In this document: positions 1 to 30,608 of the stretch, piece by piece | Layout of the letters: every line of letters begins with the position of its first letter | Numbering within the stretch: the first letter of the stretch is position 1 | IMG/VR virus record: IMGVR_UViG_3300043425_000757 | Location: 1 to 30,608 of that record | DNA length: 30,608 bases | Direction: 5' to 3' (one strand) | Source: a virus | Notes under the pieces: model-generated | Databases searched by the model: none | What the model was told of the DNA's origin: nothing | The model's input: the letters and a program-made list of their open reading frames with translations, nothing else | Position numbers and translations under genes: made by a program

Positions 1-143
1 GGTCGATTCGGCCGCGATGTTTCTGTAGTTTGCGGGCGGTTCTTAGGGGGTTATCGGGGCCGGCTGGGGTGGGTTGTCCACAATTTGCCTGCCTGGGCAT
101 GCTCGGGGTGAAGGTGCGGTAGTGCGCCTGAGACCGAGCACGC
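1..143. other. Leader upstream of the late operon, no gene seen
   Basis: I see no convincing gene in this stretch. It contains G-rich runs and stop codons in the forward frames. Lambda-type terminases cut at a cos site usually just upstream of the small terminase gene, so this leader, or the gene after it, could hold cos. I cannot identify a cos site or a promoter by eye. An upstream gene may also end here, but its body would lie outside the window. Confidence 0.3.
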
Positions 144-959
144 ATGATCAAGATCAACATCGCCGCTGACATCTCCGGCGCCATGCGCCTGGTGCAGCAG
201 GAATTGCCCCGGGCCATGCCCTACGTGCAGGCCAGCATGCTCACCAGTCTGGCCAAGCGGGTGCAGGACAAGGTGCGCGCGCAGATGCCGGTGAGCTTTG
301 ACCGGCCCACGCCGTTCACCGTGCGTGGCGTGTTCACCAAAGCGGCCAGCAAGACCGAGCCGGTGGCCGAGGTGTACTTCCCGGAGTCACGCGAAGAGCA
401 GGGCAAGGCCACGCGCGAGTACATCCGCCCTGGTGCGCTGGGCGCGCCGGCCCGCCGCCAGAAGCGCACCGAGTTTCTGCTGACGCGCAAAGGGTATCTG
501 CCGCCGGGCTGGGTAACCACGCCCGGCTCAACGGCTGCCAAGGGCGGGTATATCGATGGTTATGGCAACGTCAAACCCCGCACCTACGCGCAAATAGTCA
601 ACGTCCTGCAACTCAAGAGGTTTGAGACCAAACAGGCGCGCAGTATTGCGGCCGCGTCGCAAAAACGCTCCGCCAATATGGGCGTGGACGTGGAATTCTT
701 TGCCGTCAAACCCGGCACGAATAAGAGCGGGCCCGGTGGATCGTGGTTACCACCTGGCGTGTACCGCCGCGTGGGCAAGAAGAAGGTCGAGAGCCTGCAG
801 CAGATTCTGAAGTTTGTGCAGAAGGCCTCGTACCGCCCGCGCATCGACATCGAGGCCCTGGCCCGCACCGAGGTGCGCGAAGCCCTGCAGCCTGAGTTCG
901 AGAAAGCCTTTGCCAGCGTGAAGGCCCGGTTTGCAGCGCGTGACGCGCGGGGCCGCTGA
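144..959 (+). CDS. Phage protein of unknown function upstream of terminase
   Basis: This encodes 271 aa and its stop lies 3 nt before the small terminase start, so it is probably co-transcribed with the packaging genes. The protein is basic. Its N-terminal third (residues about 1-60) looks helical and reads like the start of minor-tail or tail-completion proteins, with a charged helical C-terminus (about 225-271). A resemblance to lambda gpZ-type proteins is possible but weak, and gpZ normally sits after the capsid genes. No catalytic motif, signal peptide or membrane segment is visible. The start is the first ATG of the frame and has only a weak Shine-Dalgarno sequence. I am confident it is a gene because it is long and spaced as in an operon, but not of its role. 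Confidence 0.7.
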   Translation: MIKINIAADISGAMRLVQQELPRAMPYVQASMLTSLAKRVQDKVRAQMPVSFDRPTPFTVRGVFTKAASKTEPVAEVYFPESREEQGKATREYIRPGALGAPARRQKRTEFLLTRKGYLPPGWVTTPGSTAAKGGYIDGYGNVKPRTYAQIVNVLQLKRFETKQARSIAAASQKRSANMGVDVEFFAVKPGTNKSGPGGSWLPPGVYRRVGKKKVESLQQILKFVQKASYRPRIDIEALARTEVREALQPEFEKAFASVKARFAARDARGR

Positions 960-962
960 GCG

Positions 963-1523
963 ATGGACCTGGACGCCACCTGCACCCAGGGCGCCTTTGG
1001 TGAGCTGATTGGCGTGAGCCAGCCGGCCGTCTCCGAGATGGTGTCCAAGCAGATCCTGCAGCCCGGCGACACCGCCCGGCAGTGGCTGCTGAGCTACTGC
1101 GCCCACATGCGTGAGCAGGCTGCCGGCCGCGGCGCAGACGGCGAGCTGGCCTTCCAGCGCAGCGAGCTGGCCCGCGTGAGCCGCGAGCGCGCCGAGATCA
1201 AGCTCGCCCTGGAGCGCCGCCAGTTCGCGCCCGTGGCCCTGCTGGAGCAGGTGCTGGCCACTGTGGGCCGCAGCATCGTGGGCGTGCTGGAGCCGCTGCA
1301 CGTCAACCTGCACCGCCAGTGCCCGGCCCTCACGGCTGAAGACCTCAAGCTCATCCAGATTGAGATCTCGCGCGCATGCGACGTGGCCGTGCAGGCCTCG
1401 CTGGCCATGCTGGACGTGGAAGACGAAGCCGAAGGCCCTGCTGGTGCAGCCGACGCCGCCGCAGATGCCGCCGCAGACCTGGCCAGCCAACTGGCCGAAG
1501 CCCTCGGCGACGAAGACGAATGA
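963..1523 (+). CDS. Terminase small subunit, Nu1-like
   Basis: This 186-aa protein matches the lambda gpNu1 family, which recognises cos DNA and brings the large subunit to it. A helix-turn-helix lies near the N-terminus (about residues 11-29, GAFGELIGVSQPAVSEMVSK), the usual place for the winged-helix DNA-binding domain. It is followed by a helical, Arg/Glu-rich segment (about 58-85) and an oligomerisation region. The tail after about residue 155 is Ala/Asp/Glu-rich and probably contacts the large subunit. The length agrees with Nu1 (181 aa). The large terminase follows 16 nt after the stop. No strong Shine-Dalgarno precedes the ATG, so translation may be coupled to the upstream gene, whose stop is 3 nt away. 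Confidence 0.85.
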   Translation: MDLDATCTQGAFGELIGVSQPAVSEMVSKQILQPGDTARQWLLSYCAHMREQAAGRGADGELAFQRSELARVSRERAEIKLALERRQFAPVALLEQVLATVGRSIVGVLEPLHVNLHRQCPALTAEDLKLIQIEISRACDVAVQASLAMLDVEDEAEGPAGAADAAADAAADLASQLAEALGDEDE

Positions 1524-1539
1524 GCCGCCCGCCCGCACC

Positions 1540-3813
1540 ATGAGCGCCCGCGACCTCCCGCCCCACATCCAGCGCCAAGTCTGGCTGCACCAGGCCGCCG
1601 AGCTGCGCCGCAGCATCCGCGCCGCCGTGGCCAAGGGCCTGGAGGCGATGAAGACGCCCGAGCCCCTGACCCTGGACGAATGGGCCGAGCGGCACTTCTA
1701 CCTATCCGCCGAATCCAGCCAGGGCGAGAAGCGCTGGCAGAGCTACCCCTTCCAGCGCGCCATGCTGGGCGCCATGGGCGATGACGACATCGAGGAGGTG
1801 GACATCCGCAAGAGCGCGCGGGTGGGGTATACCAAGATGCTCCTGGCCAGCATCGGCTACGACGCCCAGCACAAGCGTCGCAACCAGGCGCTGTGGCAGC
1901 CCACCGACGGCGACAGTGACGAGTTCACCAAGGCCGAGCTGGAGCCCATGCTGCGTGACGTGAAGATCATGCAGACCGTGTTCCCCCGCTTCATGGCCAA
2001 GAGCAAGCAGAACACGCTCAACATGAAGAAGTTTCTGGGGTCCATCCTGTACCTCAAGGGCGGCACCAGCGCCGGCAACTTCCGCCGCATGACGCTGCAG
2101 AGCGCCAAGCTCGATGAGTTCGACGGCTTTGACCAGAAGATCGAGAAGAGCGCAGACCCCTTCACCCTGGCCTGGAAGCGCCTGGAAGGCGCCACCTACC
2201 CCAAGATCATCTGCGGCACCACGCCCCGCATCAAGGGCCTGAGCCACATTGAAAAGCGCGAGACCGCCGCCGATGCCCGCCTGCGCTTTCACATCACCTG
2301 CCCGCACTGCCAGGTTGAGCACCCGCTGGCCTGGGGCGGCAAAGACGTGCGCCACGGCTTCAAGTGGGACGCGCACGACCCCGAAGGCACCGTGCGCCAC
2401 CACTGCCCGCACTGCCTGGGCAGCATCACCCAGGCGGACTACCTGCGCTTGTGGCAAGACGGTGTGTGGGTGAGTGAATGCGGCAACTACCGCGCCCACG
2501 GCCAGCCCTACCGCTGGACAGATGGCACGGGCACGCCCCTGCTCAAGCCCCCGCGGCATGTGGCCTTCCACGTGTGGACGGCCTACAGCCCGCAAACCAC
2601 CTGGGCCGCCATCGTCCGCCAGTTCCTGCAGTGCATCAAGGCCAAGGAAGCCGGAGACAAGGCCCCGCTCGAAGGCTTTGTGAACGAGACCCTGGGCGAG
2701 ACCTGGGAAGAAGAAGTCGAGAAGGCCGAAGCGCACGAGCTGCAAAAGCGCGCCGAAGATTACCCCCTGCGCCGCGTGCCCGTGGGCGGCCTGCAACTGG
2801 TGGCCGGCGTGGACGTGCAAGACAAGCGCTGGGAGGTCACCGTGTGGGCCATTGGCCGCGGCAGCGAGATGTGGGCCGTGGACTACCAGGTCATTGACGG
2901 CAACCCCGCCGACGAGCGCGAGTGGGAAGCACGCCTGCACCCCTACCTGCAGGCCCCGCTCACCCACTGGCACGGCGCCCCGATGAAGATCGCCGCCAGC
3001 GCCATCGACACGGGCGGCCACTTCACCCACCAGGCCTACAACTTCTGCCGCCTGCACCACGGCCACAAATACTTCGCCATCAAGGGCGACAGCAAAGAGG
3101 GCATGCCCATCAAGGGCCGCAGCAGCAGCCAGGACGTCAACTGGCGCGGCCGCATCGTCAAGGGCGGCGTGCGCCTGTGGTTAGTTGGCACTGACACCGC
3201 CAAAGACAACCTGTTTGAGCGCTTCAGGGTGCAGCGCCCAGGCGCGGGCTACATCCACTTCAGCAAGGCCCTGCCGCTGGAGTGGTTCAAGGGCCTCACC
3301 TCCGAGGTGCGCCGCACCGTGCGCACCAGCAGCGGCGAGAAGGTGCGATGGGTCAAGACCACCGCCCGCAACGAGCCGCTCGACACCACCGTCTACGCCC
3401 TCTTCGCCAGCCAGATGCTCGATCACCACAAGCTCAGCGACGCGCAGTGGGCCAAGCTGGAGAACGACCTGCTGCCTGACCTGTTTGACCTGGCCGCATC
3501 TCCCGCACCTGTGCCGCTGCTGACCCCGCCGGCCACCGCGCTGCCCCCGCTGGCCGCAGGCCAGATCGAGGTGCGTGACGCACCGCCCGCGCCGCCAGCG
3601 CTCGCCAACTCATCAGCGGGGCTTACAGGTTCGGTGACGCTGAGTGTTTCAACGACAACAGAGCCACTGTTTGCCGCCGCCGCGCCCGCCCTCAGCCCGC
3701 CACCGCCCGCCGTACTCAACACCGCCCCCCGGCGCAAGCCCGCCCCGCCGCCCGCCGCCCCGGCCCCCTTTGTCAGCCCCTTTGCCAAGCCTGAATGGAG
3801 CGCCCGCCTGTGA
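1540..3813 (+). CDS. Terminase large subunit, lambda gpA-like
   Basis: This 757-aa packaging motor and nuclease belongs to the lambda gpA family. The variant Walker A (K91-SARVGYT-K99) is nearly the lambda one. The Walker B acidic pair is D192-E193. A CPHC...CPHC zinc-finger-like pair lies at residues 254-292, and the nuclease domain opens with the AGVDVQ strand (D425). The reading frame is open back to 1360 inside the small subunit gene, but homology to gpA begins after the ATG at 1540, so I use that start. Residues from about 652 on form a Pro/Ala-rich low-complexity tail of about 105 aa beyond the usual end of the family; lambda gpA is 641 aa. The C-terminus of gpA binds the portal, so the tail may extend that contact. 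The family implies cos-type packaging. Confidence 0.93.
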   Translation: MSARDLPPHIQRQVWLHQAAELRRSIRAAVAKGLEAMKTPEPLTLDEWAERHFYLSAESSQGEKRWQSYPFQRAMLGAMGDDDIEEVDIRKSARVGYTKMLLASIGYDAQHKRRNQALWQPTDGDSDEFTKAELEPMLRDVKIMQTVFPRFMAKSKQNTLNMKKFLGSILYLKGGTSAGNFRRMTLQSAKLDEFDGFDQKIEKSADPFTLAWKRLEGATYPKIICGTTPRIKGLSHIEKRETAADARLRFHITCPHCQVEHPLAWGGKDVRHGFKWDAHDPEGTVRHHCPHCLGSITQADYLRLWQDGVWVSECGNYRAHGQPYRWTDGTGTPLLKPPRHVAFHVWTAYSPQTTWAAIVRQFLQCIKAKEAGDKAPLEGFVNETLGETWEEEVEKAEAHELQKRAEDYPLRRVPVGGLQLVAGVDVQDKRWEVTVWAIGRGSEMWAVDYQVIDGNPADEREWEARLHPYLQAPLTHWHGAPMKIAASAIDTGGHFTHQAYNFCRLHHGHKYFAIKGDSKEGMPIKGRSSSQDVNWRGRIVKGGVRLWLVGTDTAKDNLFERFRVQRPGAGYIHFSKALPLEWFKGLTSEVRRTVRTSSGEKVRWVKTTARNEPLDTTVYALFASQMLDHHKLSDAQWAKLENDLLPDLFDLAASPAPVPLLTPPATALPPLAAGQIEVRDAPPAPPALANSSAGLTGSVTLSVSTTTEPLFAAAAPALSPPPPAVLNTAPRRKPAPPPAAPAPFVSPFAKPEWSARL

Positions 3814-4160
3814 ACCTTGCCGACAGCCCCCCAACCGCCAGCCTCAGCGCTGGCCACACCGCCAGCCTGTTGCCCGACCCGCCTGAAAACGACGGCGCCG
3901 CGCTGCTGCGCAGCGACATCCGCGAAGTGGTGCGCCACAAGATCGGCATGACCGAACCCTTTGCCGACCTCATCAGCGAGGCCATCCTGCAGGGCCTGCG
4001 CGAGCGCTGGGGCGGCCGCGAGATCTACGTGCCCGCCGAAGACACCGCCGAGCGAAACCGCCGTATCCGCCAGGCCTGGCGCGGCAACAACGCCAGCGAA
4101 GTGATGCTGCGCTTTGGCATCAGCAAGGCCACCTTGTACCGGGTGCTGAACGACCGCTAG
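3810..4160 (+). CDS. Mor-like transcription activator
   Basis: The C-terminal half matches the Mor/C activators of phage Mu: REIYVPAEDTAERNRRI followed by a helix-turn-helix (NASEVMLRFGISKATLYRVL, about residues 91-110). In Mu these dimeric proteins activate the middle and late promoters. The N-terminal 30 residues are Pro/Ser-rich and not conserved. I chose the GTG at 3810: it overlaps the terminase stop as GTGA, and GGAG at 3797-3800 lies 9 nt upstream. An ATG at 3795 in the same frame would add five residues but lacks a Shine-Dalgarno. The hairpin element at 4171 starts 10 nt after the stop. A Mor-type gene inside the packaging module is unusual and suggests late-gene autoregulation. Confidence 0.75.
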   Translation: MNLADSPPTASLSAGHTASLLPDPPENDGAALLRSDIREVVRHKIGMTEPFADLISEAILQGLRERWGGREIYVPAEDTAERNRRIRQAWRGNNASEVMLRFGISKATLYRVLNDR

Positions 4161-4167
4161 CCCCCGC

Positions 4168-4199
4168 AAAGTCTCATTCCATGGGTAGGAATGAGACAG
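4168..4199 (+). promoter_or_regulatory. Hairpin element, copy 1
   Basis: Perfect 10-bp inverted repeat, GTCTCATTCC (4171-4180) and GGAATGAGAC (4188-4197), around a 7-nt loop ending in GGGTA. A 32-nt copy with 29 identical positions occurs at 12366-12397. No T-run follows, so it is not an ordinary intrinsic terminator. It lies just after the Mor-like gene and 66 nt before the gpW-like gene. It could be an operator for the activator, an RNA processing or translation signal, or a module-boundary linker. The function is not known. Confidence 0.7.
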
Positions 4200-4263
4200 C
4201 GCCGCCGGTAGGCTGGCCGGGCCGCTGCCAGACGGTTGAGCAGGGCCAACCCCCACCACCACC

Positions 4264-4524
4264 ATGACCACTCTCGCCGAAGCCCAAAGCATGGTCAGCG
4301 CCTACCTGGACGCCGAGCTTGCCATTTTGCAAGGCAAGGAAGTGCGCCTGGGCGGGGCGGGGCTGGACCGGTGGCTGCGGCACGAAGACCTGGCCATGGT
4401 GCGCGAGGGCCGCAAGGAGTGGGAGCGCCGCGTCACCGCGCTGCAGGCCGCCGCCGACAGCCGGCCCACCTTTGGCGGCCTGGGCTACAGCGTGGCCGAT
4501 TTCAGCGTCGCGCGCGACCGCTGA
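4264..4524 (+). CDS. Head-tail joining protein, gpW-like
   Basis: This 86-aa protein sits between large terminase and portal, exactly where lambda W lies. The N-terminal helix (MTTLAEAQSMVSAYLDAEL), a short beta hairpin (GKEVRLGG) and a second helix (about 40-63) follow the alpha-beta-alpha plan of gpW. The C-terminal ending GGLGYSVADFSVARDR is typical of the longer proteobacterial forms. gpW is added to the filled head and closes the portal before tail joining. It is a little longer than lambda gpW (68 aa). The call rests on size, position and secondary-structure pattern more than on sequence identity. Confidence 0.75.
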   Translation: MTTLAEAQSMVSAYLDAELAILQGKEVRLGGAGLDRWLRHEDLAMVREGRKEWERRVTALQAAADSRPTFGGLGYSVADFSVARDR

Positions 4525-4558
4525 CACCGCCCGCGCCGCCGCCACCCCAAGGATGCCC

Positions 4559-6502
4559 ATGCCCGCCACCGACACCCAGCCCAACCTGATCGATCGCCTG
4601 GTCGGCTACTTCAACCCCCGCGCCGGGCTTGAGCGCCTGGGTGCCCGCCGCGCCCTGGCCCTGGCCGCGCCACCGTATGAGGCCGCCAGCCCCAGCCGCA
4701 ACCGCAAGTTCTACCAAGACCAGCGCAGCCCTAACCAACTGGTGGAAATGAGCGCGCGCGCCCTGCGGGCCCAGGCCCGCCAACTGCAGCGCAATCACGA
4801 CGTGTCGCGCGGCATTTTGCGCACCATGACCAACAACGTGGTGGGCGCCAACGGCATCGGCATCGAGCCGCAGCCGCGCCGTGCCGACGGCACCATCCAC
4901 GAGGAATACGCCGCCGCCCTGCGCGCCGCCTGGCGTGAGTGGGCGCTGCGCCCCGAGGTCACCCGGCGCCACACCTTTGCCAAGGTGCAGCGCCTCATGG
5001 CCATGACCTGGCTGCGCGACGGTGAGTCCTTTGCGCAGGAGGTGCTGGGCGGCATCTACCAGTTCCCCACCGCCGTGCCCTATGCGCTGGAGATGTTTGA
5101 GGCCGACCTTGTGCCCTATGACTACGAGGTACTGCCGCGCACCGAGCAGGGCATCGAGCGCAACGCCTGGGGCCAGCCCATTGCCTACTTTGTGCACAAG
5201 ACGCACCCGGCCGAAGGCATCGGACCCGGCCTGAGCTTCAGCAACCAGGACTTGAAGCGCGTGCCAGCTGACCGCGTGCGGCATGTGGCCCTGCTAGACC
5301 GCATTGGCCAGATGCGCGGCATCAGCGAGTTCGCCAGCATCATCACCCGGCTGGAGGACATCAAGGACTACGAGGAAAGCGAGCGCATCGCCGCCAAGAT
5401 CTCCGCCGCGCTTACCGCCTACGTCAAGAAGACCAGCCCCGACGGCTACCAAGGCCCGGTGACCGACAGTGAAGGCAACCCCGTGCCGCGCAGCATCAGC
5501 ATGGCGCCCGGCATGGTCATCGACAGCCTGACCGTGGGCGAGGAAATCGGCCTGATCGACAGCAACCGACCCAACCCCAATGTGGTCACCTTCCGCCAGG
5601 GGCAACTGCGCGCCGTGGCCGCCGGCGTGGGTGCCAGCTACAGCAGCATTGCGCGCGACTACGGCGGCACCTACAGCGCACAGCGCCAAGAGCTGGTGGA
5701 GCAGTGGGTCAACTACGCCACGCTGACCGATGAGTTCGTCGGCCAGTTCATCCAGCCCGTGTGGGCCAACTTTGTGGCCGCCGCCGCCTTGAGCGGCGCC
5801 GTGCGCACCCCGCGCGACGTGCAGTCCGGTACCGAAGACGACGCGCTGTTCCTCGCGCAGTCCATGCCCTGGATCGACCCCGCCAAGGAGGCCGCCGCCT
5901 ACGTCACCCTGGTGCGCGCCGGCTTTGCCAGCGAGGTGGAAGTCATGCGCAAGCGCGGCGTCAACCCGCGCGATGTGCTGGAGCAGATCACCGCCTTCCG
6001 CCGCGAGACCGAAAGCCGCGACCTGGTGTTCACCAGCGACGGCCGGCACGCCGAAAGCGGCGGCAACGCCTCGGCCAGCGATGCCCAGGCCAGCGATTTC
6101 GCCGCGCAGCGGGTTGCAGAGGATGCCGCCGACCGCGCCGCTCAAGCCTCAGCCCGGCTCACAGCGCAAGACATCGAGCGCCTGCGCGCCGAAGTCAATG
6201 CCCGCGCGCAGCCCGCGCCCGTGGTCAATGTGCACGTTCCTGAGCAGCGCCACGAGGTGCACAACCACATCGCCCCGGCCGCTGCGGCCGTGCAGGTGCA
6301 CAACCAGGTGCAAGTGCCTGAGACCACCGTCAACGTCCAAGCCGTCATGCCCACGGCCGCCGCGCCCGTGGTCAACGTCAGCAACACCATCGAGCCCGCC
6401 CCCGTCACCGTCCACAACACCCACCCGGCCCGCGCCGTGCAGACGGTGGAGCGCGACGACAACGACGAGATCGTGCGCACGGTTACCACCTACGAGGCCT
6501 GA
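4559..6502 (+). CDS. Portal protein, lambda gpB-like
   Basis: A 647-aa portal of the lambda B family, the dodecameric channel for DNA entry and exit. The N-terminus (RNRKFYQDQRSPNQLVEM) and the core (NNVVGANGIGIEPQP, FEADLVPYDYE, YGGTYSAQRQELVEQW) are typical of the family. I use the ATG at 4559, with AAGGA at 4549-4553 as ribosome-binding site 5 nt upstream; the ATG at 4553 overlaps that site. The reading frame is open back to 4319 but that part overlaps gpW. After about residue 555 there is an extra segment rich in Val, Asn and His with alternating VNV/VHN triplets, ending in an acidic tail (ERDDNDEIVRTVTTYEA). Lambda gpB (533 aa) lacks this segment. Confidence 0.92.
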   Translation: MPATDTQPNLIDRLVGYFNPRAGLERLGARRALALAAPPYEAASPSRNRKFYQDQRSPNQLVEMSARALRAQARQLQRNHDVSRGILRTMTNNVVGANGIGIEPQPRRADGTIHEEYAAALRAAWREWALRPEVTRRHTFAKVQRLMAMTWLRDGESFAQEVLGGIYQFPTAVPYALEMFEADLVPYDYEVLPRTEQGIERNAWGQPIAYFVHKTHPAEGIGPGLSFSNQDLKRVPADRVRHVALLDRIGQMRGISEFASIITRLEDIKDYEESERIAAKISAALTAYVKKTSPDGYQGPVTDSEGNPVPRSISMAPGMVIDSLTVGEEIGLIDSNRPNPNVVTFRQGQLRAVAAGVGASYSSIARDYGGTYSAQRQELVEQWVNYATLTDEFVGQFIQPVWANFVAAAALSGAVRTPRDVQSGTEDDALFLAQSMPWIDPAKEAAAYVTLVRAGFASEVEVMRKRGVNPRDVLEQITAFRRETESRDLVFTSDGRHAESGGNASASDAQASDFAAQRVAEDAADRAAQASARLTAQDIERLRAEVNARAQPAPVVNVHVPEQRHEVHNHIAPAAAAVQVHNQVQVPETTVNVQAVMPTAAAPVVNVSNTIEPAPVTVHNTHPARAVQTVERDDNDEIVRTVTTYEA

Positions 6503-6505
6503 GCC

Positions 6506-8125
6506 GTGGCCATCTCGATCACCACCGACCTGGTCGACATCAGCAACGCTGACACGACGACCACTGGTGGCACGTTCTACCGCCTGAACGGCGTCAACAC
6601 TGGCAACCCAGCCGCAGAGCCCGACGCGCGCAAGCAGGGCGTCGCCTCGATGGCCTACAAGGGGGGCGCCACTACCGGCACTACCGACACCGGCGGCCAC
6701 TTCAACGCTACGGCCAACTTCGACCTCACCAACCAGCACGTCTTCCACTGGCGCAACAACGTTACTCCCGCCAACATGGCTACCAAGGCCAACCGGGGGG
6801 TGGCGTTTGGCCTGACCAACACCAGCACGACATCCACCGCGGCGTGGAGCACGACCAACTACAAGCTGTGGTTTCTGGACGGCTCGGACACGGAGACCGA
6901 TGGCGGCTGGAAGTGCTACGTCGTCAACCCGGCGGGGACGGCGAACGTGTCGGCCGGCACCCTCACACTGAACGCCGTGCGCAACTGCGGCTTCATCAAC
7001 CGCCAGCTCACTGGCGTCAACACCGCGCTGAACAACATCCTGGTGGACGCCATCCGGCGCGGCACCGGCCTGACCGCCACGGCGTCGAGTGCGGCCGACA
7101 CGATCACCTTCGCCAACCTCTACGCCACCGACTCGACCAACTCAAACGCCTGGGGCATCATCACCCAGAACGCCGGCATCTACTACGGCGCCGGCACCAT
7201 GCGCGTCGGCTCTGCCGCGCAGGCCAACACCTGTCTGTTCAAGGACACCAACCAGGTGCTGGTGTGGCGCGACTTCCCCGTCGCCAACACCCTGTACTCT
7301 TTCACCCTGGCGGGCGCGGCAAGCCAGCGCACCACCTTCCAGCTCGGCAACAAGACCGGCACGTCCACGTCTGACGGCTGCGTGGTGCGCGGCCAGGGCA
7401 CAGCGGTGTGGAACGTGGTGTGTGACGCCAACAGCGACTTCGACGCCTACGCCTGCACCTTTGCCCGCATGCGCGCCGCCACCCTGTCCTCGGGCAGCGA
7501 GCTGCGCGACACGGCGTTTTCGGCGTGCGGCACCATCGACACCAACGGCGCCACCATCGCCAGCTGCACGTTTTCAGCCCACACCGCCACGCAGCTCAAG
7601 CTCGATGCCGCCAGCGAGGCCACGCCGCTGTCAAGCCTGGTGTTCACCAGCGGCGGCACCGGCCACGCCATCGAAATCACCGCCGCCGGCACCTACACGC
7701 TCACTGGCCACACTTTCACCGGCTATGCCGCGAGCAATGGCAGCACCGGCAACGAGACGATTCACGTCAACCTCGCGTCCGGCACGGTCAACATCAGCGT
7801 GGACTCCGCCATTTCGGTGCGCACGGCCGGCGCCACGGTCAACGTCACCGTGGGCCAGAAGACGCTAACCGTCACCAACGTCGTCAGCGGCTCTGACGTG
7901 GTCATCCTGGCCGCCGGCACCGACACCGTGCTGGCCATCAACGACGGCGCCACCAACCCCGTCACCAGCTTTGCCTACACCTACAGCTACAGCGCAGGCG
8001 TGAATGTGGACGTGGCGGTCTACAAGGCCGGCTACGTGCCCTACATCGTGCGCAACTACCTGCTGGAAAACGGCAACGCCTCGCTGCCGGCAGCGCAGGT
8101 GGTCGACAGGAACTACACGCCATGA
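6506..8125 (+). CDS. Probable virion structural protein, beta-rich
   Basis: This encodes 539 aa starting at GTG, 3 nt after the portal stop, with GAGG at 6494-6497 as a possible Shine-Dalgarno. The composition is Thr/Ser/Ala/Gly/Asn-rich with many short alternating strands. The middle and C-terminal parts (about 240-430) read like a right-handed beta-helix (repeated short turns such as NGATIASCTF and GTGHAIEITAAGTYTLTGHTF). The N-terminal 120 residues read as a separate jelly-roll-like or LamG-like domain. There are no catalytic motifs. The stop overlaps the next ATG (ATGA). Its place in a late operon and its composition suggest an exposed virion protein such as a head fibre or decoration, but I cannot name a family. 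Confidence 0.65.
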   Translation: MAISITTDLVDISNADTTTTGGTFYRLNGVNTGNPAAEPDARKQGVASMAYKGGATTGTTDTGGHFNATANFDLTNQHVFHWRNNVTPANMATKANRGVAFGLTNTSTTSTAAWSTTNYKLWFLDGSDTETDGGWKCYVVNPAGTANVSAGTLTLNAVRNCGFINRQLTGVNTALNNILVDAIRRGTGLTATASSAADTITFANLYATDSTNSNAWGIITQNAGIYYGAGTMRVGSAAQANTCLFKDTNQVLVWRDFPVANTLYSFTLAGAASQRTTFQLGNKTGTSTSDGCVVRGQGTAVWNVVCDANSDFDAYACTFARMRAATLSSGSELRDTAFSACGTIDTNGATIASCTFSAHTATQLKLDAASEATPLSSLVFTSGGTGHAIEITAAGTYTLTGHTFTGYAASNGSTGNETIHVNLASGTVNISVDSAISVRTAGATVNVTVGQKTLTVTNVVSGSDVVILAAGTDTVLAINDGATNPVTSFAYTYSYSAGVNVDVAVYKAGYVPYIVRNYLLENGNASLPAAQVVDRNYTP

Positions 8126-8286
8126 AAACCGTCGTGGACTCCACAGACAAGAAGCACCTGGGCGAGCGCGTCGACGAGACCGCCGAGGTCATCACCTTCG
8201 CCAACGGCGAGACCATGAACGTCGAGAAACGGCTGCACGGCAACACCGTGCTGGCCAACAGCAACTACGTCATCACCCTGGAGTAA
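8122..8286 (+). CDS. Small phage protein, 54 aa
   Basis: This small ORF starts on an ATGA overlap with the preceding stop and ends 3 nt before the next ATG, so translational coupling on both sides supports it as real. It begins MKTVVDSTDKKHLGE and ends NSNYVITLE. It is charged and probably a small beta protein (VITFANGETMNVEKRL reads as a two-stranded hairpin). It carries no membrane segment or known motif. Tight packing between two structural genes suggests an accessory virion or assembly protein. The function is unknown. Confidence 0.7.
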   Translation: MKTVVDSTDKKHLGERVDETAEVITFANGETMNVEKRLHGNTVLANSNYVITLE

Positions 8287-8289
8287 GCC

Positions 8290-9684
8290 ATGCCCAAGAT
8301 CATCGACGGCGACAACCTGAACGTCGGCACCGAAATCACCATCAACACCACCGCCAAGACCTTCACGCTGGTGGCGGCCGGCAACCTGGTGGCCAAGGAC
8401 GGCGTCACGCTGCAGGCGCTGTACTCCAAGTTCATCAAGCTGTGGGAGACGGACACCTACAACAAGTTTCCGTTTCCGATGTACGCGATCGACGCAAAGT
8501 CGGGTCAGTTCCAGTTCGGCACCGACGGCGGGTCTTTTAGCGGCTGGAAGCCTGCCAATGACACCACGCGCCAGATGCTGCGTGACGGCGGCTGGTCAGA
8601 GTACACGTCCGGTGGCGTTCTGGCCCGCCAGTATGTGGGCATCGTGTCACTGGGTGAGGTAAGTGCCAACGCCCAGCTGTATTACCAGCGGGCCTCAACC
8701 GACAGCCCGACCAACTTCACCTTCACCGATGAGGTAAACGAAGGCATCCAGGTTTTTGGCAATGCCACCGCTGACGCGACCACAACCACCTTCGACAAGC
8801 GCGCATTCTTCAAGGCCTACGCCCGCGAAGAGCAGAAGACCTACTCCAGCTCCACCCTGGCCGACACCGGCCAGACCGCCACGGGCGCCTATACCGTCAA
8901 CGTGCTGCTGAGCAACGCGGACGACCTCAACACCCTGGTGGCGGACGCAGGCATCGGCGTTGCGCCCTACACCGGCATCAACGTCAGCTACTACTCGGTA
9001 GCGCAGTCGATTGACATCAACACCGTCAGCGACAACTTCCCCTTCAGCATCATCGTGGAGGGCAACAGCGCCACGCTGCAGGAGATCTACACCAAAGTGC
9101 AGTACCTGCTGCGCCAGGGCACTGACATCAACAGCGCGGTGACCAACAGCGCGGGCACCAAGATCGGCAAGATCCAGAACGACTTGATGTACTTTGTCGG
9201 CCCGGACCTGTTCTGCCGTCAGGGCGTGTTCATCCAAAACATCGACCCGAACTTCCTGAACAACGTCTACTTCATCGACGACAACGGCGTCGCGCGCCAG
9301 TACAACTACGCGGCCGCTGGACAGCTGCAGTTCAACAGCTTCCTCACCAGCGGCAGCACGGGCTACTACCGCATGTACATCACCGACTCGGTGACCGGCA
9401 CGGATGACTACGGCACCGCCACCGCCATCACGGTGAACGACAAGGATGGCAACCCCATCGCGGGCACCATCGACGCGGCCACCAAGGGCTTCACCTTCGC
9501 CTACGACACCAACACCCAGGGCGGCCGCTCGGTCTTCACCAGCCCCGGCGGTGACGTGCCCGTCACCGTGGTGGCCGGCAACAAGGGCGTGGCCAAGCCG
9601 GTGGTGGCCACCGGCATCATCAGCCGCAGCAAGGGCATCGTCATCGGCCTGGTGGCAGAGCAAGACCGCGCCTACGTGGCCTGA
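8290..9684 (+). CDS. Probable virion structural protein
   Basis: This 464-aa protein starts with MPKIIDGDNLNVGTEITINT, an opening I associate with unnamed structural proteins of diverse tailed phages. An N-terminal region of about 110 residues includes the KLWETDTYNKFPFPMYAI and GWKPANDTTRQMLRDGGW segments. A long beta-rich region with Asn/Asp/Thr/Tyr follows, ending with an Ig-like C-terminal stretch (about 375-464: TDSVTGTDDYGTATAITVNDKDGNP...). GGAG at 8280-8283 is the ribosome-binding site, overlapping the end of the small gene before it. It is probably surface-exposed and possibly part of a head or tail appendage, given its neighbours. No enzymatic motif is seen. Confidence 0.7.
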   Translation: MPKIIDGDNLNVGTEITINTTAKTFTLVAAGNLVAKDGVTLQALYSKFIKLWETDTYNKFPFPMYAIDAKSGQFQFGTDGGSFSGWKPANDTTRQMLRDGGWSEYTSGGVLARQYVGIVSLGEVSANAQLYYQRASTDSPTNFTFTDEVNEGIQVFGNATADATTTTFDKRAFFKAYAREEQKTYSSSTLADTGQTATGAYTVNVLLSNADDLNTLVADAGIGVAPYTGINVSYYSVAQSIDINTVSDNFPFSIIVEGNSATLQEIYTKVQYLLRQGTDINSAVTNSAGTKIGKIQNDLMYFVGPDLFCRQGVFIQNIDPNFLNNVYFIDDNGVARQYNYAAAGQLQFNSFLTSGSTGYYRMYITDSVTGTDDYGTATAITVNDKDGNPIAGTIDAATKGFTFAYDTNTQGGRSVFTSPGGDVPVTVVAGNKGVAKPVVATGIISRSKGIVIGLVAEQDRAYVA

Positions 9685-9696
9685 TAGGAGCACAGC

Positions 9697-11397
9697 ATGC
9701 CGATTGACTCATTCGTCCGCGTTCCGCCCGACAGCACGGGCAAGCGCCTGTTCACGCAGGAGCACACCGTGGGCGCCGTGGCGGTGCAGGCGCAGGTCAT
9801 GCACCTGGCCGACGAGGACAACCCCAACTACATGGTGGCCGTGGACGAGAGCGGCGCGCTCTACACGCGCTTTGCCGAGGGCAAGCCGCAGCTCGACAGT
9901 TTTGGCAAGCTGCGGGTCAGCGGCGCCACCGTGCTGGGCGACTACACGTTCAAAGAAGGCCTGCTGCCCGGCCTGTTTGCCGGCCGGCGCACGGGCGGCG
10001 CCACCATCACGCACAACGACACGGTGCACTGCGCGGTGCTCGGCGTCACCACCGCTAGCGGCGACGTGGCGGCCTTCACGTCCAACGTGTACCACCACTA
10101 CTTCCCCGGCATCTCGCAGCTGGCCGTCATGACGGTGGCCTGCGGCGATGCGGGCAAGGCGGGCCTCACGCGGCGCTGGGGCTACTTTGACGCCAACAAC
10201 GGCTTCATGTTCGCCCAGGTCAATGGCGTCCTGCGCGTGCAGGTGCGCAGTGACCGATCGGGCTCGGTGGCGCTGATTGCCGACGTGGCCCAGGCCGACT
10301 GGAACGTGGACAAGCTCGATGGCACCGGGCCGTCTGGCATGACGATCAGCCCGCTGGACGACAACATCTACTGGATTGACGTGCAGTGGCTGGGCGCCGG
10401 CCGCATCCGCTTTGGCACCTACTACCGCGGCCAGCGCGTGGTGTGTCACGAGTACTACCACGAGGGCAACGGCGGGCAACCGCACGCCACCTCGGGCTCG
10501 CTGCCGCTGTGCTTCGTCCAGGCCAACACGGCCGCCACGGCGTCGTCGTCAGAGATGCGCGTGTGGTGCGGCTCGGTGCTGGCCGAGGCCGGGCTGGACA
10601 TCACCACCTTTGGCGCCAACCGTCTTGCCACCTTCAGCAAGGCCATTGACGTGGCCGCCTTCGTGGCCTCTGGCGCAGAGTACGTCTACGTCGGCGCGCT
10701 CTCGCCTCGTGTTCAGGTTGGCAACCACACCAACCGCAGTGTCTACTTCCCCACGCACCTGGAGGCTATGGCCTATGACGAGGCCGGCAACGACGTGCGC
10801 TGCGAGATCAAGGTCTACATTGACCCAGCATTGAGCGGCGCCGCGTTTTCCAACGTCGAGCCCTTTGACCCAGGCTGCACGGTGGACCATGACACCTCGG
10901 CCAGCTACTTTGGCGGCGGCATCAGAGGCATTGCCACCTACTTCAAAGGCAGCAGCAGCCGGTCTTTGTCGAGTGACTACAAGTCAATGACCGGCGGCAG
11001 CTTCAAGAACTACGCCGAGAACGGCGGCACGGTGGTCGGCAGCATCGCGTCGATCAGCAAAGCGTCGCCGGCCGTGGTCACCTTTGCCGAGGGCCGCTCC
11101 CCCTTCCGCGAATCCGGCTACCCGCTTGCCATCGCTGGCGTCTCCGGCATGACGCAAATTAACGGCGCCGCGGTGTACGCCAAGGTCACGGGCCTGAACA
11201 GCGTGGCGCTGTACCAAGACGCCGCGCTGACCGTGCCTTTTGACTCCTCGGCCTTCAGCACCTACACCTCGGGCGGCACGGCCACTGGCCTGTACGGTGA
11301 CCGCCTGGTGTTTGCTCTGGTCTGCAAGCCCATCGCCAAAACCACCGGCACGCTGAACGTCCGCGCCATGCTGTCCTGGAAGGAAATCAACCAGTGA
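9697..11397 (+). CDS. Probable virion structural protein, lectin-like fold
   Basis: This encodes 566 aa with a strong Shine-Dalgarno (AGGAG at 9686-9690). It starts MPIDSFVRVPPDSTGKRLFT. Residues about 60-300 form a beta-sandwich-like domain (RWGYFDANNGFMFAQVNGVLRV, IYWIDVQWLGAGRIRFGTYY) that reads like a concanavalin/LamG-type fold found in large phage structural proteins. Residues 310-420 and the C-terminus are further beta-rich modules. Such folds often bind glycans or decorate the virion. It overlaps the next gene by 4 nt (GTGA). I recognise the type, not a named family, so a role in surface attachment is an inference. Confidence 0.7.
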   Translation: MPIDSFVRVPPDSTGKRLFTQEHTVGAVAVQAQVMHLADEDNPNYMVAVDESGALYTRFAEGKPQLDSFGKLRVSGATVLGDYTFKEGLLPGLFAGRRTGGATITHNDTVHCAVLGVTTASGDVAAFTSNVYHHYFPGISQLAVMTVACGDAGKAGLTRRWGYFDANNGFMFAQVNGVLRVQVRSDRSGSVALIADVAQADWNVDKLDGTGPSGMTISPLDDNIYWIDVQWLGAGRIRFGTYYRGQRVVCHEYYHEGNGGQPHATSGSLPLCFVQANTAATASSSEMRVWCGSVLAEAGLDITTFGANRLATFSKAIDVAAFVASGAEYVYVGALSPRVQVGNHTNRSVYFPTHLEAMAYDEAGNDVRCEIKVYIDPALSGAAFSNVEPFDPGCTVDHDTSASYFGGGIRGIATYFKGSSSRSLSSDYKSMTGGSFKNYAENGGTVVGSIASISKASPAVVTFAEGRSPFRESGYPLAIAGVSGMTQINGAAVYAKVTGLNSVALYQDAALTVPFDSSAFSTYTSGGTATGLYGDRLVFALVCKPIAKTTGTLNVRAMLSWKEINQ

Positions 11398-12074
11398 CCC
11401 TGGCTGTCTGGGCCGCCCACGGCGCTGAATGGGCGCTGGCCGAGAAGGTCAGCTTCAACGGCGTCACCAAGCGCATCACGGTCAACGCCGGGGTGACGGC
11501 GCTGGACATCCGCGAGGACGTCTACAGCGCCTGGGTGCGCTGGGTGGAGCGCGAAGACAACGCCCGCTTTCTGCTGGCCATGCGCCAGACGGGCTTTGAC
11601 CCCATCCCGGGCGGCTTCACCGGGGCTACCTACTTCCTGCGCAACGGCTGGAAGCTGGAATACGACCCCCAGGTGGTGACCATCGCGGGCGTGCTGTACA
11701 GCGACGACTACGCCACGCCCTACTGGTCAGCCAACGACCAGCCCATCTACCCCGCCGTGGTGTCCAGCCTGGTCAACTCCGCCGTGGTCACACAAAACGT
11801 GGTCACTGGCACAGCGCTCACTGAAGCGCAGACCGCCAACGCCGTGTGGCAGGCCGCCGCCCGCACGCTCACCGCTGCAGGTGACGACGCCATTGCCACC
11901 GCAGTGCGCGCCGCCATCGCCACCGAGCTGGCCCGCATCCTCGACCTGGCCGCCATCCACGGCCTGGTGGCCGGACAGCCGCTCACCGTCAGCGCCACCC
12001 AGCGCCAGGCCGGCGGCATCACGCAAACCATCACCGAGGCGGGCGGCACCGTCACCGTCGCCCGCGCCGCGTGA
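11394..12074 (+). CDS. Conserved phage protein, probable structural
   Basis: This encodes 226 aa from a GTG that overlaps the previous stop (GTGA), with AGGA at 11381-11384 nine nt upstream. The N-terminal half (VSFNGVTKRITVNAGVTALDIREDVYSAWVRWVEREDN, then DPIPGGFTGATYFLRNGWKL) is a pattern I recognise from many unannotated siphophage structural genes. The C-terminal half is Ala-rich and helical (about 130-190), then ends in a short strand pair (TQTITEAGGTVTVARAA). It is probably a virion or appendage-assembly component. It overlaps the following gene by 4 nt. Confidence 0.7.
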   Translation: MTLAVWAAHGAEWALAEKVSFNGVTKRITVNAGVTALDIREDVYSAWVRWVEREDNARFLLAMRQTGFDPIPGGFTGATYFLRNGWKLEYDPQVVTIAGVLYSDDYATPYWSANDQPIYPAVVSSLVNSAVVTQNVVTGTALTEAQTANAVWQAAARTLTAAGDDAIATAVRAAIATELARILDLAAIHGLVAGQPLTVSATQRQAGGITQTITEAGGTVTVARAA

Positions 12075-12352
12075 TCTCCCCCCGCGCCGTCGCCCTTAAC
12101 GGCATCGGCTTCGCCCCGCTGGCCGTGGCCAGCCTGGGCTGGGTGGGCCTGGAAGCACCGCCGCCCGTCGAAGCCCCCGCACCTCGCCCCGGCGCTTCGC
12201 GCGAAGACCGCCAACGCCGCGCCCGCCCGGGCCGCTTCCCGGACCTGCCGCGCGAGCTGATTCCGCCCCCGCTGCCTGACCCGCACCGCCCCAGCCTGCC
12301 GCGCCGCACCCGCCGCCGCCGCGAGGCTGAACTGATGCTGCTGCGGCACTGA
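12071..12352 (+). CDS. Small Pro/Arg-rich phage protein
   Basis: This encodes 93 aa from a GTG start forming GTGA with the stop of the previous gene. Residues 1-27 are mildly hydrophobic (ISPRAVALNGIGFAPLAVAS) and the remainder is rich in Pro and Arg, ending RRTRRRREAELMLLRH. The same short type follows the preceding family in other phages as I remember them. The basic tail could bind nucleic acid or an acidic partner, but nothing shows a function. It ends 14 nt before the second copy of the hairpin element. Confidence 0.6.
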   Translation: MISPRAVALNGIGFAPLAVASLGWVGLEAPPPVEAPAPRPGASREDRQRRARPGRFPDLPRELIPPPLPDPHRPSLPRRTRRRREAELMLLRH

Positions 12353-12365
12353 GCATCCTCAAGCG

Positions 12366-12397
12366 AAAGTCTCATTTCTCGGGTAGGAATGAGACAG
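12366..12397 (+). promoter_or_regulatory. Hairpin element, copy 2
   Basis: This is the second copy of the 32-nt element at 4168-4199, with three differences. The left arm is GTCTCATTTC (12369-12378) and the right arm GGAATGAGAC (12386-12395), so the one arm change gives a G-U pair and leaves the stem intact in RNA. The loop again ends in GGGTA. It lies 24 nt upstream of the protease/capsid start codon, in the leader of the most heavily needed structural gene. Confidence 0.7.
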
Positions 12398-12401
12398 GCC
12401 C

Positions 12402-12418
12402 CTGCGCACACTGCGCAG
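12402..12418 (+). promoter_or_regulatory. Palindrome abutting the protease/capsid start
   Basis: Perfect 7-bp inverted repeat CTGCGCA (12402-12408) and TGCGCAG (12412-12418) with a 3-nt loop, ending one base before the ATG at 12420. It occupies the place where a Shine-Dalgarno would be and none is visible. In RNA it would hinder initiation unless opened by ribosomes or a protein. It may also be a chance palindrome in GC-rich DNA. Confidence 0.45.
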
Positions 12419-12419
12419 C

Positions 12420-14543
12420 ATGAGTGCCCCCGCTACCTCCCCCGCCTGGTACAGCATCCGCCGTCGCAACCCCGTGGCCGCTGCGGCCCAGGGGGTGCAG
12501 AGCGCCGCTGAAATCTTCATCTACGGCGACATCGGCGAAAGCTGGTGGAGCGAGTCGGTCAGCGCCAAGAACTTTGTGCGCGACCTGAACGCGCTCGATG
12601 CCGAGCACGTCACCATCCGCATCAACAGCATCGGTGGCAGCGTGCCGGACGGCATTGCCATCCACAACGCCATCAAGCGCCACAAGGCCCAGACGGTCAC
12701 CGTCATCGACGGCATGGCGCTGTCCATCGCCAGCCTCATTGCCCTGGCCGGCGACACGGTGGAGATGGCTGACAACGCCACCATGATGATCCACGCCCCG
12801 TGGACCTACATGGCCGGCAACAGCGCTGAACTGCGCGAGCAGGCCGACGTGCTGGACACCTGGGCCAATGCCATGGCCACCAGCTACGCCGCCAAGAGCG
12901 GCCGCAGCCAGGACGAGATGCTCGCCCTGCTGACCGACGGCAAAGACCACTGGTACACGGCCGCCGAGGCGCAGGAGATGGGCTTGGTGGACAGCGTGGT
13001 CACCGCGCTGCCCCTGGCCGCATCGGCCGCCGCCGCGCCCGCAGACCTTTCCCGCTTTCGCAACGTGCCGGCCGCCCTGATGGCCGCACGCAACCCGAGT
13101 TTGCCCGCAGCGCCGCAGTCGGCGCCGCAGGCCACTTCCGCGGCAGCCGCCGCAACCACCCTGGAGAACCCTTCCATGACGACTACCGTCACCCCGGCGG
13201 CTGCCCCGCAGAACCCCGCCATCGTTCCTGATGCCGCCGCCATCGGCGCGCAAGCTGTGGCTGCTGACAAGGCCCGCCGCGGCGAGATCCGCGCCGCCTT
13301 CGCCAAGTTTGGCGACCGCGCAGGCGTTTCCGCCCTGCAAGCCGCTTGCGAAGAAGACACCGCCTGCACGCCCGAGGCCGCCGGCCTGAAGCTGCTGGCC
13401 CACCTGGGCAAGGACACCACGCCCGTGGCCGGCCACATCTCCACGGTGATGGACGAGGCGGACAAGCGCCGCGCCGGCATCGTGGACGCGCTCATGGCCC
13501 GCGCTGGCGTGGCCACCGCAGAGCAGCGCGCCGCCGCATCGGGCAGCCCCTTCCGTGGCGCCACGCTGCTGGACGTGGCCCGCGCAAGCCTGAAGGCCGC
13601 TGGCGTCAAGACCGACGGCATGGACAAGATGCAGATCGTGGCCGCCGCCTTCACGCAAGGCACCAGCGACTTCCCCGTGTTGCTGGAAAACACCATGCAC
13701 AAGACGCTGCAGACGGCCTACGCCGTGCAGCCCGACACCTGGAGCCGCTTCTGCGCCCGCGGCTCGGTGAGCGACTTCCGCGCCCACAACCGCTACCGCG
13801 TCGGCAGCCTGGGCAACCTGGAGACCGTCAACGAGCTGGGCGAGTTCATCAACAAGGCCATTCCTGACGGTGAGAAGGCGTCCATCAGCGCCGCCACCAA
13901 GGGCAACATCATCAACCTGAGCCGCCAGGCCATCGTCAATGATGACCTGCAGGCCTTTGTCGGCCTGGCCAACGCGCTGGGCCGCGCCGCGCGCCGCACG
14001 ATCGAGGCGGATGTGTACACGGTGCTGAAGTCCAACTCGGGTCTGGGCCCGGTGCTGGCTGACGGCAAGACCCTGTTCCACGCCGACCACAACAACATCA
14101 CCACGGGCGCCGCCCTGTCGATGTTGGCCATCGACGCTGACCGCGTGGCCATGGCCTCGCAGCTCGATGTCGGCGGCAATGACTTCCTGGACCTGCGCCC
14201 CGCCGTGCTGGTGGTGCCCATCGGCCTGGGTGGCACGGCCCGCACCATCAACGAAGCGCAGTACGACCCGGACACCGCCAACAAGCTGCAAAAGCCCAAC
14301 CAGGTGCGCGGCCTGTTCAGCGACATCGTGGACACGCCCCGCCTCACCGGCACGCGCCGCTACCTGTTTGCCAGCGCCGCTGAGGCCCCGGTGATGGAAG
14401 TGGCCTTCCTGGACGGCAACGACACCCCGTACCTGGAGCTGGAAAACGGCTTCACCGTGGACGGCGCGCGCTGGAAGGTGCGCCTGGACTACGGCATCGC
14501 CGGCATCGACTACCGCGGCGCCGTCACCAACGCGGGCGCCTGA
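12420..14543 (+). CDS. ClpP-like prohead protease fused to major capsid protein
   Basis: A 707-aa fusion. Residues about 30-200 form a ClpP-like serine protease: INSIGGSVPDGIAIHNAI, the nucleophile elbow DGMALSIASL (Ser102) and the histidine in MMIHAPW (His125). Residues 200-260 are an Ala/Pro linker, 260-390 are helical and scaffold-like, and about 390-707 read as an HK97-fold major capsid protein (LLENTMHKTLQTAY, FRAHNRYRVGSLG, ADHNN, PYLELENGFTVDGARWKVRLDYG). Such protease/capsid fusions are known in phages; lambda encodes C, Nu3 and E separately. An in-frame ATG at 13176 preceded by GGAG (13163-13166) could yield a 455-aa scaffold-capsid product without protease. The first ATG lacks an obvious Shine-Dalgarno. 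Confidence 0.92.
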   Translation: MSAPATSPAWYSIRRRNPVAAAAQGVQSAAEIFIYGDIGESWWSESVSAKNFVRDLNALDAEHVTIRINSIGGSVPDGIAIHNAIKRHKAQTVTVIDGMALSIASLIALAGDTVEMADNATMMIHAPWTYMAGNSAELREQADVLDTWANAMATSYAAKSGRSQDEMLALLTDGKDHWYTAAEAQEMGLVDSVVTALPLAASAAAAPADLSRFRNVPAALMAARNPSLPAAPQSAPQATSAAAAATTLENPSMTTTVTPAAAPQNPAIVPDAAAIGAQAVAADKARRGEIRAAFAKFGDRAGVSALQAACEEDTACTPEAAGLKLLAHLGKDTTPVAGHISTVMDEADKRRAGIVDALMARAGVATAEQRAAASGSPFRGATLLDVARASLKAAGVKTDGMDKMQIVAAAFTQGTSDFPVLLENTMHKTLQTAYAVQPDTWSRFCARGSVSDFRAHNRYRVGSLGNLETVNELGEFINKAIPDGEKASISAATKGNIINLSRQAIVNDDLQAFVGLANALGRAARRTIEADVYTVLKSNSGLGPVLADGKTLFHADHNNITTGAALSMLAIDADRVAMASQLDVGGNDFLDLRPAVLVVPIGLGGTARTINEAQYDPDTANKLQKPNQVRGLFSDIVDTPRLTGTRRYLFASAAEAPVMEVAFLDGNDTPYLELENGFTVDGARWKVRLDYGIAGIDYRGAVTNAGA
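13163..13178 (+). promoter_or_regulatory. Internal ribosome-binding site and start codon
   Basis: GGAG at 13163-13166 lies 9 nt upstream of ATG 13176, in frame at codon 253 of the protease/capsid fusion. It falls precisely in the Ala/Pro linker after the protease domain (ENPSMTTTV). This resembles lambda, where Nu3 starts inside C. If used, it would supply capsid or scaffold subunits in excess of protease. This is an inference from spacing and position only. Confidence 0.5.
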
Positions 14544-14584
14544 TCAACCGGTTTGACCTGAACCACTTCTGAAGGACACACCCC

Positions 14585-14947
14585 ATGGCTCGCAACTTCA
14601 TTCAAGACGGTGAAACGCTCACCCTCGTGGCGCCGGCAGGCGGCGTCGTGGCCGGATCCGGCTATGTCATCGGCTCCCTGTTCGTCGTCGCACTCACCAC
14701 GGCTGCGGCTGGCGCCACGTTCCAAGGCATGTCTGAGGGCGTTTTCAGCATGACCAAGAACGCCGCTGGCAGCGGCAAGGCATTCACGGCAGGTGAGGCC
14801 ATCTTCTGGGACGACGACAGCGACAAGCGCTGGGACAAGACGGGCACCGGCTTCTTCCAGTGCGGCGTGGCCGTGGAAGCAGCCGCCTCCACCGACACCA
14901 CGGTGAAGGTTGCGATCAACCAGCGCGCCCTGACGGCTGTAGCGTAA
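14585..14947 (+). CDS. Head decoration protein, DUF2190 type
   Basis: A 120-aa protein with the DUF2190 pattern: MARNFIQDGETLTLVAPAGGVVAGSGYVIGSLFVVA at the start, GVFSMTKNA in the middle and FQCGVAVEAAASTDTTVKVAIN at the end. Proteins of this family follow the capsid gene in many siphophages and are thought to be small beta-barrel decorations that stabilise the expanded head, like lambda gpD. GAAGGA at 14571-14576 gives a good ribosome-binding site, as expected for an abundant virion protein. Confidence 0.85.
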   Translation: MARNFIQDGETLTLVAPAGGVVAGSGYVIGSLFVVALTTAAAGATFQGMSEGVFSMTKNAAGSGKAFTAGEAIFWDDDSDKRWDKTGTGFFQCGVAVEAAASTDTTVKVAINQRALTAVA

Positions 14948-14995
14948 CCCTGAGCCTGACGCGCTGACGCCGCCACCAAGCCTGCCGAGCGCCAC

Positions 14996-15292
14996 ATGAC
15001 GCCCTGGAGCACCCTCGAAGCCCGCTGCAACACGGCCGCCCTGGCTGTGTTTGGCGAGCCCGTGGTGATTAACGGCGTCACGCGCACGGCGGATTTTGTG
15101 GAGCCTTCCACCGAGGTGGACTTTGGCGAAGTCAGCGCCGTGGGCCGGCAGCCGCAGCTGGTGATGCTCACCAGCCAGGTGCCCGCCACGCCCGTGGGCA
15201 AGAGCGTCACGGCGCGCAGCCGCAGCTTTGTCATCGCCGATGTGCGTGACGACGGCCGCGGCATGAGCACCGTGATGCTGGAGGCTGCCTGA
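14996..15292 (+). CDS. Head-tail attachment protein, FII-like
   Basis: This 98-aa protein lies between the decoration protein and the tail terminator, the position of lambda FII, and is of similar size (FII is 117 aa). The all-beta pattern (VFGEPVVINGVTRTADFVEPS, then FVIADVRDDGRGMSTVMLEAA) agrees with FII and related stopper/attachment proteins at the bottom of the head. Its stop overlaps the next ATG as TGATG, so the two genes are probably translationally coupled. The call rests on order, size and pattern. Confidence 0.75.
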   Translation: MTPWSTLEARCNTAALAVFGEPVVINGVTRTADFVEPSTEVDFGEVSAVGRQPQLVMLTSQVPATPVGKSVTARSRSFVIADVRDDGRGMSTVMLEAA

Positions 15293-15729
15293 TGCCCGGA
15301 AGCCTGCACCTGGCGCTGCGCGCCGCAGTGGCCGCCCGCCTGCTGGCCAGCCCGGCCCTGGCCGATGGCCAGGTCAAGGTGGGAAAGCGCAGGCCCATGC
15401 CGCAAGCTGTCAACGCCCAGATCTATGTGGACCTGGACGAAAGCGCCGCCACGGGCGCCGCACTCAGCAGCACGGAGTGGAACACCCGCATCCGTGTGGA
15501 GTGCGTCACCCGCGACAGCGTGACGGATGCCGATGTGGTCGCTGACACGCTGATGACCAGCGTGCACGACCGGCTGATGACCGATCCCACCTTCAGCGGT
15601 GCAGCCATCGACACCAAGCCCCTGGGCATGGCCTGGCGGCCCGACGACGAAACCGAAACCGGCTTGGCGGCCTGCCAGGCTCTCTTCAACGTGCGCCATC
15701 GCACACCGCGAGCCAGCATCGCGGCCTGA
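15292..15729 (+). CDS. Tail terminator protein, gpU-like
   Basis: This encodes 145 aa, directly after the attachment protein and before the tail tube gene. N-terminal helix (LALRAAVAARLLASPAL), then an alternating alpha/beta body with IYVDLDESA and TRIRVECVTRDS, and a helix around DVVADTLMTSVHDRLM. This is the plan of lambda gpU and HK97 gp10-type terminators, which cap the tail tube and form the joining interface to the head. The length is close to gpU (131 aa). Confidence 0.75.
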   Translation: MPGSLHLALRAAVAARLLASPALADGQVKVGKRRPMPQAVNAQIYVDLDESAATGAALSSTEWNTRIRVECVTRDSVTDADVVADTLMTSVHDRLMTDPTFSGAAIDTKPLGMAWRPDDETETGLAACQALFNVRHRTPRASIAA

Positions 15730-15749
15730 TTCACCCGTAGGAGTCCATC

Positions 15750-16211
15750 ATGACCGTTCGTTCCTCAGCCGGCACCACCATCGGCTTGTCTTCCGGCGCA
15801 CCGGCCACCTTCAACGTCGCCGGCTACACCGCACTCACGTTCACCACCATCGGCGAGGTCACTGACCTGGGCGAGTTTGGCCGTGAGTACAACCTCATCA
15901 CGCACAACCCCATCGGCAGCCGCGGCACCGTCAAGCTCAAGGGCTCGTTTAACGAGGGCTCCATCAGCATGACCGTGGGCCTGGACACCGACGACGCCGG
16001 CCAGATCCTGGCCAAGACGGCCAGCCAATCCGACAGCGACTACTCGTTCAAGATCACCACGCAGAACGGTGACGACTACTACTTCCAGGCGAAGGTCATG
16101 TCGTTCAAGGTCAACGTGGGCTCCGTCGATAGCGTCACCACCGCCACCATCATGCTGGAGCTGACCACCAACAGCGCTGGCGTCGGCGTGGTGGAAGACC
16201 TGACGGTCTGA
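15750..16211 (+). CDS. Major tail tube protein
   Basis: A 153-aa protein of the lambda gpV N-domain / phage tail tube type. Features are an early TTIGLSSGAPATFN strand, the loop VTDLGEFGREYNLITHNPIGSRGTVKLKG, and the central helix/strand SMTVGLDTDDAGQILAKTA. It stacks as hexameric rings around the tape measure. It has the strongest kind of ribosome-binding site in the window (TAGGAGT at 15738-15744, 6 nt from the ATG), fitting high expression. It lacks the extra C-terminal Ig-like domain of lambda gpV. Confidence 0.88.
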   Translation: MTVRSSAGTTIGLSSGAPATFNVAGYTALTFTTIGEVTDLGEFGREYNLITHNPIGSRGTVKLKGSFNEGSISMTVGLDTDDAGQILAKTASQSDSDYSFKITTQNGDDYYFQAKVMSFKVNVGSVDSVTTATIMLELTTNSAGVGVVEDLTV

Positions 16212-16238
16212 TCCCGTCAGGCACCCTGAGCACGGACC

Positions 16239-16271
16239 TGGCGGGCGTCTCCTCTTTGCGGGGGAGCGTCC
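16239..16271 (+). terminator. Imperfect hairpin after the tail tube gene
   Basis: An inverted repeat with one bulge and a G-U pair (CGGGCG-CTCC against GGAG-CGTCCG) surrounds a loop of about 10 nt, between the tail tube stop and the tail chaperone start. No T-run follows, so an intrinsic terminator is unlikely. It could limit transcription or mRNA decay after the abundant tube message. Evidence is weak. Confidence 0.25.
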
Positions 16272-16322
16272 GTCGGGCACCGGCACATCTTCCTGCCCTC
16301 AACCCCCGCAAAAAGAGACCTC

Positions 16323-16727
16323 ATGGAATCCTTCGACCTCAGTCAATTCGAAGTCGCCGAAATCGGCGTGCTGGAAGTCCTCAACGTCAAGGACGAACCG
16401 CTGCTGCACAACGGCGAGCCGGTGCGCATTCACCTCTACGGCCCTGGCAGCACGCAGTTTGTGCGCGCCCAGGCCAAGGCTGATGCCGCGTCTCAGCAGC
16501 GCACCTTTGCCGCCCTGCGCGGCAAGGTCAACAAGACCGCCATTGATGACCAGCGTGAAGATCTGGTCATCAAGCTCGCAGCCTGCACCGCCCAGGTGGA
16601 GAACTTCCCGATCCCGGGCGGCGCTGAAGCGCTGTACCGCAACGCGAAGCTCGGCTACATCACCAACCAGGTGGTGAAGTACCTGGACGACTGGGCAAAT
16701 TTTCAGCAACCGTCGCCGAAGAGCTGA
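16323..16727 (+). CDS. Tail assembly chaperone, G-like
   Basis: This 134-aa protein occupies the position of lambda G, between tail tube and tape measure. It opens MESFDLSQFEVAEIGVLEVLN and has the helical core typical of tail assembly chaperones (REDLVIKLAACTAQVENFP, ALYRNAKLGYITNQVVKYLDDWANF). It coats the tape measure during tail assembly and is not in the finished tail. The heptamer A-AAT-TTT at 16697-16703, in the correct phase, allows a -1 shift into the frame that runs to 17224. The unshifted protein ends only seven codons after the slip site. Confidence 0.85.
   Translation: MESFDLSQFEVAEIGVLEVLNVKDEPLLHNGEPVRIHLYGPGSTQFVRAQAKADAASQQRTFAALRGKVNKTAIDDQREDLVIKLAACTAQVENFPIPGGAEALYRNAKLGYITNQVVKYLDDWANFQQPSPKS
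16697..16703 (+). promoter_or_regulatory. Programmed -1 frameshift site
   Basis: The sequence AAATTTT lies in phase A AAT TTT relative to the chaperone frame (GCA-AAT-TTT), a perfect X-XXY-YYZ heptamer. The zero frame stops at 16725-16727, while the -1 frame is open from the slip to 17224. Lambda uses the same logic at G/T. A small 5-bp hairpin (16720-16724 with 16729-16733) lies downstream and may or may not help. Confidence 0.8.
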
Positions 16728-17224
16728 CGCTCTACGCGCGCCAACTCGCATGGCTGCATGCAAGCGTCGATCAACCCGAACCGGCCCGCTCCAAGGGCGC
16801 ATCGGCGGCCCGCGCAAAGCAGCCTGCTCGCGTCTCCCGGCTGGAGCGCCTGGAGCGTGACGGCAAGCCTCTGCCGCTGCCGCCGCTCGATCACGCCCAA
16901 CTGCTGGCCCGCTGGTTCACTGAAGTGGGCCCTTGCAGTAACGGCGCCATGGGCACGGTACCTGTGGGCTGGGGCGAGATGGCGCAGTGGGTGCGGCTCA
17001 CCGGCACGCCCTTGCAGCCCTGGCAAGCCCGCGCCTTGCGCGCAGCCAGCGGCGCCTACGTCTCGCAGATGCACGAGTCCAGCGACCCCGCCTGCCCGGC
17101 GCCCTGGCTGGCTGTGCCTGAAGACGAAGAGCGCGAGCGCGTGGCTCGCCAGGTGCGCAACATCTTTGGCGGCCGCAAAACGCCGCGCGCTGCAAGCCCT
17201 GACGTTTCAGCCAACCCGCCTTGA
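16703..17224 (+). CDS. T domain of the G/GT chaperone (frameshift product)
   Basis: This is the -1 frame continuation of the tail chaperone, 173 codons from the slip site. Joined product: 127 residues of G plus 173, about 300 aa. It begins SATVAEELTLYARQLAWL, which continues the helical pattern of G directly across the junction. It then has a basic linker and the segment LDHAQLLARWFTEVGPC, and ends NIFGGRKTPRAASPDVSANPP. There is no start codon with a Shine-Dalgarno near the beginning. A gene caller would pick the ATG at 16925, which would cut off 74 codons of apparent coding sequence. In lambda, gpGT links the tape measure to tube subunits; the same role is likely here. Confidence 0.8.
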   Translation, partial: SATVAEELTLYARQLAWLHASVDQPEPARSKGASAARAKQPARVSRLERLERDGKPLPLPPLDHAQLLARWFTEVGPCSNGAMGTVPVGWGEMAQWVRLTGTPLQPWQARALRAASGAYVSQMHESSDPACPAPWLAVPEDEERERVARQVRNIFGGRKTPRAASPDVSANPP

Positions 17225-17236
17225 GGTGAGCCTGCC

Positions 17237-20200
17237 ATGAGCAACATCGGCATTTCGCTCACCGGAGATGACCGACAGCTGCTGCAGATCCTGCAGCAGA
17301 TGGAAGGCCACCTCAAGCACATCAACGATGTGGCGCAGAAAGCCATGCGCGGCACCAATGCCGCAGCAGAGCAGGCCGCGCAGGCTTTCAGGGGCGTGCA
17401 ACAGGCCGCAGGTGGCGCCGCACAGGCCGCAGCCGAGGCCAGCAGCGCCATGTCGGGCTACACCGTGCAAAGCCGCGAGGCCCGTGTGGAAGCCAACCTG
17501 CTGCGCCAGGCTAACCGCCAGCTTTCCATGCAGATGACCGATGTGGTCACCAGCCTGGCCAGCGGCATGCCCGCCTGGATGGTGTTCATCCAGCAGGGCG
17601 GGCAGATCCGTGATTCATACGGCGGGGTAGGGCAGGCCTTGCGAGGTGTGGGCACGTATCTGCGCACGCTGATCAACCCGCTCACGGCCGCTGCGGCGGT
17701 GCTGGCTGCATTTGGCGCGGCCGCGTTTGTGGGCGCGCGTGAAATGGACGCCTACGTCAAGGCCCTCACGCTCAGCGGCAACGCTGCGGGCGTCACGGCC
17801 GGCGCGCTGGACCAGATGGCCGCCCGCATTGACAACGTGGCCGGCACGCAAGGCCGCGCCGCGGAGGTGCTGGCGCTGATTGCCGCCAATGGCGACATCG
17901 GCGCTGCAAGCCTGGAGCGCGTGGCGCAGGCCGCCATCCAACTGGAGCGGGCCGGCGGCCCGGCCGCTGAAGAGACCGTCAAGCAATTCGCTGCCCTGGG
18001 CAAAGACCCGGTGGATGCATCGCTCAAGCTCAACGAAAGCACACGGTTTCTTACGGTGTCGCTGTATGAGCAGATCAAGGCCCTGCAAAACCAAGGCCGC
18101 ACGGCCGAGGCCGCCGCCGTGGCCATGGCCGGCTACGCCACCACGGTGGAGCAGCGCACCGGTACGCTGGAAGGCCAGCTCGGCTACATCGAGCGCGCTT
18201 GGCGCGCTGTAAAAGATGGCGCCAAGGAGGCCTGGGACGCGATGCTGGGGCTGGGCCGTCAGGGCAGCCCTGAAAAGCAACTGGCCGACATCCAACGGCG
18301 TATTGCAGAAGTCACCACCAATCAGGCGGATGCCCGCTCAGACAATCGCGCCCGCTATCTGCCCATGCTGGACGCCCTGCGCTTGCAGGAAGGGCTGCTG
18401 CAAGAGCAGATCCGGCTACAGCGCAAAGGCCTGGATGTACAACACCAGCAAGCCGAAGCCGTCAAAGCACGCTCCGAGTGGGACCGCGCCGGCAACAAGC
18501 TGCTGACAGACGCCGAAAAGCTGGAGCGCGAGATCGTCGAGGCCCGCCGCCAGGGCGTGGCCGCTGGCATGAGCCAGGAAGCGATTGAAAAGCGCATCGC
18601 CGCCATCCGCGCGGCCAACGCGCCCAAGGCCAGCACGCAAGAGATGGACGCTGCAGCCAAGGCCACGGCTGACGCGCTCAAGGCTCACGACAAGTACGTA
18701 GAAAGCCTGGTCAAAGGCGTGGCCGCGGCCACCAAGGAAAACCAGGCCCTGGCCGACCAGGTGGCGCAGGTGCGCCTGGGCCAGCAGGCTTATGCCGAGC
18801 TGCTGAACGTGCGCGAAGAAGAGCAAGCCGTCCTGCTGGACTTGCAAGCCATCCGCGCGCTGGACCGCAACCTGGACGCCAAGGAGTACGAAGCCCTCAA
18901 GGCCCAGGCCGCCGCCATCCGCGAGCGCATCAACCTGCGCAAGGCCCTGGCCAATGCCACGGCGGAAGCCGCCGACCGCGAGATCATGGCCCGCCGCAGC
19001 GCCCTGAAAGACCAGGACGCGCTAGACATCATCGACACCGAGCGCCTGAAGAACTCGCAGTCCATCATCGACGCCATCAACCGCGAAGCCGAAGCGCTGC
19101 AGATGAGCAACATCGAGCGCGAAGTGGCCATCGCCCTGCTCGCGGCTGAGGCTCGCGGTATCAAGACCGGCAGCTACGAGTACGAGGAGTACGCCAAGAA
19201 CATCCGCGCGGCCATCGTCAACCGCGAAACCGTGCGCGCCAGCATTGCGCAGACCAAGACCATTGAGGAAGAGTGGCGCCGCACTGCAGACCAGATCGGC
19301 CAGTCGCTGACGGATGCGCTGATGACGGGCGGCAAGAGCGCCTGGGAGTACATCAAGGGGTTGTTCCGGTCCATGGTGCTGCGGCCTGTGATCCAGGCGG
19401 TGGTCAACCCCATCGTGGGTGCCACCCAGGCTGCAGTCGGCTCAGCCCTCGGCCTTTCTGCAGGATCTGCAGCCGCTGGGACAGCGTTTGGCAACGCGGC
19501 AGGCGCGGCCATTGGCTCGGCCATCTTCGGCTCCAGCGCGGCCTACGGTGCAGCCATCGGCACCACCAGTGTGGCCGCGGGCTCACAGGCCGCCATGCTG
19601 GCAGCACAGACGGGCAGCTTCGGTGCGGCGGGTTTGACGGCCACCAGCAGCGCCGCCGCAGGCGCCGGGTCGGGGTTCATGGCCACCGCCGCAGCCGCCG
19701 GGCCCTACGTGCTGGCCGCGCTGGCCGTGCTCAACGCTGTGGGCGCCTTCCGCTCCAAAAAGATCGTCGGCGGCGGCCTCACCGGCACCCTGGGCGAAGG
19801 CGACATCCAGAGCTACGACCTGCAGCGCCGCGGCGGCACGCTGTTCGACGGGCCCGACTACAGCATGGTCAACCAGCAGGTGAGCGCTGAAAGCCGCGCC
19901 ATCCAGACCGCCTACGAGGCACTGCGCACCAACGCCGCCAGCATGGCCGAGTCGCTGGGCCTGAGCGGTGACGCCGTGCGCAGCTTCACCACGCAGCTGG
20001 GCACCGACATCCTGCACAACGACCTGTCAGCCCGGGGCATCAAGCTCGATGGCCTGTCGCCTGAAGAGGCCGCCGCCAAGGTGCAGGGCGCGCTCAATCA
20101 GGCCAACGAAGACCTGGCCGCGTTTGTGCTGGGCGCCAGCCGCACCGTGACCGAGACCATCACCAGCAGCGTGGAAGACTGGGCCGAAGGCGAGCAAGGC

Positions 20201-23200
20201 TCCTACCTGCGCGGCTACCTCGAACAGGTCACCGAAGTCACCCGCACCATCGAAGCCACGGGCGTGAGCTACCGCCGCGAAGGCGAGACCAACGTCCAGA
20301 CCCTGCAGCGCCTGGCCAGCAGCCTGGCCACCGTCAACCCCGCGCTCGACGTGCTGGGCCTGAACCTCTACGCCACCAGCCTGGCCGGCGCAGACCTGGC
20401 CAGCCAACTGGCTGACGCCTTCGGCGGCCTTGAGGCCTTTGGCCAAGCCGCCGCCAGCTACTACTCGGAGTTCTACAGCGAGGCCGAGCGCACCGCCAAG
20501 ACCACAGAGCAGCTCACCAAGGCGCTGGGCGATATGGGCCTGACCCTGCCCGCCACCCGCGACGCCTACCGCCAGCTGGTGGAAGCGCAAGACCTCAACA
20601 CCGAGGCCGGCCGCAAAAACTTTGCCGCCCTGGTGCAGCTCAGCGGCACGTTCGCCGAGATCACGCCTGTGGTGGAAGACCTGGCCGACGCGGGAGAAAA
20701 CGCCACCGAGACCCTGCGCAGCGCCGCCGACATCCTGCGCGAGCGCCAGGGACTGGAGCGCGAGCTGCTGCAGCTGCAGGGCGACACCACAGCCCTGCGG
20801 GCCCTGGATCGTGCCGCCCTAGACGCCTCCAACCAGGCGCTCTTTGACCAAATCACCGCGCTGCAAGACAGCCAAGCCGCTGCGGCCGCTGCGGCAGACG
20901 CCGAGCGCTCCCTGGCCGCCGAGCGTGACCGCATCGCGCAAGAGCGTGCCGGCCTGGAGCGCCAGCTGCTGGAGCTGCAGGGCAACACCACGGCACTGCG
21001 CGCCCTGGACCGTGCTGCGCTGGACGCCAGCAACCGCGCCCTGTACGACCAGATCACGGCGCTGCAAGACAGCCAGGCCGCCACCGCAGCCGCCGCCCAG
21101 GCCGCGCAAGAGGCCGCAGACGCGGAGCGCGCCCTGGCCGCTGAGCGTGACCGCATCGCGCAAGAGCGCGCCGGCCTGGAGCGGCAACTGCTGCAACTGC
21201 AGGGCGACACCAACGCCCTGCGAGCGCTGGACCGCGCGGCGCTGGACGCGAGCAACCGAGCGCTCTTTGACCACATCACCGCGCTGCAAGACAGCCAGGC
21301 CGCCACCGCAGCCGCCGCCCAGGCTGCGCAAGAGGCCGCAGACGCCGAGCGCGCCCTGGCCGCCGAGCGTGACCGCATCGCGCAAGAGCGTGCCGGCCTC
21401 GAGCGCCAACTGCTGCAGCTGCAGGGCGACACCACGGCATTGCGTGCCCTGGACCGCGCTGCGCTGGACGAGTCCAACCGCGCGCTCTTTGACCAGATCA
21501 CCGCGCTGCAGGACAGCCAGGCCGCCGCCGCCGCTGCAGCACAAGCCCAGCGCGAGTACGCCCAGGCGGTGGAGACCGCCCAAGCCAATGTGGAGCGCGC
21601 CCGCGCCGCCGTTGAAAGCGCCGAAGCCGGCGTCAACGCCGTGCGCGAGGCGGGCACCAGCGCCTACCTAAGCGCCCAGGACCGCGTGGCCGCGGCGCAG
21701 GCCCGCATTGCCGAGATCAACGCCCAAATGGCCAACGAGGCGCGCGACGCTGCACTGCGGGTGCGCGAGCTGGGCACCAGCCTGCAGCAGTTCGTGACGG
21801 GTGAGTTTTCCACGCCGTCTCAATCCTTTGGCGCCCTGTTGCGCAAAGCCCTGGGCGGCGACACCGAGGCCATGCAGGGCCTGCCAGAAGCCGCGCGCGC
21901 GGCCATTGACGTGTCTCGCTCCTCAGCGCGCACCAGTGCCCAGGCTGCCATCGAGCGCGCCCGCATCCTCAGCAGCGTGGCTGAGGTGGCCGCAGTGGCT
22001 GCCGCCACCGCTGTGCCAGCAGGAGCCGCCGAGGTAAACCCCATGACCGCCGCCACCGCAGAGCTGGCCGCCGCCCAGGCCGAGCTGGCGGATGCGCTGA
22101 GTGTGGCCAACACCATAGGCGCGCCGCTCACACGCAAGGTGGAGGATCTGCTGGAGCGCTTTACCGCCGCGCAAGAGGTGCTGGCCAAGGCGCAAACAGA
22201 CTACGCCGCGGCGCAGCAGGTGCTGGCTGACATCAAGCTCAACACCGGCAACACCGTGACCGAGGTGACCAAGCTGCAAGGACTGGCCGCCAAAGCCGAG
22301 CTGGAAGTGCAACTCAAAGCCGTGGCAGAAAGCAACCTGCCAGACGACATCAAGGCGCTGATCGCAGACAAAGGCAAGACCTACACCGCCACCATCACAG
22401 CCGTGATGGACTCTGCGCTGACGGACGCAGAAAAGACGCTGCTGCTGGAAGCCAACAGCACCGGCCTGCGCTCGGTCATCTTGAGCAGCGCGTTCAAGAA
22501 CGTATTGACGGCCCAGGAGCAGCAAGCCCTGATGGCAGTCGATGAAACGGTCTTGCGCACCATCCAAGCCGTGGTGAGCACCGGCACGCTCACCAATGAC
22601 CAAAAGCTGCTGCTGCAGCAACAGTCTGAAACCGTCAGAAGAACCATTCAGACGCTGGTGGACTCCAGCGCGTTGACCGACGAGCAAAAGCGCATCCTTG
22701 GCCTGGTCACCAGCAGCACCAGCAGCACGCTCACTTTGTCGGGCACGCTGACGTTTGACCCCAGCAACTCCCTGCAAAGCATCTTCAACAACATCAGCGC
22801 CAGCAACGCCATGCTGGCCCGCCTGGTGCTGTCGCAGGTCAACCCCGCCACCAGCACCGTGGGCCAAAAGGCCAGCGCCTATGCCGGGCTGCGGCAGATG
22901 TACTCGGATGCCGACACGCGGCGCATTGTGGAAGTGCAGTTTGGCCCGCAAACCAATGAGGCCTGGGCGGCGCTGAAGCAGGCCGCTGGCTTTGCCACGG
23001 GCGGCGTGTTCACCAACGGCCTAGTGACCAGCGCCACTGCTTTCCCCATGGGGGTCATGGGCGAGGCCGGTCCTGAAGCCATCATGCCCCTGGGCCGCGG
23101 CGCCGACGGCAGCCTGGGCGTGCAGATGCTGGGCAACAGCACGCGCCGCGACGAGGTTTTGGTGGCCGAGATCCGCGCCCTGCGCGCTGAAGTCACCGAG

Positions 23201-23308
23201 CTGCGTGCCGAAGCCCGCTCCACGGCCGTGGCCACCAACAAGACCGCGCGCATCCTGGACCGCGTCACGCCTGACGGCAACAGCTTGCAAACGGTGGCCG
23301 CCGCATGA
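17237..23308 (+). CDS. Tail tape measure protein
   Basis: A 2023-aa tape measure. N-terminal about 330 residues match the lambda gpH type (QMTDVVTSLASGMPAWMVFIQQGGQI, YERIERAWRAVKDG-like segment at about 315). Long coiled-coil helices follow (about 340-690), then an Ala/Gly-rich hydrophobic region (about 712-838) that may insert in the host membrane. Residues about 1172-1434 hold four tandem repeats of 67-74 aa (LERQLLQLQG, ALRALDRAALDASN, ITALQDSQAA). A second set of about 35-aa repeats lies around 1695-1834 (SALTDAEKTLLLEA type). The C-terminus has the lambda-like FATGGVF and MGEAGPEAIMPLGRG. GAGGTGAG at 17223-17230 is the ribosome-binding site. Lambda gpH is 853 aa, so a tail near 300 nm is implied if length scales. 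Confidence 0.93.
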   Translation: MSNIGISLTGDDRQLLQILQQMEGHLKHINDVAQKAMRGTNAAAEQAAQAFRGVQQAAGGAAQAAAEASSAMSGYTVQSREARVEANLLRQANRQLSMQMTDVVTSLASGMPAWMVFIQQGGQIRDSYGGVGQALRGVGTYLRTLINPLTAAAAVLAAFGAAAFVGAREMDAYVKALTLSGNAAGVTAGALDQMAARIDNVAGTQGRAAEVLALIAANGDIGAASLERVAQAAIQLERAGGPAAEETVKQFAALGKDPVDASLKLNESTRFLTVSLYEQIKALQNQGRTAEAAAVAMAGYATTVEQRTGTLEGQLGYIERAWRAVKDGAKEAWDAMLGLGRQGSPEKQLADIQRRIAEVTTNQADARSDNRARYLPMLDALRLQEGLLQEQIRLQRKGLDVQHQQAEAVKARSEWDRAGNKLLTDAEKLEREIVEARRQGVAAGMSQEAIEKRIAAIRAANAPKASTQEMDAAAKATADALKAHDKYVESLVKGVAAATKENQALADQVAQVRLGQQAYAELLNVREEEQAVLLDLQAIRALDRNLDAKEYEALKAQAAAIRERINLRKALANATAEAADREIMARRSALKDQDALDIIDTERLKNSQSIIDAINREAEALQMSNIEREVAIALLAAEARGIKTGSYEYEEYAKNIRAAIVNRETVRASIAQTKTIEEEWRRTADQIGQSLTDALMTGGKSAWEYIKGLFRSMVLRPVIQAVVNPIVGATQAAVGSALGLSAGSAAAGTAFGNAAGAAIGSAIFGSSAAYGAAIGTTSVAAGSQAAMLAAQTGSFGAAGLTATSSAAAGAGSGFMATAAAAGPYVLAALAVLNAVGAFRSKKIVGGGLTGTLGEGDIQSYDLQRRGGTLFDGPDYSMVNQQVSAESRAIQTAYEALRTNAASMAESLGLSGDAVRSFTTQLGTDILHNDLSARGIKLDGLSPEEAAAKVQGALNQANEDLAAFVLGASRTVTETITSSVEDWAEGEQGSYLRGYLEQVTEVTRTIEATGVSYRREGETNVQTLQRLASSLATVNPALDVLGLNLYATSLAGADLASQLADAFGGLEAFGQAAASYYSEFYSEAERTAKTTEQLTKALGDMGLTLPATRDAYRQLVEAQDLNTEAGRKNFAALVQLSGTFAEITPVVEDLADAGENATETLRSAADILRERQGLERELLQLQGDTTALRALDRAALDASNQALFDQITALQDSQAAAAAAADAERSLAAERDRIAQERAGLERQLLELQGNTTALRALDRAALDASNRALYDQITALQDSQAATAAAAQAAQEAADAERALAAERDRIAQERAGLERQLLQLQGDTNALRALDRAALDASNRALFDHITALQDSQAATAAAAQAAQEAADAERALAAERDRIAQERAGLERQLLQLQGDTTALRALDRAALDESNRALFDQITALQDSQAAAAAAAQAQREYAQAVETAQANVERARAAVESAEAGVNAVREAGTSAYLSAQDRVAAAQARIAEINAQMANEARDAALRVRELGTSLQQFVTGEFSTPSQSFGALLRKALGGDTEAMQGLPEAARAAIDVSRSSARTSAQAAIERARILSSVAEVAAVAAATAVPAGAAEVNPMTAATAELAAAQAELADALSVANTIGAPLTRKVEDLLERFTAAQEVLAKAQTDYAAAQQVLADIKLNTGNTVTEVTKLQGLAAKAELEVQLKAVAESNLPDDIKALIADKGKTYTATITAVMDSALTDAEKTLLLEANSTGLRSVILSSAFKNVLTAQEQQALMAVDETVLRTIQAVVSTGTLTNDQKLLLQQQSETVRRTIQTLVDSSALTDEQKRILGLVTSSTSSTLTLSGTLTFDPSNSLQSIFNNISASNAMLARLVLSQVNPATSTVGQKASAYAGLRQMYSDADTRRIVEVQFGPQTNEAWAALKQAAGFATGGVFTNGLVTSATAFPMGVMGEAGPEAIMPLGRGADGSLGVQMLGNSTRRDEVLVAEIRALRAEVTELRAEARSTAVATNKTARILDRVTPDGNSLQTVAAA
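20750..21540 (+). repeat. Four tandem repeats in the tape measure gene
   Basis: Unit starts at about 20750, 20951, 21173 and 21395, giving periods of 201, 222 and 222 nt. All are multiples of 3. Each unit codes a heptad-like helix with LERQLLQLQG, ALRALDRAALDASNRAL, ITALQDSQAA and ERALAAERDRIAQERAG; the last unit is incomplete. The DNA copies are close enough for homologous recombination, which would lengthen or shorten the protein in whole units. Confidence 0.85.
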
Positions 23309-24195
23309 AAGTCATCGCTCCCACCACCTTTGTGGCCGCCACGCACCTGGTGAGCAGCACGGCCACAGAAACCTACGCGGCCTACAACGCAGGCACCACC
23401 TACGCCAAAGACGCCTTCGTCGACTACGGCACGCACATCTACCAGAGCCTGGTCAACAGCAATACCGGCAACCAACCCGACATTTCGCCCACGTTTTGGG
23501 TGCTGGTCGGCCCGGACAACACGCACGCGATGTTTGATGACCAGATCAGCACCGCTACGGTGTCGGCCACGCCGCTGACCGTGGTGCTGGCCACCGGGCT
23601 GTGCAACGCGCTGGCGCTGTTTGGCCTGGTCGGCAGCCAGGTGCAGGTAAGCATCACCGATGGCGCTGGCGGGCCCAGTATCTACAGCCGCACGGTCAGC
23701 CTGGACGGCACGTTCATCTACGACTGGTACCAGTATTTCTTTGAGCCGTATCTGCAGATCGAGGAGCTGGTGCTGACGGATCTGCCGCCGTACCCCAACG
23801 CGCGCATGACGGTCACGCTGTCGGACCCCAGCACGGTGCAGGTGGGCCAGCTGGTGTGGGGCACCCAGTACGAGCTGGGAGATGCGGAGCACGGCGCCTC
23901 GGTGGGCATCATCGACTACAGCCGCAAGGACACCGACGAGTTTGGTACCACCACCTTTGTCGAGCGCAACTTCAGCAAGCGCATGACCGCGCGCCTGATG
24001 CTGGACACCGCGCAGATCGCCCGTGTGCAGCAGGTGCTGGCCCGCGTGCGCTCCAAGCCCAGCGTGTGGGTGGGCGTGCCAGGTGATGAGCTGTTCCGGC
24101 CGCTGACGGTCTACGGCTTCTACCGGGACTTTTCCATCGACATCGCCTACCCCACAAAGAGCTATTGCAGCCTCGAAATTGAAGGACTGGTCTGA
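23305..24195 (+). CDS. Distal tail protein with carbohydrate-binding-like segment
   Basis: This encodes 296 aa, overlapping the tape measure stop by 4 nt (ATGA). Residues about 24-70 (YNAGTTYAKDAFVDYGTHIYQSL, NTGNQPD, TFWVLVG) look like a small chitin-binding (CBM5/12-type) module. The remainder is beta-rich (SRTVSLDGTFIYDWYQYFF, NARMTVTLSDPSTVQVGQLVWG, YGFYRDFSIDIAYPTKSYCSLEIEGLV) and resembles tail proteins that follow the tape measure in phages lacking gpM/L. It probably closes the tail tube and carries the fibre proteins. No lambda L, K, I or J homologue follows, so it may do part of their work. Confidence 0.7.
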   Translation: MKVIAPTTFVAATHLVSSTATETYAAYNAGTTYAKDAFVDYGTHIYQSLVNSNTGNQPDISPTFWVLVGPDNTHAMFDDQISTATVSATPLTVVLATGLCNALALFGLVGSQVQVSITDGAGGPSIYSRTVSLDGTFIYDWYQYFFEPYLQIEELVLTDLPPYPNARMTVTLSDPSTVQVGQLVWGTQYELGDAEHGASVGIIDYSRKDTDEFGTTTFVERNFSKRMTARLMLDTAQIARVQQVLARVRSKPSVWVGVPGDELFRPLTVYGFYRDFSIDIAYPTKSYCSLEIEGLV

Positions 24196-24197
24196 CC

Positions 24198-24665
24198 ATG
24201 CCCACCTCACCCACCCCCATCACCACGCTGCCCACGGCGCCCAGCCGGGCAGACCCGGCCAACTTTGCCACCCGGGCTGATGCCTTTCTCGGCCAGCTGC
24301 CCACCTTTGGCACGCAGGCCAATGCGGTGGCCTCGGTCACGTACACCAACGCCGTGGAAGCACTGGCCAGCGCCAATGCTGCGCAGGCTGACCGCATCCT
24401 GGCGCAGGCGGCCCTGGCCGGCATCACGGCGCAAAGCCCAGCGGTCAACGCGGCGGCTGCAGCTGCCAGCGCAGCCGCCGCAGCCGCCTCGGCGGCAGTG
24501 GCACAGGCTGTCAGCCCCGACAGCCCGGTGCGCTTCAACACCCGCCGCATCGACGCCGCCTTGACCATTCCCAGCGCCTACAACGCCGGGTCCACCGGGC
24601 CCATCGCCATCGCTGACGGCATCACCGTCACCGTTCAAGACAACGCCACCTGGAGCATTCAATGA
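24198..24665 (+). CDS. Tail fibre adaptor, Ala-rich coiled coil
   Basis: A 155-aa protein. The N-terminus (PTAPSRADPANFATRADAFLGQLPTFGTQANAV) is the common start of phage tail fibre proteins. A helical Ala-rich stretch (about 55-105) suits a trimeric coiled coil. The last 40 residues (RRIDAALTIPSAYNAGSTGPIAIADGITVTVQDNATWSIQ) are the short beta cap often found at the end of fibres. GAAGGA at 24181-24186 could be its ribosome-binding site. It overlaps the DGR target gene by 4 nt (ATGA), so the two products are likely made together and probably meet in the virion, with this one as anchor for the variable protein. Confidence 0.7.
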   Translation: MPTSPTPITTLPTAPSRADPANFATRADAFLGQLPTFGTQANAVASVTYTNAVEALASANAAQADRILAQAALAGITAQSPAVNAAAAAASAAAAAASAAVAQAVSPDSPVRFNTRRIDAALTIPSAYNAGSTGPIAIADGITVTVQDNATWSIQ

Positions 24666-26005
24666 GCACTCTTGTCACCCGCACCATTCAAACCCCTGAC
24701 GGCTCGGCCGTCGCTTTCCCCAACGGCATCCGCATCGGCACAGGCGGCGCCGGCACGGTCAACCACATCGGCGTGGCCGGCCAGCAGGGCTTTGGCGTGG
24801 GCATCGCGCCCGAACTGCCCGCCGGCTTTGCCAAGCTCTACGGCACGGAAGACCCCGCCAGCGAGAACTACGGCAACTACCAGTACAGCGACGGCTCGGT
24901 GATGGTCTACATCCCGGCCTTCTACTACCGCTACGGCACGGGCAGCAACGGCGGCGCCATCAACGTGGTGGACATCAAGCCCTTTAGCCACTGGGCCAGC
25001 GTGGCCGATGCCAACGCTGCGGGCTACGCCCTGCACCGCGCCTTCTACAACGGCGGCAGCATCCGCCAGGGCGTGTTTGTGGACAAGTACCTGGCCAGCA
25101 ACAACGGCGGGGTGGCGTCCAGCCTGAAAAACGGCGTGGTCATCACCAGCGCACAGCGCGGCAGCCTGACCACGGCCACCTTCGCCAGCCTCACGGGCGC
25201 CCCATCCAACAACCTGGCCGGCGCCATTGCCGCAGCCAAAACGCGCGGCAGCCGCTTCTTCTGCAACACCCGGTTCATCCGCGGCGCCCTGGCCTTGCTG
25301 GCCAATGCGCACGGCTCAGCCGCCACCGGCACCACCTACTGCGCCTGGTACAGCGCCGGCAGCACCAACTTCCCCAAGGGCTGCAACAACAACGCGTTGG
25401 GCGACACCAATGACGGCGCTATCGCCTTTGTGGACGACGGCAACGGCACCTACGCCTGCGGCAAGACTGGCAGCGCCAACTTCATGGCGCGCACCACGCA
25501 CAACGGCCAACTCTGCGGTATTGCAGACCTCAACGGCGTGGTTTGGGAAACAGAGCTGGGCCTCACCTCCAACGGCACCAACTTCTACGTGCTCAAGACT
25601 GCCGCGGACGTGGCCACCATCACCGGCGGTACCACCCTGGCCACTGACGCCTGGGGCGCCACCGGCTTGGCCGCGCTGTACGACAGCATTGGCGCCACGT
25701 ACGAGAGCTTGACCAACTCGGCCAGCAACAAGGTGTTCGGCAACGCGGCACAAGTGCTCAGCGCAGCCACCAGCGGCACCGCCTGGGGATTTGCCGGCCT
25801 GGGTATTCCGCTGGTGGGCGGTGTGGGTGGCAGCAACCAGTTCGGCAACGACTACCTCTACGACGCCCGCACGACAGACCTCTGTGTGCTCTCTGGCGGC
25901 AGCTGGGGCATCGGCGGCGATGCCGGTGTCTGGGCGCTGCGCTTGGACTACTCCCGCGCCGGCTCGAGCAACGGCATCGGGTTGCGTGCCGCCTCTTACC
26001 TGTAA
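24662..26005 (+). CDS. DGR target: variable tail protein with C-type-lectin-like domain
   Basis: This 447-aa protein has a beta-rich N-terminal region and a C-terminal domain with the pattern of DGR variable proteins (formylglycine-generating-enzyme/C-type lectin fold). Supporting segments are VWETELGL, AWGFAGLGIPLVGG, LCVLSGGSWG and GVWALRLDYSRAGSSNGIGLRA. The last 41 residues hold the variable region. Residues 414, 416, 417, 427, 429, 430, 434, 436, 437 and 438 are encoded by AAC in the template; here they are S, G, I, R, D, Y, G, S, N and G. The conserved W415 and the VWAL and IGLR strands lie in fixed positions. The ATG overlaps the fibre adaptor stop, with GGAG at 24653-24656 in front. 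It most likely binds the host receptor at the tail tip. Confidence 0.9.
   Translation: MSTLVTRTIQTPDGSAVAFPNGIRIGTGGAGTVNHIGVAGQQGFGVGIAPELPAGFAKLYGTEDPASENYGNYQYSDGSVMVYIPAFYYRYGTGSNGGAINVVDIKPFSHWASVADANAAGYALHRAFYNGGSIRQGVFVDKYLASNNGGVASSLKNGVVITSAQRGSLTTATFASLTGAPSNNLAGAIAAAKTRGSRFFCNTRFIRGALALLANAHGSAATGTTYCAWYSAGSTNFPKGCNNNALGDTNDGAIAFVDDGNGTYACGKTGSANFMARTTHNGQLCGIADLNGVVWETELGLTSNGTNFYVLKTAADVATITGGTTLATDAWGATGLAALYDSIGATYESLTNSASNKVFGNAAQVLSAATSGTAWGFAGLGIPLVGGVGGSNQFGNDYLYDARTTDLCVLSGGSWGIGGDAGVWALRLDYSRAGSSNGIGLRAASYL
25880..25996 (+). repeat. DGR variable region (VR)
   Basis: This 117-bp block aligns without gaps to the template at 26523-26639 (offset 643). I count 17 mismatches, all at template adenines: 12 A to G, 3 A to C and 2 A to T; nine of the 26 template adenines are unchanged. 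No other base differs. The mismatches are at 25889, 25902, 25907, 25908, 25911, 25916, 25919, 25940, 25941, 25946, 25949, 25961, 25962, 25968, 25973, 25974 and 25992. Homology stops abruptly on both sides. Confidence 0.97.
25977..25996 (+). other. Probable initiation of mutagenic homing (IMH) site
   Basis: The GC-rich 3' end of the VR, which in known DGRs marks where cDNA integration begins. Its only difference from the template equivalent (26620-26639) is C at 25992 against A at 26635. This may be a fixed IMH/IMH* difference rather than a mutagenesis event. Confidence 0.65.
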
Positions 26006-26012
26006 CTCTGAC

Positions 26013-26034
26013 GCCTGGCGCGAAAGCGCCGGGC
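26013..26034 (+). promoter_or_regulatory. DGR target-recognition hairpin/cruciform
   Basis: GCCTGGCGC (26013-26021), loop GAAA (26022-26025), GCGCCGGGC (26026-26034): a 9-bp stem with one T-G pair and a GNRA-type loop. It lies between the target gene stop and avd, 16 nt past the end of the VR. Known DGRs of the Bordetella phage BPP-1 type need a GC-rich hairpin of about this size and loop just downstream of the VR for efficient retrohoming. No such hairpin follows the template repeat. It could also act as a weak attenuator, but no T-run follows. Confidence 0.8.
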
Positions 26035-26041
26035 TCATGCC

Positions 26042-26518
26042 ATGACGCATCAGAACCGCAGCATCCATGCACAGGCCGGCTTGCACCGCAAGCTGGTGCT
26101 GTTTGCCGCGCAGCTGGAGATGTATCTGGCGCACTTTCCTTCGTGCCATAAGTACGCGCTGACGCAGCAGATCCGCGCGACCTACGTGGACGTCTACAAC
26201 CTGGTGACGGAGGCGCAAAAGCGCTACCACAAGCGCACCACGCTTACCCAGCTGGATGTGCGGCACGAGCAACTGCGCATGCTGCTGTTGCTGGCCCACG
26301 AGCTGGGGCTGTTCAACTTCAGCCGGGGCAAGCAAGACCCAGAACGCCCCGGCGAGCACCGGGCGCTGGTCATCTTGCGCCTGGTGGACGAGCTGGGCCG
26401 CATGATTGGCGGCTGGCTCAAGACGGAAATGCAGCCCGGGCCACAAGCCCAGGGCGCGCCGGCCACCGTGCCGGCAGAAGAATCCGGCAGCCTGGCTGCC
26501 GGTGCGGTGGGGGCTTGA
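26042..26518 (+). CDS. avd: DGR accessory variability determinant, Avd-like
   Basis: A 158-aa, mostly helical, basic protein. Its four-helix plan, length to about residue 125, and position between target gene and template repeat match the Avd family. In the BPP-1 system Avd forms a pentameric barrel that binds the reverse transcriptase and the DGR RNA and is needed for cDNA synthesis. Helices run about 5-32, 38-65, 67-95 and 104-130; the closing IGGWLKTEM corresponds to the conserved end of the family (LGSWI in BPP-1). The last 30 residues are an Ala/Gly/Pro-rich tail not found in the short Bordetella Avd. No clear Shine-Dalgarno: the recognition hairpin ends 7 nt before the ATG. Confidence 0.85.
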   Translation: MTHQNRSIHAQAGLHRKLVLFAAQLEMYLAHFPSCHKYALTQQIRATYVDVYNLVTEAQKRYHKRTTLTQLDVRHEQLRMLLLLAHELGLFNFSRGKQDPERPGEHRALVILRLVDELGRMIGGWLKTEMQPGPQAQGAPATVPAEESGSLAAGAVGA

Positions 26519-26522
26519 CATG

Positions 26523-26639
26523 CTCTGTGTGATCTCTGGCGGCAACTGGAACAACGGCAGCAATGCCGGTGTCTGGGCGCTGAACTTGAACAACTCCCGC
26601 GCCAACTCGAACAACAACATCGGGTTGCGTGCCGACTCT
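26523..26639 (+). repeat. DGR template repeat (TR)
   Basis: The invariant donor copy of the VR, lying between avd (stop 26516-26518) and the reverse transcriptase, the same order as in BPP-1. It contains 26 adenines, arranged mainly as ten AAC codons in the reading frame of the target; AAC is the codon form that allows most amino acids on A-mutagenesis without creating stops. It is transcribed in the same direction as the reverse transcriptase and would form the core of the DGR RNA. An ORF runs through it but has no support as a gene. Confidence 0.97.
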
Positions 26640-26800
26640 GAGCCTGGCTTGCCACATGCGGCATTGGCCGACCGGCGCAGAGGGAGCCCCCGTCGCGGCT
26701 GGTGCCGAAATCTGCCGCCCAGGCGCCCTTCAGTAGCCCGCTCAGCCCGTGTTGGCAGACCGGCGACCACTGGCGCCCAGGCACCTCAAGGGGCGCACGC
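26640..26800 (+). ncRNA. Spacer of the DGR RNA, TR to reverse transcriptase
   Basis: A 161-nt stretch without a supported gene. In known DGRs the RNA 3' of the TR is structured, binds the RT-Avd complex and helps prime cDNA synthesis. Its length here fits that role. Near its 3' end AAGGGG (26788-26793) is the ribosome-binding site of the reverse transcriptase. RNA ends and folding cannot be fixed by eye. Confidence 0.5.
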
Positions 26801-27820
26801 ATGAAGCGCCACGGCCAGCTCTTTGACCTCTTCGCGCACCCGCAGGCCCTCATGCAGGCCTACGTGCGCGCCCGCGAAGACAAGCGCAACAGCCGAGGCT
26901 GCTTTCTGTTTGAGCGCAACCTGGGCGCCAACATCCACGCCTTGCATGACGAGCTGCGCAGCCGCACCTACCAGCCCCAGCCCGTCAATGCCTTCTGGAT
27001 CAACGACGGCCGCAAGCCCCGCCTGATCGAGGCCCCAGCCTTCCGCGACCTGGTGGTGCAGCACGCCGTCTACGCCGTGGTGGGCCCCCTGTTTGAGCGA
27101 CGCTACATCGCCACCAGCTTTGCCTGCCGCACGGGCCTGGGCACCCACGCCGCCGCTGACTGGCTGCAAGCCGCCATGCGCCGCGCACCGCGCACCGCCT
27201 GGACGCTGCACGTAGACGTGCGCAAGTTCTTCTACAGCGTAGACCGCCAGACCCTGGCCATGCTGGTGCGCCAGGTCATCAAGTGCCCTGACACCCTGCG
27301 CCTGCTGGATTTGTTCGCCCAGCGGCCGGCACCCGCTGGCATTCCCATCGGCAACCTGATGTCGCAGACCTTTGCCAACCTGTACCTCAACAGCCTGGAC
27401 CACTTCTGCAAGCGCCAGCTCGGCGTGCAGGACTACGGCCGCTACATGGATGACGCCGTGATGGTGGCACCCAGCCGCGCCGCAGCCGCGCAATGGCTGG
27501 ATGGCATCCGCCAGCACCTTGGCCTGCTGGGGCTTGAAATCAGCCACCACAGCCTGCAGCCCCTGCGCCGCGGCCTCAACTGGGTGGGCTACCGCACCTG
27601 GGCCCGCGCGCGCTTTGTGCGCCCGCGCCTGGTCAGCCAGGTGCGCGCTGACGCCCGCGCCGGCCGCTTACAGGCCATCGTTTCACGCCTGGGCCACGCG
27701 CGCCACACGGCATCTCACCAACCCCTCGTCCACTACCTGACGGAGCACCACCATGCCCTCTCTCATCGCCTACCGCAAAACCATCACCGCCATCAACACC
27801 TTCGAGCTGCGGCTGCCTGA
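26801..27820 (+). CDS. DGR reverse transcriptase
   Basis: A 339-aa reverse transcriptase that copies the TR RNA with adenine-specific errors. Motifs: domain 1 region RKPRLIEAP (71-79); first catalytic Asp in LHVDVRKFFYSVD (D139); domain 4 GIPIGNLMSQ (180-189), where SQ replaces the SP of group II intron and retroviral enzymes, the hallmark of DGR enzymes; the catalytic YMDD (215-218); and the domain 7 region LNWVGYR. I use the ATG at 26801 with AAGGGG 7 nt upstream; the frame is open back to 26702 but that part is spacer. The last 22 codons overlap the next gene in another frame and code a His/Ala-rich tail. There is no endonuclease domain, as usual for DGR enzymes. Confidence 0.95.
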   Translation: MKRHGQLFDLFAHPQALMQAYVRAREDKRNSRGCFLFERNLGANIHALHDELRSRTYQPQPVNAFWINDGRKPRLIEAPAFRDLVVQHAVYAVVGPLFERRYIATSFACRTGLGTHAAADWLQAAMRRAPRTAWTLHVDVRKFFYSVDRQTLAMLVRQVIKCPDTLRLLDLFAQRPAPAGIPIGNLMSQTFANLYLNSLDHFCKRQLGVQDYGRYMDDAVMVAPSRAAAAQWLDGIRQHLGLLGLEISHHSLQPLRRGLNWVGYRTWARARFVRPRLVSQVRADARAGRLQAIVSRLGHARHTASHQPLVHYLTEHHHALSHRLPQNHHRHQHLRAAAA

Positions 27821-28178
27821 ATCCGCCCCTGGCCAGCGCCAGGGCCAGGAAATCGCCACGCTGGCCGATGGCCGCACCGTCGTCGTGCTGGATGACGGCG
27901 CCACGCTGCCGACCGACCAGCCCGCGCAGATCGCGCCCAGCATCGAGACGCTGCCCAGCCCGCTGCCCGTGGACGTGCGCGACACCATCCGCGCCGCCAG
28001 CCCGCACGTGCGCCTGATCGACCAGCGCGTGGTCGACAAGATCCGCGAGCTCTACAGCATCAACGACGAAATCAAGCTGCTGCGCATCGCCCCCAGCGCG
28101 GAAACCACCGCCTGGAACGACCACGTCGAAGCCTGCCGCGCATGGGGCCGGGCTGAGAAGGCCAAGCTCGGGCTCTGA
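27753..28178 (+). CDS. Probable tail-fibre assembly protein
   Basis: A 141-aa protein, with GGAG at 27742-27745 in front of the ATG and a 68-nt overlap with the end of the reverse transcriptase gene. The N-terminal half is beta-rich (FELRLPESA, ATLADGRTVVVLDDGATLP); the C-terminal half is helical: VRLIDQRVVDKIRELYSINDEIKLLRIAPSAETTAWNDHVEACRAWGRAEKAKLGL. The latter half resembles small proteins coded after tail fibre genes in many proteobacterial prophages, which I take to be assembly chaperones or fibre-associated proteins. It could help to fold the DGR-diversified protein. The function is inferred from place. Confidence 0.6.
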   Translation: MPSLIAYRKTITAINTFELRLPESAPGQRQGQEIATLADGRTVVVLDDGATLPTDQPAQIAPSIETLPSPLPVDVRDTIRAASPHVRLIDQRVVDKIRELYSINDEIKLLRIAPSAETTAWNDHVEACRAWGRAEKAKLGL

Positions 28179-28231
28179 TCGCACCAGCCGCTGATTCAAA
28201 CCACCCCCGCCGCGCAGGAGGGCGCAGCCGT

Positions 28232-28591
28232 ATGACCGACCAGCAAAGCTACACCGGCCCCGAGCGCCGCCAGGCCGCCCTCACTGAAGACCGCGTGCAG
28301 CTCATGATCTCCACCGCCCTCACCAACGCCATGCAGGCCCACGAGACTAAGATCATTGCGCACATGGACACCCAGTTCGCGGCGCTGCGGGCCACCTTTG
28401 CCTCGGCCTTCCCCGACGGTGACCCGCACGGCCACCGCATGGCCCATGAGCGCAAGATCCGCGACGCTGACGGCTGGGCCAAGCTCAAGGCCGAGGTGCT
28501 GTCCAAGTTCCTGACGGCCGGCTTGTGGGTGGCTGCCGGCTGGCTGGCCCTGGCCGCGTGGGAGGCCTTCAAGCACGAAGTCAGAAGGTGA
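28232..28591 (+). CDS. Small membrane protein of the lysis region
   Basis: A 119-aa protein with a strong Shine-Dalgarno (AGGAGGG, 28216-28222). The N-terminus (TGPERRQAALTEDRVQLMISTAL) is charged and helical. One membrane segment lies near the C-terminus (FLTAGLWVAAGWLALAAWEAF, about 92-112), followed by a basic tail (KHEVRR). It sits directly before the endolysin, so a second holin or antiholin is possible. Single-segment proteins of this kind also occur upstream of lysis genes without known role. No signal-peptide cleavage site or lipobox is visible. Confidence 0.6.
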   Translation: MTDQQSYTGPERRQAALTEDRVQLMISTALTNAMQAHETKIIAHMDTQFAALRATFASAFPDGDPHGHRMAHERKIRDADGWAKLKAEVLSKFLTAGLWVAAGWLALAAWEAFKHEVRR

Positions 28592-28598
28592 ACTGCAG

Positions 28599-29075
28599 AT
28601 GAACTTCGACACCGCGCTCGATCTCCTCCTCGGCCATGAGGGCGGCTACTCCGACCACGCGGCCGACCCCGGCGGCAAAACCCGCTTTGGCATCACCGAG
28701 GCCGTGGCCCGCCAGGCGGGCTACCAGGGCGACATGCGCGAGCTGCCGCTCGACCTGGCAAAAACCGTCTATCTCGACCGCTACTGGCGCCCCATCCGCG
28801 CCGACGATTTGCCGCCAGGCATCCGGTACGTGATGTTTGACGCCGCCGTCAACAGCGGCCACCGCCAGGCCACTCTGTGGCTGCAGCGCGCCCTAGGCGT
28901 TGAGGCCGACGGCATCATCGGCCCGCAAACCCTGGCCGCCGCCTACGCGCAGGACATGCGCGCCCTCAAGCTCGGCGTGCTCGCCCAGCGCCTGCGCTTC
29001 ATGACCGGGCTGACCAACTGGCCGGCCTTCAGCCGCGGCTGGGCGCGCCGCATTGCAGACCTGATGGAGGCCTGA
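28599..29075 (+). CDS. Endolysin, glycoside hydrolase family 108
   Basis: A 158-aa muramidase with the GH108 signature at the N-terminus: LLLGHEGGYSDHAADPGGKTRFGI, in which Glu14 is the catalytic acid. The C-terminal part (about 85-158: LWLQRALGVEADGIIGPQTLAAA) is the peptidoglycan-binding domain (PG_binding_3) found with this family. No signal peptide or membrane anchor, so it needs a holin, which is encoded next to it. The ATG lies 7 nt after the preceding stop, and AGAAGG at 28583-28588 is a possible Shine-Dalgarno. The length is typical of the family. Confidence 0.93.
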   Translation: MNFDTALDLLLGHEGGYSDHAADPGGKTRFGITEAVARQAGYQGDMRELPLDLAKTVYLDRYWRPIRADDLPPGIRYVMFDAAVNSGHRQATLWLQRALGVEADGIIGPQTLAAAYAQDMRALKLGVLAQRLRFMTGLTNWPAFSRGWARRIADLMEA

Positions 29076-29079
29076 CCAC

Positions 29080-29481
29080 ATGAACCCGCTCATCCTCGGC
29101 CCGGTGCTTGACCTGGGCAAGTCCATCCTGGAGCGCTTCGTCCCAGACCCCGAAAAGAAGCGCGAGGCCGAAATGGAGCTTTTGCGCATGGCCGCTGAGG
29201 GTGAACTCAAACAAGTGATCGCCCAGCTCGAAATCAACGCCCGCGAAGCCCAGCACCCCAGCATCTTCGTCGCCGGATGGCGCCCCGCATTCGGCTGGTG
29301 CGGTGCCGCGGGCTTCGTCTACGCCACCATCCTGCAGCCCCTACTTTCCTGGTGGGCAGGCATTCGCGGCTGGCCCGCACCCCCCACTCTGAACATGGAC
29401 CTGATGTGGGTCGTCGTGACAGGCATGCTGGGGATTGGCGGCCTGCGCTCCATTGAAAAGATGAAGGGCGCGACCAGGTAG
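29080..29481 (+). CDS. Holin of the 3TM superfamily
   Basis: A 133-aa protein with GGAGG (29066-29070) 9 nt before the ATG. Residues 5-60 are an amphipathic/charged region beginning ILGPVLDLGKSILERFVPDPEKK and continuing AEMELLRMAAEGELKQVIAQLEIN. Then HPSIFVAGWRPAFGWCGAAGFVYATIL and LMWVVVTGMLGIGGLRSIEK form two or three membrane segments. This is the pattern of the 3TM holins (GTA_holin_3TM) that precede or follow endolysin genes in many proteobacterial phages. It forms the membrane lesion that lets the endolysin out. Confidence 0.85.
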   Translation: MNPLILGPVLDLGKSILERFVPDPEKKREAEMELLRMAAEGELKQVIAQLEINAREAQHPSIFVAGWRPAFGWCGAAGFVYATILQPLLSWWAGIRGWPAPPTLNMDLMWVVVTGMLGIGGLRSIEKMKGATR

Positions 29482-29495
29482 CTCATCGAATGAGC
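29481..29495 (+). other. Short palindrome just after the holin gene
   Basis: GCTCAT, 3-nt loop CGA, ATGAGC, starting at the last base of the holin stop codon. A 6-bp stem with no T-run. It may stop or protect the late mRNA, or be chance. Confidence 0.3.
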
Positions 29496-29555
29496 CTGGA
29501 CTGTGGGGATTTCTGCCCAAACTACCCCTCCAGATGCCTGTTTTGCGCCTATTTC

Positions 29556-29574
29556 ACGAGGGAGCTTCCCTCGT
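29556..29574. other. Palindrome beside the att core
   Basis: A perfect 8-bp inverted repeat, ACGAGGGA (29556-29563) and TCCCTCGT (29567-29574), with a 3-nt centre. It lies about 18 bp left of the tRNA fragment in a region free of genes. It could be an integrase or excisionase arm site or a transcription stop; there is no T-run on either strand. Confidence 0.45.
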
Positions 29575-29591
29575 AGCGCGGGTGTCGCATA

Positions 29592-29654
29592 GGATTCGAA
29601 ATCCGGCGTACTGGTTATCCAGTACCGAGGGTTCGAATCCCTCCCTTTCCGCCA
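29592..29654 (+). other. tRNA-Ser(CGA) 3' fragment, probable att core
   Basis: This matches the 3' two thirds of a bacterial tRNA-Ser: anticodon loop TTCGAAA (anticodon CGA), long variable arm (GTACTGG, TTAT, CCAGTAC), T arm GAGGG-TTCGAAT-CCCTC, the 3' acceptor strand CCTTTCC, G and CCA at 29652-29654. The 5' acceptor strand (GGAAAGG would be required) and a D arm are missing upstream, and the 5' side of the anticodon stem pairs only 3 of 5 positions. It is therefore not a working tRNA gene but the identity segment by which a phage integrates in the host tRNA and restores its 3' end. Confidence 0.85.
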
Positions 29655-29664
29655 AAATCAACAA

Positions 29665-29694
29665 CTTAGCGCGCTTTTCTCAAGTTACGCTAAG
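29665..29694. other. Inverted repeat between att core and integrase
   Basis: CTTAGCG (29665-29671) and CGCTAAG (29688-29694), 7 bp each, separated by 16 nt. It lies between the CCA end of the tRNA fragment and the integrase stop codon. It may be an arm-type binding site of the integrase or the end of its transcript. Confidence 0.35.
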
Positions 29695-29733
29695 GGCCCT
29701 CAGCAGCAGGCACTGTGGGGAAATCCTCCCAAG

Positions 29734-30606
29734 TCAGGCCCGTTTGCGGCCAATTTGGCCCACAGCTTCGGCCAAAGTGTCGGCATACAGGTGCGCGTAA
29801 CGCTGGGTGCTGACCGGGCTTTTGTGGCCCAGAACCTGGCCCACGGTGAAAAGCGGCACGCCCGCGTTGGCCATTTCGCTGGCCGCGCTGTGGCGCAGAT
29901 CGTGAAAGCGCACATCCCCCAGGCCCACCTTGTCCTTGGCGCGCGTCCATGCGGCCTGCACGCCGCGTTTGTGGCCCGTCAGGGGTAGGTGTTTGAGCAG
30001 GTGGCGGATGCGTGGGTGCGCGGGTATCACGCGCGGCTGGCCGTTCTTGCTGTCGGCCAGCACCAGCAGGTTGTCCTGCACCTGCACGTTCCACAGCTCG
30101 CCCAGGCGCATGCCGGTGTAGAAGCACACGCGGATGGCAATCTGCGCCTGCCAGCTGCCGCACGCGCGGCAGGCCTTGAGCATGCCCTCGCGCGTGATGT
30201 AGATCTTGCGGGCGTTGCGCACGGCCGGCAGCAGCATGCGGGCGGTGGGGTCGGTGTCGGTGAGGCCGTGGCGCTTCCAGGCCCAGCGGCACGCGGCTTT
30301 CAGCAGCGCCAGGCGGTTCTTCAGGGTGGCCGGGCCGGCGTCGGCGGTCTTGATGACCTCCTGGGCCACTGCGGGCAGCTCGCTCATCGGGCGGCCCTGC
30401 CAGGCCCATGCGATGGCGCTGAGGTGCTCGGCGGCGCTCTTGTAGCTCTTGAGCGCGGTCTTGTCGGTGAGGTAGTGCTTGACGGCCTGGTCGATCAGGG
30501 GTTCGTCGCGGGCGATGCCAGATGCAAGGCCGTAGAGGCGCGCGGTTTCCGTGCGGTCGAACGCGTCAGCTTGAGCTTGACTCCAGCCTTGCGGAAGCAG
30601 TCGTGT
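29734..30606 (-). CDS. int: Tyrosine-type integrase, 5' end cut by window edge
   Basis: The frame is open from the right edge to the TGA at 29734-29736, about 291 codons, with no need of the internal ATG at 30387. Visible N-terminal part: LPQGWSQAQADAFDRTETARLYGLASGIARDEPLIDQ and a SAM-like core-binding domain (ALKSYKSAAEHLSAI). The catalytic domain shows Arg in YTGMRLGEL, HDLRHSAAS with His and the second Arg, LGHK, and the nucleophile Tyr in STQRYAHLY. It catalyses integration and excision at the tRNA-Ser att site next to it. The gene points toward the att core, 80 bp away, as in many tRNA-specific phage integrases. The true start is outside the window. Confidence 0.92.
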   Translation of the reverse strand, partial: TRLLPQGWSQAQADAFDRTETARLYGLASGIARDEPLIDQAVKHYLTDKTALKSYKSAAEHLSAIAWAWQGRPMSELPAVAQEVIKTADAGPATLKNRLALLKAACRWAWKRHGLTDTDPTARMLLPAVRNARKIYITREGMLKACRACGSWQAQIAIRVCFYTGMRLGELWNVQVQDNLLVLADSKNGQPRVIPAHPRIRHLLKHLPLTGHKRGVQAAWTRAKDKVGLGDVRFHDLRHSAASEMANAGVPLFTVGQVLGHKSPVSTQRYAHLYADTLAEAVGQIGRKRA

Positions 30607-30608
30607 AA

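Follow-up and report, generated by a model that had tools for sequence, protein, structure and literature searches.

A BPP-1-type diversity-generating retroelement in a siphophage-like genome and the turnover of its variable repeat among near-identical phages

The stretch of DNA analyzed here ("the window": 30,608 nucleotides, the entire IMG/VR record IMGVR_UViG_3300043425_000757) almost certainly carries a canonical, functional diversity-generating retroelement (DGR) of the BPP-1 type, located in a siphophage-like genome of temperate type, with Burkholderiales as probable hosts. The DGR is complete, as originally predicted, with all parts intact and in the order target – variable repeat (VR) – avd – template repeat (TR) – reverse transcriptase (RT). 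Each part was found where it had been placed, and the gap-free TR/VR alignment was reproduced exactly; what that list of elements missed is a hairpin downstream of the VR (Table 1). The implication that a DGR in a long-tailed phage is novel does not hold: siphophage DGRs have already been published (PMC8143477), and three of the six global DGR clades are dominated by phage tail targets (PMC8144416). The window is a new example whose cassette is, by the standards of the field, unremarkable. Near-identical phages that differ only in the VR, VRs frozen after loss of the template, and two types of hairpin nonetheless amount to a natural experiment: the set could be used to test what marks the VR as acceptor, and the fate of a phage that ceases to diversify its tail protein.

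Table 1. Position and basis of the features recognized in the window.
Feature	Position	Strand	Basis or remark
Tail tape measure gene, 2023 aa	17237-23308	+	PHROG E=1e-107
Short tail-fibre-like gene	24198-24665	+	PHROG tail fibre C-terminus E=5e-6
DGR target gene, 447 aa, C-terminal VR	24662-26005	+	AF2 model, Foldseek, profile search
VR (variable repeat)	25880-25996	+	Gap-free TR alignment, 17 adenine-only mismatches
IMH-like 3' end of VR	25978-25996	+	Without mutable adenine; fixed C opposite TR A
Hairpin with GAAA loop, just past target stop codon	26013-26034	+	DNA-parameter fold
avd (accessory variability determinant), 158 aa	26042-26518	+	Pfam bAvd E=8e-13; PHROG Avd E=8e-18
TR (template repeat)	26523-26639	+	Starts 4 bases past avd stop codon
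Spacer (Sp) between TR and RT	26640-26800	+	Conserved, structured; RNAalifold
DGR reverse transcriptase, 339 aa, GNLMSQ and YMDD	26801-27820	+	PHROG RT E=7e-94; PDB 8ub7 E=8e-47
Small gene overlapping RT 3' end	27753-28178	+	ORF
Tyrosine integrase, cut by record end	29734-30606	-	PF00589 E=2e-20 at 29785-30183

Over the 117 bp of the alignment the TR and VR differ at 17 positions (12 A>G, 3 A>C and 2 A>T), every one at an adenine of the TR; given the 26 adenines of the TR, the probability that all 17 would do so by chance is 2.6e-14. The preference for G has the direction reported for a reconstituted BPP-1 DGR (PMC12875486). When the window was scanned for the TR with any base allowed at A and up to three mismatches tolerated, the VR and TR sites alone matched; neither another target nor another VR came to light, and 100 shuffles gave no match. 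One of the 17 mismatches, at TR offset 112 (GACTC in the TR, GCCTC in the VR), is fixed in all 24 non-duplicate TR/VR pairs, those of relatives having been sought within 1.5 kb upstream of the RT. Because it is present in every pair we read this A/C mismatch as the fixed difference between IMH* (in the TR) and IMH (in the VR), and not as a product of mutagenesis; the window has therefore undergone change at 16 of 25 mutable adenines rather than at 17 of 26. Thus the original count and its restriction to adenines stand, while the attribution of all 17 differences to mutagenesis does not. An adenine-free run follows the last variable position of the VR. In the target frame, TR adenines are confined to the first and second codon positions, mutation cannot turn any TR codon into a stop, and the coding capacity of the TR is ~5.5e14 proteins.

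Evidence on activity comes from close relatives. A query with the RT found 26 IMG/VR loci and a further 3 on genome contigs; among them L002 and L003, contigs from two other metagenomes, have a TR identical to that of the window. Compared with each other (one consensus VR per contig, as in all VR comparisons between phages), L002 and L003 show no difference in 600 bp upstream or in 460 bp downstream, yet 13 in the VR, all at TR adenines; with the window included, 21 VR positions are variable and again all correspond to TR adenines. A second set – six phages with one common TR and six VRs – has 25 variable positions, all of them TR adenines. Between L004 and L008 there are 17 VR differences vs. 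2 of 600 and 0 of 460 in the flanks. A scan of IMG/VR with the TR, any base being allowed at its adenines, gave exact matches to nothing but the VRs and TRs of L002 and L003; the same scan for the second set returned its members plus further contigs. Two of the observations named beforehand as counter-evidence bear on this comparison: VRs differ from one related genome to another, and in the window's own clade, as in the sister clade nearest to it, VRs vary at TR adenines alone. Recent activity of the window's cassette, with mutagenic retrohoming read indirectly from near-identical phages, is thus well-supported. It is very unlikely that the DGR, though it looks intact, is now inactive and owes its VR diversity to earlier rounds. 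Decay does occur in the family, where several relatives without TR and RT keep a mutated VR; against present inactivity stand the 13 VR differences of L002 and L003 with 0 in 1,060 flanking bases, the similar contrast between L004 and L008, and the window itself, which shows no damage to the RT motifs, Avd, TR, IMH, hairpin or spacer.

Copies of 117 bp that lie 643 bp from each other might also arise by ordinary duplication of the target 3' end (gene conversion or recombination), followed by differences that are A-biased by chance. Such an origin is scarcely credible: all 17 mismatches hit adenines, and always those of the same copy (p ~3e-14), the same adenine-side polarity is common to all 24 non-duplicate pairs (in which 56% of mutable adenines have changed, as against 4 of 2,220 other positions), and next to the copies lie the genes for Avd and a DGR RT. 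Flanked by VR and TR, the gene that had been described as Avd-like matches Pfam bAvd (PF22296, above cut-off) and PHROG Avd and, by profile, the structure of BPP-1 Avd (4dwl, E=4e-22); Avd accompanies most DGRs, though not all.

The RT contains both of the motifs that had been noted. Its frame opens at GTG 26702, but relatives all align from ATG 26801, which is most likely the start; the upstream GTG is not needed. When group II RTs serve as the outgroup, the tree places the window RT among DGR RTs with support of 100/100, on the DGR side rather than outside the clade, the position that the original prediction had held to be damaging. That the RT comes from another retroelement (a group II intron or a retron), the TR/VR pair being incidental, can be dismissed: it also matches the group II intron RT model TIGR04416, but far under the cut-off (103 vs. 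300 bits), the tree refutes it, the DGR motif GxxxSQ stands where group II RTs show QGxxxSP, and the best solved match is an RT deposited together with Avd (8ub7), at 8e-47 vs. 4e-14 for the next. Upstream of the RT, RNAalifold on the spacers of 18 relatives gives 34 pairs, of which 18 have at least one both-sided change, and the spacer is presumed to belong to the template RNA; no Rfam family matched the window.

The target belongs to no family in Pfam or NCBIfam. It follows directly on a tail-fibre-like gene, the two overlapping by 4 bases at the target start, and its own family extends to 388 IMG/VR stretches in one scan. An AF2 model based on an 81-sequence alignment has a mean pLDDT of 91.6 (an earlier run on 19 close sequences reached 33 and was discarded). 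Foldseek places TaqVP (PDB 5vf4) first, over the whole length (E=7e-15, TM 0.5-0.6, 18% identity), followed by Mtd of BPP-1 (1yu2, E=9e-4) and then by formylglycine-generating enzymes (FGE); a profile search also matches 5vf4, in both halves (E=6e-6). The predicted fold is therefore of FGE-like, C-type-lectin type with the VR at its C-terminus. Position and fold together make this a probable receptor-binding tail protein.

From these parts a mechanism can be proposed. The avd gene, TR and spacer would be transcribed together; a complex of RT and Avd would bind the structured spacer and copy the TR, with random bases inserted opposite adenines and priming within the spacer, as work on BPP-1 leads one to expect. 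The mutated cDNA would then replace the VR, its integration again being modeled on BPP-1. The IMH and the post-stop hairpin would mark the VR, and not the TR, as acceptor, the role of the hairpin also being taken from BPP-1. The outcome would be a stop-free library of ~5.5e14 possible proteins, displayed at the C-terminal C-type-lectin face of the tail protein and most likely used in receptor switching, if the protein binds a host receptor as its position and fold suggest.

BPP-1 is a podovirus-type phage. Its DGR (mtd, avd/bbp7, TR, brt) resembles that of the window in the order target-VR-hairpin-avd-TR-spacer-RT, in a TR that comes directly after the avd stop and in a GAAA-loop hairpin after the VR; the RTs are 36% identical over 83%, and Avd and target have recognizably the same folds. 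Differences are the long-tail genes (tape measure, tail terminator) and integrase of the window genome, an FGE-like target body closer to TaqVP than to Mtd, and a single base in the aligned stretch at which the window's IMH and IMH* differ. TaqVP is the DGR variable protein of Thermus aquaticus Y51MC23 (PMC4605624, PMC6328139). By description, the Bacuni siphophages of Bacteroides uniformis can be set beside the window as long-tailed phages with a DGR, one that varies tail-associated genes linked to host tropism; they differ in host phylum and in their fimbrial-tip-like targets (PMC8143477). The closest named RT, 42% identical and nested in the window's RT group, is that of Pseudomonas phage Bise, which shares an A-only TR/VR (9 changes) but is a contractile-tail phage with a fully Watson-Crick hairpin stem.

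The window encodes a terminase, portal, decoration, head closure, tail terminator and major tail proteins in addition to the tape measure, and a GH108 endolysin and holin beyond which lies the tyrosine integrase. Because of these head, tail, lysis and integrase genes the genome is classed, from its gene content, as temperate and siphophage-like. The "lambda-like" label attached to it earlier fits in part: portal, terminase and decoration proteins are of lambda-type families and no sheath match was found among the genes scanned, but the capsid is a ClpP-protease/capsid fusion. The nearest cellular RTs (60-65% identical) occur in Rhodoferax and Burkholderiales MAGs, and these related RTs suggest a host among the Burkholderiales. 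Between the portal and protease-capsid genes lie three long ORFs (6506-8125, 8290-9684 and 11394-12074, spanning positions 6506-12074 of the window) that have no Pfam or PHROG match; beside them is a virion structural gene (9697-11397). Within the tape measure gene, 20894-21537 contains several near-identical repeats of ~222 bp (74 codons).

The hairpin absent from the original list has 9 stem steps, with one T-G mismatch, and begins 17 bases after the VR. It fits the rule of Guo et al., a hairpin with a GRNA loop and a GC-rich stem soon after the VR (PMC3240598), and by analogy is the putative equivalent of the target-recognition hairpin of BPP-1. Among non-duplicate loci a hairpin is present in 87 of the 87 with an intact cassette and in 10 of the 21 without TR and RT, compared to 5.8% of random stretches (L005 and L159, whose target calls are wrong or truncated, were left out). 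Hairpin and cassette thus tend to be lost together, although the associated Fisher p of 1e-9 ignores shared ancestry and indicates a trend only.

The stem itself varies. In 64 of 88 non-duplicate cassette-bearing loci (Bise included; counts ignore relatedness) the outer GC arm contains a core, GAGC-GNNA-GCGA, in which two G-C pairs are flanked by tandem G-A mismatches, whereas 21 of the 88, the window among them, have Watson-Crick pairs at the same two steps. Hairpins of the tandem G-A type occur in L004, L018, L022, L056 and ~60 other loci, and the core is nearly invariant while the RTs differ by more than half. None of the 11 named DGR phages inspected showed it: 8 have Watson-Crick stems and GRNA loops, and in Magia, BalMu-1 and LPPA56 a simple scan found no such hairpin. 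Tandem G-A would stabilize the hairpin of the coding strand only, the other strand having T-C mismatches, and so a single-strand form would be indicated. We tentatively suggest, as a possibility we consider less than even, that the target-marking hairpin is often remodeled in this family and that its variants point to a single-strand hairpin, and not a symmetric cruciform, as the form recognized.

Relatives that have lost the TR and the RT core still carry the target. Many of them also have a VR with evident adenine mutations, and most the 3' end of the RT. Examples are L026 (5328-5700) and L086 (1350-1800), with further cases in L079, L087, L101 and L138. In L026, avd, TR and most of the RT have been lost across a 12-bp shared sequence, and comparison of its VR with the TR of relatives gives 19 differences, every one at an adenine; in L086 the same kind of loss took place across an 8-bp shared sequence, and VR changes comprise 19 at adenines plus 1 other. 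The 3' end is retained in every RT remnant. In the window it overlaps the gene that follows, and this overlap may explain the retention; the small gene itself has no match in PHROG or Pfam. Loss of a DGR with retention of its targets is described in Treponema denticola (PMC4891356). A further variation in layout is found in L093 and L101, where an extra ORF of ~60 codons is inserted between hairpin and avd; in L093 the spacing of TR and VR is 780.

Follow-up and report, generated by a model that had tools for sequence, protein, structure and literature searches.

The DGR of phage BPP-1 has a hairpin just past its VR and in front of avd, with a GC-rich stem and a GAAA loop; this hairpin or cruciform is needed for efficient retrohoming, and both the stem structure and the loop are required (Guo et al. 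2011, PMC3240598). The hairpin is absent after the BPP-1 TR, and directionality has been credited to mismatches in the 21-bp IMH (PMC3240598). Hairpins of other phage DGRs have a 4-nt GRNA loop and a stem of 7–10 bp, and lie 4–34 bp after the VR (PMC3240598, Figure 5). Nanoarchaeal DGRs also have a hairpin downstream of the VR with a loop running from G to A, but theirs is a GRA triloop inside the target gene (PMC4372165). The targets of group IIC introns, as touched on in the discussion of PMC3240598, likewise bring together a retroelement RT and a stem–loop, although there the loop sequence matters little and the context is that of a terminator. The manner in which cDNA enters a DGR target is still open (PMC12875486), and natural variants of the hairpin constrain this step directly and testably by revealing the strand that folds, the invariant bases and the pairs for which G.A can substitute.

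A complete DGR with a hairpin past its VR

The window analysed here is an IMG/VR virus record of 30,608 bases with genes for tail, portal, head-protease and endolysin. At 24662–27820, all on the + strand, lies a complete DGR with the gene order of BPP-1 (target gene with VR, hairpin, avd, TR, RT), which has a DGR-type RT, an adenine-biased TR/VR pair, an Avd gene and an IMH/IMH* difference. The target gene (24662–26005) is an open reading frame for a 447-amino-acid product of the tail-fibre/variable protein type, with weak matches to tail-protein PHROGs, and carries the VR (25877–25998) at its 3′ end. This VR pairs with the TR at 26520–26641: 18 of the 28 TR adenines differ, whereas non-A positions match at 91 of 94, with 3 of 94 changed. 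No second VR was found in the window, the next best candidate reaching 51/94 non-A matches. The gene avd (accessory variability determinant; 26042–26518) was assigned by Pfam bAvd (PF22296, E 7.9e-13, above the cut-off), and the DGR RT (26801–27820) by Pfam RVT_1 (8.2e-14) and by the YMDD and IGNLMSQ motifs in its translation, which is about 36% identical to BPP-1 Brt.

After the TR (26640–26720), a stretch like GCAnAGAGGGAGCCCCCGTCGCGGCTGGTGCCGAAA is common to all near relatives (alike in L004–L029) and probably belongs to the RNA spacer from which cDNA synthesis is primed. Rfam gave no match anywhere in the window, this stretch included, and the TR–RT spacer has no fold advantage over its shuffled versions (z +0.9).

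The hairpin, GCCTGGCGC-GAAA-GCGCCGGGC, occupies 26013–26034 (left arm 26013–26021, loop 26022–26025, right arm 26026–26034), exactly where the first-pass annotation had placed a GAAA-loop hairpin. That annotation described a 9-bp GC stem lying 16 nt past the VR. The nine pairs are present, but one of them is T26016.G26031, so the stem is not all GC; and the position just past the VR stands with a spacing of 14 nt, counted from the end of TR/VR homology at 25998, the earlier figure having come from a slightly earlier VR end. The avd start at 26042 is 7 nt past the end of the hairpin. Folded with DNA parameters, the 22-mer reaches −10.8 kcal/mol, whereas shuffled versions average −4.9 (z −3.6), and in its local context it gives z scores of −4.1 as DNA and −3.5 as RNA. 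It is the only GNNA-loop hairpin with a stem of at least 8 bp on the + strand of the window, and first-order Markov shuffles of the window lead one to expect 0.18 such hairpins of at least 9 bp per + strand. Nine-bp stems are not rare if any 4-nt loop is allowed (four on the + strand of the window against 1.45 expected under the Markov model), so it is the loop and the position that carry weight, the stem alone being weak evidence.

The likeness to BPP-1 extends to the place just past the VR and before avd, the GC-rich stem, the identical GAAA loop and the absence of a hairpin after the TR. The two differ in stem length (8 bp in BPP-1, 9 bp here, with another sequence and the T.G pair) and in the spacer after the VR (4 nt compared with 14 nt). 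With its 9-bp GC-rich stem, a GAAA loop that fits GRNA and its place 14 nt after the VR, the window hairpin falls within the published ranges for phage DGRs. It belongs in itself to the already known BPP-1 kind; what is added here are the counts of its core and covariation, a class of stems with tandem G.A pairs and a strand bias.

Signs of activity and the start of transfer

The RTs of two near relatives, L002 and L003, share 98% identity with that of the window. All of the VR differences that separate them from the window fall at TR adenines (18/18 for L002 and 19/19 for L003), whereas the TR (0/122 differences) and the intergenic stretch with the hairpin (0/36) are unchanged. Because the VR has changed at template adenines only while the TR and the hairpin have stayed identical, the DGR of the window looks active from these comparisons.

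Among 36 relatives, the columns of TR adenines are scattered in the VR as far as column −14. Farther downstream, A26635 of the TR stands against C25992 of the VR, and 33 of 34 relatives have C at this VR position; TR and VR diverge after 25996. Between the last variable adenine column and this first fixed A/C column lies a 15-nt tract without A, TCGGGTTGCGTGCCG (25977–25991). Given the variable columns upstream of it and the fixed column 25992 downstream, we infer that transfer from the TR starts inside this tract, which would be the counterpart of the (GC)14/IMH of BPP-1. The fixed mismatch at 25992/26635, together with the later mismatches, is the IMH/IMH* difference. The first-pass annotation had taken the absence of the hairpin after the TR to explain one-way transfer. 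The absence itself is borne out, no comparable hairpin having been found after the TR in the window, but it does not serve as the sole explanation, since BPP-1 directionality is credited to IMH mismatches and a fixed IMH/IMH* difference is present here too.

The hairpin recurs after related VRs and covaries

Relatives were gathered by RT searches, which brought in 26 viral loci at first and 80 later (overlapping sets), together with 3 genome loci and named phages. VR/TR pairs found by script yielded 75 distinct post-VR flanks, loci cut off before the VR being left out; the loci are kin to each other, and the counts that follow are of non-independent samples. The core GC-GNNA-GC (GCGNNAGC) was looked for in the 62 nt that follow each repeat: 61 of the 75 VRs have it there and 0 of the 75 TRs, compared with 1.4 in shuffled sequence and 2.7 in random stretches. 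Scoring with a free loop length often placed the frame off by one base and barely told VR flanks from TR flanks, and was replaced by a GNNA anchor and the fixed core pattern. The anchor rule found a GNNA hairpin in 66 flanks, making 53 distinct hairpins; it favours C-G closure and tandem G.A by a bonus, so the fixed-pattern count is the cleaner test. When every IMG/VR contig was scanned for exact matches to one pattern per hairpin class, all hits (12/12 and 6/6) were DGR contigs already found by RT.

Across the 53 distinct hairpins, the closing pair is C-G in 52 and T-A in one, and the second pair is G-C in 50, C-G in two and A-T in one. The loops are GATA (28), GGTA (15), GAAA (3), GACA (3), GCTA (2) and GGCA (2), and what is conserved is therefore GNNA and not the GAAA that had been predicted from the window. 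The compensatory changes proposed as a check were found. In the 24 distinct hairpins of Watson–Crick type, 92% of cells are paired, as against 60% after shuffling and 33–49% when the arms are slid; two-sided changes occur in 7 of 8 pairs, with a covariation score of 0.77 against 0.19. In this family, the stem is kept by structure and not by sequence. A GCTA loop, outside the published GRNA consensus, was seen in L023, L024 and L037.

The other 29 of the 53 distinct hairpins form a tandem G.A class, with A.G and G.A at positions 3 and 4 (for example, GA-GC-[GATA]-GC-GA) and an outer stem beyond the G.A pairs that often has a bulge of one or two bases. Such stems, like the GCTA loops, lie outside the description of phage-DGR hairpins in PMC3240598. 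In all 53, positions 3 and 4 go together: both hold standard pairs or both hold A.G/G.A, with no single-mismatch intermediate, and the RT tree calls for at least five (5–6) switches between the two states. The window and L010–L013 make up a Watson–Crick group nested in the G.A clade, so the perfect stem of the window is probably derived, by two changes from A to C, one on each arm. A Watson–Crick inverted-repeat search after the VR had found almost nothing and had suggested relatives without a hairpin; anchoring on the loop revealed the tandem G.A class. A reading of the stems with G.A pairs and a bulge as kink-turns was dropped, because the bulge is on the 3′ side of the G.A pairs and L028 does not have it. 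In L053, L056, L066, L070 and L072, the outer stem is down to one to three pairs with CGAGCGRTAGCGAG intact, so a full outer stem may be dispensable where the core has tandem G.A.

A post-VR hairpin is not universal among DGRs. None of this kind was found within 62 nt of either VR in the distant, multi-target DGRs of Shewanella phage vB_Sb_QDWS (L096) and Burkholderia phage Magia (L100), nor after the VR of L030 and L087. The post-VR flanks of L096 (VR ends 1929 and 2421) and L100 (2846 and 3332) are near-identical between both phages, which may mark their targets in another way. In Pseudomonas phage LPPA56 (L101), GC palindromes of 8–9 bp follow both VRs (2597–2620 and 3287–3308), with loops CCC and GCA.

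A role at the target site, as the first-pass annotation had proposed in calling the hairpin a recipient-site element, is supported by its location, its loop, the covariation, its presence after nearly all related VRs, its absence after all TRs and the BPP-1 experiments. We consider it very likely that the hairpin at 26013–26034 marks the target site of a BPP-1-type DGR, and by analogy with BPP-1 it would be needed for efficient retrohoming in this phage.

Pairs and loops favour the sense strand

Where the sense strand has G.A, G.T and GNNA, its complement would carry T.C, A.C and TNNC. The internal non-Watson–Crick pairs in the 24 Watson–Crick-class stems are G.T (7), G.A (4) and T.T (2), with no A.C and no C.T, and come from about six or seven lineages. 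The sense strand was also more stable than the complement in all six cases folded with DNA parameters. With G.A and G.T pairs and GNNA loops favouring the sense strand, none favouring the complement, and the sense strand folding better, selection seems to see the sense strand, as far as these patterns reveal it.

Stable RNA tetraloops follow the rule GNRA. The third loop base in the 53 distinct hairpins is T in 45, C in 5, A in 3 and G in none, so that T or C in 50 of the 53 goes against this rule. Very stable DNA minihairpins have a GNA or GNNA loop and at least two G-C pairs (PMC4686876), and by its bases the GC-GNNA-GC core matches these rather than RNA GNRA loops. The minihairpins d(GCGAAAGC) and d(GCGAAGC) are known from oligonucleotide chemistry, as cited in PMC4686876; the octamer GCGAAAGC is present verbatim at 26020–26027 of the window, and the family shares the core GC-GNNA-GC. 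The literature searched offered no link between DNA minihairpins and DGRs. The same minihairpin chemistry fits the archaeal GRA triloops (PMC4372165) and an L101 hairpin with a GCA loop.

We put it at about an even chance that the target hairpin of this DGR lineage has been selected as a one-strand, sense DNA hairpin with a minihairpin core and, in the commonest class, tandem G.A, the symmetric cruciform being a by-product. Recognition of the cruciform itself, with both strands of double-stranded DNA folded, would leave the target-site role unchanged. T7 endonuclease I cuts both strands of a supercoiled BPP-1 plasmid, so hairpins can form on both (PMC3240598), but it is only the sense strand that gains stability from tandem G.A, from G.T and from the GNNA loop, and we regard the cruciform as unlikely to be the recognised form. 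The BPP-1 hairpin is a perfect stem and hence silent on the strand.

A 2026 study in E. coli proposed annealing of the cDNA to whichever strand is exposed on the lagging template, with the stem–loop prolonging the open state; deletion of the stem–loop impaired editing severely but not completely, and placing the cDNA-complementary strand on the lagging template was favoured (PMC12875486). As the cDNA-complementary strand is the sense strand, our pair and loop counts would be independent evidence pointing the same way.

In the mechanism that we favour, with a one-strand hairpin on the sense strand, the RT–Avd complex would make adenine-mutagenised cDNA from TR RNA (mutagenic retrohoming), and a point inside the A-free tract, just upstream of the hairpin, would be where this cDNA enters the VR. 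Placed a few bases beyond the VR, the hairpin would raise the efficiency of cDNA entry there and not at the TR. The form kept by selection would be a sense-strand DNA hairpin built on the GC-GNNA-GC core, not a symmetric cruciform and not a structure of the mRNA, and the sense strand would be the one to which the cDNA anneals. The hairpin would probably act in one of two ways, by holding the site open or by being bound by the DGR complex.

These patterns suggest a search rule for DGR targets, namely GC-GNNA-GC roughly 18–42 nt after the VR with G.A allowed; a plain inverted-repeat search misses such targets. If the one-strand reading is true, DGR surveys based on Watson–Crick inverted repeats would have missed the tandem G.A class.

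Other readings of the hairpin

The first-pass annotation had also suggested that the hairpin, lying in the leader of avd, could influence avd translation. In the mRNA, it might tune translation or couple avd to the target gene: in the window, 7 nt separate its end from the avd start codon and its RNA fold is strong, and avd lies within about 25 nt of the loop in most relatives. The distances nevertheless point to the VR. From VR to loop they are steady, at 18–25 nt in most of the wider clade of the window, whereas those from loop to avd run from 3 to >120 nt, and in L074, L078 and L093 the hairpin is 21–23 nt after the VR yet 129–165 nt before avd. Moreover, GNRA, the stable RNA loop class, is found in only 3 of the 53 distinct hairpins, the hairpin and its immediate surroundings do not regularly hide a ribosome-binding-site motif, and at the first VR of L101 the GC hairpin precedes a second target gene and not avd. 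The suggested influence is thus unsupported, and we think it improbable that the hairpin acts as an avd leader in this way; such a role may exist in some phages, but it does not explain why the hairpin is conserved.

The target-site hairpin might also be incidental to a protein-binding sequence, GAGCGATAGCGA, which is highly conserved in the G.A class of relatives and in which AGCGAT AGCGAT would form a direct repeat. This is very improbable, as the sequence is lost and the pairing kept in the other 24 distinct hairpins, and in L028 the inner pair has changed to T-A with the fold retained.

That the GC-rich stem, right behind the stop codon, is a transcription terminator or attenuator between the target gene and the DGR genes is hardly credible, given that no T-run follows it in the window, that avd, TR and RT, which have to be transcribed, follow it on the same strand, and that many relatives have weak, mismatch-bearing stems.

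Follow-up and report, generated by a model that had tools for sequence, protein, structure and literature searches.

A tRNA-Ser(CGA) 3' piece between lysis genes and integrase: a probable attP of a free environmental temperate phage genome

Integration into tRNA genes has been described for many phages and islands in the Islander collection, where attP carries a tDNA fragment that restores the target gene (PMC4383910). According to Table 1 of that paper, which covers 3919 islands, 3' fragments (3760) and the anticodon-centred class (2083) are both the commoner forms. In Variovorax, the phage VarioGold has its attB in tRNA-Ser(CGA), and a single att copy is reported in its capsid DNA (PMC9658991). 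VarioGold is a temperate siphophage of 39.4 kb with a Burkholderiales host, and in its gene table the spanins precede the att region and the integrase follows it (PMC9658991). Two isolated phages of Bordetella avium, IFTN2 and IFTN5 (OM293951, OM293954), are also of interest, and for these the TerL tree was taken to suggest headful packaging (PMC10269795). Neither tRNA nor attP is mentioned in the main text of the paper describing them (PMC10269795).

The DNA analysed here, called the window throughout, is a linear IMG/VR virus record taken at its full length of 30608 bases. The features that matter for its att region are the following.

144..959, + strand: minor tail protein, the first gene of the window (phrog_1924, E 1.1e-47)
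1360..3813, + strand: large terminase of the lambda gpA type (phrog_15, E 6.1e-216)
28599..29075, + strand: endolysin (phrog_315, E 4.9e-47)
29080..29481, + strand: holin (phrog_3427, E 5.6e-29)
29500..29518, + strand: left copy of a 19-mer, ACTGTGGGGATTTCTGCCC; candidate arm-type site (P arm)
29595..29654, + strand: 3' piece of tRNA-Ser(CGA), from the anticodon loop to CCA, here called the core; 58 of 60 bases as in an intact host tRNA-Ser(CGA) gene (L059)
29655..29711, + strand: spacer of 57 nt from CCA to the right 19-mer; similar to the sequence that follows a host tRNA-Ser(CGA)
29712..29730, + strand: right copy of the 19-mer, ACTGTGGGGAAATCCTCCC, just past the 3' end of the integrase gene; candidate arm-type site (P' arm)
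29734..30606, - strand: tyrosine integrase, 290 of 317 aa, with the N-terminus lost at the window end (phrog_1, E 2.3e-41)

The integrase is convergent with the lysis genes, and this tyrosine recombinase adjoins the core. Its full length of 317 aa was judged from L005, where a complete homologue with PF00589 lies at 9920-10873. Since the gene is truncated at 30606, this position is the edge of the window and of the record and not a feature boundary. The initial annotation had placed a tRNA-Ser 3' fragment between late genes and the integrase, and this holds, with holin and endolysin on the left and integrase on the right. Compared with the islands and phages defined by Islander, nothing different in kind is seen, the window being the free, attP form (PMC4383910). 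The resemblance to VarioGold is drawn from its published description; VarioGold differs in having an integrase of 390 aa and a common att of 15 bp, reported for the very end of the tRNA on its 3' side, against 60 bp from the anticodon loop here (PMC9658991). Within the phage collection, IFTN2 and IFTN5 have the integrases closest to that of the window, with 46-47% identity. IFTN2 also has an apparent tRNA 3' piece downstream of its integrase gene, but this piece reads as tRNA-Cys and has the same orientation as the integrase; it lies at about 8960-9035 of L069, is unannotated in the record and was read by eye.

Two other elements of the window are recorded on their own account. One is a complete diversity-generating retroelement (DGR) at 25880-27820, whose parts are listed below.

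25880-25996: variable repeat, at the end of gene 24662-26005
26042-26518: Avd
26523-26639: template repeat
26702-27820: reverse transcriptase

The two 117-base repeats differ at 17 positions, every one at a template adenine (17 of the 26 A). The other element, at 20678-21569, comprises four tandem copies of about 222 bases each within the large gene 17237-23308, and repeats of this type have further matches in relatives such as L039.

ARAGORN detected no complete tRNA in the whole window. Rfam at gathering scores found nothing, and no promoter- or terminator-like site stands out at 29400-29800. The tRNA piece is not a chance likeness, because its matches to host tRNA-Ser(CGA) genes reach E values as low as 1e-24. 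The stretch GGATTCGAAATCCGG...CCTTTCCGCCA starts at 29592, where the identity with the host begins, and the part common to all 33 relatives, TTCGAAATCC...GCCA (29595-29654), begins three bases later with the anticodon loop (TTCGAAA) and ends in CCA. Directly upstream of TTCGAAA the left flanks of the 33 contigs diverge, as in GCATAGGA, GCATGGGT and GCATGGCA. Within the core, 28 records including the window (L003 was omitted, being the same contig as L010) have a single varying base, located in the variable arm (24 C, 4 A). A search of the 60-base core against 50,697 phage records gave no match covering 80% of it.

On both sides of the core lies the 19-mer. Only two matches to ACTGTGGGGAWWTCYKCCC within 3 mismatches occur in the window, at 29500 and 29712, where 0.03 would be expected by chance, and the 19-mer is contained in a 28-base direct repeat. 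In 30 of the 33 contigs the left copy is found about 95 bases ahead of the core; among the remaining three, L148 and L152 are divergent and L156 has just 39 bases left of the core. One copy on each arm is what arm-type sites of lambda-type integrases look like, and the 19-mers are accordingly named here as candidate arm-type sites.

The lysis, att core, integrase order had been read in the initial annotation as that of attP and not of a single prophage. Exact scans of IMG/VR with the core, made independently of the integrase, returned 33 contigs (30 + 3), some of them near copies of one another; a looser pattern returned the same 30. The tRNA 5' half was found left of the core in 0 of these 33, and a phage arm occupies that place in every one. 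Right of the core an integrase is present in 31, the other two contigs stopping 41 and 28 nt past CCA. Phage DNA thus stands on both sides of the core, with neither the tRNA 5' half nor host DNA, which upholds the attP reading. Among the 40 IMG/VR loci L002-L041, ARAGORN likewise reported none with a tRNA-Ser. Junctions with complete genes can occur in IMG/VR, since ARAGORN does report, in L034, a tRNA-Cys that adjoins an integrase of 46% identity, though integrated copies could be under-counted because IMG/VR favours viral contigs and host-rich ones are under-represented. We consider it very likely that the region is attP and that the phage is temperate, has a lambda-type terminase and a host among the Burkholderiales, and is seen in a free form (circular or concatemeric, packaged or replicating) that assembly opened inside the integrase gene.

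A free genome should be traceable beyond the integrase, and here relatives had to be used. No terminal repeat is among the repeats listed for the window, and the record is classed as linear, without overlapping ends; closure is therefore deduced from relatives, as the record itself cannot be closed. The integrase of L005/G001 is 99.7-100% identical to that of the window over the window's part. Upstream of it are encoded an excisionase-like HTH protein, a deoxynucleoside monophosphate kinase, a cytosine methyltransferase and a repressor, followed further on by a Cro/YdaS-like regulator, a primase, a DUF5906 helicase-like protein and then the phrog_1924 minor tail protein. No host genes were recognised right of the integrase in L005. 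Read in its own direction, G001 has the order minor-tail homologue, helicase, primase, cro, repressor, methyltransferase, kinase, xis, int, and then core, holin, endolysin, DGR and tail. The phrog_1924 gene was found in 5 of the 10 records searched (G001, G003, G004, G005 and G009), each time near the record end and on the early side of the integrase. Nearly the whole map is present in G003 (38 kb), which runs from the terminase end through portal, tail, DGR, integrase and early region to the minor-tail gene at the other end. Together, the window and the gap of about 9.3 kb filled by G001 amount to a circle of roughly 40 kb.

Two checks proposed in the initial annotation were thereby addressed, and they came out in its favour. 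On the right of the integrase, the DNA of close relatives goes on into early phage genes and not host genes, up to the family of the window's first gene. As to closing of the contig to position 1, the record has no terminal repeat, and it is the relatives that run round to that first gene family. The early module of the window may nonetheless differ from that of G001, because its minor-tail gene is only about 29% identical to the G001 homologue and because the genes differ in L084, the closest left-flank relative. There, the 2.2 kb left of the window start hold genes almost without family match, unlike the G001 early region, and tblastx of this part against the early regions of relatives gave scattered short low-value matches only.

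The search for a host points to the Burkholderiales. Among 250 genomes of one family of this order, that of the Rubrivivax MAG G008, 243 match the core at E up to 1e-4, the best match being 98% over 62 bases. The best host gene, L059, is a complete tRNA-Ser(CGA) by ARAGORN and agrees with the window core at 58 of 60 bases and with the commoner phage form at 59 of 60. Candidate hosts thus do possess, as anticipated, a complete tRNA-Ser(CGA) whose 3' end is nearly that of the phage piece. No core with up to 3 mismatches was found in 399 genomes of the order; in another set of 399 genomes, from the family, no match exceeded 98% and no host had all 60 core bases. Genus searches around the hosts G462 and G463 covered one genome in each genus and did not reveal the exact host. 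The true host is probably a relative outside the genomes searched, judging from these matches.

One genome scan yielded no lysogen of this phage and three relatives, all at most 49% identical. The lysogens found, L042 and G484, are distant relatives only. In L042, a Rubrivivax MAG contig, an integrase of 47-48% identity is convergent with an adjoining complete tRNA-Ser(CGA); on its sequence, this junction is an attL as the attP model would predict. Complete tRNA-Cys genes stand beside related integrases in L034 and L044. Two further genomes were considered and rejected as evidence. In G439, 27 kb separate a tRNA-Ser(CGA) gene from a 3' piece, but the best match to this integrase there reaches 28-33%, which is no close relative. 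In G630 a complete tRNA-Ser is accompanied, at a distance of about 31 kb, by a second core, without this integrase family.

The gene order of the window would be identical if it were the junction of two tandem prophages at the same tRNA-Ser, with the late end of one, the core and the integrase of the next. Such an arrangement has a counterpart in G484, whose chromosome (L128-L134, 1987836-2057400) carries in succession 10.6 kb of a phage lysis end, the tRNA-Ser core, a 43% identical integrase, a 59-kb prophage and a second core. The 59-kb prophage has the integrase at one end, endolysin and spanin genes near the other, and a core copy at both. The 10.6-kb left piece is 99% identical to the lysis end of the prophage and is joined on its left to ZipA-like host coding sequence. 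Because the order lysis, core, integrase is here met inside a chromosome, order alone is no proof of attP. A tandem array, however, brings with it one attL and one attR with host DNA, while the tRNA 5' half was missing from all 33 core contigs and the relatives close to a single phage-sized circle. The precedent is itself odd: no tRNA-Ser(CGA) 5' half was found in the G484 genome, which may represent a damaged tandem, a deletion or an assembly fault. Tandem prophages are thus a very improbable source of the window. Of the readings offered by the initial annotation, a free or circular genome or a concatemer is favoured, and tandem elements are left without support.

Two further explanations question the region itself, and each is even less credible than a tandem junction. 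Assembly could have fused two unrelated pieces at the tRNA core, which is common to many phages (24 of 28 identical over the 60 bases), and it is precisely at CCA that the contigs L039 and L041 change partner. The cassette that starts near 29478 and includes the integrase recurs, however, in many independent contigs, and the isolated phage IFTN2, with its 47% identical integrase, also has its apparent tRNA-Cys 3' piece (read by eye) beside the integrase, so that an artefactual order is hardly believable. It is just as far-fetched to regard the tRNA piece as a decayed gene or a passenger and not as an attachment site. In contrast to its variable flanks, the core is nearly invariant, a single base differing across 28 records; on the 5' side it starts at the anticodon loop; and related integrases adjoin complete tRNA genes, of tRNA-Ser in L042 and of tRNA-Cys in L034 and L044.

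The DNA between CCA and the right 19-mer exists in two forms. When the 33 contigs were sorted by hand, the gap measured 56-57 nt in 16 and 1 nt in 17, the window having the long form. Long spacers start with AAATCAANNACTTAG, and the host L063/L135 has AAAATCAACGACTTAGCG directly after its tRNA-Ser(CGA) core, with AAAATCAACGACTTAGCGTCGTTTTC at the place of the spacer. Because of this resemblance, the long spacer may be captured host DNA. In an integrase tree of 23 rows, the spacer form switches at least 4 times, and at least 2 of these switches are forced by well-supported branches. The tree holds 23 of the 28 core-bearing rows, the rest having less than 850 bases of the integrase side, and L003 (= L010) and L017 were omitted.

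The pair L039 and L041 is of particular relevance for these switches. Their lysis sides are 100% identical over 9918 bases up to CCA; past it the spacers differ and the integrase sides are 97.8% identical (the switch lies in L039 1-433 and L041 1-273). Exchange at the core, through the integrase or through homologous recombination, is the simplest reading of these two sequences, and an assembly join at the shared core may also account for them. A broader proposal can be put forward only tentatively, as it seems rather unlikely to us. The attP could be a live point of exchange between co-infecting phages, at which the integrase or the core would rejoin the lysis side of one to the integrase side of another; such exchange would maintain both spacer forms, and the long form would be DNA captured downstream of a host tRNA-Ser gene.

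Under the preferred attP reading, the integrase would carry out the crossover between phage and host tRNA-Ser(CGA) within that part of the core which belongs to the anticodon loop. The 3' half borne by the phage would rebuild the tRNA at attL, beside the integrase gene, and the displaced 3' half of the host would end up after the lysis genes, at attR. The 19-mers flanking the core would be the places where the arm-binding domain of the integrase holds the DNA. Integration had been predicted to put the integrase and the lysis genes at opposite ends, and the 59-kb prophage of G484 agrees with this.

The layout of lysis genes, att and integrase is a textbook arrangement and already known; the phage group is new and has been seen only in metagenomes. 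The window is most likely a free phage genome. The analysis also gives a probable host group, Burkholderiales with this tRNA-Ser(CGA), and likewise the probable target site. The two spacer forms, together with the change of partner at the core, offer a small example of att-centred mosaicism among environmental phages that is open to testing.
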